NCBI GenBank assembly: GCA_948144175.1
Contig: CANXME010000853.1
Span: forward strand, 744,001 to 808,000
Length of the DNA stretch: 64,000 nucleotides
Source of the DNA: Closterium sp. NIES-65
Taxonomy: Eukaryota > Streptophyta > Zygnematophyceae > Desmidiales > Closteriaceae
Direction: 5' to 3'
Under the pieces are notes generated by a model. That model made no database searches. It was not told where the DNA came from and worked only from the letters and a program-made list of their open reading frames with translations. Within the stretch, counting starts at the first letter, position 1. The number at the start of each line of letters is the position of its first letter. A program made the translations under genes and the position numbers. This document shows, piece by piece, positions 1-64,000 of the stretch.

Positions 1-191
1 CGGTGTAATATGGGCGTAATCCCAAGTGCCAATAGCCTTGCGTGCTTGTGCGCACTTGTGATTGTAGTATCGGGAAGGGCGTGTTCCCGAAGGTTCGTTT
101 TATCTCGTTTATCCTTGTATTTTCCGAGTATAAAAATGCCTTGTATTCAGTTTTAGTGACAAGTTTCGATTGAGAATTTGATCCTGTGACA
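1..191 (+). repeat. Ty3-like 5' LTR, 3' part
   Basis: This is the downstream part of an LTR whose start lies outside the window. It matches 13467-13657, where the same LTR is preceded by more of its body. A TATA box lies at 129-135 and the LTR ends near the TGTGACA at 185-191, just before a primer-binding-like site. The Ty3 assignment rests on the gag gene that follows, so it is an inference. Confidence 0.65.
129..135 (+). promoter_or_regulatory. LTR TATA box (TATAAAA)
   Basis: TATAAAA lies about 60 bases before the LTR end, a reasonable place for the LTR promoter. The same motif is at 13595-13601 in the second copy. Confidence 0.55.
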
Positions 192-193
192 CT

Positions 194-207
194 TGGTAAT
201 CAGAGCC
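194..207 (+). other. Primer-binding-like site, initiator Met tRNA type
   Basis: TGGTAATCAGAGCC resembles the usual plant initiator-Met primer site TGGTATCAGAGCC with one extra A. It directly follows the LTR. The second copy, at 13660-13673, is identical. Confidence 0.6.
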
Positions 208-274
208 GATCTCATTCGACGACTCTCGGCTAAGCAGCGGTCGCGGAACGAAAAACCGCCGGGGGCGACCAATT

Positions 275-404
275 TGTGAAAGTTTAGAAGAGAGAAGAGA
301 GATTGCACTAGCAAGCAGCAAGATACATATAGGAAACCGTAAGGGGTTGTACTCGCTATAGAGTACCCCACTGCAGGCTAGAGAACAAAGATAACATTCT
401 GACA
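275..404 (-). mobile_element. Antisense solo LTR with CAATT target duplication
   Basis: Read on the minus strand this 130-base segment starts TGTCAGAAT and ends TTTCACA, as the Copia-A/D/G LTRs of this window do, and shares their body (TAGCCTG, GTGGGGT, CTATAGCGAGTACAACC, TGCTAGTGCAA). It is flanked by CAATT at 270-274 and 405-409, a 5-base target duplication. It therefore entered the leader of the Ty3-like element in reverse and was reduced to a single LTR. The same solo LTR sits at 13741-13870, so it predates the duplication of the Ty3 segment. Confidence 0.85.
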
Positions 405-480
405 CAATTCGACGCCGATTTCTGGTAAGCACCAGTTCCGCGCTTTTCGAATTAACCCCTTTGCGTGGTTTCTGAACAGG

Positions 481-1394
481 ATGGGTTCGCCGGCGACCAA
501 CGACGTTACGCAGCAGCTCTTCGCGCAAATCGCCAAGATGGAAGCGGAGATGCGAGCGACGACTGAACGGTCGCGATTGGAGAACGAGCAGCTCCGAAAC
601 GAACTGCAGCGCGTTACGCAGCTCCTCTCGACCATGAACATTCCTGCTTCGACGACTTCGCAGCAGTCGCAGCGCCAGTTTGAGGTTCCGAAACTTCGCT
701 CGCCGGAATCGTTCGACCCTAGCGATCGAAAATCCGACGTCACGCGGTGGCTCGCGACGATGGAAATTTATTTCACGGCGATCGGATGGTCGACGACGGA
801 GTACGACGGCGAGAAAATTCGTCTCGCGACAACATTGATGCGCGGTCCAGCTCTCGAGTGGCTCGGGAGCAACAGCAGCATTTTCCAGGGCGAAGCCACG
901 TGGCAGCAGTTCCGGGCAGACATTCTCAAACGTTTTGAGCCGATTAATTCCACTTATATTGCGCGCGAAAGAATACATCACCATAGGCAATTCGGGAGTG
1001 CCGCGCAATACACGCAGCAGATGGAGGAATTTTATAATCGCATCCCCGGCATTACCAAGGGCGAAAAAATTCAGTCCTACATCGCGGGGTTGAAAACCGA
1101 CAATCGGCGCCAGTTTGCAGCAGCGAATTGCAGCAGCTACAGCGAAATCGTATCGGCCGCGGAGCGTTTTGACTTGGTCAACTCCGGAACACGACGGCCC
1201 CACGTCGTCGGATCACGACAAGGGGATCGCTCGGCTTCAACCACGTTCGCCGACCCCATGGAAGTCGACAAATTCGACGCGAATTCACGACCTACAAAAA
1301 ACAAAACGTTTTGCGAATTTTGCGGCGGAAACGGACATCAGATTGTCGGCTGTTTTCACATGAAATCTGCACGTGCGGCATTCCGAGCTCGTGG
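481..1394 (+). pseudogene. gag: Ty3-like retrotransposon gag, copy 1 (3' end lost)
   Basis: Structural Gag protein that would form the particle around element RNA. The ATG at 481 opens about 305 codons. An N-terminal Glu/Arg-rich coiled-coil-like stretch (residues 10-45) is followed by a retrotrans_gag domain with the typical W(L)-MEIYF, GPALEWL, W-QFRADILKRF and REEI-type motifs, then a zinc knuckle of the CX2CX4HX4C type (CEFC...H....C) near residues 279-292. The frame is open until the LTR of A1 cuts it at 1394, and the ORF then runs into the LTR and stops at 1408. Any protease and pol that followed are absent here. The second copy at 13947 differs by a CAG to TAG change and a 13-base deletion. 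Seen: motifs and interruption. Inferred: Ty3 superfamily, because the pol is missing. Confidence 0.8.
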
Positions 1395-1522
1395 TGTCAG
1401 ATTTATATGACATAGTTTCTGTAGGCTATACTGGGGTAGCACATATGGGGTACAGGGTTTCTAGGGTTGTATTTGTACCCAATCTTCCATAGTCATTCAT
1501 TCCTGTTTTTCCTTGTTTCACA
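1395..1522 (+). repeat. Copia-A 5' LTR of A1
   Basis: 128 bases, TGTCAG at the start and TTTCACA at the end. It is followed at 1523 by TGGTATAGAGCGGG, the same PBS-like sequence as in A2 and A3. It is more diverged from the A3 LTR than the two A3 LTRs are from each other, so this insertion is older. Confidence 0.85.
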
Positions 1523-1619
1523 TGGTATAGAGCGGGTCCTACCTTAGGACCGTTTTTTTTAGGGCCCACCGAAGCGCGCCCCGAGGCGCGCCTTTTTTTT
1601 AGCGACCCCTCGGGTCGCC

Positions 1620-2450
1620 TTTTCCCTCGCGGCCCCGCTGTCCCTCAGACGCGGCCCCGCCACCTCTCCTGTTTGACGCGGCCCCGCCGCCTCCCCTGAC
1701 GCGGCCCCGCCGCCTCCCCTGATGCGGCTCCGCCGCCTCCCCTGACGCGGCCCCGCCGTCTGTTTGACGCGGCCTCGCCGCCTTCCCTGACGCGGCTCCG
1801 CCGCCTCCCCTGACGCGGCACCGCCGCCTCCTCTGACGCGGCTCCGCCGCCTCCCCTGACGCGGCTTTGCCGCCTCCCCTGACTCGGCTCTGCCGCCTCC
1901 CCTGCCGGCCCGCCGCTGCTCCTGCCGGCCCGCCACTGCACCTGCCGGCCCGCCGCTGCACCCAGCGGCCCGCCGCCTCTGACGGCCTCGCCGCTGCACC
2001 TGCCGGCCCGCCGCCTCTGACGGCCTTGCCGCTGCACCTGCCGGCCCGCCACTGCACCCTACGGCCCGCCGCCTGCACCTGCCGGCCCGCCACTGCACCT
2101 GCCGGCCCGCCGCTGCACCTGCCGGCCCGCCGCTGCACCTGCCGGCCCGCCACTGCACCGGTCAACCCGCCGCTGCACCTGACGGCCCCGCCCCTGGATC
2201 TCCTAGCCGAGCCGCCCCAGCAGCCGAACCGCCCGTGAGCCGAGCCGCCCGACGCCGAGCCGCCCGCAACCCGAGCCGCCCTGCCGCCGAGCCGCCCGGG
2301 AGCCGAGCCGCCCTGCACCCGAGCCGCCCAGCCGCCGAGCCGCCCGGGAGCCGAGCCGCCCGGGAGCCGAGCCGCCCGGGAGCCGAGCCGCCCTGCGCCC
2401 GAGCCGCCCAGCACCCGAGCCGCCAGGTCGCTGAGCCGCCTTTCTGCATA
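1620..2450 (+). repeat. GC-rich minisatellite leader of A1
   Basis: The untranslated leader between the PBS and the gag ATG consists of degenerate tandem units of about 20-24 bases. First come units with GACGCGGCCCCGCCGCC, then CCTGCCGGCCCGCCGCTGCA, then GAGCCGCCCGGGAGCC. Long ORFs on both strands here are composition artefacts. A2 and A3 have comparable leaders with different unit arrays. Confidence 0.8.
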
Positions 2451-2539
2451 CCTACTCGACCTGCCCTGCCTGGTGAGCACAGTCCCACTACCACTGCGAG
2501 CTCTTTCCCTGCTGCTTGCACTGCGTCGCTGTCGTCGCC

Positions 2540-5437
2540 ATGGCTACCCCTAGTGTCCTAGCTTTTGACGCTGAGGGTCGCGCCATTGATTTTGAGGCCT
2601 GGTTAGACGACCTGCAGCTGTTCTTACAGTGCGACAGGGCTGACGACCTTTCTCTCTTTGATCTCACCTCTGGCGCCTCTCCTGCTCCTGCTGCTGATGC
2701 TGATCCCGCTGTCCGCTCTAAGTGGGCCACCCGCGATGCTGCTGCACGTCTTGCTGTGCGTCGCCACCTCCCTACCTCTGAGCGTGCGCACTTTAGTCAG
2801 TACAAGAGTGCTCAGACCTTGTACGACGCTGTAGTTGCGCGCTACTCCTCCCCTGCCACTGCTGCACTGAGCCGTCTCATGCTTCCCTACCTCTTTCCTG
2901 ACCTCTCTGCCTTTCCCACTGTCGCTGACCTCATTACGCACCTCCGCACTAGTGACACTCGCTACCGCGCCGCCCTTCCTGCTGAGTTCTGCGCTAAGAA
3001 CCCCCCCCCCATGTACATCGCTCTCTACTACGTAGTCGCGCGCCTCCCTGACTCCCTTCGCGTCGTCAGGGACCACTTTCTTGCAGTCTGTCCCACCACC
3101 CTCACCGTCGACCTCCTCGAGAAGGCCCTCCTTGCAGCGGAGAAGAGCATAGTCGCTGTAGGTGCTTCTCGTGGTGACCCTCGCACCCCCATCTTTGAGG
3201 GGTGCTCTCCTTCCCCCTTGCTGCCCTCTGTTGCCTCTGCTGCTGCTGCCGACCTGCTTGGTCTTGAGTCGGTCGGCGCGGCGTCTGCCCCTAGTGGGAG
3301 ACGTCGCTCCAGCAAGGGCAAGGGGGGCAAGGGCGCGGGAGGAGCTGGAGGGGGCGGTGGCGGTGGCGGCGGTGGCGGCGGAGGGAGTGGGGGTGGCGGC
3401 GGGACTAGTGGCGGGGGTGGTGGTGGTGGTGGTGGCAGCAGCGGCGGAGACGGTGGTGGTGGTGCCAGCGGTGGTGGTGGAGGCAGCGGCGGAGGTGGAG
3501 GCGGCGGAGGTGGAGGCGGTGGAGGCGGCAGCGGAGGAGGCAGTGGTGGTGGAGGAGGTGGAGCTGGTCGGGGTGGTACCCAGCAGCGTAGCGGCGGTGG
3601 TGGTGGCCAGCGCTCGCACCGGCAGCAGCAGCAGCGCTCGCGGGACATCCCTTCGCCTCTGCAGCTTCGTGAGTGGTACGCTGGGCGTCAGAGGGGTGGG
3701 GGTACTGGTCCCTGCACCTACGTTCTTCGTTCCGGCGACCGCGCGGGTGAGCAGTGTGGGGGTGCCCACGCCACCCAGCGCTGCTTTGGCCGCCTGACGG
3801 ACGCGTGGCGTCAGCAGTTCCCTGGGGCTAGTGAGATCCCTCGCTGGGATGAGCTTCTCAGGGCTGGTGTAGCGATCTTTGATCTTGATTTTGATGCTAT
3901 CCTTACTGCTATGTATGTTGTGGATTATAGTGAGGAGAATGAGGGTTACCGTTGTTTCCAGCCCGACCCGGGCATTGGTACTGCTGCACTAGGTGCTTGT
4001 GAGGCTGCTGCTCTAGGTGCCAGTGCGTCTGTGCTCTCAGGTACTGGTGAGACTGCGCTCTCAGGTACTGCGTCGTCCTCGTCCTCCCTCACTTTCACAC
4101 TTGACTCCGGAGCTTCTCGCTCCTTCTTTCGAGACCGCACTACCCTTACGCCGCTCGGCCGGCCGGTTGCAGTCTCCCTTGCTGACCCCTCTGGAGGTCC
4201 TGTCCTGTCTCACTTTTCCACTGTCCTCCCGTGTCCGGCTGCCCCTTCGGGCACCCTGTCGGGTCTGTACCTTCGCTCGTTCTCCACGAACTTGGTGAGT
4301 GGAGCGGACCTGCAGGATGGGGGTGTTCACCAGTTCACTCCTGCGAGTCGGCGCGTGACCCACTGCACGGAGGCACGCACAGGCAGACACCTGGCCATGT
4401 TCTCGCGTCGGCCGGGGTCGAGTCTCTACACCCTGACCGTTGAGTCTCCTCCTGTCCCTGCGTCTGGTCAGGTGGCTGCGTCGGGTCAGGTACTTGCTGC
4501 TGCGTCCCGGTCAGGTCCTGAGTCTGCCCCCTGTTCTTGTCGCCTCCTGTCTCACGAGACTCTCCTGTGGCACCACCGTCTTGGCCACCCCTCCTTGCCC
4601 CGTCTTCGGAGCATGGCTTCCCGTGTCCTTGTCTCTGGTCTTCCCCAGTCTCTCCCTCCTCTCCCCTCCGGGCCAGGACCTTCCTGTGTCCCCTGTGTCG
4701 AGGGTCGCCTCCGGGCTACTCCTCACTCCTCCCACTTCCCCCCGACAGAGGCTCCCCTGCAGACGCTTCACATGGATGTGTGGGGCCCAGCCCCTGTCCG
4801 TGGGCAGGGTTACGAGCGCTACTTCCTGTTGGTGGTTGACGACTACTCGCGTTACACCACAGTCCTCCCCTTGCGCAGCAAGGGTGAGGTCACTGAGGTG
4901 CTGATCGACTGGATCCGCGAGGCTCGTCTCCAGCTCAGGAAGAGCTTCGGCTCGGACTTTCCTGTTCTGCGTCTGCACTCTGACAGAGGCGGAGAGTTCT
5001 CTTCTCGCCTTCTGCGAGACTACTGTCGCGCACGGGGGATCCGCCAGACCTTCACGCTTCCGGACTCACCACAGCAAAATGGGATTGCTGAGCGCCGCAT
5101 TGGCATGGTCATGGATGTCGCTCGTACGTCCATGATGCATGCGGCTGCCCCCCATTTTCTGTGGCCGTTTGCGGTGAGGTACGCGGCGCATCAGCTCAAC
5201 CTTCACCCCCGGGTCTCTCGGCGTGCGATGTCCCCAGCCTTGCTGTGGACGGGGAAGGTTGGCGATGCGTCTCTGTTCCGTGTCTGGGGATCTCGGGCGT
5301 TTGTCCGCGACTTGTCTGCGGACAAGCTGTCCCCTCGTGCTGCTCCCTGTGTCTTCCTTGGCTTCCCCACTGACGCCCCAGGGTGGCAGTTTTACCACCC
5401 CTCCTCTCGTCGTGTTCTGTCCTCCCAGGACGTCTAG
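2540..5437 (+). pseudogene. gag-pol: Copia-A gag-pol, copy A1, truncated after integrase
   Basis: Gag-pol polyprotein of a Copia element, 965 codons before a stop created at the junction with Copia-B. The ATG at 2540 (GCCATGG context) matches the start of A2 and A3; the frame is open further up only through a TTG. Order: gag domain (about residues 1-230), Gly-rich linker encoded by 3340-3570, a Cys/His motif (C-x13-C-x3-H-x4-C), aspartic protease with DSGAS, integrase zinc motif (HHRLGH...CVPC), and integrase core with HMDVWGP, SDRGGEF and NGIAERR. The frame is otherwise intact. RT and RNase H are lost, so the copy cannot be autonomous. The last Copia-A codons correspond to SSQDV, immediately before the segment that leads to RT in A3. 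Confidence 0.85.
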
Positions 5438-7596
5438 AACGGCATGGCGGAGAGAGAGATGCGGACGGTGGTGGAGTCGGTGCGGACGATGCTGCTGCAC
5501 ATGGGCGTGCAGCACCACTGGTGGCACCTCGCTCTGCGGCAGGCCGTCTGGGTCCGCAAACGATAGGGGAGGGATTGAAGTCGACGTCGATAGGGGAGGA
5601 GCAGGTCGAGGAGCAGCAGCCGACCGGGGAGCAGGCAGCAGTGAAGCCGACCACGGAGCAGTCGGCAACCAGACAGTCGGCAGGGTAGCCGACCACAGGG
5701 GAGAGGTCAGCGAGGACGTCGACCGAGGTGCAGCGGGACGACGAGGGCAGTGAAGATGGTGACGAAGGAGGGGACGCCGAGGTGTCCACCAAGAGTGACG
5801 TGGTGGAGGTTCGGCCGGAACCCCGGAAGTCAGGCCGAGTTCGGAGGCCACCCGACTTCTTCGTCCCCGCTGCCTTCACCACGGTGTACGACGTGGACGA
5901 CGACGACAACTTGGCGTATGACGATGCCGAGGAGGATGAGGAGTTTCCGGAGCTCGACCCCGACATGCTGGCCGACCCAGAGCACCGTTGGGACATCTCG
6001 ACGATGACGGTGAAGGAGGCGTTGGCAAGCTGGAAGGGCCCGGTGGTGAAGGCCGCCATGGAGGAGGAGATCCGCAGCCTCATCAACATGGACACGTGGG
6101 AGCTAGTCGAACGCCCGCCAGGGGTGAACGTCATGAAGAACCGGTGGGTGTTGACGACGAAGTACCACATCGACGACACCGTCGAGCGCGAGAAGGCGAG
6201 GCTGGTCGTGAAGGGCTTCACGCAGGTGTACGGCGCCGACTATGACGAGACGTTCGCGCCGGAGGGCAGCTACGTCACGCTGAGGATCTTCCTCAGCATC
6301 GTCGCCGTCCTCAACCTCAACCTGATGCAGCTCGACATGAAGAACGCCTTCTTGCAGAGCAAGCTCGACCGGGTGCTCTACATGTCCCAGCCGGACTACT
6401 TCAACGACGGAACCGGCCGGGTGTGCAAGCTGCTGAAGAGCCTGTACGGCCTGAAGCAGTCGCCGGTGTTGTGGTACTTGGCGCTCAACGACGTGCTGAT
6501 CGACGCCGGGTGGAAGAAGAGCCAGGTCGACGAGGCTCTCTACTTTAAGGTCGGCATGGACGGAGTGGCCTGCTGGGTGCTGGTCTACGTTGACGACCTG
6601 CTCGCCGCCAGCAGCAGCACCGAGATGCTGAAGGAGCTGAAGGAGCTGCTGGAGTCCGCCTTCAAGCTGCGTGAGATCTCGCCGGTGCAGAAGAACCTTG
6701 GGCTGGAGATCGTCCGCGACAGGTCGGCGGGGAAGCTGCAGCTGCACCAGCAGGGCTACGCGGACAAGCTGCGTAGGCGTTTCATCGACGAGGAACAGAC
6801 CGGGCGCACCCCGAAGACGCCGGTCTCGGTCGATGCCTACGCCGAGCTCACCTTCGACGACGAGGAGGCACAGGAGCGACAGGAGGAGGAGTACCGGCAG
6901 AAGGTCGGCTCGCTGCAGTTCGCGGCGACGACGACAAGGCCAGACCTTGTCTTCGCCTGCAGCAAGCTGGGGAGCGGTCTCACGGTGAGGAGCGACCAGC
7001 ACTGGCGCGAGGTCGACCGCTGCCTCGCCTACCTCGCCAACACGCGTGACACCGCCCTGGAGTTCGGTGGTGGACTTGAGTCGCTGGAGCTGGTCGGCTA
7101 CGTGGACGCCGACGACGCCGGTGACAAGCAGAACAGGACGAGCACGGGCGGCTACGTGTTCGTCTACGGAGGGGCCGCGGTCTCCTGGTCGAGCTAGCGC
7201 ATCAAGTGCGCGACGTTGTCGTTGACCGGGTCGGAGTACGTGGCGGCCACGGAAGCCGGAAAGTAGGGACGTGGACTTCGCTTCCTCCTCGCAGAGTTCC
7301 AGCAGCTGAATGCTGGGAAGCCAACCGTCCTTCGGGTGGACAACAAGTCGGCCATCACAGTCGCCGAGGGCATGGGGTTAACGGGCAACCTCAAGCACAT
7401 GGAGCGGCGACAGGCCTAGCTGCAGCACATGGTGAAGCGCGGGAAGTTCTCGCTGAGGTACATCCCAACCACCGAGCAGCCGGCCGACTTCCTGACGAAG
7501 GCGCTGCACTATCCAGCCTTCAACCGGTGCTCCGTCGCTATCGGCCAGGTGCGCTTGGCCGACATGTGCGACGAAGCTGACGAGGTGCAGCAGTAG
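5438..7596 (+). pseudogene. pol: Copia-B pol, copy B1 (end of integrase, RT, RNase H)
   Basis: 3' part of a Copia-B pol joined to A1. It starts inside the integrase core (NGMAERE) at the position equal to 17446 of B2 and 43313 of B3. It then carries the acidic linker and the RT domain (FTQVYGADY, LDMKNAF, SLYGLKQSP, catalytic YVDD encoded near 6590) and RNase H (GYVDADDAG, VDNKSAI, PADFLTKAL). The RT reading frame is open at 5689-7197. Downstream the RNase H frame is crossed by TAG codons at 7195, 7264 and 7417 before the terminal TAG at 7594, the same sites as in B2 and B3. The frame also breaks between integrase and RT. It is a non-functional fragment. Confidence 0.85.
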
Positions 7597-7723
7597 GTGC
7601 CATGCCCTCTTGCATGGCTGGTGCGGTGGACGACGTGCTGGGTGTTGGGTGCACGTCGACGAGCTTTCTCCGAGGAGTACTGCCGTGTGGGCTGGGGGCC
7701 CAAGCGTGAACGCGGCAGGGGAG

Positions 7724-8883
7724 TGTCAACGGGAGTTGTGTGCTGGCCCCGTCCTCGCTTGGGCGGGCCGACGTCGTGGTCGGGTGTGAGGGGAGCAGCC
7801 GACGTGCAGCAGTGGGCTAGCTGGTTGACGAGGAGGTCGACCTGCACTGGGGCCACTGCACGGGCGCCGACTTCAGGGTGGCGCCGACTTCAGGGAGGTC
7901 GACCTGGGAGGTCGACCTGCGGAGGACATCAACTTGGTGACGTCAACTTGGGGCAGCCGACTTCGGTGGTCGGCTGACAGGACCTGCTGGTCGACTTGCT
8001 GGTGGTTGACCTGACCTGGTGGTCGACGGAGGAGGGGCCGGCGTCGACCTCGACTCAGGACGCCGAGCGGTTGGGCGTCGAGTAGCTGGGCGTCAACTGC
8101 GTGACGCTGACTTCGGTTAGCCGGCTTGGGAGGTCGGCGGACAACTGCACTGGTCGACGAGGAGCTGGTCGACCAGGAGTGCTGGTCGACGCGGAGCTGG
8201 TCGACCAGGAGTGACGTTGACCTGGAGGAGGTCGACCGAGGGTGTGGTCGACCTGGTGAGGTCGACTGGAGGTGGCCGTCGACTTGGGAGGTCGACGGGC
8301 AAGTATGGGAGCTGCTGGTCGACGTGGTTGCCCGGTCGACCAGGTTACCTGGGTGACGAGGTTCTGCGGAGGAATGCGATGGTCGCCCAGGCAAAGTTGG
8401 CGAGCCCGGCCTCGGTGGTGGTATCCCGAGGTCGACATGGCGGATCAGGTGGAGTCGTTAGGACAGTGACATGTGTTGTGCAGGTGACGAGGCTCAGCCC
8501 GCCAATCATCTGCGCGCACCTGCGAAGCGGGTGCGCTGCTGTTCTGCGTGAGCAACGCTGGCACGCCGTCAACCTGCGACGTTGGCACGCCATCGAATTT
8601 GCACTGCTGGAGTGCGGTCAACCAAGTCGTGCTGGAACGCGGTCGACCATGCTGCGCTGGCAGTCGACCGACCTGAATGTTTGCTCTGATATAGTCTTGC
8701 CATGCCAACTTCATTGTACCATTGTTGTCTACTTTCTCTAGTGAAACTCTTGCCAAATTACCTTGTGAACTATCAAGTAGTGTGTGCACTAGGAAAACAA
8801 CTTAGGACCAACGAATGCAGAGATCACACGAGCACCCATGCCTAGCCCGTAGTCTAGCTCCCGTTGTAGTAGTTATCTCCGCA
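7724..8883 (+). repeat. Copia-B 3' LTR of B1
   Basis: 1160 bases, TGTCAAC at the start and CTCCGCA at the end, preceded by a purine-rich tract (GGCAGGGGAG). It is extremely rich in GTCGAC between about 7890 and 8450. GTGCT follows at 8884-8888, the same base string as the B3 target duplication, so B1 shares B3's insertion site and was copied with its 3' flank. Confidence 0.9.
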
Positions 8884-10430
8884 GTGCTAGCAGCGCACCT
8901 GTGGGGGAGGGGCGGGGTTGGCGCACGGGGGTGGGAGCTAGGGAGGGGGAGGGGGAGTGGGGGCAGCAGGGGGAGGTGCGGGTGGTTTGGGGGGCGCCAG
9001 GATTGGTGGTTCCAATGGAGCCACGCTGTCTGCTCTGCATGCCAACCTGCCCGCTGTTAGAGCGTGAGTGATTGCATTGCAATCTGAAAGTCATGCCAAG
9101 CCAAGCCTTGCCAGTGAAGTGGGAGGGGGAGGGGGGATAGCAGGGGGAGAAGTGGGTGGTACTGATGCTTGCCGACCTGCCTGCACTGCTTGCCGACCTG
9201 CCAGCAATGCTTGACGACCTGCCTGCACTACTTGCCGACCCGCCTGCTCTGACAGCGTGAGTGAGATCAAGAGCCATCTTTGACACTGCAAGCCTCTTCC
9301 TCTTGCATTCCCCGTCCCATGTCCCTTCCTTTCCTTTCCTCAGAGCCATCTCTCTTGCTCAATGTGTTGAGTTCCTTTTCTGACTGCTATCTGCCGCTTC
9401 TCTGCCTGCGTCCTTCCCCCTCCCCCTCCTCTCTCCCTCTCCCATTTGAGGGCCGTCTCGCTCGCTCAGTGCATCTATTCTCTCATCTCAACCGACTCTA
9501 CCGTCAATCCAACGGCTCCCCCTCGCACCTCCCCTATCCACCCCCTCCGCCCCCTTCTCAGCCCTCCCCTCCATCTCCCTCACTGGGGGAGGAGGAGGAG
9601 GATGTGGGGGAGGAGGGATGGGAGGGGTGGGCTCTGGTGCGAAGGCTGGTTCTTTGGGCTCTAGCACCATTAGCAGCAGTACCAGAAGTGCTGCTGCTGC
9701 TGCTGCCGCTGCTGCTTCTACTGAGGGGAAATGGTGAGTGGAAGAGGGGGAGGGGCAGGGGGAAAGGGAGGGACAGCAGCAGGAAGGAGCGGCTTAGGGT
9801 TTGGATTGCTAGGGGCGATAGGGGCCAGTATGGGCATGTCCCGAACCGAGACCGCCCGAATCAGCCAGCTTGGTTCGGCGGTAGGCTTGGGCGGAAGCTC
9901 GGGAGGAGGGGATGTGGGGAGGCAGGATGGGGGTGTAGGGGATGGCGTGATGCTCCAGCTGCTAAAAGCGGCTGAGCTGGAGGGTATCAAACTGCTCATC
10001 TCAACGTATCTCCCCTTTGGTGAGAATGCATTCCACTTGTCCTAGCTCACACATTGAAGGCTTTGAAACGATGGAGGAAAGAGGGTCGGGGTGGTGCTGC
10101 CGCAACAGAACTGGAGGGGATTAGACTGCTCGTTTCAACGTATCTCCCCTTCGGTAGGAGATGCGTCTTCTGCTGGTTCAGAATACCAAAGCCCTTGAGA
10201 CGAGGGTTGGGAAGTGGAAGGGACAGTGTGGGCAGCTATTCAGGGCAATTCTCCATGTAAATCAAACCCCAATTTCTTCTCTTTCCCTATCCCTCCACCC
10301 CCAGTCCCTAATAAAAAATGGCCTTGCTTGCCTGCAGGTCAACCTGTCGACTTCCCCACACCTGCCACCATCACCACACTTTGCACCCAACCAGCTACCT
10401 ACTCTCAAGAACTCTCACCATACCTTCACC
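8884..10430 (+). other. Segment C1: unrecognised, possible host exons
   Basis: Not transposon-like until about 10431, and present three times. It holds Gly/Pro-rich and pyrimidine-rich DNA plus several GTGAGT donor-like sites that end short open stretches, and an acceptor-like tract (CTTGCCTGCAG) near 10340. Two short reading frames repeat the peptide pattern ELEGI(K/R)LL(I/V)STYLPFG at about 9975-10020 and 10110-10155. I do not recognise a family. It may be the broken 3' part of a host gene; no complete gene model can be supported. Confidence 0.4.
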
Positions 10431-11330
10431 CGCCTGTTCGCGCTGGTCGCACTAGTCATCGTGTCCCGCATCCGCGTCCTTGTCCTGTCCCCGGCACTCA
10501 CCTGATGACGCTTCGTCCTTCCTCTATTCTGCTGTGAGTTCCCCTGCCGTCTCCTCCTGCGTCCTCCCTTCCTGACAGTCCGAACCCTGAGTCTGACTTG
10601 GTTCGTGCTGCTAGTCCTACTGTCACACGTCTTCTAGCCACTGTTGTCACTGACCCTTCATTTGAGTCTACTGCTGCGTCTGCCCTTGTTACTGAGCTTG
10701 TTGACTTTGCTGCCGCCTGTCGTCTTGACTACGCCGCTATTCTTGTTGCTGAGTCTGAGTCTAACTGTCCTCCGTCCGTCGCGGGTGAGTGTGCTCTTAG
10801 CACGGACGTCCTTGAGGACAGGCAAGAGGACTTTGAGTGTCTTGCAACTGCTGTACATTATCTCGTGTCCATGCAGCTTGCACCTGAGGGAGACCTGGAT
10901 GCACAGGACATCCCGACCCCGCGCTCTTACGCAGAGGCGATTACGGGTCCCTACTCCTCTCACTTGCAAACAGCCATGGATGCAGAGATGGCATCCTGTA
11001 AGTCCACAGGCACTTACGTCGACGCAGTTCCCCCTCGTGGGGCGAACATAGTCGATGACATGTGAATTTTCAGGGTAAAGCGGCCGTCTGGTTCTCCGCC
11101 TGTCTTCAAGGCTTATTACATTGCACTAGGCTTTAGTCACTGACAGGGAGTTAACCTCTTCCAGACCTTCTTCCCTACCTCGAAGATGACCACTCTTCAG
11201 GTGCTGCTGCACATCGCCGCTCAGCGTGACTACGAGCTTCACTCTCTTGACTTCAGCACAGCTTTCTTACAGGGCAGCTTGCATGAGGAGACCTGGCGGC
11301 GCCGCCCACCTGGCTTCACTGGGTCGTTTC
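10431..11330 (+). pseudogene. Copia-A-related RT fragment F1, decayed
   Basis: Homologous to the Copia-A region from the end of the integrase-RT linker into the RT domain (compare 57126-58015 of A3). The frame at 10598-11065 encodes TVTRLLATVVTDPSFES, LVTELVDFAAACRLDYA and IPTPRSYAEA, clear counterparts of A3. It is then stopped by TGA where A3 has Trp, and again by a TGA within the FSQRQG region. Protein similarity to A3 is visibly lower than that of A1 or A2, so this is an older, distinct copy. The Ty3-like LTR cuts it at 11331. Confidence 0.8.
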
Positions 11331-12572
11331 TGTGAGAGGACGTCCCTGTTATAATATTTTCTCACTATTATATTTTTCCGTTATCCTATTTTCCCTTTTC
11401 TCTGTCAGAATATTATGCTCTAGCCTGTTGTGGGGTGCTCTATAGCGAGTACAACCCTTTTAGGGTTTGTATCCTCATTCTTGCTAGTGCAAACCCTCTT
11501 TTGCCTAACTCTCTCTTGCCTAGCTAGGTAAACCCTAGCTATGGCTCCTCACTATACCTACTATTTTGAGATGCTATCAGAGCAGTGTCGCTCCTGGCCT
11601 GTGGGCCCGCCTGCTTCCGCTGCCCTACTGTCTGTCGCGCGCCCCGTGGCGTGCGATGTACATTTTTTCTTCCCGCCACGCGCTCGGGGCGCGTGGCGGT
11701 TTTCTGCCCGCCATGCGCTCGGGACGCGTGGCGGTTTCCGTCAACCCGCGCGCCCGTCCCCGTCGACCTTCGCGCGGCTCCCCGTCACCCTTCGCGGCGG
11801 CCCCGTCGACCCGCCCGCGGCTCCCCGTCGCCCTTCGCGGCGGCCCCGTCGACCCGCCCGCGGCTCCCCGTCGCCCTTCGCGGCGGCCCCGTCGACCCGC
11901 CCGCGGCTCCCCGTCGACCTTCGTGGCGGCCCCGTCAACCCGCGCGCGGATCCCTGTCGCCCTTCGCGGCGGCCCCGTCGACCCGCGCGCTGCCCCCGGG
12001 GACCTATGCGCTCGTCCCCGTCGACCCACGCGTCGCCCCCCCCCCCCCCTCCCCCCCCCCCCCTCCCCGACACACCTGAGTCTGCTTACCGCACACCTGA
12101 GTTCGCTTCCCGCACACTTGTGCACGATTCGCGCACACCTGAGGTCGCTTACCGCACACTCAGGGTATGGGGGTGACGGGTATGGGGGTGGCGGGTGTGT
12201 GAGACGTCACCTGCTCCTCCTTCTCCTCTGTCTCCCACTGCTGCACCTGCCGCTGAGGGGGGTGGGTGTGTGGGAGTCGACGGAGTGGTGCTAGGGGGTG
12301 GGGTGTGAGTGACCCTAGGGGTGCAGTAGGGGGTGTGTGAAATGGGGGTGGGATAGTTTGGGGAGGTTGAAGGGGGTGGCCGCCGAGACCGTTGCGCCAT
12401 TCGCCCGTGAGCCCGTTGCGCCAGTCGCCCGTGAGCCCGTTGCTCCAGTCGCCCGTGAGTCCGTTGCTCGTCTACCGCTACTTTTAGCCGCGGAGCCAGT
12501 TACTCCAGTAGCCCGTGTGCCAGTTGCTCCAGTTGCCAGTGTGCCAGTTGCTCCAGTTGCCCGTGTGCCAGT

Positions 12573-12914
12573 TGTCAGAGGTCCACTGGTGATCCCCGAT
12601 TGATCCTAGGGAAGGGTTACAGGCTCGTTGTCCTTGGGGGTTATGGGCGCACTGACCCGCTACTTAACAAGCCCTTTTATCCCAATGGTCTAGTGGTTGG
12701 GATTCTGACATGGTATCAGAGCGGTCTCGGGTTCGAATCCCGGTGTATGCACTTCGGGCATCCCAGTGCGGGGGGGTGTCCGAGGTCCACTGGTGATCCC
12801 CGATTGATCCTAGGGAAGGGTTACAGGCTCGTTGTCCTGGGGGGTTATGGGCGCACTGACCCGCTACTTAACAAGCCCTTTTATCCCAATGGTCTAGTGG
12901 TTGGGATTCTGACA
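12573..12914 (+). mobile_element. Miniature LTR element E1 (TRIM/SMART-like), 342 bp
   Basis: Two 138-base LTRs (12573-12710 and 12777-12914) begin TGTC(A/C)GAG and end TTCTGACA. Only 66 bases lie between them: PBS TGGTATCAGAGCGG (12711-12724), a tRNA T-arm-like sequence, and a G tract as polypurine site. Target duplication CCAGT is exact at 12568-12572 and 12915-12919. It is nested in D1. The LTR end plus the internal region has Pol III A-box-like (12686-12696) and B-box (12730-12740) sequences at tRNA spacing. Confidence 0.9.
12686..12740 (+). promoter_or_regulatory. tRNA-like A box and B box in E1
   Basis: TGGTCTAGTGG (12686-12696) fits the A-box pattern and GGTTCGAATCC (12730-12740) the B-box. 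Their starts are 44 bases apart, as positions 8 and 52 of a tRNA. D-arm and T-arm stems can form, and TCTGA/TCAGA closes an anticodon-like 7-base loop. The acceptor ends do not pair, so it is not a normal tRNA gene. Pol III use is an inference. Confidence 0.5.
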
Positions 12915-13740
12915 CCAGTTGCTCCAGTTGCGCCGTGTGCCAGCAGCTTCAGCCGCCGCCCACTACCTCCTCTCCTCTCATAGTCCCTCCTCCTCCACAC
13001 TAGCCCTCTGCGATAGCCTCTAGCTTTGCTCATAATTGTGAACTTTAAACTATTGCTTCTTGAACTTGTGCTCAGAATGTGTGGTGACATTGTGATCCAC
13101 CCTGAGCTTGTACTGCTGATTACACCCCACTTTGGCTATGGGGGTGTGTCAGAATATTATGCTCTAGCCTGTAGTGGGGTGCTCTATAGCGAGTACAACC
13201 CTTTTAGGGTTTGCTATTTGTATCCTCATTCTTGCTAGTGCAAACCCTCTTTTGCCTAACTCTCTCTTGCCTAGCTAGGTAAACCCTAGCTATGGCTCCT
13301 CACTATACCTACTATTTTGAGATTCTCCTCTTTATTTTGGTCTTTATCTCATCTCAATCGGCCTAGTATTCCATTTTCTAGAGGCTTCTATTTATTTCTC
13401 TTATTTCCTACTTTTCCCACCGACATACCTATTATATGGCACCGACAGCACCGACAGTGGTGTATACGGTGTAATATGGGCGTAATCCCAAGTGCCAATA
13501 GCCTTGCGTGCTTGTGCGCACTTGTGATTGTAGTATCGGGAAGGGCGTGTTCCCGAAGGTTCGTTTTATCTCGTTTATCCTTGTATTTTCCGAGTATAAA
13601 AATGCCTTGTATTCAGTTTTAGTGACAAGTTTCGATTGAGAATTTGATCCTGTGACACTTGGTAATCAGAGCCGTTCTCATTCGACGACTCTCGGCTAAG
13701 CAGCGGTCGCGGAACGAAAAACCGCCGGGGGCGACCAATT

Positions 13741-13870
13741 TGTGAAAGTTTAGAAGAGAGAAGAGAGATTGCACTAGCAAGCAGCAAGATACATATAGGA
13801 AACCGTAAGGGGTTGTACTCGCTATAGAGTACCCCACTGCAGGCTAGAGAACAAAGATAACATTCTGACA
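13741..13870 (-). mobile_element. Antisense solo LTR, second copy
   Basis: Same insertion as 275-404 with the same CAATT flanks (13736-13740 and 13871-13875), duplicated together with the Ty3-like leader. Confidence 0.85.
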
Positions 13871-13946
13871 CAATTCGACGCCGATTTCTGGTAAGCACCA
13901 GTTCCGCGCTTTTCGAATTAACCCCCTCGCGTGGTTTCTGAACAGG

Positions 13947-14896
13947 ATGGGTTCGCCGGCGACCAACGACGTTACGCAGCAGCTCTTCGCGCAAATCGCC
14001 AAGATGGAAGCGGAGATGCGAGCGACGACTGAACGGTCGCGATTGGAGAACGAGCAGCTCCGAAACGAACTACAGCGCATTACGCAGCTCCTCTCGACCA
14101 TGAACATTCCTGCTTCGACGACTTCGCAGTAGTCGCAGCGCCAGTTCGAGGTTCCGAAACTTCGCTCGCCGGAATCGTTCGACCCTAGCGATCGAAAATC
14201 CGACGTCACGCGGTGGCTCGCGACGATGGAAATTTATTTCACGGCGATCGGATGGTCGACGACGGAGTACGACGGCGAGAAAATTCGTCTCGCGACAACG
14301 TTGATGCGCGGTCCAGCTCTCGAGTGGCTCGGGAGCAACAGCAGCATTTTCCAGGGCGAAGCCACGTGGCAGCAGTTCCGGGCAGACATTCTCAAACGTT
14401 TTGAGCCGATTAATTCCACTTATATTGCGCGCGAAAGAATACATCACCATAGGCAATTCGGGAGTGCCGCGCAATACACGCAGCAGATGGAGGAATTTTA
14501 TAATCGCATCCCCGGCATTACCAAGGGCGAAAAAATTCAGTCCTACATCGCGGGGTTGAAAACCGACAATCGGCGCCAGTTTGCAGCAGCTACAGCGAAA
14601 TCGTATCGGCCGCGGAGCGTTTTGACTTGGTCAACTCCGGAACACGACGACCCCACGTCGTCGGATCACGACAAGGGGATCGCTCGGCTTCAACCACGTT
14701 CGCCGACCCCATGGAAGTCGACAAATTCGACGCGAATTCACGACCTACAAAAAACAAAACGTTTTGCGAATTTTGCGGCGGAAACGGACATCGGATTGTC
14801 GGCTGTTTTCACATGAAATCTGCACGTGCGGCATTCCGAGCTCGTGGGAGTGACAAAACTAAAGACAAAAAGTCAAAAAACGGATCTTGCCAGTGA
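13947..14896 (+). pseudogene. gag: Ty3-like gag, copy 2, with TAG and frameshift
   Basis: Nearly identical to gag copy 1 at DNA level and extends past its interruption point. Two lesions kill it: CAG (664-666 in copy 1) is TAG at 14130-14132, and 13 bases are missing near 14588, shifting the frame before the zinc knuckle. The knuckle (CEFC....H....C) survives in another frame near 14763-14805, followed by a Lys-rich tail that ends at 14896. It shows what copy 1 looked like before A1 inserted after GCTCGTGG. Confidence 0.85.
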
Positions 14897-15501
14897 TTGC
14901 GGATCGTGCTGGCGAGGAAAAGCAGATCCGAAAGCGTCAGCGCAATCTGGACCGAATCGAAATTGAAGGACAGCATTGGGCGCGAGATTTGGAGAATCAA
15001 GGGCGAAATCGCAAGCCCCTTGACCGAAATTTGTCAGAGGGATTCGCCGAGGAAAAGAAAACCTCCGCGAAAACAGACTCGACCAAGACGGAAACTCTCC
15101 AATTCGACCCCGGAAAAAAAACAGAATTCGTTAAAGTTTTCTTTCAAAGATGCTTTAATGAAGACGGGTAATTTTCGCGGGTCCGGAGCCATAAACAAAT
15201 TCCGGGAAGAACTCCAGAGGAAGCAGACAATTAAAGAAGTGGTACCGGTGCCTACAGAGCTGGGGAAAAAATTAAGGAGTGTGGAAAGGAGTAGACATTT
15301 TCACGGCGTGAACGTCCTCTTCCGGAACCAGCCCAAGACGACACTCCACTCCCCAGGGAAGAAGTCTATGGAGCTGAAGCAGCTGAAGAGGCAGCTAGGA
15401 GTTCAAAAGAAGCTGCGGAAACTCCGAAAGCCCCTCCAGAATGCATCCAGTGGATCGCAGGCGTCGACCGGATCCACCCCCTCAGGGTCAACCTGTACGG
15501 T

Positions 15502-15799
15502 TGTCAGAACATTATAGCTTATGCTTTTGTGTAGGCTGTAGTGGGGTAGCCTATATAAGGTACAAACCAATTAGGGTTAGTACTTGTACCCAACTCTTTC
15601 ATACTGCATTCATTCTCGTTCATTTCTCACATGGTATCAGAGTGGTCTTGGGTTCGAATCCCGGTGTATGCACATGTTGGCCTTTGCCACTGTGCTCAGT
15701 CCTGGGCCTCCCAGTGTGGGGGGCTGTCAGTAGAGCTACACTGTGAGATCCCCGATCGATCCTAGGGGGGGTTACAGGCGCGTTTGCCTGGGGGGTTAT
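15502..15799 (+). mobile_element. Chimeric miniature LTR element H
   Basis: A 130-base LTR of the Copia-A/G type (15502-15631, TGTCAGAAC to TTCTCACA, with TATATAAGG at 15552-15560) is followed by PBS TGGTATCAGAGTGG, the same GGTTCGAATCC T-arm motif as in E, and a short G-rich end. Then, from 15725, an E-type LTR begins (TGTCAGTAG) and is cut at about 15799 where Copia-B starts. Different LTR types at the two ends point to a recombinant or to two elements joined. No target duplication can be seen. Confidence 0.6.
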
Positions 15800-16346
15800 G
15801 GCGACCGACTACTGCAACCAGGCCAGGCGGATTCTCGCCACCATCAGGATGGCCGACGCGCAGTGCTCGACGGCGTCGTACGTCACCAACGTCATGCAGG
15901 GACTGTCGAGCAACTACAACCTCCTGAAGCGGCTGTCAATGGCGCCGAGCACGAGGACGATGCTCAACGAGGACAACTTGACCTCGTACATCCTGCAGGA
16001 CGAGGCGATGCAGGAGGCTGAGCGGTCACAGGAGCTCTTGGCGCAGGCCAACTTCATCGCCCCGATGAAGCAAGGAGGCCGACCGGGTCAGCGTGGACAA
16101 TCTGGTGGCGGTGGTAGCAGTGGCTGGAAGTCGGCCAAGGAGGTCGACAAGAGGAAGTCGACCAAGGACAGCGGTCGAGGAGGAGGAGGTCGAAGTCGGG
16201 AGTGCTGGATCTGCCACAGCCCTGACCACCTCTCCTTCGAGTGTCCCGACCGCAATGACTCTGACGACGACGACAAGGGCGGCCGCGGGAGGTCGAGCAA
16301 TCGTCGTCCTTGTCGAGGAGGAAACCAGCCGCGCAAGGAGAAGTAG
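15800..16346 (+). pseudogene. gag: Copia-B gag, copy B2, 5'-truncated
   Basis: C-terminal part of Copia-B Gag, equal to B3 from 41671. It keeps the end of the UBN2-type gag domain (TDYCNQARRILATI, YVTNVMQGLSSNYN) and the zinc knuckle CWICHSPDHLSFEC. The ATG at 15798 is provided by the fused E-type LTR and is probably accidental. It ends with TAG at 16344, in the same frame as the protease that follows. Confidence 0.85.
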
Positions 16347-19300
16347 TCGACCAAGACGTCGACTTCGGCGAAGGACGCCGACTCCTCTGCTGGCGGCAAG
16401 ACGCGGGACAACAAGATGGCGTCGTGCTCGCTGGTCGGCGTCGTGGAGCCGACCGTCTCGCTGGCGCCGGAGGCCGGAGAGGACTTCCAGGCGGTGGCGG
16501 CAGCCGTGCAGGCGAACCCGGCGGTGGTCCTGCTCGACAGCGGCTGCTCCCATCACCTGATGGGGACGAAGGAGGTCTTCGTCGACCTGCAGCCGAGCGG
16601 CTCAATCAAGCATGTGCGCGGCTTCAATGGGGCGCTGCAGGACGTCCAGGGCCGTGGCACCGTCGCCCTGCAAGGCGAGGTCGGGAAGCGGGTGCTAATC
16701 CCCGACGTGCTGTATGTCCCGGGTGTGTGGGCGAAGCTGCTGTCGGCCGGCCAGCTGAAGGAGCTTGGCGTGAAGCTGTAGGAGGGCGGCAACGGCATGC
16801 TGCTTGTCTCGGCGGCTGGGGAGGTGCTCAGCCGGGCGACGTACTCCAGGCGAGTCCTATGCACCGACCTGCGTCCCTGCACCACGACGTCGACGTCGCC
16901 TACGCCGAAGGTCGTGGCCCTGCGGGCGATCGTCTCGAAGACGAAGTCGACGCCGGACCGGATGCACGCGAGGCTGGCGCACGTAAGCATGGACACCATT
17001 AGAAGCTTGGCGGAGCACGAGGTCGCCATTGGGCTGGACCTCAAGTCGGCGATGGGCGCCGACTCACCGTGTGTCTCGTGCGTTGGCGGGAAGCTGGCGC
17101 GGCACACCTTCCCCGACCAAGGCTCCGACGCCGACGACGTGCTGGCCGTCGTGCACATCGACCTGTGCGGGCCGTTCGGCGTGGCTGCCAAGGACGGCAG
17201 CCTGTACTTCCTACTGCTGAAGGACCGCAAGACCCGCTTCGTGTGGGTGAGGACGGTCGCCAAGAAGTCGGACGTGCTGCTGGAGTTCCAGAAGTGGCTG
17301 GTGTTGGTGGAGAGGCAGACAAAGAAGTCGGTGCTGATGCTGCGCTCGGACCGAGGAGGGGAGTTCCTCGGGAAGAAGTTCACCGACTTCGTGGACGGAC
17401 AGGGGATCGTCCACGACCTGACCTGCCCGTACACCCCGCAGCAGAACGGCATGGCGGAGAGAGAGATGCGGACGGTGGTGGAGTCGGTGCGGACGATGCT
17501 GCTGCACATGGGCGTGCAGCACCACTGGTGGCACCTCGCTCTGCGGCAGGCCGTCTGGGTCCGCAAACGATAGGGGAGGGATTGAAGTCGACGTCGATAG
17601 GGGAGGAGCAGGTCGAGGAGCAGCAGCCGACCGGGGAGCAGGCAGCAGTGAAGCCGACCACGGAGCAGTCGGCAACCAGACAGTCGGCAGGGTAGCCGAC
17701 CACAGGGGAGAGGTCAGCGAGGACGTCGACCGAGGTGCAGCGGGACGACGAGGGCAGTGAAGATGGTGACGAAGGAGGGGACGCCGAGGTGTCCACCAAG
17801 AGTGACGTGGTGGAGGTTCGGCCGGAACCCCGGAAGTCAGGCCGAGTTCGGAGGCCACCCGACTTCTTCGTCCCCGCTGCCTTCACCACGGTGTACGACG
17901 TGGACGACGACGACAACTTGGCGTATGACGATGCCGAGGAGGATGAGGAGTTTCCGGAGCTCGATCCCGACATGCTGGCCGACCCAGAGCACCGTTGGGA
18001 CATCTCGACGATGACGGTGAAGGAGGCGTTGGCAAGCTGGAAGGGCCCGGTGGTGAAGGCCGCCATGGAGGAGGAGATCCGCAGCCTCATCAACATGGAC
18101 ACGTGGGAGCTAGTCGAACGCCCGCCAGGGGTGAACGTCATGAAGAACCGGTGGGTGTTGACGACGAAGTACCACATCGACGACACCGTCGAGCGCGAGA
18201 AGGCGAGGCTGGTCGTGAAGGGCTTCACGCAGGTGTACGGCGCCGACTATGACGAGACGTTCGCGCCGGAGGGCAGCTACGTCACGCTGAGGATCTTCCT
18301 CAGCATCGTCGCCGTCCTCAACCTCAACCTGATGCAGCTCGACATGAAGAACGCCTTCTTGCAGAGCAAGCTCGACCGGGTGCTCTACATGTCCCAGCCG
18401 GACTACTTCAACGACGGAACCGGCCGGGTGTGCAAGCTGCTGAAGAGCCTGTACGGCCTGAAGCAGTCGCCGCTGTTGTGGTACTTGGCGCTCAACGACG
18501 TGCTGATCGACGCCGGGTGGAAGAAGAGCCAGGTCGACGAGGCTCTCTACTTTAAGGTCGGCATGGACGGAGTGGCCTGCTGGGTGCTGGTCTACGTTGA
18601 CGACCTGCTCGCCGCCAGCAGCAGCACCGAGATGCTGAAGGAGCTGAAGGAGCTGCTGGAGTCCGCCTTCAAGCTGCGTGAGATCTCGCCGGTGCAGAAG
18701 AACCTTGGGCTGGAGATCGTCCGCGACAGGTCGGCGGGGAAGCTGCAGCTGCACCAGCAGGGCTACGCGGACAAGCTGCGTAGGCGTTTCATCGACAAGG
18801 AACAGACCGGGCGCACCCCGAAGACGCCGGTTTCGGTCGATGCCTACGCCGAGCTCACCTTCGACGACGAGGAGGCACAGGAGCGACAGGAGGAGTACCG
18901 GCAGAAGGTCGGCTCGCTGCAGTTCGCGGCGACGACGACAAGGCCAGACCTTGTCTTCGCCTGCAGCAAGCTGGGGAGCGGTCTCACGGTGAGGAGCGAC
19001 CAGCACTGGCGCGAGGTCGACCGCTGCCTCGCCTACCTTGCCAACACGCGTGACACCGCCCTGGAGTTCGGTGGTGGACTTGAGTCGCTGGAGCTGGTCG
19101 GCTACGTGGACGCCGACGACGCCGGTGACAAGCAGAACAGGACGAGCACGGGCGGCTACGTGTTCGTCTACGGAGGGGCCGCGGTCTCCTGGTCGAGCTA
19201 GCGCATCAAGTGCGCGACGTTGTCGTTGACCGGGTCGGAGTACGTGGCGGCCACGGAAGCCGGAAAGTAGGGACGTGGACTTCGCTTCCTCCTCGCAGAG

Positions 19301-19600
19301 TTCCAGCAGCTGAATGCTGGGAAGCCAACCGTCCTTCGGGTGGACAACAAGTCGGCCATCACAGTCGCCGAGGGCATGGGGTTAACGGGCAACCTCAAGC
19401 ACATGGAGCGGCGACAGGCCTAGCTGCAGCACATGGTGAAGCGCGGGAAGTTCTCGCTGAGGTACATCCCGACCACCGAGCAGCCGGCCGACTTCCTGAC
19501 GAAGGCGCTGCACTATCCAGCCTTCAACCGGTGCTCCGTCGCTATCGGCCAGGTGCGCTTGGCCGACATGTGCGACGAAGCTGACGAGGTGCAGCAGTAG
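16347..19600 (+). pseudogene. pol: Copia-B pol, copy B2
   Basis: Protease (LLDSGCSHHLMG near 16536), integrase with zinc motif and core (HIDLCGP, RSDRGGEF, NGMAERE, encoded about 16960-17560), acidic linker, RT (YVDD near 18595) and RNase H to 19600. In-frame TAG codons lie at 16344, 16779, 17571, 17693 and 19199, and again twice in RNase H. No TAA or TGA interrupts the domain frames. A frame change and a missing segment lie between integrase and RT (17540-17735). It differs from B1 and B3 by small in-frame indels (for example one Glu codon fewer near 18890). Confidence 0.85.
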
Positions 19601-19727
19601 GTGCCATGCCCTCTTGCATGGCTGGTGCGGTGGACGACGTGCTGGGTGTTGGGTGCACGTCGACGAGCTTTCTCCGAGGAGTACTGCCGTGTGGGCTGGG
19701 GGCCCAAGCGTGAACGCGGCAGGGGAG

Positions 19728-20887
19728 TGTCAACGGGAGTTGTGTGCTGGCCCCGTCCTCGCTTGGGCGGGCCGACGTCGTGGTCGGGTGTGAGGGGAGC
19801 AGCCGACGTGCAGCAGTGGGCTAGCTGGTTGACGAGGAGGTCGACCTGCACTGGGGCCACTGCACGGGCGCCGACTTCAGGGTGGCGCCGACTTCAGGGA
19901 GGTCGACCTGGGAGGTCGACCTGCGGAGGACATCAACTTGGTGACGTCAACTTGGGGCAGCCGACTTCGGTGGTCGGCTGACAGGACCTGCTGGTCGACT
20001 TGCTGGTGGTCGACCTGACCTGGTGGTCGACGGAGGAGGGGCCGGCGTCGACCTCGACTCAGGACGCCGAGCGGTTGGGCGTCGAGTAGCTGGGCGTCAA
20101 CTGCGTGACGCTGACTTCGGTTAGCCGGCTTGGGAGGTCGGCGGACAACTGCACTGGTCGACGAGGAGCTGGTCGACCAGGAGTGCTGGTCGACGCGGAG
20201 ATGGTCGACCAGGAGTGACGTTGACCTGGAGGAGGTCGACCGAGGGTGTGGTCGACCTGGTGAGGTCGACTGGAGGTGGCCGTCGACTTGGGAGGTCGAC
20301 GGGCAAGTATGGGAGCTGCTGGTCGACGTGGTTGCCCGGTCGACCAGGTTACCTGGGTGACGAGGTTCTGCGGAGGAATGCGATGGTCGCCCAGGCAAAG
20401 TTGGCGAGCCCGGCCTCGGTGGTGGTATCCCGAGGTCGACATGGCGGATCAGGTGGAGTCGTTAGGACAGTGACATGTGTTGTGCAGGTGACGAGGCTCA
20501 GCCCGCCAATCATCTGCGCGCACCTGCGAAGCGGGTGCGCTGCTGTTCTGCGTGAGCAACGCTGGCACGCCGTCAACCTGCGACGTTGGCACGCCATCGA
20601 ATTTGCACTGCTGGAGTGCGGTCAACCAAGTCGTGCTGGAACGCGGTCGACCATGCTGTGCTGGCAGTCGACCGACCTGAATGTTTGCTCTGATGTAGTC
20701 TTGCCATGCCAACTTCATTGTACCATTGTTGTCTACTTTCTCTAGTGAAACTCTTGCCAAATTACCTTGTGAACTATCAAGTAGTGTGTGCACTAGGAAA
20801 ACAACTTAGGACCAACGAATGCAGAGATCACACGAGCACCCATGCCTAGCCTGTAGTCTAGCTCCCGTTGTAGTAGTTATCTCCGCA
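19728..20887 (+). repeat. Copia-B 3' LTR of B2
   Basis: 1160 bases with TGTCAAC and CTCCGCA ends. GTGCT follows at 20888, as in B1 and B3. It is nearly identical to the other Copia-B LTRs and has the same GTCGAC cluster. Confidence 0.9.
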
Positions 20888-22434
20888 GTGCTAGCAGCGC
20901 ACCTGTGGGGGAGGGGCGGGGTTGGCGCACGGGGGTGGGAGCTGGGGAGGGGGAGGGGGAGTGGGGGCAGCAGGGGGAGGTGCGGGTGGTTTGGGGGGCG
21001 CCAGGATTGGTGGTTCCAATGGAGCCATGCTGTCTGCTCTGCATGCCAACCTGCCCGCTGTTAGAGCGTGAGTGATTGCATTGCAATCTGAAAGTCATGC
21101 CAAGCCAAGCCTTGCCAGTGAAGTGGGAGGGGGAGGGGGGATAGCAGGGGGAGAAGTGGGTGGTACTGATGCTTGCCGACCTGCCTGCACTGCTTGCCGA
21201 CCTGCCAGCAATGCTTGACGACCTGCCTGCACTACTTGCCGACCCGCCTGCTCTGACAGCGTGAGTGAGATCAAGAGCCATCTTTGACACTGCAAGCCTC
21301 TTCCTCTTGCATTCCCCGTCCCATGTCCCTTCCTTTCCTTTCCTCAGAGCCATCTCTCTTGCTCAATGTGTTGAGTTCCTTTTCTGACTGCTATCTGCCG
21401 CTTCTCTGCCTGCGTCCTTCCCCCTCCCCCTCCTCTCTCCCTCTCCCATTTGAGGGCCGTCTCGCTCGCTCAGTGCATCTATTCTCTCATCTCAACCGAC
21501 TCTACCGTCAATCCAACGGCTCCCCCTCGCACCTCCCCTATCCAACCCCTCCGCCCCCTTCTCAGCCCTCCCCTCCATCTCCCTCACTGGGGGAGGAGGA
21601 GGAGGATGTGGGGGAGGAGGGATGGGAGGGGTGGGCTCTGGTGCGAAGGCTGGTTCTTTGGGCTCTAGCACCATTAGCAGCAGTACCAGAAGTGCTGCTG
21701 CTGCTGCTGCCGCTGCTGCTTCTACTGAGGGGAAATGGTGAGTGGAAGAGGGGGAGGGGCAGGGGGAAAGGGAGGGACAGCAGCAGGAAGGAGCGGCTTA
21801 GGGTTTGGATTGCTAGGGGCGATAGGGGCCAGTATGGGCATGTCCCGAACCGAGACCGCCCGAATCAGCCAGCTTGGTTCGGCGGTAGGCTTGGGCGGAA
21901 GCTCGGGAGGAGGGGATGTGGGGAGGCAGGATGGGGGTGTAGGGGATGGCGTGATGCTCCAGCTGCTAAAAGCGGCTGAGCTGGAGGGTATCAAACTGCT
22001 CATCTCAACGTATCTCCCCTTTGGTGAGAATGCATTCCACTTGTCCTAGCTCACACATTGAAGGCTTTGAAACGATGGAGGAAAGAGGGTCGGGGTGGTG
22101 CTGCCGCAACAGAACTGGAGGGGATTAGACTGCTCGTTTCAACGTATCTCCCCTTCGGTAGGAGATGCGTCTTCTGCTGGTTCAGAATACCAAAGCCCTT
22201 GAGACGAGGGTTGGGAAGTGGAAGGGACAGTGTGGGCAGCTATTCAGGGCAATTCTCCATGTAAATCAAACCCCAATTTCTTCTCTTTCCCTATCCCTCC
22301 ACCCCCAGTCCCTAATAAAAAATGGCCTTGCTTGCCTGCAGGTCAACCTGTCGACTTCCCCACACCTGCCACCATCACCACACTTTGCACCCAACCAGCT
22401 ACCTACTCTCAAGAACTCTCACCATACCTTCACC
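20888..22434 (+). other. Segment C2, second copy of the unrecognised segment
   Basis: Near-identical to 8884-10430 with scattered single-base differences. It has the same donor-like GTGAGT sites and the same doubled STYLPFG reading frame. No gene can be modelled. Confidence 0.4.
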
Positions 22435-23330
22435 CGCCTGTTCGCGCTGGTCGCACTAGTCATCGTGTCCCGCATCCGCGTCCTTGTCCTGTCCCCGGCA
22501 CTCACCTGATGACGCTTCGTCCTTCCTCTATTCTGCTGTGAGTTCCCCTGCCGTCTCCTCCTGCGTCCTCCCTTCCTGACAGTCCCCTGAGTCTGACTTG
22601 GTTCGTGCTGCTAGTCCTACTGTCACACGTCTTCTAGCCACTGTTGTCACTGACCCTTCATTTGAGTCTACTGCTGCGTCTGCCCTTGTTACTGAGCTTG
22701 TTGACTTTGCTGCCGCCTGTCGTCTTGACTACGCCGCTATTCTTGTTGCTGAGTCTGAGTCTAACTGTCCCCCGTCCGTCGCGGGTGAGTGTGCTCTTAG
22801 CACGGACGTCCTTGAGGACAGGCAAGAGGACTTTGAGTGTCTTGCAACTGCTGTACATTATCTCGTGTCCATGCAGCTTGCACCTGAGGGAGACCTGGAT
22901 GCACAGGACATCCCGACCCCGCGCTCTTACGCAGAGGCGATTACGGGTCCCTACTCCTCTCACTTGCAAACAGCCATGGATGCAGAGATGGCATCCTGTA
23001 AGTCCACAGGCACTTACGTCGACGCAGTTCCCCCTCGTGGGGCGAACATAGTCGATGACATGTGAATTTTCAGGGTAAAGCGGCCGTCTGATTCTCCGCC
23101 TGTCTTCAAGGCTTATTACATTGCACTAGGCTTTAGTCACTGACAGGGAGTTAACCTCTTCTAGACCTTCTTCCCTACCTCGAAGATGACCACTCTTCAG
23201 GTGCTGCTGCACATCGCCGCTCAGCGTGACTACGAGCTTCACTCTCTTGACTTCAGCACAGCTTTCTTACAGGGCAGCTTGCATGAGGAGACCTGGCGGC
23301 GCCGCCCACCTGGCTTCACTGGGTCGTTTC
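22435..23330 (+). pseudogene. Copia-A-related RT fragment F2
   Basis: Second copy of F1 with the same stops. It differs by a small deletion near 22580 and by TAG replacing CAG at 23161-23163 (CTTCTAGACC here, CTTCCAGACC in F1), a further CAG to TAG change. Cut by the Ty3-like LTR at 23331. Confidence 0.8.
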
Positions 23331-23402
23331 TGTGAGAGGACGTCCCTGTTATAATATTTTCTCACTATTATATTTTTCCGTTATCCTATTTTCCCTTTTC
23401 TC

Positions 23403-25369
23403 TGTCAGAATATTATGCTCTAGCCTGTTGTGGGGTGCTCTATAGCGAGTACAACCCTTTTAGGGTTTGTATCCTCATTCTTGCTAGTGCAAACCCTCTT
23501 TTGCCTAACTCTCTCTTGCCTAGCTAGGTAAACCCTAGCTATGGCTCCTCACTATACCTACTATTTTGAGATGCTATCAGAGTAGTGTCGCTCCTGGCCT
23601 GTGGGCCCGCCTGCTTCCGCTGCCCTACTGTCTGTCGCGCGCCCCGTGGCGTGCGATGTACATTTTTTCTTCCCGCCACGCGCTCGGGGCGCGTGGCGGT
23701 TTTCTGCCCGCCATGCGCTCGGGACGCGTGGCGGTTTCCGTCAACCCGCGCGCCCGTCCCCGTCGACCTTCGCGCGGCTCCCCGTCGCCCTTCGCGGCGG
23801 CCCCGTCGACCCGCCCGCGGCTCCCCGTCGCCCTTCGCGGCGGCCCCGTCGACCCGCCCGCGGCTCCCCGTCGCCCTTCGCGGCGGCCCTGTCGACCCGC
23901 CCGCGGCTCCCCGTCGCCCTTCGCGGCGGCCCCGTTGACCCGCCCGCGGCTCCCCGTCGACCTTCGTGGCGGCCCCGTCAACCCGCGCGCGGATCCCTGT
24001 CGCCCTTCGCGGCGGCCCCGTCGACCCGCGCGCTGCCCCCGGGGACCTATGCGCTCGTCCCCGTCGACCCACGCGTCGCCCTCCCCCCCCCCCCCCCCCC
24101 CCCCCCCCTCCCCGACACACCTGAGTCTGCTTACCGCACACCTGAGTTCGCTTCCCGCACACTTGTGCACGATTCGCGCACACCTGAGGTCGCTTACCGC
24201 ACACTCAGGGTATGGGGGTGACGGGTATGGGGGGTGGCGGGTGTGTGAGACGTCACCTGATCCTCCTTCTCCTCTGTCTCCCACTGCTGCAGCTGCCGCT
24301 GAGGGGGGGTGGGTGTGTGGGAGTCGACGGAGTGGTGCTAGGGGGTGGGGTGTGAGTGACCCTAGGGGTGCAGTAGGGGGTGTGTGAAATGGGGGTGGGA
24401 TAGTTTGGGGAGGTTGAAGGGGGTGGCCGCCGAGACCGTTGCGCCATTCGCCCGTGAGCCCGTTGCGCCAGTCGCCCGTGAGCCCGTTGCTCCAGTCGCC
24501 CGTGAGTCCGTTGCTCGTCTACCGCTACTTTTAGCCGCGGAGCCAGTTACTCCAGTAGCCCGTGTGCCAGTTGCTCCAGTTGCCAGTGTGCCAGTTGCTC
24601 CAGTTGCCCGTGTGCCAGTTGTCAGAGGTCCACTGGTGATCCCCGATTGATCCTAGGGAAGGGTTACAGGCTCGTTGTCCTGGGGGGTTATGGGCGCACT
24701 GACCCGCTACTTAACAAGCCCTTTTATCCCAATGGTCTAGTGGTTGGGATTCTGACATGGTATCAGAGCGGTCTCGGGTTCGAATCCCGGTGTATGCACT
24801 TCGGGCATCCCAGTGCGGGGGGGTGTCAGAGGTCCACTGGTGATCCCCGATTGATCCTAGGGAAGGGTTACAGGCTCGTTGTCCTGGGGGGTTATGGGCG
24901 CACTGACCCGCTACTTAACAAGCCCTTTTATCCCAATGGTCTAGTGGTTGGGATTCTGACACAAGTTGCTCCAGTTGCGCCGTGTGCCAGCAGCTTCAGC
25001 CGCCGCCCACTACCTCCTCTCCTCTCATAGTCCCTCCTCCTCCACACTAGCCCTCTGCGATAGCCTCTAGCTTTGCTCATAATTGTGAACTTTAAACTAT
25101 TGCTTCTTGAACTTGTGCTCAGAATGTGTGGTGACATTGTGATCCACCCTGAGCTTGTACTGCTGATTACACCCCACTTTGGCTATGGGGGTGTGTCAGA
25201 ATATTATGCTCTAGCCTGTAGTGGGGTGCTCTATAGCGAGTACAACCCTTTTAGGGTTTGCTATTTGTATCCTCATTCTTGCTAGTGCAAACCCTCTTTT
25301 GCCTAACTCTCTCTTGCCTAGCTAGGTAAACCCTAGCTATGGCTCCTCACTATACCTACTATTTTGAGA
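23403..25369 (+). mobile_element. Non-autonomous LTR element D2
   Basis: LTRs 23403-23571 and 25194-25369, target duplication TTCTC at 23398-23402 and 25370-25374. It has six units of the 43-base minisatellite (five in D1 and D3) and a run of about 26 C near 24083-24108. The PBS position reads TGCTATCAGAGTAG. Confidence 0.88.
24620..24961 (+). mobile_element. Miniature LTR element E2
   Basis: LTRs 24620-24757 and 24824-24961, 66-base interior. Left flank CCAGT, right flank CAAGT: one base has changed since the exact duplication preserved in E1. Confidence 0.9.
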
Positions 25370-25445
25370 TTCTCCTCTTTATTTTGGTCTTTATCTCATC
25401 TCAATCGGCCTAGTATTCCATTTTCTAGAGGCTTCTATTTATTTC

Positions 25446-26517
25446 AGTGCTCTCAGCTCTGCCTTTGGATGAGTCCGTAGAGTCGAGTGGCCCGTACCCA
25501 GAGCTTGTTGGTTGCCTCATGTACCTGATGACCTGCACACGACCTGACCTTGCATACCCTCTTAGCATCTTGGCACGCTATGTTGCTCCTGGGAGACACC
25601 GACCAGAGCACATGGCTGCAGCGAAGAGGGTGTTGCGCTACTTGGAGGGCGGAGTCTAGTGGTCGGAGGGCGGAGTATAGTGGTCCTCACTGGGCACGCG
25701 GACGCTTCTTGGGCTGACGACCAGGCTACTCAGCGGTCGTCGCAGGGTTACACCTTCAGTCTTGGTTCTGGCTCTGTTTCGTGGCGGGCTACTCGCTCGT
25801 CTTCTGTTCTCGGCTCCAGTTGTGAGGCTGAGATCTACGCCGGGGCCATGGCTGCTCAGGAGCTTCGCTGGCTCACCTACCTGCTGACTGACCTTGGAGA
25901 GCCGCCTCGTTCTCCTCCAGTGCTGTACGTAGACAACAAGGCCATGCTGGCCTTGTGTCGAGAGCAGCGCCTGGAGCACAGAACGAAGCACATTGCTCTC
26001 CGCTACTTTCTTGCTCGTGAGCTGCAGCAGCGTGGTCAGTTGCGACTTGCGTACGTGGCCTTTGAGGCCAACACTGCTGATGTTTTCACCAAGGCACTTC
26101 CGCCTTGTGATCATCAGCGCTTCTGCACTCAGCTGGGACTTGTCCCAGTCTTGCCTCACTTGCTCACCTCTTGACCTTACTTGTACTCTTGCATATATAT
26201 ATACCTACTCTTGCTTGTTTAGACTTATATATATATGTCTCCTCTTGCATGTGAACTGGCCTTGTGGCCTTGACCTTGAGCTCAGACTGTGTGGTGACGT
26301 TGTGATCCACCCTGAGCTTGCTTTACTTTGCTTTGCTTGACTGGTCTTGTGACCTCTTGTTCTCCCCCACTTTGCCTATGGGGGTGTGTCAGAACATTAT
26401 AGCTTATGCTTTTGTGTAGGCTATAGTGGGGTATCCCATAAGGGGTACAACCCAATTAGGGTTAGTACTTGTACCCACTTCATTCATAGTTCATTTATTC
26501 GCGTTCACTTCTTCACA
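25446..26517 (+). mobile_element. Copia-A-type 3' fragment I2 with LTR
   Basis: 3' end of a Copia-A relative: end of RT, RNase H, 3' untranslated region with TATATATA runs, polypurine tract (CTATGGGGGTG) and a 131-base LTR (26387-26517, TGTCAGAAC to TTCACA). The LTR is of the G type, also seen in H, rather than the A2 or A3 type. The 5' side is joined directly to the Ty3 LTR remnant. Confidence 0.85.
25447..26174 (+). pseudogene. pol: Copia-A RT end and RNase H, fragment I2
   Basis: Two overlapping frames. The first (to 25659) has YLMTCTRPDLAYPLS, the conserved segment after RT. A deletion of about 30 bases and a 21-base tandem duplication (GGAGGGCGGAGT.TAGTGGTC) then break the frame. The second frame (to 26174) has the RNase H residues: Asp in GHADASW, Glu in SCEAEIY, Asp in YVDNKA and His in RTKHIALRYF, plus the TADVFTKAL end. 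Protein identity to A3 is very high, so decay is recent. It contains the empty target of A3 (TTCAC, 26085-26089). Confidence 0.88.
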
Positions 26518-26774
26518 GGTTTAGGGTTGTTGCGAAACGTCCACGTTCTTACTCCTAGCATTTCTACCGCGGAGTAATAGATGATCATGGAGAGAATAAT
26601 ATAACTCGCGGACGGTTGAGTCTCTCAAGTCAACTTGACGCTCATGGATTACAGACCTTGGGTGACCACGGATTGATCTAGTCGTGAGCTAGGTCTGGGT
26701 GTGAGCCCCAGCCGCATTGTATTCACTGCAGAGGCCAGCCAGAGACAGCACCGCTGCGAATAGGGTGGCGGTGG
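26518..26774 (+). other. Spacer between I2 and A2
   Basis: No gene or element recognised. It matches 59957-60213 with very few differences. Its last five bases, GGTGG, are the A2 target site. Confidence 0.6.
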
Positions 26775-26979
26775 TGTCGGAACATTATAGTTGATGCATG
26801 TTTGTAGGCTATAGTGGGGTAGCCCATATGGGGTACAGGTTGCTAGGGTTTGCTATTTGTACCAATTTGTGACTTAGTCATTCCATTCCTGTTCATTCAT
26901 TTCACATGGTATAGAGCGGGTTCCCTGTGGGAACTTCGCCTAGGGCCCACCGAAGCGCGCCCTTAGGCGCGCGATCCTT

Positions 26980-27710
26980 TTTTTTTTTTAGCGACCCCCC
27001 CGAGTCGCCCTTCCCCTGCGGCCCCGCCGCCCTTCATTCGCGGCCCCGCCGTCCAGTCGCGGCCCCGCCTTTACGTCGCGGCCCCGACACTACGCCGCGG
27101 CCCCGCCTTCACGTCGCGGCACCGCCACCCAGTTGCGGCCTAGCCGCCTGCTCCGACGCGGCCACGCCGCCCGCTACGACGCGGCCGCCGCCGCCTGCTC
27201 AGCCGCGGCCCCGCCGCCCTCTACGACGCGGCCGCCGCCGCCTGCTCAGCCGCGGCCCCGCCGCCCTCTACGACGCGGCCGCCGCCGCTGCACCCTGCGG
27301 CCCCGCCGCTGCACCTGTCCCGGCCCCGCCGCTCCACCTGTCCCGGCCCGCCGCTGCACCTGTCCCGGCCCCGCCGCTGCACCTGTCCCGGCCCGCCGCC
27401 GCTGCACCTGTCCTGGCCCGCCGCTGCACCTGTCCCGGCCCCGCCGCTGCACCCTGCGGCCCCGCCGCTGCACCTGTCTCGGCCCCGCCGTCCCTTGTCC
27501 CGGCCCCGCCACTCCGCTACAGCCGCCCCGCCCAGCAGCAGCCGAGCCGCCCAGCAGCAGCCGAGCCGCCCTGCAGCAGCCGAGTCGCCCAGCAGTAGCC
27601 GAGCCGACCAGCAGCAGCCGAGCCGCCCAGCAGCAGCCGAGCCGCCCAGTAGCAGCCGAGCCGCCCGGTACCCGAGCCGCCCGAGCAGCCCGAGCCGCCT
27701 GCTGCTGACC
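26980..27710 (+). repeat. GC-rich minisatellite leader of A2
   Basis: Tandem degenerate units such as CACCTGTCCCGGCCCCGCCG and CAGCAGCAGCCGAGCCGCC. Same position as the A1 and A3 leaders but a different array. Confidence 0.8.
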
Positions 27711-27751
27711 TACCCGACTCTCCCACCCCGGTGAGACTTTCAGCTGCTACC

Positions 27752-30700
27752 ATGGCCACCCCCAATGTTCTCACTTTTGACGCTGAGGGGAGGGCCATTG
27801 ACTTTGCCGTCTGGATAGAGGACCTGCAGCTGTACTTACTGTGTGAAGCGGTAGATGAGGTCTCTCTCTTTGACTTTGTCTCTGGCGCTGTCCCTGCCCC
27901 ACCTGCTGATGCTGACTCTGCCGTTCGCTCCAAGTGGGAGACCCGCGATGCTGCTGCACGTCTTGCTGTGCGTCGCCACCTCCCTTCCTCTGAGCGTGCC
28001 CACTTTAGTCAGTGCAAGACCGCTCAGGCCTTGTACGACGCTGTAGTTGCGCGCTACTCCTCCCCTTCCTCCGCTACCCTTAGCCGCCTCATGCTACCGT
28101 TTCTCTTCCCTGACCTCGCTTCCTTTCCCACTGTTGCTGACCTAGTTACCCACCTCCGCGCTAGTGACACCCGCTACCGTGCTGCCCTTCCTGCTGAGTT
28201 CCGCGCTGCGAACCCTCCTCCCATGTACATCACTCTCTACTTTCTAGTCACCCGTCTCCCTGAGTCCCTTCGTGTCGTTAGGGACCAGTTTCTCTCTGTC
28301 TGTCCCACCACTCTCACTGTCGACCTCCTTGAGGAGTCCCTGCTAGCGGCTGAGAAGAGTATTGTCGCTGTAGGGGCCTCTCGGGGTGACCCTCGCACCC
28401 CCATCTTTGAGGGGTGTGGTCCTTCCCCCCTGCTGCCCTCTGTCGCCTCTGCCGCTGCGGCCGACCTCGCTGGTTTTGAGTCGGTCGGCGCGGCGTCTGC
28501 CCCCAGCGGCAGACGCCGCACTGGCAAGGGCAAGGGGGGCAAAGGAGCGGGTGGAGCCAGAGGGGGCGGTGGAGGAGGCGGTGGGGGTGGAGGGGGGAGT
28601 GGGGGTGGCGGTGGGGGTAGTGGCGGGAGTGGAGGTACTAATGGCGGCGGTGGAGGCGGAGGTGGCGGCGGAGGTGGTAGCGGAGGAGGCGGTGGAAGCG
28701 GTGGGAGCGACGGTCCTGGTGGGGGAGGTGGCGGTGGAGACGGGGGTGGCGGTGGAGGCGGGGGTGGCGGTGGAGGCGGGGGTCGGAGTGGCTCGTCCCA
28801 GCGGAGCAGCTCTGGGGGTGGTCAGCGCCAGCAGCAGCAGCAGCAGCAGCAGCCGCAGCAGCAGCCGCAGCAGCAGCAGCGCTCTCGCACCGTCCCCGGC
28901 CCTCAGCAGCTCCGTGAGTGGTACTTGCAGCGTCAGCGCGGTGGTGCGCTTGGTCCCTGCCCCTACGTTCTTCGCACTGGTGACCGTGCAGGGGAGAGGT
29001 GTGGAGGCGCCCACACAGCCCGTCGCTGCTTTGGCCGCCTGACCGACGCCTGGCGTCAGCAGTTTCCGGAGGCCGCTGAGATCCCCGGCTGGGGAGAGCT
29101 GTCTAGGGCTGGTGTAGCTATTTATGATCTTGACTTTGATGCTATTCTCTCTGCTATGTATGCTGTGACTGGTAGTGATGAGGACGACTGTTACCGGTGT
29201 TTCCCGCCCGACCCGGGCATTGGTACTGCCGAGTCAGGTACTAGTGAGGCTGCTGCTCTAGGTGCCAGTGTGTCTGTGCTCTCAGGTACTGGTGAGTCCG
29301 CCCTCTCAGGTACTGTGTCGGCTTCGGCCTCTCACACCTTCACCCTTGACTCTGGAGCGTCTCGCTCTTTCTTTAGGGACCGCACCACGCTCACGCCGCT
29401 GAGTCGGCCTGTTGCGGTGTCTCTGGCGGACCCCTCTGGGGGGCCTGTCCTGTCTCGCTTCTCCACTGTCCTCCCGTGTCCGGCGGCCCCCTCTGGCACC
29501 CTGACTGGTCTCTACCTCCCCTCGTTCTCGACGAACTTGGTGAGTGGTGCTGACCTCCAGGATGCGGGTGTCCATCAGTTCACCCCTGCTCGTCAGCGGG
29601 TGACCCACTGTACGGAGGCGGACACAGGTCGCCACTTGGCTACGTTTACACGTCGACCGGGGTCGAGCCTGTACACACTGACCACTGCTTCTCCTCCAGG
29701 TACTGCGTCTGGTAGGGTCCCTTCGTCTGGTCAGGTGTTTGCTGCAGCGTCCAGGTCTGGTCCTGAGTCTGCCCCCTGTTCGTGTCGTCGTCTGTCTCAC
29801 GAGACTCTCCTCTGGCACCACCGCCTTGGCCACCCCTCTCTGCTTCGGCTCAGAGGCATGGCCTCGCGGGTCCTTGTGTCTGGTCTTCCCCGGTCCCTCC
29901 CTCCCCTTCCTCCGGGCCCTGGCCCTGCTTGTGTCCCCTGTGTCGAGGGGCGCCAGCGTGCTGCCCCTCACTCCTCCCAGTTTCCTCCGACAGAGGCCCC
30001 GTTGCAGACGCTTCACATGGACGTGTGGGGCCCAGCCCGCGTCCGTGGACAGGGTCAGGAGCGCTACTTCCTGCTGGTGGTTGACGACTACTCGCGTTAC
30101 ACCACAGTCTTCCCCTTGCGCAGCAAGGGTGAGGTCACTGAGGTGTTGATCGACTGGATCCGCGCAGCTCGTCTCCAGCTTCGGAAGAGCTTTGGCTCTG
30201 ACTTCCCTGTTTTGCGTCTGCACTCGGACATAGGCGGAGAGTTCTCCTCTACCCTCCTGAGTGCCTACTGTCGTGTGCGAGGCATCCGTCAAACCTTCAC
30301 GCTTCCGAACTCACCACAGCAGAATGGGATTGCTGAGCGCCGCATTGGCATGGTCATGGACGTCGCTCGTACGTCCATGATGCATGCGGCTGCTCCCCAT
30401 TTTCTGTGGCCGTTTGCGGTCAGGTACGCTGCGCACCAGATCAACCTCCACCCCAGGGTCTCTCGACCGGAGACCTCCCCAGCGCTGCTGTGGACGGGGA
30501 AGGTTGGCGATGCGTCGGCGTTCCGGGTCTGGGGATCTCGGGCGTTTGTTCGCGACCTGTCTGCGGACAAGCTGTCCCTTCGTGCTTCTCCCTGCGTCTT
30601 CCTGGGGTTCCCCCCCGACGCCCCTGGGTGGCAGTTTTACCACCCCACCTCTCGACGTGTTCTGTCCTCCCAGGACGTCACGTTCGACGAGTCGGTACCC

Positions 30701-33700
30701 TACTACCGCCTCTTCCCCTACCGCACTCCGTCCCTCCCCCCACCCCCGCTCTTCTTGGTACCAGGTCCCCCCCCGGTAGTCCCCCTTCCCCCTCAGGGTC
30801 CTGCCCCGTCAGGTGTGTCCCAGGTAGACGCGGTTGAGCCTGTCGAGGTCACTGGTGACTCTGGTGCTGCTGCGGGAGCTGAGCCTGGGGGTGCGGAGTC
30901 TGGGGGTGCTGTGCCTGGGGGTGCTGAGTCTGGAGGTGCCGAGCCTGGGGGTGCTGAGCCTAGGAGTGCTGAGCCTGGGGGTGCTGTGCCTGGGGGTGCT
31001 GAGCCTGGGGGTGCTGTGCCTGGGGGTGCTGCGCCTGGGGGTGCTGAGCCTGGGGGTGCTGTTCCTGGGGGTGCTGTGCCTGGGGGTCCTGAGCCTGGGG
31101 GTGCTGAGCCTGGAGGTGCTGTGCCTAGGGGTGCTTCGTCTCGCCGGGAGCCACTCCCCCCACAGGAGCTGCGCGAGTGGTTTGCCAGGCGCTGGAGACG
31201 TGCTGCTGGTGCTGGTGGTTCTTCGGCTGTCGAGGGTACTGCTACCACACGTCCTGGCGGTGCTCGTACTGTGGGTGCTGGAGCTGCTGGGTCTGCGAGT
31301 TCTCCTGGAGCTGGTCCTTCTGAGGGTGTTGGAGCTGAGCCTGCGGTTGGCGGTCCGACTGACTGTGCTCCTGGTGCTGCTGCTGGAGGGTCTGGAGCTT
31401 CTGGTGGTTCTGCTGGTGCTGCTGCTGGAGTGGGTGCTCCGGACGGAGCTGCTGCTGCTGTTCCTGCTGTTTCTGGTGTCGCCGCGCGGCCCCGACCGTA
31501 CTTCGTTCCGCTCCTGCAGCAGGTTCTTGGTCTTACACCTCCTCCTGCTCCCTTAGAGGGTCCGCGGCCTGTTCCGTCACAGCCACAGCTACAGCCTGCC
31601 TCCCCTTTGCCTGCTCCTTCTCCCTACACTGGTCCGACTGGAGGTCTTACTGAGCGTCGTGAGCCTGCGTCTCGTCCTGCGTCGCCTGTTCGTACTGAGC
31701 GCGCTAGTGGTCGCGGATCGCATCAGCGTCCTCCTCCTGTCCCTGGCACGCACCGGATGTCACTGCGTCCGTCCACTGCTCCTCTGCGTGCCCCTTTGCC
31801 TTCTCCTCCTGCTTCCTCTCTTCCTGCTCTTAACGACCCTGAGTCGGACACTCTTCCCGCTGCCAGTCCTACTGTCACGCGTCTCCTTGCTACTGCTGTC
31901 ACTGACCCTTCCTTCGAGTCGTCTGCTGCGTCTGCCCTTGTCACTGAGCTTGTCGACTTTGCTGCGCGCTGTCGTCTAGACTACGCTGCTCGTCTGGTCG
32001 CTGAGTCTGAGTCCGCCTGTCCTCCGTCCGTCGGGGGTGAGTGTGCCCTTTGCACGGACGTCCTAGAGGACAGGCAGGAGGAGTTCCAGTGTCTAGCCGC
32101 TGCTTCACCTCGTCTCGCGTCTGTACTGCTAGCCCCTGAGGGAGACCCGGATGCACTAGACATCCCGACTCCGCGTTCTTACGCGGAGGCCGTAGAGGGT
32201 CCCTACTCCTCTCAGTGGCAGGCAGCTATGGATGCAGAGATGGCTTCCTGGAAGTCCACAGGCACCTACGTTGACGCGGTTCCCCCTCCTGGGGCGAACA
32301 TCGTCAGTGGCATGTGGATCTTCAGGGTGAAGCGGCCGCCGGGCTCCCTGCCTGTCTTCAAGGCGCGTTACGTGGCTCGTGGCTTCAGTCAGCGGTAGGG
32401 AGTTGACTACTTTCAGACCTTCTCTCCCACCCCGAAGATGACCACTCTTCGGGTGCTGCTGCACATTGCCGCTCAGCGCGACTACGAGCTTCACTCTCTC
32501 GACTTCAGCACTGCGTTCCTGCAGGGTAGCCTGCACGAGGAGATCTGGCTGCGCCGTCCGCCTGGCTTCACTGGGACTTTCCCTCCTGGCACCCAGTGGA
32601 GCCTCCGACGGCCAGTCTACGGTCTCCGCCAGGCACCGCGTGAGTGGCACGACACACTGAGGACTACGCTTGCGGCTCTTGGGTTTGCTCCTTCTACTGC
32701 TGACCCGTCGCTGTTTCTTCGCACCGACACTTCCCTGCCGCCGTTCTACATCCTCGTGTACGTCGACGACTTGGTCTTTGCCACAGCGGACACTGCTGGA
32801 CTCGCCTACGTGAAGTCCGAGCTGCTGAAGAGACACACGTGCACAGACCTGGGTGAACTGCGCAGCTACCTTGGCTTGCAGATCACTCGGGACAGAGCAC
32901 GCCGCACCATTACCCTGACTCAGTCACACATGGTGCAGCAGGTCCTTCAGCGCTTCGGCTTCACGTACTCCTCGCCTCAGGCCACTCCTCTGCCTACTCG
33001 CCACTCACTCTCAGCTCTGCCTTCGGATGAGTCCGTAGAGTCGAGTGGTCCGTATGCAGAGCTTGTTGGCTGCCTCATGTACCTGATGACCTGCACACGA
33101 CCTGACCTTGCATACCCTCTGAGCATCCTTGCACGCTATGTTGCTCCTGGGAGACACCGACCAGAGCACATGGCTGCAGCGAAGAGGGTATTGCGCTACC
33201 TGTGCAGTACGTCGGGCATGGGGCTAGTGCTTGGAGGGCGGAGTCCAGTGGTCCTCACTGGGCACGCGGACGCTTCTTGGGCTGACGACCAGGCTACGCA
33301 GCGGTCGTCACAGGGTTACACCTTCAGCCTTGGTTCCGGCTCTGTCTCGTGGCGGTCTACTCGCTCGTCTTCGGTTCTCGGCTCCAGTTGTGAGGCTGAG
33401 ATCTACGCCGGAGCCATGGCTGCACAGGAGCTTCGCTGGCTCACCTACCTGCTGACCGACCTTGGAGAGCCGCCTCGTTCTCCTCCAGTCCTGTACGTAG
33501 ACAACAAGGCCATGCTGGCCTTGTGTCGAGAGCAGCGCTTGGAGCACAGAACGAAGCACATTGCTCTCCGCTACTTCCTTGCTCGTGAGCTGCAGCAGCG
33601 TGGTCAGTTGCGACTTGCTTACGTGGCCTCTGAGGCCAACACTGCTGATGTGTTCACCAAGGCACTTGCGCCTTGTGACCATCAGCGCTTTTGTACCCAG

Positions 33701-33742
33701 CTGGGTCTTGTACCTGTCTTGCCTCACTTGCTCTCTTCTTGA
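27752..33742 (+). pseudogene. gag-pol: Copia-A gag-pol, copy A2, one in-frame TAG
   Basis: The ATG at 27752 (ACCATGG) is the start; the frame is open back to 27731 only through GTG. The domain order is as in A3: gag, Gly tract (about 28560-28790), Gln run, Cys/His motif, protease DSGAS, integrase, repeat linker with a GAEPGG-type pentapeptide array (about 30880-31140), RT with YVDD near 32763, RNase H to TGA at 33742. TAG at 32396-32398 replaces the CAG of A3 (57835-57837) within the RT FSQRQG motif. The same frame then continues to the normal end. In integrase the usual SDRGGEF reads SDIGGEF; the catalytic Asp is kept. Without read-through, RT is lost. Confidence 0.93.
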
Positions 33743-34083
33743 CTTTACTTGTACTTTGACATATATATACCTGCACTTGCTTGTCTAGTTTTATATATAT
33801 GTCTGTACTCCTGCATGTGAACTGGCCTCTGGCCCTGCTCTTGTGCTCGGACTGTGTGGTGACTTTGTGATCCACCCTGAGCTTGTTTTGCTTTGCTTGA
33901 GTGGTCTTGTGACCCCTTGTTCTCCCCCACTTTGCCTATGGGGGTGTGTCGGAACATTATAGCTGATGCATGTTTGTAGGCTATAGTGGGGTAGCCCATA
34001 TGGGGTACAGGTTGCTAGGGTTTGCTATTTGTACCAATTTCTGACTTAGTCATTCCATTCCTGTTCATTCATTTCACAGGTGG

Positions 34084-36500
34084 AATGGTTGAGTTTTGGA
34101 GGCTGAGGACGCGGCACATGTTTTCATTTCGCCAGGATCGGGTGGTTCGGGGCCTCACATCGATCGTGGCACATCGATCGGCACACCGATGTGCCCACAC
34201 TGCAAATTTGCAGTGGGGTAGACACATCGAGCTATAGGTGCCAGGATCAAAATTGCAGGGTCGGGCAGGTTGGAGCAGCGTCGGAATACACCAACACACT
34301 GCAACGCGCTGCCAATCAGGGCAGAGGGTAGCTAGTCGCCCAGCAATTTCATTCGCAACGACTCGAGAAATTTTGGCCTGCGACCGTGGACGAAGCCGAT
34401 CGATCGCGGCTGTCACCTGTGGCGCGATGTGCTCTCCCGCCAACCCAAACGCAAGGTTGATGTGTGCACCACAGCACATCGATCGTGCGAGCTGCAGGTG
34501 CCACCATTTTGGGTACCAGTTTGCTGTACATTATCGACGTCATGCGATATACGGATACCAGACATTGACGACGTCGCCAATTCACTGTACAAGCGGCACA
34601 TCGATCTCCTCCCGCGATCGATTCTGGCAAATGCCAAACAGGTGCCGCGTCCTGAGGTTGCCAAGCGCGAAAGCAGGGAGTTTTTTGGCGGGAGGATGGT
34701 GAGAGAAAATCCTCCATTGGAGATGACTTGAACCAATGACGAGAGTGAGATCTGAACCCTCGCCCTTTCGTACTGGAACTTTGTCGGGGTGGGATTTCAA
34801 CCCACGCTTTGCAAATGTGACAGCCTGCGACATTTTTCAAATCACGTCGCTGGGTGTGGGTTCAACCCCCGTACGTTCCAACCTGCGACATTTGTGAATG
34901 TCGTCGCTGAAGTACACGTTCTAACATGGCGACTCTTGTCGAATGACGTCGCTGGGTGTGGGTTCAACCCCCGGCCAATATCATAGGTACTCAAAGTATT
35001 CCCGAGCGGACTCTCAGGTGTAATCACCAACAGAAACACAGTTTCGTGATATAGTAGTAGGTGTTTCTTGTTATTTTCTGAATACAGTCACGACAGAAAA
35101 TGCAACACCTGAAAAAATACTTGTAGCGAAACTAGATGAATTTCGAGACAGATCAACCTCAACTACGGGAAGCCGCCCACTTCAGGAAAAATATATTGCA
35201 CCCTCTTGACCCAAACAATATAACCCAATCGAGAAGGGATGCGACTCGGGAGGCATCAACCCTAAAAACAATGCCCTTTACCGTGTTTAGGGTTGATCCC
35301 TCCCGCAAATGCGTCCAGATTCTATAGGGGTTTAATTTTTCTGCCTTGTCGTAAATTTACGTACTTTAGTTTAACAAATCCAAGTCGGGAGGATAAACTA
35401 GATAGTTCTTTTTTTGTCACCTCCCAAACATTTCGACCAGCGTAAACAGTGTGACTAAAAAGCGACGACCAATCAACGTCGAGAAAGTCCAGGTTGATTA
35501 CACCTGAGAACCCGCTCGGGACTAATCTGAGTATGTATGAAGTTGGCCGGTTCAACCCCCGTACCTTCCAGCCCTGCGACGTTTGTCAATGACGTGGCTG
35601 GGCGTGGCTTCAAATCGCAGCTTTGTCACATCATCAACCCTCGCAGCCTTGTCATTTCACAAACATCATCAACCCTGTTCCTTCCAAGCTCCATTCCAAC
35701 CCGTCAAATGACGTCGCTGGGCTTTGGTTGACTCCAACGAACAAGAACCCTCCGACTCGGCATTTTCTCTCGCCACCCCGCGCCAACTAACTTCCTAGCT
35801 TTGCAACCACAAATCGCCTTTCGCCAAGCTATCTAAATAGCGTCACCGTCCGTTCCGCCGCGTCCCTCTTCGGGGGGCTCTGGCTCAGTCGGGATACTAC
35901 AGACTGTATACAGTATGTACGATGCATGCCGATGTCTCTTTTCGTGTTGTGATTCACGCAGCTGCAGATGCACAGCCACCTACTCGGTTCTAGGTCCTAT
36001 CCAAGGTCACACAGAAGGTCTCTGTAACCCCATCCCCCATGACGCTCAGCGTTTGACTTTAAAGACTCATCCTCGAGTTGCGAAAAAAAAAAAAAAAAAA
36101 CTCATTCCGTGGCGGAAACGCCAAAACTTTAGGTCTATCGATTGTCCCGCCCGAAAATGACATCCCTGCTTAAATAATAATCGCCAAACTTTAGGTCTGG
36201 AGGCTCCACTGAAAATCGCAGACGGCTGACATTGTTTTTTCCCCTACAGTTTCGTCGATTTTAAGACTTGCGGTTCAAACCAGGTCGATTCTGTCGAAGC
36301 TAGGGTTTTGTTTGATACAACTACCTTGAAGCCTGGTTGACGGTGCGACCGACAATATGATGTTGTCAAATCCGGGCAATCCGAATGGGGTATTTCATGG
36401 CTGTGATATCAAGCCAGGGAGTTCGTACTAACCTACTAGGTTCCATTCTCTTTGCTTGGCATTACGGTAGTACAACTACTACTAGACACTCCGTACTACA
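34084..36500 (+). other. Upstream region of GT1
   Basis: No convincing gene. It holds a CGATCG-rich stretch (about 34150-34630) and a dispersed repeat around ACGTCGCTGGGTGTGG followed by GTTCAACCCCCGTAC (near 34846, 34950, 35553 and 35709). There is a minus-strand T-arm-like sequence near 34713-34729 (TTGAACC-type), and an 18-A run at about 36086. Promoter elements of GT1 must lie here, but I see no clear TATA box close to the ATG. Confidence 0.5.
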
Positions 36501-36844
36501 ATGGCCGCAATGTCTGCCAGGCTCAGTCTACCCTCCCGCTCGCGGTTTCTGTCTCTGTTCTGTTGTGTAGCGAAGGGAGCCTCAGTGGTAACTGTCGCCA
36601 CCGTCGCCTCGTTAGCGCTGCTGATGCTCTGGCTGTATCATTTCTCCTCCCGTGTGAGCCCAGATGTGCTGGCGGTTCGCGATTACTTAGACTCCTGTGT
36701 CGGCGTGGGTGTTGCGTATCGTGGCATTCACACAGGCACTTCTTTTTTCCGCGGTATTGCATGCTCCGATGTGGTGAACGCTGCTGCCGTTCGCGGCAAA
36801 GCAGGCTTTGAAAACGGAAACAGAACTCGTTACCAACGCATCAT

Positions 36845-36897
<53 letters not shown>

Positions 36898-38129
36898 GTG
36901 GTTATGACAGCGGCAGCAGCAGCAGCAGCAGCAGCAGCTACATCAAGAGCTCCAAAAAAGGCAGTATGAGGGGGAGGAAAGTGGCAGCTGCCGATCCAGG
37001 ATCATCCAGAATTGTCTCAGATCCAGGCTGGGGGCGTCACAGTGGCGCTACGAGCAGCAGCAATGAGAGAGTGGCAGACGCTGGGGGAAGGGATGGCTGC
37101 CGAGTCACATATGACGCCACAGTAGACCCTCGCGACTTAAAGCCAACGTCAGCTTTCACCTACTCCAACTGCAGCATCGAATGGATCACTTTCTCCACCC
37201 GGTGTGGGAAAGGCGTTCAACGCTTAGCTAAGTTCTGTGAGATGAACGGGATTCAGCTCGCGGTGCTTGGTTTGAATGAGACCTGGCAGGGCCTAGGCGG
37301 TCGGGTGAGATACTATCGAGAGTACCTAAGGACACTGCCAAAAGACCGAATTGTGATTGTAACAGATGCTGATGACGTCCTGCTGCTGCCAAACAGAGAA
37401 CTATGCGGACCAGATTCGCTAATCAAAGCGTTTCTGTCTCTTAACGCTCCTATCGTTTTCGGAGCTGAGATGTTCGCATATCCAACAGGTGATGTCATCC
37501 CCTTCTACCCTCAGAAGCTGAGATCTCCTTTTCCAAACCGACACGTCAACGCAGGGTCCTATGTTGGGTATGCATGGGCTCTCGGCGAAATGATGGATGC
37601 AACATACACGAGTGACTGTATGGAGGATCAGCGGCAATTTGTGGCGGCGTATTTGGCCCAGCCGTTCCTGTTCAACTCCCTCCCACGCATGCCGTACCCT
37701 GACCCAGTAACAGACAGCCACGGAGCAACCAAACCAGCCACCAAAGACTCTGATCCGTCTTTATCCTCATCTGCTACTCCTCTGCCCGGCACGCTACGGT
37801 ATTTCTGCTCTCTTCCTGGTCCGGTGCAGGCCCTGATTCCTCAAAACGTCACCCCGGCAGGACTAGAGGGAGCCAGAAAGGCAGCGCCTCCACCGTTTAT
37901 CAAGCTGGACCACTACAACGCTCTGATAGAGCTGCTGGGAGGGCGGAGGTCGGAACAATATGAGGTGCAAGGGACTGGAGTGGAGATCAAGGTGTATTCC
38001 AAGGTGACGAAGGCGTACCCGTGTATTTTTCACCAGTCGGGGGATAAGACGACGAGTGGGGTGGTGTATGAGATAGTGGGGAATGGGACCTTGGATGGTA
38101 TTGCCTTTGAAGGGATGGATTTAATGTAG
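36501..38129 (+). CDS. Type II membrane glycosyltransferase, PLOD/GT25-like domain (GT1)
   Basis: Uninterrupted 542-residue protein starting at ATG 36501 (a second ATG is three codons later) and ending TAG at 38127. A hydrophobic stretch at residues 26-48 after a basic N-terminus looks like a signal anchor, suggesting Golgi or ER lumen orientation. Residues 116-132 are 17 Gln, followed by a Ser run: a low-complexity stem. The catalytic part (about 200-520) resembles the glycosyltransferase domain of procollagen galactosyl/lysyl-hydroxylase (PLOD) proteins: TDADDVLLL with a DxD-type metal site at Asp289-Asp291, NAGSYVGYAWAL at 350, MEDQRQF with Asp376-Gln377, and HQSGDK at 511. The likely reaction is sugar transfer from a nucleotide sugar to a protein acceptor; donor and acceptor cannot be told from sequence. 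No introns are needed. It is the only clear host gene, with a near-identical second copy at 62631. Confidence 0.82.
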
Positions 38130-39594
38130 TCATGGTAGTTTTTATTAGGTGACAATCCACTTTGTGTTTTCCCATGTAACAATTCCTAGGATCTTCGAAG
38201 AATACAAGTGTACCGCATAGAGAATTTGAGCAATGACAAAACTTGTGTACCGTATAGAGAAAATGAGCAATGAACAGCAAATTATTTTTTCTCTGGTTCT
38301 GTTGGCTTGCAGGTTTGGTCGAATACTGTTTTGGCGAGCTGGTTCGTATGCAAAACTTATTTCAGCTTTTCTGGATTCAAATGTTTTGGGGATAAATCCA
38401 AACTATGTTACATGCCATCCTGGATATGGGATTATTGCCATTTCCCCTCCCCTCCTGCCTCATACACCCCACCTTCGGTTCCCCCATCTTCCCTAGTCTT
38501 ATAGTGCCCCCATGCCCCCTGTGCTGCTGACCCTCCCTTACCTACTTTTACAGAGCAGGTCGGCAAGCATGTCTACTAACGTGGGTGACACTTTTCGTGA
38601 AGCTACCTTAACGTTTCCTCTGCATCCCGTTGGCTTGTTACTGTGTCTGGCTGACTCAGATGCAGGCAGCTAATCATCTCATTCAATGTATTCACTAACT
38701 TACCCACTCACTCTTCTGTGCTTCTTTCCCTTTCGTCACCAATTTCTTCTCCTCTTGCTTTACCCGTCCCTCTCTCTGCCTGCCCCCATCTCCACTCCAC
38801 CAACCTCCCTGTTTGTCCTTTTCCCCCTCTCTGCCCACTTCCCTCCTATCTCTCATCCCTCTCCTCCTCACCAGCACTCCTCTCATCGGCATGGGCGAGG
38901 GGTTGCAGAGCCAGCTTTCCCCTGTGTCATCGCCAATGCGCTTCTTTCTGTATTATCCTCTCACCCCACTCGTCTTCCTTTCCCCACACTTCGTTTTCAT
39001 CTTCTACTTTCCCCTCTCTCCCTCCTCCCCTTTCCATCAGCCTCTCCAGCCATTCGCAGCGCAACATCTGTCATCGGCACGGACGAGTGGTTGGATGATA
39101 CGATCACATGCCATGTGATCGGGCTGCGCCTCGTCAGCACCACTCCCACCCTCCCCGCCTCACACTCAAGCACCCACACTCAATCTCGCAGTCGAGCAGC
39201 AGCAGGGAAGACAAGAGCACAGAATGCAGGAGGAGCAGCACCAGGAGCACATGCAGTAGAAACATACAAAGGCAGTGGTGCAACCGAGACAGGAAAATCT
39301 GCAGCAGCAGAAACATCAGAAGCAGGTCCAGCAGAATCGCGAATCACAAAAGGCACACCTGAAGAAACACCTGGAAAATCACCTGAAGAAAATCCTGAGA
39401 AAATATCAGATCGGCCAGCTTCCCCTCTCTCATCCTCCTCCCCCTCCACTCCCTCCTCTCCCCCCCACCTCCCTCTGCCCTCACGCTCCTCTGGCCAATC
39501 ATAGTGCACCCCCATCTCAAGGCCTCCAATGTGCACGTTCTCGTGCTCCCATTGGTGGTGCCCTGCCACGTGGAAGTGTATGAGAGACTGTGCT
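38130..39594 (+). other. Downstream region of GT1, cut by B3
   Basis: C- and T-rich DNA with several short low-complexity frames. One Gln/Lys/Pro-rich frame at 39275-39583 might be part of a host exon. Before B3 inserted, this region continued directly into 46752 (segment C3), because the target duplication GTGCT joins them. No gene can be modelled. Confidence 0.45.
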
Positions 39595-40759
39595 TGTCAA
39601 CTGGAGTTCTGTGTTGGCCCCGTCCTTGCTTGGGCGGGCCGATGTCGTGGTCGGGTGTGAGGGGAGCAGCCGACCGGCAACAGTGGGCGAGCTGGTTGAC
39701 GAGGAGGTCGACCTGCATTTGGGCCACTGCACGGGCGCCGACTTCAAGGTGGCGCCGACTTCAGGGAGGTCGACCTGGGAGGTCGACCTGCGGAGGACAT
39801 CAACTTGGTGACGTCAACTTGGGGCAGCCGACTTCGGTGGTCGGCTGACAGGACCTGCTGGTCGACTTGCTGGTGGTCGACCTGACCTAGTGGTCGACGA
39901 AGGAGGGGCCGACGTCGACCTCGACTCAGGTCAGGACGCCGAGCGGTTGGGCGTCGAGAAGCTGGGCGTCAACTGCGTGACGCCGACTTCGGTTAGCCGG
40001 CTTGGGAGGTCGGCGGACAACTGCACTGGTCGACGAGGAGCTGGTCGACCAGGAGTGCTGGTCGACGCGGAGCTGGTCGACCAGGAGTGACGTCGACCTG
40101 GAGGAGGTCGACCAAGGGTGTGGTCGACCTGGTGAGGTCGACTGGAGGTGGCCGTCGACTTGGGAGGTCGACGGGCAAGTATGGGAGCTGCTGGTCGACG
40201 TAGTTGCCCGGTCGACCAGGTTACCTGGGTGACGAGGTTCTGCGGAGAAATGCGACGGTCGCCCAGGCGAAGTTGGCGAGCCCGACCTCGATGGTTGTAT
40301 CCCGAGGTCGACATGGCGGATCAGGTGGAGTTGTCAGCACAGTGACGTGCGTTGTGCAGGTGACGAGGCTCAGCCCGCCAATCATCTGCGCGCACCTGCG
40401 AAGCGGGTGCGCTGCTGTTCTGCGTGAGCAACGCTGGCACGCCGTCAAGCTGTGACGTTGGCACGACGTCGACTTTGCACTGCTGGAGTGCGGTCGACCA
40501 AGTCGTGCTGGAACGCGGTCGACCATGCTGCGCTGGCAGTCGACCGACCTGAATGTTTGCTCTGATGTAGTCTTGCCATGCCAACTTCATTGTACCATTG
40601 TTGTCAACTTTCTCTAGTGAAACTCTTGCCAAATTACCTTGTGAACTAGCAAGCAGTGTGTGCACTAGGAAAACGACTAAGGACCAACGAACGCAGAGAT
40701 CACACGAGCACTCGTGCCTAGCCCGTAGTCTAGCTCCCGTTGTAGTAGTTATCTCCGCA
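39595..40759 (+). repeat. Copia-B 5' LTR of B3, GTCGAC-rich
   Basis: Contains about 24 GTCGAC palindromes between 39700 and 40550, where chance would give less than one. The rest is GC-rich, with no clear TATA box. Confidence 0.92.
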
Positions 40760-40777
40760 TGGTGCGGTGAGCGTGGA
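40760..40777 (+). other. Copia-B primer-binding site
   Basis: TGGTGCGGTGAGCGTGGA directly follows the LTR. It begins TGG, as required to pair with a tRNA CCA end, but is not the initiator-Met type used by the other families here. I cannot name the tRNA. Confidence 0.6.
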
Positions 40778-40866
40778 CGGCACACGACTTACCTTTTCAG
40801 TCAGGTTGACGTAGACACCACTTACCTAATTCGTAGTTGCAGGCCGGCAGCTGTGCGGTAGTCACT

Positions 40867-42216
40867 ATGGTAGGAGCCGTAGGTGACGCAGGGGTGGTGG
40901 ACACCCTGGAGGCACGGCTGGAGAACGCGAGGAGAAAGCACGAGGCCAACGAGTATGGCGACTTGCCTTGGGCGGTCGTCGAGGCTGGACTCCGCAGCAT
41001 GTGGGCGACGGAGCACCCTTCTCGACCTGCCTCTCCTCGTCCGGTGAACAACGAAGGCGGCGTCGACGTGGGCGTCAACGCCGGTGGTGGTCAAGTCGGC
41101 AGCAGTGCGGGAGGCACGTCGAGGCAGCGTGGTGTGATTCACGCAGATGAAGTCGGCGGCGTTCAGGCGCGAGGGGTGCAGTCGACGGCGGCTGCAGGCT
41201 CCTCATTGGGCGACGTCGGAGGACGACGAAGCAGATTGTCGCCGATGTCGGCGACCCAGGTGACGGCGGGCGGGATAGCACCAAGCTACGGCTACTTCAA
41301 GTTTGCGTCGGACAGGATCTTGGTCACCCCGCCGCTCGTTGGTCGACAAGACATCCTCACCTGGAAGGAAGCCATCGAGCCCCAGCTGGAGATGGCCGGG
41401 CTGATCAACTTTGCCCGAGGAGCCGTAGTGACGCCGGACGACCCCGACCTGCGTGCGGAGTTTCGCGCCGTGCAGCTGTTGACCTTCATGGTCATCTCGC
41501 GGTGCTGCTCGCCGGGCGTGCAGATCGCGTTGAAGTGGTTTTGGGAGTACCTCGACGCTGGCCACCAGGCGTGGCACTTCATTGAGTCGACCTACCAAGT
41601 TACCGACGACCTGTTCATCTCCCAGCAGGAGGGACAGCTAACGCACCTGCGTATGGGCGACGAGGAGACGGCGACCGACTACTGCAACCAGGCCAGGCGG
41701 ATTCTTGCCACCATCAAGATGGCCGACGCGCAGTGCTCGACGGCGTCGTACGTCACCAACGTCATGCAGGGACTGTCGAGCAACTACAACCTCCTGAAGC
41801 GGCTGTCAATGGCGCCGAGCACGAGGACGATGCTCAACGAGGACAACTTGACCTCGTACATCCTGCAGGACGAGGCGATGCAGGAGGCTGAGCGGTCACA
41901 GGAGCTCTTGGCGCAGGCCAACTTCATCGCCCCGATGAAGCAAGGAGGCCGACCGGGTCAGCGTGGACAATCTGGTGGCGGTGGAAGCAGTGGCTGGAAG
42001 TCGGCCAAGGAGGTCGACAAGAGGAAGTCGACCAAGGACAGCGGTCGAGGAGGAGGAGGTCGAAGTCGGGAGTGCTGGATCTGCCACAGCCCTGACCACC
42101 TCTCCTTCGAGTGTCCCGACCGCAATGACTCTGACGACGACGACAAGGGCGGCCGCGGGAGGTCGAGCAGTCGTCGTCCTTGTCGAGGAGGAAACCAGCC
42201 GCGCAAGAAGAAGTAG
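40867..42216 (+). CDS. gag: Copia-B Gag (B3)
   Basis: 449 residues from ATG 40867; the frame upstream is open only through TTG. It would form the cytoplasmic particle and bind element RNA. An N-terminal charged/Gly region of about 150 residues is followed by a UBN2-type Copia gag domain (about residues 160-360, with WKEAIEPQLEMAGL, AWHFIESTYQV, YVTNVMQGLSSNYNLL). A Gly/Ser/Lys-rich stretch and a zinc knuckle follow: Cys403, Cys406, His411, Cys416 (CX2CX4HX4C). It ends at TAG 42214-42216, and the protease continues in the same frame after this single stop. Either TAG is a read-through signal that sets the Gag to Pol ratio, or it is a lesion; B2 has the same TAG. Confidence 0.85.
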   Translation: MVGAVGDAGVVDTLEARLENARRKHEANEYGDLPWAVVEAGLRSMWATEHPSRPASPRPVNNEGGVDVGVNAGGGQVGSSAGGTSRQRGVIHADEVGGVQARGVQSTAAAGSSLGDVGGRRSRLSPMSATQVTAGGIAPSYGYFKFASDRILVTPPLVGRQDILTWKEAIEPQLEMAGLINFARGAVVTPDDPDLRAEFRAVQLLTFMVISRCCSPGVQIALKWFWEYLDAGHQAWHFIESTYQVTDDLFISQQEGQLTHLRMGDEETATDYCNQARRILATIKMADAQCSTASYVTNVMQGLSSNYNLLKRLSMAPSTRTMLNEDNLTSYILQDEAMQEAERSQELLAQANFIAPMKQGGRPGQRGQSGGGGSSGWKSAKEVDKRKSTKDSGRGGGGRSRECWICHSPDHLSFECPDRNDSDDDDKGGRGRSSSRRPCRGGNQPRKKK

Positions 42217-45200
42217 TCGACCAAGACGTCGACTTCGGCGAAGGACGCCGACTCCTCTGCTGGCGGCAAGACGCGGGACGACAAGATGGCGTCGTGCTCG
42301 CTGGTCGGCGTCGTGGAGCCGACCGTCTCGCTGGCGCCGGAGGCCGGAGAGGACTTCCAGGCGGTGGCGGCAGCCGTGCAGGCGAACCCGGCGGTGGTCC
42401 TGCTCGACAGCGGCTGCTCCCATCACCTGATGGGGACGAAGGAGGTCTTCGTCGACCTGCAGCCGAGCGGCTCAATCAAGCATGTGCGCGGCTTCAATGG
42501 GGCGCTGCAGGACGTCCAGGGCCGTGGCACCGTCGCCCTGCAAGGCGAGGTCGGGAAGCGGGTGCTAATCCCCGACGTGCTGTATGTCCCGGGTGTGTGG
42601 GCGAAGCTGCTGTCGGCCGGCCAGCTGAAGGAGCACGGCGTGAAGCTGTAGGAGGGCGGCAACGGCATGCTGCTTGTCTCGGCGGTTGGGGAGGTGCTCA
42701 GCCGGGCGACGTACTCCAGGCGAGTCCTATGCACCGACCTGCGTCCCTGCACCACGACGTCGACGTCGCCTACGCCGAAGGTCGTGGCCCTGCGGGCGAT
42801 CGTCTCGAAGACGAAGTCGACGCCGGACCGGATGCACGCGAGGCTGGCGCACGTAAGCATGGACACCATTAGAAGCTTGGCGGAGCACGAGGTCGCCATT
42901 GGGCTGGACCTCAAGTCGGCGATGGGCGCCGACTCACCGTGTGTCTCGTGCGTTGGCGGGAAGCTGGCGCGGCACACCTTCCCCGACCAAGGCTCCGACG
43001 CCGACGACGTGCTGGCCGTCGTGCACATCGACCTGTGCGGGCCGTTCGGCGTGGCTGCCAAGGACGGCAGCCTGTACTTCCTACTGCTGAAGGACCGCAA
43101 GACCCGCTTCGTGTGGGTGAGGACGGTCGCCAAGAAGTCGGACGTGCTGCTGGAGTTCCAGAAGTGGCTGGTGTTGGTGGAGAGGCAGACGAAGAAGTCG
43201 GTGCTGATGCTGCGCTCGGACCGAGGAGGGGAGTTCCTCGGGAAGAAGTTCACCGACTTCGTGGACGGACAGGGGATCGTCCACGACCTGACCTGCCCGT
43301 ACACCCCGCAGCAGAACGGCATGGCGGAGAGAGAGATGCGGACGGTGGTGGAGTCGGTGCGGACGATGCTGCTGCACATGGGCGTGCAGCACCACTGGTG
43401 GCACCTCGCTCTGCGGCAGGCCATCTGGGTCCGCAAACGATAGGGGAGGGATTGAAGTCGACGTCGATAGGGGAGGAGCAGGTCGAGGAGCAGCAGCCGA
43501 CCGGGGAGCAGGCAGCAGTGAAGCCGACCACGGAGCAGTCGGCAACCAGACAGTCGGCAGGGTAGCCGACCACAGGGGAGAGGTCAGCGAGGACGTCGAC
43601 CGAGGTGCAGCGGGACGACGAGGGCAGTGAAGATGGTGACGAAGGAGGGGACGCCGAGGTGTCCACCAAGAGTGACGTGGTGGAGGTTCGGCCGGAACCC
43701 CGGAAGTCAGGCCGAGTTCGGAGGCCACCCGACTTCTTCGTCCCCGCTGCCTTCACCACGGTGTACGACGTGGACGACGACGACAACTTGGCGTATGACG
43801 ATGCCGAGGAGGATGAGGAGTTTCCGGAGCTCGACCCTGACATGCTGGCCGACCCAGAGCACCGTTGGGACATCTCGACGATGACGGTGAAGGAGGCGTT
43901 GGCAAGCTGGAAGGGCCCGGTGGTGAAGGCCGCCATGGAGGAGGAGATCCGCAGCCTCATCAACATGGACACGTGGGAGCTAGTCGAACGCCCGCCAGGG
44001 GTGAACGTCATGAAGAACCGGTGGGTGTTGACGACGAAGTACCACATCGACGACACCGTCGAGCGCGAGAAGGCGAGGCTGGTCGTGAAGGGCTTCACGC
44101 AGGTGTACGGCGCCGACTATGACGAGGCGTTCGCGCCGGAGGGCAGCTACGTCACGCTGAGGATCTTCCTCAGCATCGTCGCCGTCCTCAACCTCAACCT
44201 GATGCAGCTCGACATGAAGAACGCCTTCTTGCAGAGCAAGCTCGACCGGGTGCTCTACATGTCCCAGCCGGACTACTTCAACGACGGAACCGGCCGGGTG
44301 TGCAAGCTGCTGAAGAGCCTGTACGGCCTGAAGCAGTCGCCGCTGTTGTGGTACTTGGCGCTCAACGACGTGCTGATCGACGCCGGGTGGAAGAAGAGCC
44401 AGGTCGACGAGGCTCTCTACTTTAAGGTCGGCATGGACGGAGTGGCCTGCTGGGTGCTGGTCTACGTTGACGACCTGCTCGCCGCCAGCAGCAGCACCGA
44501 GATGCTGAAGGAGCTGCTGGAGTCCGCCTTCAAGCTGCGTGAGATCTCGCCGGTGCAGAAGAACCTTGGGCTGGAGATCGTCCGCGACAGGTCGGCGGGG
44601 AAGCTGCAGCTGCACCAGCAGGGCTACGCGGACAAGCTGCGTAGGCGTTTCATCGACGAGGAACAGACCGGGCGCACCCCGAAGACGCCGGTCTCGGTCG
44701 ATGCCTACGCCGAGCTCACCTTCGACGACGAGGAGGCACAGGAGCGACAGGAGGAGGAGTACCGGCAGAAGGTCGGCTCGCTGCAGTTCGCGGCGACGAC
44801 GACAAGGCCAGACCTTGTCTTCGCCTGCAGCAAGCTGGGGAGCGGTCTCACGGTGAGGAGCGACCAGCACTGGCGCGAGGTCGACCGCTGCCTCGCCTAC
44901 CTTGCCAACACGCGTGACACCGCCCTGGAGTTCGGTGGTGGACTTGAGTCGCTGGAGCTGGTCGGCTACGTGGACGCCGACGACGCCGGTGACAAGCAGA
45001 ACAGGACGAGCACGGGCGGCTACGTGTTCGTCTACGGAGGGGCCGCGGTCTCCTGGTCGAGCTAGCGCATCAAGTGCGCGACGTTGTCGTTGACCGGGTC
45101 GGAGTACGTGGCGGCCACGGAAGCCGGAAAGTAGGGACGTGGACTTCGCTTCCTCCTCGCAGAGTTCCAGCAGCTGAATGCTGGGAAGCCAACCGTCCTT

Positions 45201-45464
45201 CGGGTGGACAACAAGTCGGCCATCACAGTCGCCGAGGGCATGGGGTTAACGGGCAACCTCAAGCACATGGAGCGGCGACAGGCCTAGCTGCAGCACATGG
45301 TGAAGCGCGGGAAGTTCTCGCTGAGGTACATCCCGACCACCGAGCAGCCGGCCGACTTCCTGACGAAGGCGCTGCACTATCCAGCCTTCAACCGGTGCTC
45401 CGTCGCTATCGGCCAGGTGCGCTTGGCCGACATGTGCGACGAAGCTGACGAGGTGCAGCAGTAG
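42217..45464 (+). pseudogene. pol: Copia-B pol (B3), multiple TAG codons
   Basis: Protease with catalytic Asp at 42406 (LLDSGCSHH). Integrase: zinc motif HARLAH...CVSC, then HIDLCGP, RSDRGGEF and NGMAERE for the D,D,E triad, encoded about 42830-43440. RT (43566-44560) has LDMKNAF, SLYGLKQSP and YVDD near 44465, and RNase H runs to 45464 (GYVDADDAG, VDNKSAI, ADFLTKAL). In-frame stops are all TAG: 42214, 42649, 43441, 43563, 45063, 45132, 45285 and the terminal 45462. The segment that normally follows the integrase core in Copia (TPYE...RVFGC) is absent and the frame changes at about 43440. Compared with B1 and B2, nine bases (KEL) are missing near 44510. It is not functional under the standard code. 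Confidence 0.88.
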
Positions 45465-45591
45465 GTGCCATGCCCTCTTGCATGGCTGGTGCGGTGGACG
45501 ACGTGCTGGGTGTTGGGTGCACGTCGACGAGCTTTCTCCGAGGAGTACTGCCGTGTGGGCTGGGGGCCCAAGCGTGAACGCGGCAGGGGAG

Positions 45592-46751
45592 TGTCAACGG
45601 GAGTTGTGTGCTGGCCCCGTCCTCGCTTGGGCGGGCCGACGTCGTGGTCGGGTGTGAGGGGAGCAGCCGACGTGCAGCAGTGGGCTAGCTGGTTGACGAG
45701 GAGGTCGACCTGCACTGGGGCCACTGCACGGGCGCCGACTTCAGGGTGGCGCCGACTTCAGGGAGGTCGACCTGGGAGGTCGACCTGCGGAGGACATCAA
45801 CTTGGTGACGTCAACTTGGGGCAGCCGACTTCGGTGGTCGGCTGACAGGACCTGCTGGTCGACTTGCTGGTGGTCGACCTGACCTGGTGGTCGACGGAGG
45901 AGGGGCCGGCGTCGACCTCGACTCAGGACGCCGAGCGGTTGGGCGTCGAGTAGCTGGGCGTCAACTGCGTGACGCTGACTTCGGTTAGCCGGCTTGGGAG
46001 GTCGGCGGACAACTGCACTGGTCGACGAGGAGCTGGTCGACCAGGAGTGCTGGTCGACGCGGAGATGGTCGACCAGGAGTGACGTTGACCTGGAGGAGGT
46101 CGACCGAGGGTGTGGTCGACCTGGTGAGGTCGACTGGAGGTGGCCGTCGACTTGGGAGGTCGACGGGCAAGTATGGGAGCTGCTGGTCGACGTGGTTGCC
46201 CGGTCGACCAGGTTACCTGGGTGACGAGGTTCTGCGGAGGAATGCGATGGTCGCCCAGGCAAAGTTGGCGAGCCCGGCCTCGGTGGTGGTATCCCGAGGT
46301 CGACATGGCGGATCAGGTGGAGTCGTTAGGACAGTGACATGTGTTGTGCAGGTGACGAGGCTCAGCCCGCCAATCATCTGCGCGCACCTGCGAAGCGGGT
46401 GCGCTGCTGTTCTGCGTGAGCAACGCTGGCACGCCGTCAACCTGCGACGTTGGCACGCCATCGAATTTGCACTGCTGGAGTGCGGTCAACCAAGTCGTGC
46501 TGGAACGCGGTCGACCATGCTGCGCTGGCAGTCGACCGACCTGAATGTTTGCTCTGATGTAGTCTTGCCATGCCAACTTCATTGTACCATTGTTGTCTAC
46601 TTTCTCTAGTGAAACTCTTGCCAAATTACCTTGTGAACTATCAAGTAGTGTGTGCACTAGGAAAATGACTTAGGACCAACGAATGCAGAGATCACACGAG
46701 CACCCATGCCTAGCCCGTAGTCTAGCTCCCGTTGTAGTAGTTATCTCCGCA
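45592..46751 (+). repeat. Copia-B 3' LTR of B3
   Basis: 1160 bases preceded by a purine tract (GGCAGGGGAG). It is more similar by eye to the B1 and B2 LTRs than to its own 5' LTR. For example, it shares GAGTAGCTGGG where the 5' LTR has GAGAAGCTGGG. This fits copying of the 3' half of the locus. Confidence 0.9.
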
Positions 46752-48301
46752 GTGCTAGCAGCGCACCTGTGGGGGAGGGGCGGGGTTGGCGCACGGGGGT
46801 GGGAGCTGGGGAGGGGGAGGGGGAGTGGGGGCAGCAGGGGGAGGTGCGGGTGGTTTGGGGGGCGCCAGGATTGGTGGTTCCAATGGAGCCACGCTGTCTG
46901 CTCTGCATGCCAACCTGCCCGCTGTTAGAGCGTGAGTGATTGCATTGCAATCTGAAAGTCATGCCAAGCCAAGCCTTGCCAGTGAAGTGGGAGGGGGAGG
47001 GGGGATAGCAGGGGGAGAAGTGGGTGGTACTGATGCTTGCCGACCTGCCTGCACTGCTTGCCGACCTGCCAGCAATGCTTGACGACCTGCCTGCACTACT
47101 TGCCGACCCGCCTGCTCTGACAGCGTGAGTGAGATCAAGAGCCATCTTTGACACTGCAAGCCTCTTCCTCTTGCATTCCCCGTCCCATGTCCCTTCCTTT
47201 CCTTTCCTCAGAGCCATCTCTCTTGCTCAATGTGTTGAGTTCCTTTTCTGACTGCTATCTGCCGCTTCTCTGCCTGCGTCCTTCCCCCTCCCCCTCCTCT
47301 CTCCCTCTCCCATTTGAGGGCCGTCTCGCTCGCTCAGTGCATCTATTCTCTCATCTCAACCGACTCTACCGTCACTCCAACGGCTCCCCCTCGCACCTCC
47401 CCTATCCACCCCCTCCGCCCCCTTCTCAGCCCTCCCCTCCATCTCCCTCACTGGGGGAGGAGGAGGAGGATGTGGGGGAGGAGGGATGGGAGGGGTGGGC
47501 TCTGGTGCGAAGGCTGGTTCTTTGGGCTCTAGCACCATTAGCAGCAGTACCTGAAGTGCTGCTGCTGCTGCTGCTGCCGCTGCTGCTTCTACTGAGGGGA
47601 AATGGTGAGTGGAAGAGGGGGAGGGGCAGGGGGAAAGGGAGGGACAGCAGCAGGAAGGAGCGGCTTAGGGTTTGGATTGCTAGGGGCGATAGGGGCCAGT
47701 ATGGGCATGTCCCGAACCGAGACCGCCCGAATCAGCCAGCTTGGTTCGGCGGTAGGCTTGGGCGGAGGCTCGGGAGGAGGGGATGTGGGGAGGCAGGATG
47801 GGGGTGTAGGGGATGGCGTGATGCTCCAGCTGCTAAAAGCGGCTGAGCTGGAGGGTATCAAACTGCTCATCTCAACGTATCTCCCCTTTGGTGAGAATGC
47901 ATTCCACTTGTCCTAGCTCACACATTGAAGGCTTTGAAACGATGGAGGAAAGAGGGTCGGGGTGGTGCTGCCGCAACAGAACTGGAGGGGATTAGACTGC
48001 TCGTTTCAACGTATCTCCCCTTCGGTAGGAGATGCGTCTTCTGCTGGTTCAGAATACCAAAGCCCTTGAGACGAGGGTTGGGAAGTGGAAGGGACAGTGT
48101 GGGCAGCTATTCAGGGCAATTCTCCATGTAAATCAAACCCCAATTTCTTCTCTTTCCCTATCCCTCCACCCCCAGTCCCTAATAAAAAATGGCCTTGCTT
48201 GCCTGCAGGTCAACCTGTCGACTTCCCCACACCTGCCACCATCACCACACTTTGCACCCAACCAGCTACCTACTCTCAAGAACTCTCACCATACCTTCAC
48301 C
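46752..48301 (+). other. Segment C3, third copy
   Basis: Same as C1 and C2. Donor-like GTGAGT sites lie at 46932, 47124 and 47605, each ending a short open stretch. The second encodes a repeated LADLPA(L/M)L pattern. An acceptor-like CTTGCCTGCAG ends at 48208. It was contiguous with 39594 before B3 inserted. Function unknown. Confidence 0.4.
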
Positions 48302-49200
48302 CGCCTGTTCGCGCTGGTCGCACTAGTCATCGTGTCCCGCATCCGCGTCCTTGTCCTGTCCCCGGCACTCACCTGATGACGCTTCGTCCTTCCTCTATTC
48401 TGCTGTGAGTTCCCCTGCCGTCTCCTCCTGCGTCCTCCCTTCTTGCAGTCCGAACCCTCAGTCTGACTTGGTTCGTGCTGCTAGTCCTACTGTCACACGT
48501 CTTCTAGCCACTGTTGTCACTGACCCTTCATTTGAGTCTACTGCTGCGTCTGCCCTTGTTACTGAGCTTGTTGACTTTGCTGCCGCCTGTCGTCTTGACT
48601 ACGCCGCTATTCTTGTTGCTGAGTCTGAGTCTAACTGTCCCCCGTCCGTCGCGGGTGAGTGTGCTCTTAGCACGGACGTCCTTGAGGACAGGCAAGAGGA
48701 CTTTGAGTGTCTTGCAACTGCTGTACATTATCTCGTGTCCATGCAGCTTGCACCTGAGGGAGACCTGGATGCACAGGACATCCCGACCCCGCGCTCTTAC
48801 GCAGAGGCGATTACGGGTCCCTACTCCTCTCACTTGCAAACAGCCATGGATGCAGAGATGGCATCCTGTAAGTCCACAGGCACTTACGTCGACGCAGTTC
48901 CCCCTCGTGGGGCGAACATAGTCGATGACATGTGAATTTTCAGGGTAAAGCGGCCGTCTGGTTCTCCGCCTGTCTTCAAGGCTTATTACATTGCACTAGG
49001 CTTTAGTCACTGACAGGGAGTTAACCTCTTCCAGACCTTCTTCCCTACCTCGAAGATGACCACTCTTCAGGTGCTGCTGCACATCGCCGCTCAGCGTGAC
49101 TACGAGCTTCATTCTCTTGACTTCAGCACAGCTTTCTTACAGGGCAGCTTGCATGAGGAGACCTGGCGGCGCCGCCCACCTGGCTTCACTGGGTCGTTTC
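48302..49200 (+). pseudogene. Copia-A-related RT fragment F3
   Basis: Third copy of F. The frame here opens from 48351 to 48935 because a small difference near 48440 joins two frames, but the later TGA stops remain. Cut by the Ty3-like LTR at 49201. Confidence 0.8.
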
Positions 49201-49272
49201 TGTGAGAGGACGTCCCTGTTATAATATTTTCTCACTATTATATTTTTCCGTTATCCTATTTTCCCTTTTCTC

Positions 49273-49909
49273 TGTCAGAATATTATGCTCTAGCCTGTTG
49301 TGGGGTGCTCTATAGCGAGTACAACCCTTTTAGGGTTTGTATCCTCATTCTTGCTAGTGCAAACCCTCTTTTGCCTAACTCTCTCTTGCCTAGCTAGGTA
49401 AACCCTAGCTATGGCTCCTCACTATACCTACTATTTTGAGATGCTATCAGAGCAGTGTCGCTCCTGGCCTGTGGGCCCACCTGCTTCCGCTGCCCTACTG
49501 TCTGTCGCGCGCCCCGTGGCGTGCGATGTACATTTTTTCTTCCCCCCACGCGCTCGGGGCGCGTGGCGGTTTTCTGCCCGCCATGCGCTCGGGACGCGTG
49601 GCGGTTTCCGTCAACCCGCGCGCCCGTCCCCGTCGACCTTCGCGCGGCTCCCCGTCGCCCTTCGCGGCGGCCCCGTCGACCCGCCCGCGGCTCCCCGTCG
49701 CCCTTCGCGGCGGCCCCGTCGACCCGCCCGCGGCTCCCCGTCGCCCTTCGCGGCGGCCCCGTCGACCCGCCCGCGGCTCCCCGTCGACCTTCGTGGCGGC
49801 CCCGTCAACCCGCGCGCGGATCCCTGTCGCCCTTCGCGGCAGCCCCGTCGACCCGCGCGCTGCCCCCCGGGGACCTATGCGCTCGTCCCCGTCGACCCAC
49901 GCGTCGCCC

Positions 49910-49956
<47 letters not shown>

Positions 49957-51212
49957 CCGACACACCTGAGTCTGCTTACCGCACACCTGAGTTCGCTTCC
50001 CGCACACTTGTGCACGATTCGCGCACACCTGAGGTCGCTTACCGCACACTCAGGGTATGGGGGTGACGGGTATGGGGGTGGCGGGTGTGTGAGACGTCAC
50101 CTGCTCCTCCTTCTCCTCTGTCTCCCACTGCTGCACCTGCCGCTGAGGGGGGTGGGTGTGTGGGAGTCGACGGAGTGGTGCTAGGGGGTGGGGTGTGAGT
50201 GACCCTAGGGGTGCAGTAGGGGGTGTGTGAAATGGGGGTGGGATAGTTTGGGGAGGTTGAAGGGGGTGGCCGCCGAGACCGTTGCGCCATTCGCCCGTGA
50301 GCCCGTTGCGCCAGTCGCCCGTGAGCCCGTTGCTCCAGTCGCCCGTGAGTCCGTTGCTCGTCTACCGCTACTTTTAGCCGCGGAGCCAGTTACTCCAGTA
50401 GCCCGTGTGCTAGTTGCTCCAGTTGCCAGTGTGCCAGTTGCTCCAGTTGCCCGTGTGCCAGTTGTCAGAGGTCCACTGGTGATCCCCGATTGATCCTAGG
50501 GAAGGGTTACAGGCTCGTTGTCCTGGGGGGTTATGGGCGCACTGACCCGCTACTTAACAAGCCCTTTTATCCCAATGGTCTAGTGGTTGGGATTCTGACA
50601 TGGTATCAGAGCGGTCTCGGGTTCGAATCCCGGTGTATGCACTTCGGGCATCCCAGTGCGGGGGGGTGTCAGAGGTCCACTGGTGATCCCCGATTGATCC
50701 TAGGGAAGGGTTACAGGCTCGTTGTCCTGGGGGGTTATGGGCGCACTGACCCGCTACTTAACAAGCCCTTTTATCCCAATGGTCTAGTGGTTGGGATTCT
50801 GACACAAGTTGCTCCAGTTGCGCCGTGTGCCAGCAGCTTCAGCCGCCGCCCACTACCTCCTCTCCTCTCATAGTCCCTCCTCCTCCACACTAGCCCTCTG
50901 CGATAGCCTCTAGCTTTGCTCATAATTGTGAACTTTAAACTATTGCTTCTTGAACTTGTGCTCAGAATGTGTGGTGACATTGTGATCCACCCTGAGCTTG
51001 TACTGCTGATTACACCCCACTTTGGCTATGGGGGTGTGTCAGAATATTATGCTCTAGCCTGTAGTGGGGTGCTCTATAGCGAGTACAACCCTTTTAGGGT
51101 TTGCTATTTGTATCCTCATTCTTGCTAGTGCAAACCCTCTTTTGCCTAACTCTCTCTTGCCTAGCTAGGTAAACCCTAGCTATGGCTCCTCACTATACCT
51201 ACTATTTTGAGA
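49273..51212 (+). mobile_element. Non-autonomous LTR element D3
   Basis: LTRs 49273-49441 and 51037-51212, TTCTC at 49268-49272 and 51213-51217. It contains five minisatellite units, a run of 43 C at about 49911-49953, and E3. Confidence 0.88.
50463..50804 (+). mobile_element. Miniature LTR element E3
   Basis: 342 bases with 138-base LTRs, as E1 and E2. Flanks are CCAGT and CAAGT, the same substitution as E2, which groups copies 2 and 3. Confidence 0.9.
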
Positions 51213-51288
51213 TTCTCCTCTTTATTTTGGTCTTTATCTCATCTCAATCGGCCTAGTATTCCATTTTCTAGAGGCTTCTATTTATTTC

Positions 51289-51932
51289 AGTGCTCTCAGC
51301 TCTGCCTTCGGATGAGTCCGTAGAGTCGAGTGGCCCGTACCCAGAGCTTGTTGGTTGCCTCATGTACCTGATGACCTGCACACGACCTGACCTTGCATAC
51401 CCTCTTAGCATCTTGGCACGCTATGTTGCTCCTGGGAGACACCGACCAGAGCACATGGCTGCAGCGAAGAGGGTGTTGCGCTACTTGGAGGGCGGAGTCT
51501 AGTGGTCGGAGGGCGGAGTATAGTGGTCCTCACTGGGCACGCGGACGCTTCTTGGGCTGACGACCAGGCTACTCAGCGGTCGTCGCAGGGTTACACCTTC
51601 AGTCTTGGTTCTGGCTCTGTTTCGTGGCGGGCTACTCGCTCGTCTTCTGTTCTCGGCTCCAGTTGTGAGGCTGAGATCTACGCCGGGGCCATGGCTGCTC
51701 AGGAGCTTCGCTGGCTCACCTACCTGCTGACTGACCTTGGAGAGCCGCCTCGTTCTCCTCCAGTGCTGTACGTAGACAACAAGGCCATGCTGGCCTTGTG
51801 TCGAGAGCAGCGACTGGAGCACAGAACGAAGCACATTGCTCTCCGCTACTTTCTTGCTCGTGAGCTGCAGCAGCGTGGTCAGTTGCGACTTGCGTACGTG
51901 GCCTCTGAGGCCAACACTGCTGATGTTTTCAC
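51289..51932 (+). pseudogene. pol: Copia-A RT end and RNase H, fragment I3, left part
   Basis: Third-copy counterpart of I2, with the same 21-base duplication and deletion breaking the frame near 51500. It is cut at TTCAC (51928-51932) by A3, just before the TKAL end of RNase H. Confidence 0.88.
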
Positions 51933-52299
51933 TGTCAGATTATTATAGCTGATGCATGTTTGTAGGCTATAGTGGGGTAGCACATATGGGGTACAGTTTG
52001 CTAGGGTTGTATTTGTACCCAACTCTGACTTAGTCAATTCATTTTCCTGTTCAGTTAGTTTCACATGGTATAGAGCGAGTCCCTCCTAAGGACCGTTCTT
52101 TGGGCCCACCCACGATTTTTTTCCTGCCCGGAGCGCGCCCTATTCTCCCCGAGGCGCGCTCCCCCTAGTGCGCGTCGAGCTGCCCTTGTGGCGCCCCGAA
52201 AGTCGCGCGCGCGACTCATTTTTTTTTCGCGCGCGCGGCCCAGGCCCCACTTCGCGCGGCCCTTACAGCCGCGCCGCGCCGCCCTCTCGGCTCTGCCGC

Positions 52300-53165
52300 G
52301 CCGCGCCGCCCTCAAGACGGCCGCGCGGCCTCTTCGTCGCTGCAGCAGGCCCCCCCCCGCTGCACCTCTGTCGGCCCCGCAGCCGCCTTACCTGACGGCC
52401 GCCGCCTCACCTGACGGCCCGCCGCCTCGACTTCTGGCCCGCCACCTCACCAGACGGCCCCCCCCGCCTCACCTGACGGCCCACCGTCTCACCTGCTGGC
52501 CCGCCACCTTACGTGACGGCCCCGCCGCCTCACCTGACGGCCCGCCGCCACCTTACCTGACGGCCCCGCCGCCTCACCTGACGGCCCGCCGCCTCACCTA
52601 CTGGCCCGCCACCTGACCTGACGGCCCCGCCGCCTCACCTGACGGCCCGCCGCCTGACCTACTGGCCCGCCACCTCACCTGACGGCCCGCCGCCTCACCC
52701 GCTGGCCCGCCACCTGACCTGACGGCCCCGCCGCCTCACCTGCTGGCCCGCCACCTGACCTGACGGCCCCGCCGCCTCACCTGACGGCTCGCCACCTCGC
52801 CTGCTGGCCCGCCACCTGACGGCTCCGCCGTCCCCTGTCCCGGCCCCGCCGCTGCACCCTGACGGCCCCGCCGTCCCCTGTCCCGGCCCCGCAGCTGCAC
52901 CCTGACGGCCCCGCCGAGCCGCCCAGCAGCAGCCGAGCCGCCCAGCCGCAGCCGAGCCGCCCAGCAGCAGGTGAGCCGCCCAGCAGCAGCCGCGCCGCCC
53001 AGCAGCAGCCGAGCCGCCCTGCCGCAGCCGAGCCGCCCAGCAGCAGCCGAGCCGCCCAGCAGCAGCCGAGCCGCCCAGCAGCAGCCGAGCCGCCCGGTAC
53101 CCGAGCTACCCGAGCCGCCCGAGCCGCCCGAGCCGCCCGAGCCGCCCGACCCAGCCCGAGCTGCC
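52300..53165 (+). repeat. GC-rich minisatellite leader of A3
   Basis: Units near CACCTGACGGCCCGCCGCCT repeat many times, followed by CAGCAGCCGAGCCGCC units. The leader is about 1150 bases from PBS to ATG, longer than in A1 (about 1015) and A2 (about 845). Confidence 0.8.
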
Positions 53166-53217
53166 TGCTGCTGTCCTACCCGACTCTCCTAGCCCGGTGA
53201 GACTTTCAGCTGCTGCC

Positions 53218-54299
53218 ATGGCCACCCCCAATGTTCTTACTTTTGACGCTGAGGGGAGGGCCATTGACTTTGCCGTCTGGATTGAAGACCTGCAGCTGTA
53301 CTTACTGTGTGATGCGATAGATGAGGTCTCTCTCTTTGACTTTGTCTCAGGCGCTGTCCCTGCCCCGCCTGCTGATGCTGACTCTGCTGCTCGCTCCAAG
53401 TGGGCGACCCGCGATGCTGCTGCACGTCTTGCTGTGCGTCGCCACCTCCCTTCCTCTGAGCGTGCCCACTTTAGTCAGTGCAAGACCGCTCAGGCCTTGT
53501 ACGACGCTGTAGTTGCACGCTACTCCTCCCCTTCCTCCGCTACCCTTAGCCGCCTCATGCTACCGTTTCTCTTCCCTGACCTCGCTTCCTTTCCCACTGT
53601 TGCTGACCTAGTTACCCACCTCCGCGCTAGTGACACCCGCTACCGTGCTGCCCTTCCTGCTGAGTTCCGCGCTGCGAACCCTCCTCCCATGTACATCACT
53701 CTCTACTTTCTCGTCACCCGTCTCCCTGAGTCCCTTCGTGTCGTTAGGGACCAGTTTCTCTCTGTCTGTCCCACCACTCTCACTGTCGACCTCCTTGAGG
53801 AGTCCCTGCTAGCGGCTGAGAAGAGTATTGTCGCTGTAGGGGCCTCTCGGGGTGACCCTCGCACCCCCATCTTTGAGGGGTGTGGTCCTTCCCCCCTGCT
53901 GCCCTCTGTCGCCTCTGCCGCTGCGGCCGACCTCGCTGGTTTTGAGTCGGTCGGCGCGGCGTCTGCCCCCAGCGGCAGACGCCGCTCTGGCAAGGGCAAG
54001 GGGGGCAAGGGGGCGGGTGGAGCTAGAGGGGGCGGTGGAGGAGGCGGTGGGGGTGGAGGGGGGAGTGGGAGTGGCGGTGGGGGTGGTGGCGGGAGTGGAG
54101 GTACTAGTGGCGGCGGTGGAGGCGGAGGTGGCGGCGGAGGTGGTAGCGGAGGAGGCGGTGGGAGCGGTGGGAGCGACGGTCCTAGTGGGGGAGGTGGCGG
54201 TGGAGACGGGGGTGGCGGTGGAGGCGGGGGTGGCGGTGGAGGCGGGGGTCGGAGTGGCTCGTCCCAGCGGAGCAGCTCTGGGGGTGGTCAGCGCCAGCA

Positions 54300-54335
<36 letters not shown>

Positions 54336-57300
54336 GCAGCAGCAGCAGCGCTCTCGCACCGTCCCCGGCCCTCAGCAGCTCCGTGAGTGGTACTTGCAGC
54401 GTCAGCGCGGTGGTGCACTTGGTCCCTGCCCCTACGTTCTTCGCACCGGTGACCGTGCGGGGGAGAGGTGTGGGGGCGCCCACACAGCCCGTCGCTGCTT
54501 TGGCCGCCTGACCGACGCCTGGCGTCAGCAGTTTCCGGAGGCCGCTGAGATCCCCCGCTGGGGAGAGCTGTCTAGGGCTGGAGTAGCTATTTATGATCTT
54601 GACTTTGATGCTATTCTCTCTGCTATGTATGCTGTGACTGGTAGTGATGAGGATGACTGTTACCGGTGTTTCCCGCCCGACCCGGGCATTGGTACTGCCG
54701 CGTCAGGTACTAGTGAGGCTGCAGCTCTAGGTGCCAGTGCGTCTGTGCTCTCAGGTGCTGGTGAGTCCGCGCTCTCAGGTACTGTGTCGGCTTCGGCCTC
54801 TCACACCTTCACCCTTGACTCTGGAGCGTCCCGCTCCTTCTTTAGGGACCGCACCACTCTCACGCCGCTGAGTCGGCCGGTTGCGGTGTCCCTGGCTGAC
54901 CCCTCTGGGGGACCTGTCCTGTCTCGCTTCTCCACTGTCCTCCCGTGTCCAGCGGCCCCCTCTGGCACCCTGACTGGTCTCTACCTCCCCTCGTTCTCGA
55001 CGAACTTGGTGAGTGGTGCTGACCTCCAGGATGCAGGTGTCCACCAGTTCACCCCTGCTCGTCAGCGGGTGACCCACTGTACGGAGGCGGATACAGGTCG
55101 TCACCTGGCTACGTTTACACGTCGGCCAGGGTCGAGCCTGTACACACTGACCACTGCTTCTCCTCCAGGTGCTGCGTCTGGTAGAGTCCCTTCGTCTGGT
55201 CAGGTGTTTGCTGCAGCGTCCAGGTCTGGTCCTGAGTCTGCCCCCTGTTCGTGTCGTCGTCTGTCTCACGAGACCCTCCTCTGGCACCACCGCCTTGGCC
55301 ACCCCTCTCTGCTTCGGCTCAGAGGCATGGCCTCGCGGGTCCTTGTGTCTGGTCTTCCCCGGTCCCTCCCTCCCCTTCCTCCGGGCCCTGGCCCTGCCTG
55401 TGTCCCCTGTGTCGAGGGGCGCCAGCGTGCTGCCCCTCACTCCTCCCAGTTTCCTCCGACAGAGGCCCCGTTGCAGACGCTTCACATGGACGTGTGGGGC
55501 CCAGCCCGCGTCCGTGGACAGGGTCAGGAGCGCTACTTCCTGCTGGTGGTTGACGACTACTCGCGTTACACCACAGTCTTCCCCTTGCGCAGCAAGGGTG
55601 AGGTCACTGAGGTGTTGATCGACTGGATCCGCGCAGCTCGTCTTCAGCTTCGGAGGAGCTTTGGCTCTGACTTCCCTGTTTTGCGTCTGCACTCGGACAG
55701 AGACGGAGAGTTCTCCTCTGGCCTCCTGAGTGCCTACTGTCGTGTGCGAGGCATCCGTCAGACCTTCACGCTTCCGGACTCACCACAGCAGAATGGGATT
55801 GCTGAGCGCCGCATTGGCATGGTCATGGACGTCGCTCGTACGTCCATGATGCATGCGGCTGCTCCCCATTTTCTGTGGCCGTTTGCGGTCAGGTACGCTG
55901 CGCACCAGATCAACCTCCACCCCAGGGTCTCTCGACCAGAGACCTCCCCAGCCCTGCTGTGGACGGGGAAGGTTGGCGATGCGTCGGCGTTCCGGGTCTG
56001 GGGATCTCGGGCGTTTGTTCGCGACCTGTCTGCGGACAAGCTGTCCCCTCGTGCTTCTCCCTGCGTCTTCCTGGGGTTCCCCCCCGACGCCCCTGGGTGG
56101 CAGTTTTACCACCCCACCTCTCGACGTGTTCTGTCCTCCCAGGACGTCACGTTCGACGAGTCGGTACCCTACTACCGCCTCTTCCCCTACCGCACTCCGT
56201 CCCTCCCCCCGCCCCCGCTCTTCTTGGTACCAGGCCCCCCCCCGGTAGTCCCCCTCCCCCCTCAGGGTCCTGCCCCTTCAGGTGTGTCCCAGGTAGACGC
56301 AGTCGAGCGTGTCGAGGTCACTGGTGACTCTGGTGCTGCTGCGGGAGCTGAGCCTGAGGGTGCGGGGTCTGGGGGTGCTGAGCCTGGGGGTACTGTGCCT
56401 GGGGGTGCTGAGCCTGGAGGTGTCGAGCCTGGGGGTGCTGTTCCTGGGGGTGCTGAGCCTGGGGGTGCTGAGCCTGGGGGTGCTGAGCCTGGGGGTGCTG
56501 AGCCTGGGGGTGCTGAGCCTGGGGGTGCTGTGCCTGGGGGTGCTGAGCCTGGGGGTGCTGAGCCTGGGGGTGCTTCGTCTCGCCAGGAGCCACTCTCCCC
56601 ACAGGAGCTGCGTGAGTGGTTTACCAGGCGCTGGAGGCGTGCTGCTGGTGCTGGTGGTTCTTCGCCTGCAGTGGGTACTGCTGCCGCGCGTCCCGACGGT
56701 GCTCGTACTGTGGGTGCTGGAGCTGCTCGGTCTGAGAGTTCTCCTGGAGCTGGTGCTGCTGAGGGTGTTGGCGCTGAGCCTGCCGCTGGTGGTCCGACTG
56801 ACAGTGCTCCTGTTGCTGCTGCTGGGGGTTCTGGAGCTTCTAGAGGTGCTGCTGGAGGTGCTGTTGGCGTGGGTGCTCCTGACGGGGGGACTGGTGTTGT
56901 TCCTGCTGTTTCTGGTGTCGCCGTGCGGCCTCGACCGTACTTCGTTCCGCTCCTACAGCAGGTTCTTGGTCTTGCACCTCCTCCTGCTTCCTTAGAGGGT
57001 CCACAGCCTGTTCGGTCCCAGCCACAGCTACAGCCTGCCTCCCCTTTGCCTGCTCCTTCTCCCTACGCTGGTCCGACTGGAGGTCTTACTGAGCGTCGTG
57101 ATCCTGCGTCTCGTCCTGCGTCGCCTGTTCGTACTGAGCGCGCTAGTGGTCGCGGGTCGCGTCAGCGTCCTCCTCCTGTCCCTGGCACGCACCGGATGTC
57201 ACTGCGTCCGTCCACTGCTCCTCTGCGTGCCCCTTTGCCTTCTCCTCCTGCTTCCTCTCTTCCTGCTCTTGCCGACCCGGAGTCGGACTCTCTTCGTGCT

Positions 57301-59181
57301 GCCAGTCCTACTGTCACGCGTCTCCTTGCTACTGCTGTCACTGACCCTTCCTTTGAGTCGTCTTCTGCGTCTGCCCTTGTCACTGAGCTTGTCGACTTTG
57401 CTGCGCGCTGTCGTCTAGACTACGGTGCTCGTCTTGGCGCTGAGTCTGAGTCCGCCTGTCCTCCGTCCGTCGGGGGTGAGTGTGCCCTTGGCACGGACGT
57501 CCTAGAGGACAGGCAGGAGGAGTTACAGTGTCTAGCGGCTGCTTCACCTCATCTCGCGTCTGTACTGCTTGCCCCTGAGGGAGACCCGGATGCACTAGAC
57601 ATCCCGACTCCGCGTTCTTACGCGGAGGCCGTAGAGGGTCCCTACTCCTCTCAGTGGCAGGCAGCTATGGATGCAGAGATGGCTTCCTGGAAGTCCACAG
57701 GCACCTACGTTGACGCGGTTCCCCCTCCTGGGGCGAACATCGTCAGTGGCATGTGGATCTTCAGGGTGAAGCGGCCGCCGGGCTCCCCGCCTGTCTTCAA
57801 GGCGCGTTACGTGGCTCGTGGCTTCAGTCAGCGGCAGGGAGTTGACTACTTTCAGACCTTCTCTCCCACCCCTAAGATGACCACTCTTCGGGTGCTGCTG
57901 CACATTGCCGCTCAGCGCGACTACGAGCTTCACTCCCTCGACTTCAGCACTGCGTTCCTGCAGGGTAGCCTGCACGAGGAGATCTGGCTGCGCCGTCCGC
58001 CTGGCTTCACTGGGACTTTCCCTCCTGGCACCCAGTGGAGCCTCCGACGGCCAGTCTACGGTCTCCGCCAGGCACCGCGTGAGTGGCACGACACACTGAG
58101 GACTACGCTTGCGGCTCTTGGGTTTGCTCCTTCTACTGCTGACCCGTCGCTGTTTCTTCGCACCGACACTTCCCTGCCGCCGTTCTACATCCTCGTGTAC
58201 GTCGACGACTTGGTCTTTGCCACAGCGGACACTGCTGGACTCGCCTACGTGAAGTCCGAGCTGCTGAAGAGACACACGTGCACAGACCTTGGTGAACTGC
58301 GCAGCTACCTTGGCTTGCAGATCACTCGGGACAGAGCACGCCGCACCATTACCCTGACTCAGTCACACATGGTGCAGCAGGTCCTTCAGCGCTTCGGCTT
58401 CACGTACTCCTCGCCTCAGGCCACTCCTCTGCCTACTCGCCACTCACTCTCAGCTCTGCCTTCGGATGAGTCCGTAGAGTCGAGTGGTCCGTATGCAGAG
58501 CTTGTTGGCTGCCTCATGTACCTGATGACCTGCACACGACCTGACCTTGCATACCCTCTGAGCATTCTTGCACGCTATGTTGCTCCTGGGAGACACAGAC
58601 CGGAGCACATGGCTGCAGCGAAGAGGGTATTGCGCTACCTGTGCAGTACGTCGGGTATGGGGCTAGTGCTTGGAGGGCGGAGTCCAGTGGTCCTTACCGG
58701 CCACGCGGACGCTTCTTGGGCTGACGACCAGGCTACGCAGCGGTCGTCACAGGGTTACACCTTCAGCCTTGGTTCCGGTTCTGTCTCGTGGCGGTCTACT
58801 CGCTCGTCTTCGGTTCTCGGCTCCAGTTGTGAGGCTGAGATCTACGCCGGGGCCATGGCTGCACAGGAGCTTCGCTGGCTCACCTACCTGCTGACCGACC
58901 TTGGAGAGCCGCCTCGTTCTCCTCCAGTGCTGTACGTAGACAACAAGGCCATGCTGGCCTTGTGTCGAGAGCAGCGCTTGGAGCACAGAACGAAGCACAT
59001 TGCTCTCCGCTACTTCCTTGCTCGTGAGCTGCAGCAGCGTGGTCAGTTGCGACTTGCTTACGTGGCCTCTGAGGCCAACACTGCTGATGTGTTCACCAAG
59101 GCACTTGCGCCTTGTGACCATCAGCGCTTTTGTACCCAGCTGGGTCTTGTACCTGTCTTGCCTCACTTGCTCTCTTCTTGA
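53218..59181 (+). CDS. gag-pol: Copia-A Gag-Pol polyprotein, intact (A3)
   Basis: 1987 residues in one frame from ATG 53218 (GCCATGG) to TGA 59179; the 21 bases upstream are open only through GTG. Gag occupies about residues 1-230, a Gly tract about 271-346 and Gln runs about 360-378. A Cys/His motif has Cys404, Cys418, His422, Cys427 (C-x13-C-x3-H-x4-C), unlike the usual knuckle. Protease: Asp534 (DSGAS). Integrase zinc motif: His690/His695 and Cys728/Cys731. Integrase core: Asp758, Asp827, Glu863, exactly D,D(35)E. A pentapeptide repeat linker (GAEPG type) is encoded at 56345-56575. RT: YVDD Asp1663-Asp1664. RNase H: Asp1831 (GHADASW), SCEAEIY, YVDNKA, TKHIALRYF. All catalytic residues are present. 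Next to Asp827, SDRDGEF replaces SDRGGEF. Gag and Pol in one frame without a stop implies that the Gag to Pol ratio is set by processing or splicing. Confidence 0.93.
54028..54255 (+). repeat. Polyglycine-coding tract in Copia-A gag
   Basis: GGN repeats code for some 70 nearly uninterrupted Gly with Ser. Homologous tracts lie at 3340-3570 and 28560-28790 with different lengths. Antisense long ORFs here are artefacts of this composition. Confidence 0.9.
56345..56575 (+). repeat. 15-base minisatellite in the integrase-RT linker
   Basis: GAGCCTGGGGGTGCT units encode EPGGA repeats. The A2 counterpart at 30880-31140 has a different number and order of units. A1 ends before this region. Confidence 0.9.
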
Positions 59182-59528
59182 CTTCACTTGTACTTTGTCA
59201 TATATATACCTGCTCCTGCTTGTCTAGTTTTATATATATGTCTGTACTCCTGCATGTGAACTGGCCTCTGGCCCTGCTCTTGTGCTCGGACTGTGTGGTG
59301 ACTTTGTGATCCACCCTGAGCTTGCTTTGCTTTGCTTTGCTTGACTGGTCTTGTGACCCCTTGTTCTCCCCCACTTTGCCTATGGGGGTGTGTCAGATTA
59401 TTATAGCTGATGCATGTTTGTAGGCTATAGTGGGGTAGCACATATGGGGTACAGTTTGCTAGGGTTGTATTTGTACCCAACTCTGACTTAGTCAATTCAT
59501 TTTCCTGTTCAGTTAGTTTCACATTCAC

Positions 59529-59956
59529 CAAGGCACTTCCGCCTTGTGATCATCAGCGCTTCTGCACTCAGCTGGGACTTGTCCCAGTCTTGCCTCACTT
59601 GCTCACCTCTTGACCTTACTTGTACTCTTGCATATATATATACCTACTCTTGCTTGTTTAGACTTATATATATATGTCTCCTCTTGCATGTGAACTGGCC
59701 TTGTGGCCTTGACCTTGAGCTCAGACTGTGTGGTGACGTTGTGATCCACCCTGAGCTTGCTTTACTTTGCTTTGCTTGACTGGTCTTGTGACCTCTCGTT
59801 CTCCCCCACTTTGCCTATGGGGGTGTGTCAGAACATTATAGCTTATGCTTTTGTGTAGGCTATAGTGGGGTATCCCATAGGGGGTACAACCCAATTAGGG
59901 TTAGTACTTGTACCCACTTCATTCATAGTTCATTTATTCGCGTTCACTTCTTCACA
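59529..59956 (+). mobile_element. Fragment I3, right part, with 3' LTR
   Basis: Resumes I3 after the A3 target duplication (CAAGGCACTTCC), then 3' untranslated region, polypurine tract, and LTR 59826-59956 (131 bases, TGTCAGAAC to TTCACA), almost identical to 26387-26517. Confidence 0.85.
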
Positions 59957-60213
59957 GGTTTAGGGTTGTTGCGAAACGTCCACGTTCTTACTCCTAGCAT
60001 TTCTACCGCGGAGTAATAGATGATCATGGAGAGAATAATATAACTCGCGGACGGTTGAGTCTCTCAAGTCAACTTGACGCTCATGGATTACAGACCTTGG
60101 GTGACCACGGATTGATCTAGTCGTGAGCTAGGTCTGGGTGTGAGCCCCAGCCGCATTGTATTCACTGCAAACGCCAGCCAGAGACAGCACCGCTGCGAAT
60201 AGGGTGGCGGTGG
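59957..60213 (+). other. Spacer with empty A2 target site
   Basis: Matches 26518-26774. GGTGG at 60209-60213 is present once and runs straight into AATGGTTGAG, which in the other copy follows A2. Confidence 0.7.
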
Positions 60214-62630
60214 AATGGTTGAGTTTTGGAGGCTGAGGACGCGGCACATGTTTTCATTTCGCCAGGATCGGGTGGTTCGGGGCCTCACATCGATCGTGGC
60301 ACATCGATCGGCACACCGATGTGCCCATACTGCAAATTTGCAGTGGGGTAGACACATCGAGCTATAGGTGCCAGGATCAAAATTGCAGGGTCGGGCAGGT
60401 TGGAGCAGCGTCGGAATACACCAACACACTGCAACGCGCAGCCAATCAGGGCAGAGGGTAGCTAGTCGCCCAGCAATTTCATTCGCAACGACTCGAGAAA
60501 TTTTGGCCTGCGACCGTGGACGAAGCCGATCGATCGCGGCTGTCACCTGTGGCGCGATGTGCTCTCCCGCCAACCCAAACGCAAGGTTGATGTGTGCACC
60601 ACAGCACATCGATCGTGCGAGCTGCAGGTGCCACCATTTTGGGTACCAGTTTGCTGTACATTATCGACGTCATGCGATATACGGATACCAGACATTGACG
60701 ACGTCGCCAATTCACTGTACAAGCGGCACATCGATCTCCTCCCGCGATCGATTCTGGCAAATGCCAAACAGGTGCCGCGTCCTGAGGTTGCCAAGCGCGA
60801 AAGCAGGGAGTTTTTTGGCGGGAGGATGGTGAGAGAAAATCCTCCATTGGAGATGACTTGAACCAATGACGAGAGTGAGATCTGAACCCACGCCCTTTCG
60901 TACTGGAACTTTGTCGGGGTGGGATTTCAACCCACGCTTTGCAAATGTGACAGCCTGCGACATTTTTCAAATCACGTCGCTGGGTGTGGGTTCAACCCCC
61001 GTACGTTCCAACCTGCGACATTTGTGAATGTCGTCGCTGAAGTACACGTTCTAACATGGCGACTCTTGTCGAATGACGTCGCTGGGTGTGGGTTCAACCC
61101 CCGGCCAATATCATAGGTACTCAAAGTATTCCCGAGCGGACTCTCAGGTGTAATCACCAACAGAAACACAGTTTCGTGATATAGTAGTAGGTGTTTCTTG
61201 TTATTTTCTGAATACAGTCACGACAGAAAATGCAACACCTGAAAAAATACTTGTAGCGAAACTAGATGAATTTCGAGACAGATCAACCTCAACTACGGGA
61301 AGCCGCCCACTTCAGGAAAAATATATTGCACCCTCTTGACCCAAACAATATAACCCAATCGAGAAGGGATGCGACTCGGGAGGCATCAACCCTAAAAACA
61401 ATGCCCTTTACCGTGTTTAGGGTTGATCCCTCCCGCAAATGCGTCCAGATTCTATAGGGGTTTAATTTTTCTGCCCTGTCGTAAATTTACGTACTTTAGT
61501 TTAACAAATCCAAGTCGGGAGGATAAACTAGATAGTTCTTTTTTTGTCACCTCCCAAACATTTCGACCAGCGTAAACAGTGTGACTAAAAAGCGACGACC
61601 AATCAACGTCGAGAAAGTCCAGGTTGATTACACCTGAGAACCCGCTCGGGACTAATCTGAGTATGTATGAAGTTGGCCGGTTCAACCCCCGTACCTTCCA
61701 GCCCTGCGACGTTTGTCAATGACGTGGCTGGGCGTGGCTTCAAATCGCAGCTTTGTCACATCATCAACCCTCGCAGCCTTGTCATTTCACAAACATCATC
61801 AACCCTGTTCCTTCCAAGCTCCATTCCAACCCGTCAAATGACGTCGCTGGGCTTTGGTTGACTCCAACGAACAAGAACCCTCCGACTCGGCATTTTCTCT
61901 CGCCACCCCGCGCCAACTAACTTCCTAGCTTTGCAACCACAAATCGCCTTTCGCCAAGCTATCTAAATAGCGTCACCGTCCGTTCCGCCGCGTCCCTCTT
62001 CGGGGGGCTCTGGCTCAGTCGGGATACTACAGACTGTATACAGTATGTACGATGCATGCCGATGTCTCTTTTCGTGTTGTGATTCACGCAGCTGCAGATG
62101 CACAGCCACCTACTCGGTTCTAGGTCCTATCCAAGGTCACACAGAAGGTCTCTGTAACCCCATCCCCCATGACGCTCAGCGTTTGACTTTAAAGACTCAT
62201 CCTCGAGTTGCGAAAAAAAAAAAAAAAAAACTCATTCCGTGGCGGAAACGCCAAAACTTTAGGTCTATCGATTGTCCCGCCCGAAAATGACATCCCTGCT
62301 TAAATAATAATCGCCAAACTTTAGGTCTGGAGGCTCCACTGAAAATCGCAGACGGCTGACATTGTTTTTTCCCCTACAGTTTCGTCGATTTTAAGACTTG
62401 CGGTTCAAACCAGGTCGATTCTGTCGAAGCTAGGGTTTTGTTTGATACAACTACCTTGAAGCCTGGTTGACGGTGCGACCGACAATATGATGTTGTCAAA
62501 TCCGGGCAATCCGAATGGGGTATTTCATGGCTGTGATATCAAGCCAGGGAGTTCGTACTAACCTACTAGGTTCCATTCTCTTTGCTTGGCATTACGGTAG
62601 TACAACTACTACTAGACACTCCGTACTACA
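60214..62630 (+). other. Upstream region of GT2
   Basis: Second copy of 34084-36500, offset 26130, with only a handful of single-base differences (for example near 60327, 60439, 60890 and 61476). Contents are as described for the first copy. No gene recognised. Confidence 0.6.
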
Positions 62631-62974
62631 ATGGCCGCAATGTCTGCCAGGCTCAGTCTACCCTCCCGCTCGCGGTTTCTGTCTCTGTTCTGTTGTGTAG
62701 CGAAGGGAGCCTCAGTGGTAACTGTCGCCACCGTCGCCTCGTTAGCGCTGCTGATGCTCTGGCTGTATCATTTCTCCTCCCGTGTGAGCCCAGATGTGCT
62801 GGCGGTTCGCGATTACTTAGACTCCTGTGTCGGCGTGGGTGTTGCGTATCGTGGCATTCACACAGGCACTTCTTTTTTCCGCGGTATTGCATGCTCCGAT
62901 GTGGTGAACGCTGCTGCCGTTCGCGGCAAAGCAGGCTTTGAAAACGGAAACAGAACTCGTTACCAACGCATCAT

Positions 62975-63024
<50 letters not shown>

Positions 63025-64000
63025 GTGGTTATGACAGCGGCAGCAGCAGCAGCAGCAGCAGCAGCTACATCAAGAGCTCCAAAAAAGGCAGTATGAGGGG
63101 GAGGAAAGTGGCAGCTGCCGATCCAGGATCATCCAGAATTGTCTCAGATCCAGGCTGGGGGCGTCACAGTGGCGCTACGAGCAGCAGCAATGAGAGAGTG
63201 GCAGACGCTGGGGGAAGGGATGGCTGCCGAGTCACATATGACGCCACAGTAGACCCTCGCGACTTAAAGCCAACGTCAGCTTTCACCTACTCCAACTGCA
63301 GCATCGAATGGATCACTTTCTCCACCCGGTGTGGGAAAGGCGTTCAACGCTTAGCTAAGTTCTGTGAGATGAACGGGATTCAGCTCGCGGTGCTTGGTTT
63401 GAATGAGACCTGGCAGGGCCTAGGCGGTCGGGTGAGATACTATCGAGAGTACCTAAGGACACTGCCAAAAGACCGAATTGTGATTGTAACAGATGCTGAT
63501 GACGTCCTGCTGCTGCCAAACAGAGAACTATGCGGACCAGATTCGCTAATCAAAGCGTTTCTGTCTCTTAACGCTCCTATCGTTTTCGGAGCTGAGATGT
63601 TCGCATATCCAACAGGTGATGTCATCCCCTTCTACCCTCAGAAGCTGAGATCTCCTTTTCCAAACCGACACGTCAACGCAGGGTCCTATGTTGGGTATGC
63701 ATGGGCTCTCGGCGAAATGATGGATGCAACATACACGAGTGACTGTATGGAGGATCAGCGGCAATTTGTGGCGGCGTATTTGGCCCAGCCGTTCCTGTTC
63801 AACTCCCTCCCACGCATGCCGTACCCTGACCCAGTAACAGACAGCCACGGAGCAACCAAACCAGCCACCAAAGACTCTGATCCGTCTTTATCCTCATCTG
63901 CTACTCCTCTGCCCGGCACGCTACGGTATTTCTGCTCTCTTCCTGGTCCGGTGCAGGCCCTGATTCCTCAAAACGTCACCCCGGCAGGACTAGAGGGAGC
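62631..64000 (+). CDS. Glycosyltransferase GT2, second copy, cut by window end
   Basis: Open from ATG 62631 to the last base, covering 456 complete codons of the GT1 protein, through the DxD region (codon at 63492) and the NAGSYVGYAW motif. The final HQSGDK part lies outside. It has 16 Gln codons where GT1 has 17, which leaves the frame unchanged. I see no other coding difference. Role and domains are as for GT1. Whether it is a second gene or the other allele cannot be settled from this window. Confidence 0.8.

Follow-up and report, generated by a model that had tools for sequence, protein, structure and literature searches.

A minimal LTR retrotransposon of Closterium sp. NIES-65 with A and B boxes at tRNA spacing on the two sides of its LTR/PBS border, a probable split Pol III promoter

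LTR elements normally carry a promoter in both of their LTRs. E1, an element of only 342 bp at 12573-12914 of the analysed stretch of Closterium sp. NIES-65 contig CANXME010000853.1 (64,000 nucleotides in all, here called the window, whose numbering is used throughout), raises the question of how so short a unit could transcribe itself. A sequence-only reading had described it as a real LTR element with tRNA-like promoter geometry, its A and B boxes lying on either side of the border between LTR and primer binding site (PBS). Our analysis suggests that E1 is probably a TRIM mobilised by copia elements, with a tRNA-derived, tRNA-Pro-like type-2 Pol III promoter that the border between LTR and PBS divides in two. 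E1 is composed of the following features.

12568-12572, no strand: left TSD CCAGT, an exact 5-bp match to the right copy
12573-12710, + strand: 5' LTR, TGTCAGAG...TTCTGACA, 138 bp
12668-12670, + strand: CAA motif with a putative Pol III start at A 12669 (role after a part of PMC11700998)
12675-12678, + strand: TTTT of the 5' LTR, 7-10 nt from that start, which the polymerase would read past
12679-12685, + strand: 5' arm of hairpin H1, ATCCCAA
12686-12696, + strand: A box TGGTCTAGTGG, within the H1 loop, the same as the A box of six host tRNA-Pro genes
12697-12703, + strand: 3' arm of hairpin H1, TTGGGAT
12711-12723, + strand: PBS TGGTATCAGAGCG, complementary to initiator-type tRNA-Met 3' ends
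12730-12740, + strand: B box GGTTCGAATCC, interior
12770-12776, + strand: G tract ahead of the 3' LTR, a PPT by position
12777-12914, + strand: 3' LTR, with an A box copy at 12890-12900 and without B box
12879-12882, + strand: TTTT of the 3' LTR, putative Pol III terminator
12915-12919, no strand: right TSD CCAGT

The two 138-bp LTRs are 99% alike and enclose an interior of 66 bp (12711-12776), which opens with TGGTATCAGAGCG and closes with seven G. The 13 bases of the PBS are complementary to the 3' end plus CCA in 14 of 22 host sequences that show the initiator tRNA-Met pattern. These 22 match the pattern of plant initiator tRNA-Met and are candidate genes by pattern only. With TG...CA ends on its LTRs, a PBS, a G tract at the position of a PPT, an exact 5-bp TSD and noncoding sequence, E1 is a real, minimal LTR retrotransposon of the TRIM type, as the sequence-only reading had held, and all coordinates check. 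The promoter geometry was likewise found as described: the A box starts at 12686 and the B box at 12730, 44 bases apart at tRNA spacing, in a module that extends across the LTR/PBS border. On the + strand of the window, a strict A box was present only in the six LTRs of E1 and its two copies E2 and E3, and a strict B box, searched on both strands, only in these three elements and at 15651. Among 5000 dinucleotide shuffles of the LTR, 14 contained a strict A box and 78 a loose A box located 31-60 bases ahead of the B box.

The two further copies in the window are:

24620-24961, + strand: E2, duplicate of the E1 insertion, TSD CCAGT/CAAGT
50463-50804, + strand: E3, duplicate of the E1 insertion, TSD CCAGT/CAAGT

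E1, E2 and E3 have common flanks because all three sit inside 8-10 kb repeats that are ~99% alike, and independent insertions were therefore rejected in favour of one insertion. It is present three times in the window and makes up five of the 40 best genome copies. A DNA search of the 874-Mb assembly (2400 contigs) gave 959 candidates; the best 40 of them were scored, are all 97-100% alike and represent 32 independent sites by flank comparison. An exact 5-bp TSD was found in 36 of these 40 (L026 by eye), with one mismatch in the other four. A second query, window 15630-15850, gave 2204 candidates, and the best 40 scored revealed a longer class of 375-377 bp with LTRs of 141-142 bp. A complete element was recognized by script in 22 of 30 loci of this class, all 22 with an exact TSD, in 20 flank groups. 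Most family members thus fall into one of two length classes, of 342-346 bp and of 375-377 bp.

Independently of the boxes, a 17-base LTR-end/PBS pattern that includes neither of them gave 3483 exact matches in the genome (1724 + 1759) and none for the reversed control. From the 100 matches listed of these 3483, 71 junctions (30 loci and 40 regions) were taken, namely 71 of the first 72 places in contig order (C62:1467667 was skipped), a sample that is not random. By script flags amended by eye, the 71 junctions consist of ~58 family members, five joints with other elements and eight other LTR elements taken for copia. Of nine flagged by the script, L079, L119, L132 and L136 are ordinary copies with mutated interior, and L084, L097, L106, L121 and L108 are the joints. 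Two of the ~58 members, L125 and perhaps L072, have a partial interior followed by a copia-type LTR. A TSD was assigned automatically in 29 of 52 elements of this sample, where the script often over-extended the LTR edges. At L084/L085 and L117 two LTR/PBS junctions lie ~235 bp apart, like the tandem LTR-interior-LTR-interior-LTR forms of Cassandra.

An A box exactly at -25 was found in 52 of the 71 sites and a strict B box in 47; 39 sites have both and 11 have neither. The latter are L116, L125, L135 and the eight other LTR elements found at this PBS, which are assigned to copia by LTR and PBS alone and, in contrast to E1, lack both boxes in the vicinity of the PBS. That other genomic copies keep the boxes, on which the sequence-only reading had staked its promoter, is borne out by 97 distinct junctions, drawn from all loci by filtering on letters of the LTR end that lie outside the boxes, and after removal of L075, L108, L112 and L131 by hand. 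The A box is present in 90 of them, the B box in 78 and both in 74, with a spacing of 44 in 52 and of 47 in 22; the strict B box is missing in 19 and the strict A box in seven. In L128 and L129, which are one insertion, and in L140 the A box near the PBS is one base shorter.

Mean pairwise non-CpG difference among the 97 junctions is 0.017 for the A box, 0.034 for the H1 arms and 0.060 for the B box, compared with 0.114 for U3 and 0.125 for the far interior. The most variable position of the B box (0.22) is the free N of GGTTCGANTCC. In the 54 of these 97 that come from the PBS-anchored sample, the corresponding values are 0.021 for the A box, 0.045 and 0.049 for the H1 arms, 0.133 for U3 and 0.151 for the far interior, and the B box (0.085) equals the 12 bases after it (0.085). 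The PBS and the LTR tip are conserved by sampling, as the sample required the PBS and partly the LTR end. The A box is strongly conserved, far beyond U3, and the B box only moderately; the A box does not form a lone peak, the LTR being conserved from base 95 onward. Between the length classes, the longer class is 99.1% identical to E2 in the tRNA-like part, 95.1% in LTR bases 76-103, 87.5% in U3 and 78.8% in the far interior, with gaps uncounted; the extra interior bases of the longer class start directly after the tRNA-like part and were treated as gaps. This comparison is consistent with constraint on the tRNA-like module, and recombination between the classes may also account for the likeness.

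The two LTR ends differ in 35 of 103 elements by script reading, with at least L102 misread, and some variants may therefore be mosaics. In L094, L095, L110, L128, L129 and L124 only one of the two LTRs carries a hairpin variant that pairs (CCAG/CTGG or CTAG/CTAG): the 5' LTR in five and the 3' LTR in one, where L128 and L129 again count as one insertion. The two LTRs of one element are expected to be identical at insertion, and these one-LTR variants thus suggest mosaics or gene conversion.

The module resembles tRNA-Pro in primary sequence. Of six host tRNA-Pro genes, L149 scored best: positions 12685-12743 align to it with a single gap and 42 of 58 bases identical, a result reached by none of 1000 shuffles, and the A box is identical at 11 of 11 bases to that of all six genes. 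Alignment scores were 10-17 for the six tRNA-Pro genes, 10 for tRNA-Glu (best shuffle 8) and 5 for tRNA-Ile, these three being the host isotypes compared; two of the six tRNA-Pro genes (L148 and L152) did not score above the best of 1000 shuffles. A tRNA-Glu origin was rejected on this comparison of three isotypes, and pattern searches for host tRNA-Glu-like genes found nothing. The host tRNA genes are of plant type, since the best 40 matches each to land-plant tRNA-Glu and tRNA-Pro are 91-98% identical.

As a tRNA fold, the module fared differently. ARAGORN found no tRNA. The tRNA covariance model of Rfam, a check proposed with the sequence-only reading, gave 16.4 bits for E1 and 18.9 for L107, the only one reported of six family loci, against a gathering score of 29 and 56.6 bits for a host tRNA-Pro control. 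The acceptor stem of the module is unpaired. The tRNA likeness is one of primary sequence and not of tRNA structure. Where a tRNA has its anticodon arm, the module has the LTR end and the PBS (TCTGACA / TGGTATCAGA). These are able to pair, as the sequence-only reading had noted, but both sides are fixed by other needs of the element, and the hairpin gains no support as a tRNA fold. The D and T stems claimed in the same reading were not sustained as RNA structure either. In 62 distinct sequences the T-stem pair 64-78 is broken in 19, the strict B box being kept in 16 of these 19, and the D arm is without covariation; a conserved T arm and D arm were thus rejected. The module folds with an energy close to that of its shuffles (z -0.74 and -0.18), with z of -1.98 for 12669-12798 and +0.86 for 15600-15690 in the hybrid described next.

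Two features of the window connect the family to copia elements.

15501-15801, + strand: hybrid with a copia-type LTR at 15501-15631, fused at the PBS to a longer-class interior and partial LTR, then copia gag at ~15800
51933-59523, + strand: recent Ty1/copia element with two identical 133-bp LTRs and TSD TTCAC

The idea that the element was built from a copia 5' UTR (window 15631-15801) was rejected, as this stretch belongs to the longer class of the TRIM family inside the hybrid. The window copy of the hybrid (L041) and L042, L043 and L049 all have a copia-type LTR joined to the TRIM interior, and they represent one event because their upstream flank is common. In this group the partial TRIM LTR breaks off into copia coding sequence where the two have short words in common. 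Further joints with copia-type LTRs were found in L058, L084, L097, L106 and L121. The other LTR extends up to the PBS in L058, L084, L106 and the L041 group; the final LTR bases of L097, and perhaps of L121, already belong to the TRIM. L058 and L121 follow the order other LTR, TRIM interior, TRIM LTR, other PBS and interior, and L108 has a TRIM LTR ahead of a foreign interior. The LTR of L058 shares 95% identity with the LTR of the copia element at 51933-59523, the LTRs of the L041 group are 85-88% identical to 26387-26517, and that of L121 is 83% identical to 11401-11571; the LTRs of L084, L097 and L106 show weak or no match to those three window LTRs.

The copia element at 51933-59523 is a recent insertion with an uninterrupted ORF of 1994 aa (53197-59181), in which integrase and RVT_2 domains were recognized; gag_2 matches it at 25 bits, below its cut-off of 27. 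Ty1/copia elements of the same genome have the same or nearly the same PBS as the TRIM, LTRs starting with TGTCAG and a 5-bp TSD (one copy checked), and are joined with it at the LTR/PBS border; they differ in being coding and having their own LTRs. The copia LTRs fused to TRIM interior at the PBS point to reverse transcription in common, and such joints would be expected if both RNAs were reverse-transcribed in the same particle. Together with the 5-bp TSD and the common PBS, they suggest that the TRIM is mobilised by Ty1/copia. The window also contains another copia type at 39595-46751, with LTR-like repeats of ~1165 bp (39595-40759 and 45592-46751), and a likely host gene at 36501-38129, a 542-aa ORF with a PLOD-type glycosyltransferase domain (PF25342).

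In the proposed model, TFIIIC would bind the A box of the 5' LTR and the B box of the interior, and Pol III would start near the CAA at 12668-12670, cross the interior and U3, and stop at the TTTT of the 3' LTR, giving an RNA of 214 nt. The two ends of this RNA would share AAGCCCTTTT, a 10-nt R ready for strand transfer. Reverse transcription would be primed by tRNA-iMet at the PBS, and copia RT and integrase would perform reverse transcription and integration. Plant tRNA genes usually start at CAA triplets within 10 bases upstream, according to a part of PMC11700998. The A of the CAA in E1 is at -10, which places the putative start 10 bases ahead of tRNA-like position 1, and CAAG is present in 85 of the 97 distinct copies and absent in 12. 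There is exactly one TTTT per LTR in E1, and TTTT occurs at the matching place of the 5' LTR in 90 of the 97; a run of at least four T lies within 25 bases downstream in six of eight host tRNA genes examined. The first TTTT, so close to the putative start, counts against the model unless the polymerase passes it. Neither TATA[AT]A nor AATAAA was found in E1. We put forward more tentatively, and with some doubt, that only the 5' LTR completes the promoter, because the B box lies in the interior, whereas the 3' LTR and solo LTRs would keep just the A box and TTTT. Each new insertion would then rebuild the promoter, since the LTR/PBS junction made by reverse transcription sits at the place of the tRNA anticodon arm.

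The end of the LTR has a second candidate function, which bears on a different reading of the boxes. Hairpin H1 (7 bp, ATCCCAA/TTGGGAT) encloses the A box and is paired in 98.4% of cells in the 62 distinct junctions, an alignment from which five of 67 had been removed beforehand (L075, L108, L112, L131 and the copia-type L084 junction). In a three-helix structure, both-side changes were counted in eight cells versus 2.1 in shuffles (none of 500 as high), all of them in H1: six at one pair and one each at two others, including one in L135, whose row is seemingly misaligned. The whole-structure covariation score and the paired percentage are above all 500 shuffles; H1 is thus better supported as RNA structure than the tRNA-like arms, and is a genuine candidate function of the LTR end. 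E1 could accordingly be seen as a conventional TRIM that copia mobilises and Pol II transcribes, from a weak U3 promoter or by host-gene read-through, whose boxes are nothing other than a U5 hairpin and a post-PBS hairpin. The pairing and both-side changes of H1 agree with this, as does the modest conservation of the B box; in L074, L075 and L127, which are other LTR elements, the PBS is immediately followed by a short inverted repeat when read by eye (e.g. CCTAGGTAAGCCACCTAGG), and the authors of SMART consider either a TATA motif or host-gene transcription possible in a part of PMC3281118. However, post-PBS sequences of other LTR elements match the B box in none of eight cases, the B box is kept in 16 of the 19 sequences with a broken T-stem pair, and the H1 covariation amounts to few events, with three covarying pairs (reached by 74 of 500 shuffles) and 11 pair types (reached by 268 of 500), neither unusual. 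The missing TATA[AT]A and AATAAA, the A-B spacing of tRNA genes and the lengthwise alignment of the module to tRNA-Pro also speak against a Pol II element with incidental hairpins, which we regard as rather unlikely.

Two other origins of the boxes deserve still less weight. The B box could have come from the primer, if reverse transcription ran on beyond the PBS and into the tRNA-iMet T arm, the reverse complement of which is similar to a B box, with later recruitment of the A box. The 3' end found most often among the host initiator-type sequences, when reverse-complemented, extends the PBS and includes GGTTTCGATCC. Compared with a copy of this kind, E1 has about seven extra bases between PBS and B box, and the stretch from PBS to B box fits tRNA-Pro in sense orientation, which makes a primer origin very improbable; it would in any case be silent on function and compatible with Pol III use. 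The least probable reading is that of a defunct relic, where the boxes descend from a SINE-like ancestor and are out of use. Damage to the B box in 19 of the 97 junctions and its modest conservation would fit, but decay of dead copies is expected under any model, and the module is the best conserved part between the amplified length classes whereas U3 and interior diverge.

The split tRNA-like Pol III promoter can be compared to published systems as these are described in parts of the cited papers. Published LTR elements already include one kind, Helenus (PMC10886601), that has Pol III boxes of tRNA-like type, and E1 is therefore less unusual than the sequence-only reading had claimed, although the split module does set it apart. 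Helenus elements are TRIMs whose LTR contains a tRNA-like sequence; Kojima 2024 defined them together with the term TRIMp3. They resemble E1 in being small non-autonomous LTR elements with tRNA-type A and B boxes, with a 5-bp TSD in fungi and plants and with PBS and PPT between the LTRs; both of the latter are seen in E1. Their length ranges from 311 to 1263 bp; fungal Helenus elements have the PBS in common with copia, and in one family the interior too. One plant family is known in that source, from Selaginella, with an LTR of 120 and an interior of 85. The difference is in the module. Helenus carries the tRNA-like sequence in each LTR, and having both boxes in the LTR is what defines it; in E1 the A box is in the LTR, the B box at 12730 is interior and the 3' LTR has the A box only. 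The anticodon-arm position, moreover, is built from LTR end plus PBS in E1, a comparison made to Helenus-1_SMo by its description only. By sequence, E1 would count as a TRIMp3, with A and B boxes at tRNA spacing and similarity to tRNA-Pro.

Cassandra is likewise a TRIM with Pol III promoter and terminator motifs, a TGGTATCAGAGC PBS and tandem arrays (parts of PMC7215508 and PMC10853983), but its promoter is of 5S rRNA origin and lies within each LTR, and the element is 565-860 bp long (length from a part of PMC10886601). Rfam gave no 5S rRNA match at gathering score in the window, nor up to E 10 in 12560-12930, where the only matches up to that value are to tRNA and two plastid models. No match to the Retrozyme hammerhead ribozyme was found at gathering score in the window. 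SMART element FRetro129 is also very small (292 bp), with a 5-bp TSD, TGT...ACA ends, and a PBS and part of the interior in common with an autonomous element whose LTRs are dissimilar; in contrast to E1, its LTR has a TATAAAA motif, and the main text of PMC3281118, as far as it is drawn on here, is without the words tRNA and polymerase III. A promoter split across the LTR/PBS border was not found in the titles and abstract openings searched, a scope outside which most subscription journals fall.

If the model is true, E1 would represent a different architecture among the proposed Pol III-driven TRIMs, beside Cassandra, Helenus and Ajax. The copia hybrids point to likely helper elements; for Cassandra, PMC10886601 states that there is no indication of such helpers. 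A split promoter would explain how an element of 342 bp transcribes itself, and would solve the problem posed by two LTRs: being complete only at the 5' LTR, it would let two identical repeats act separately, one as start and the other as stop.
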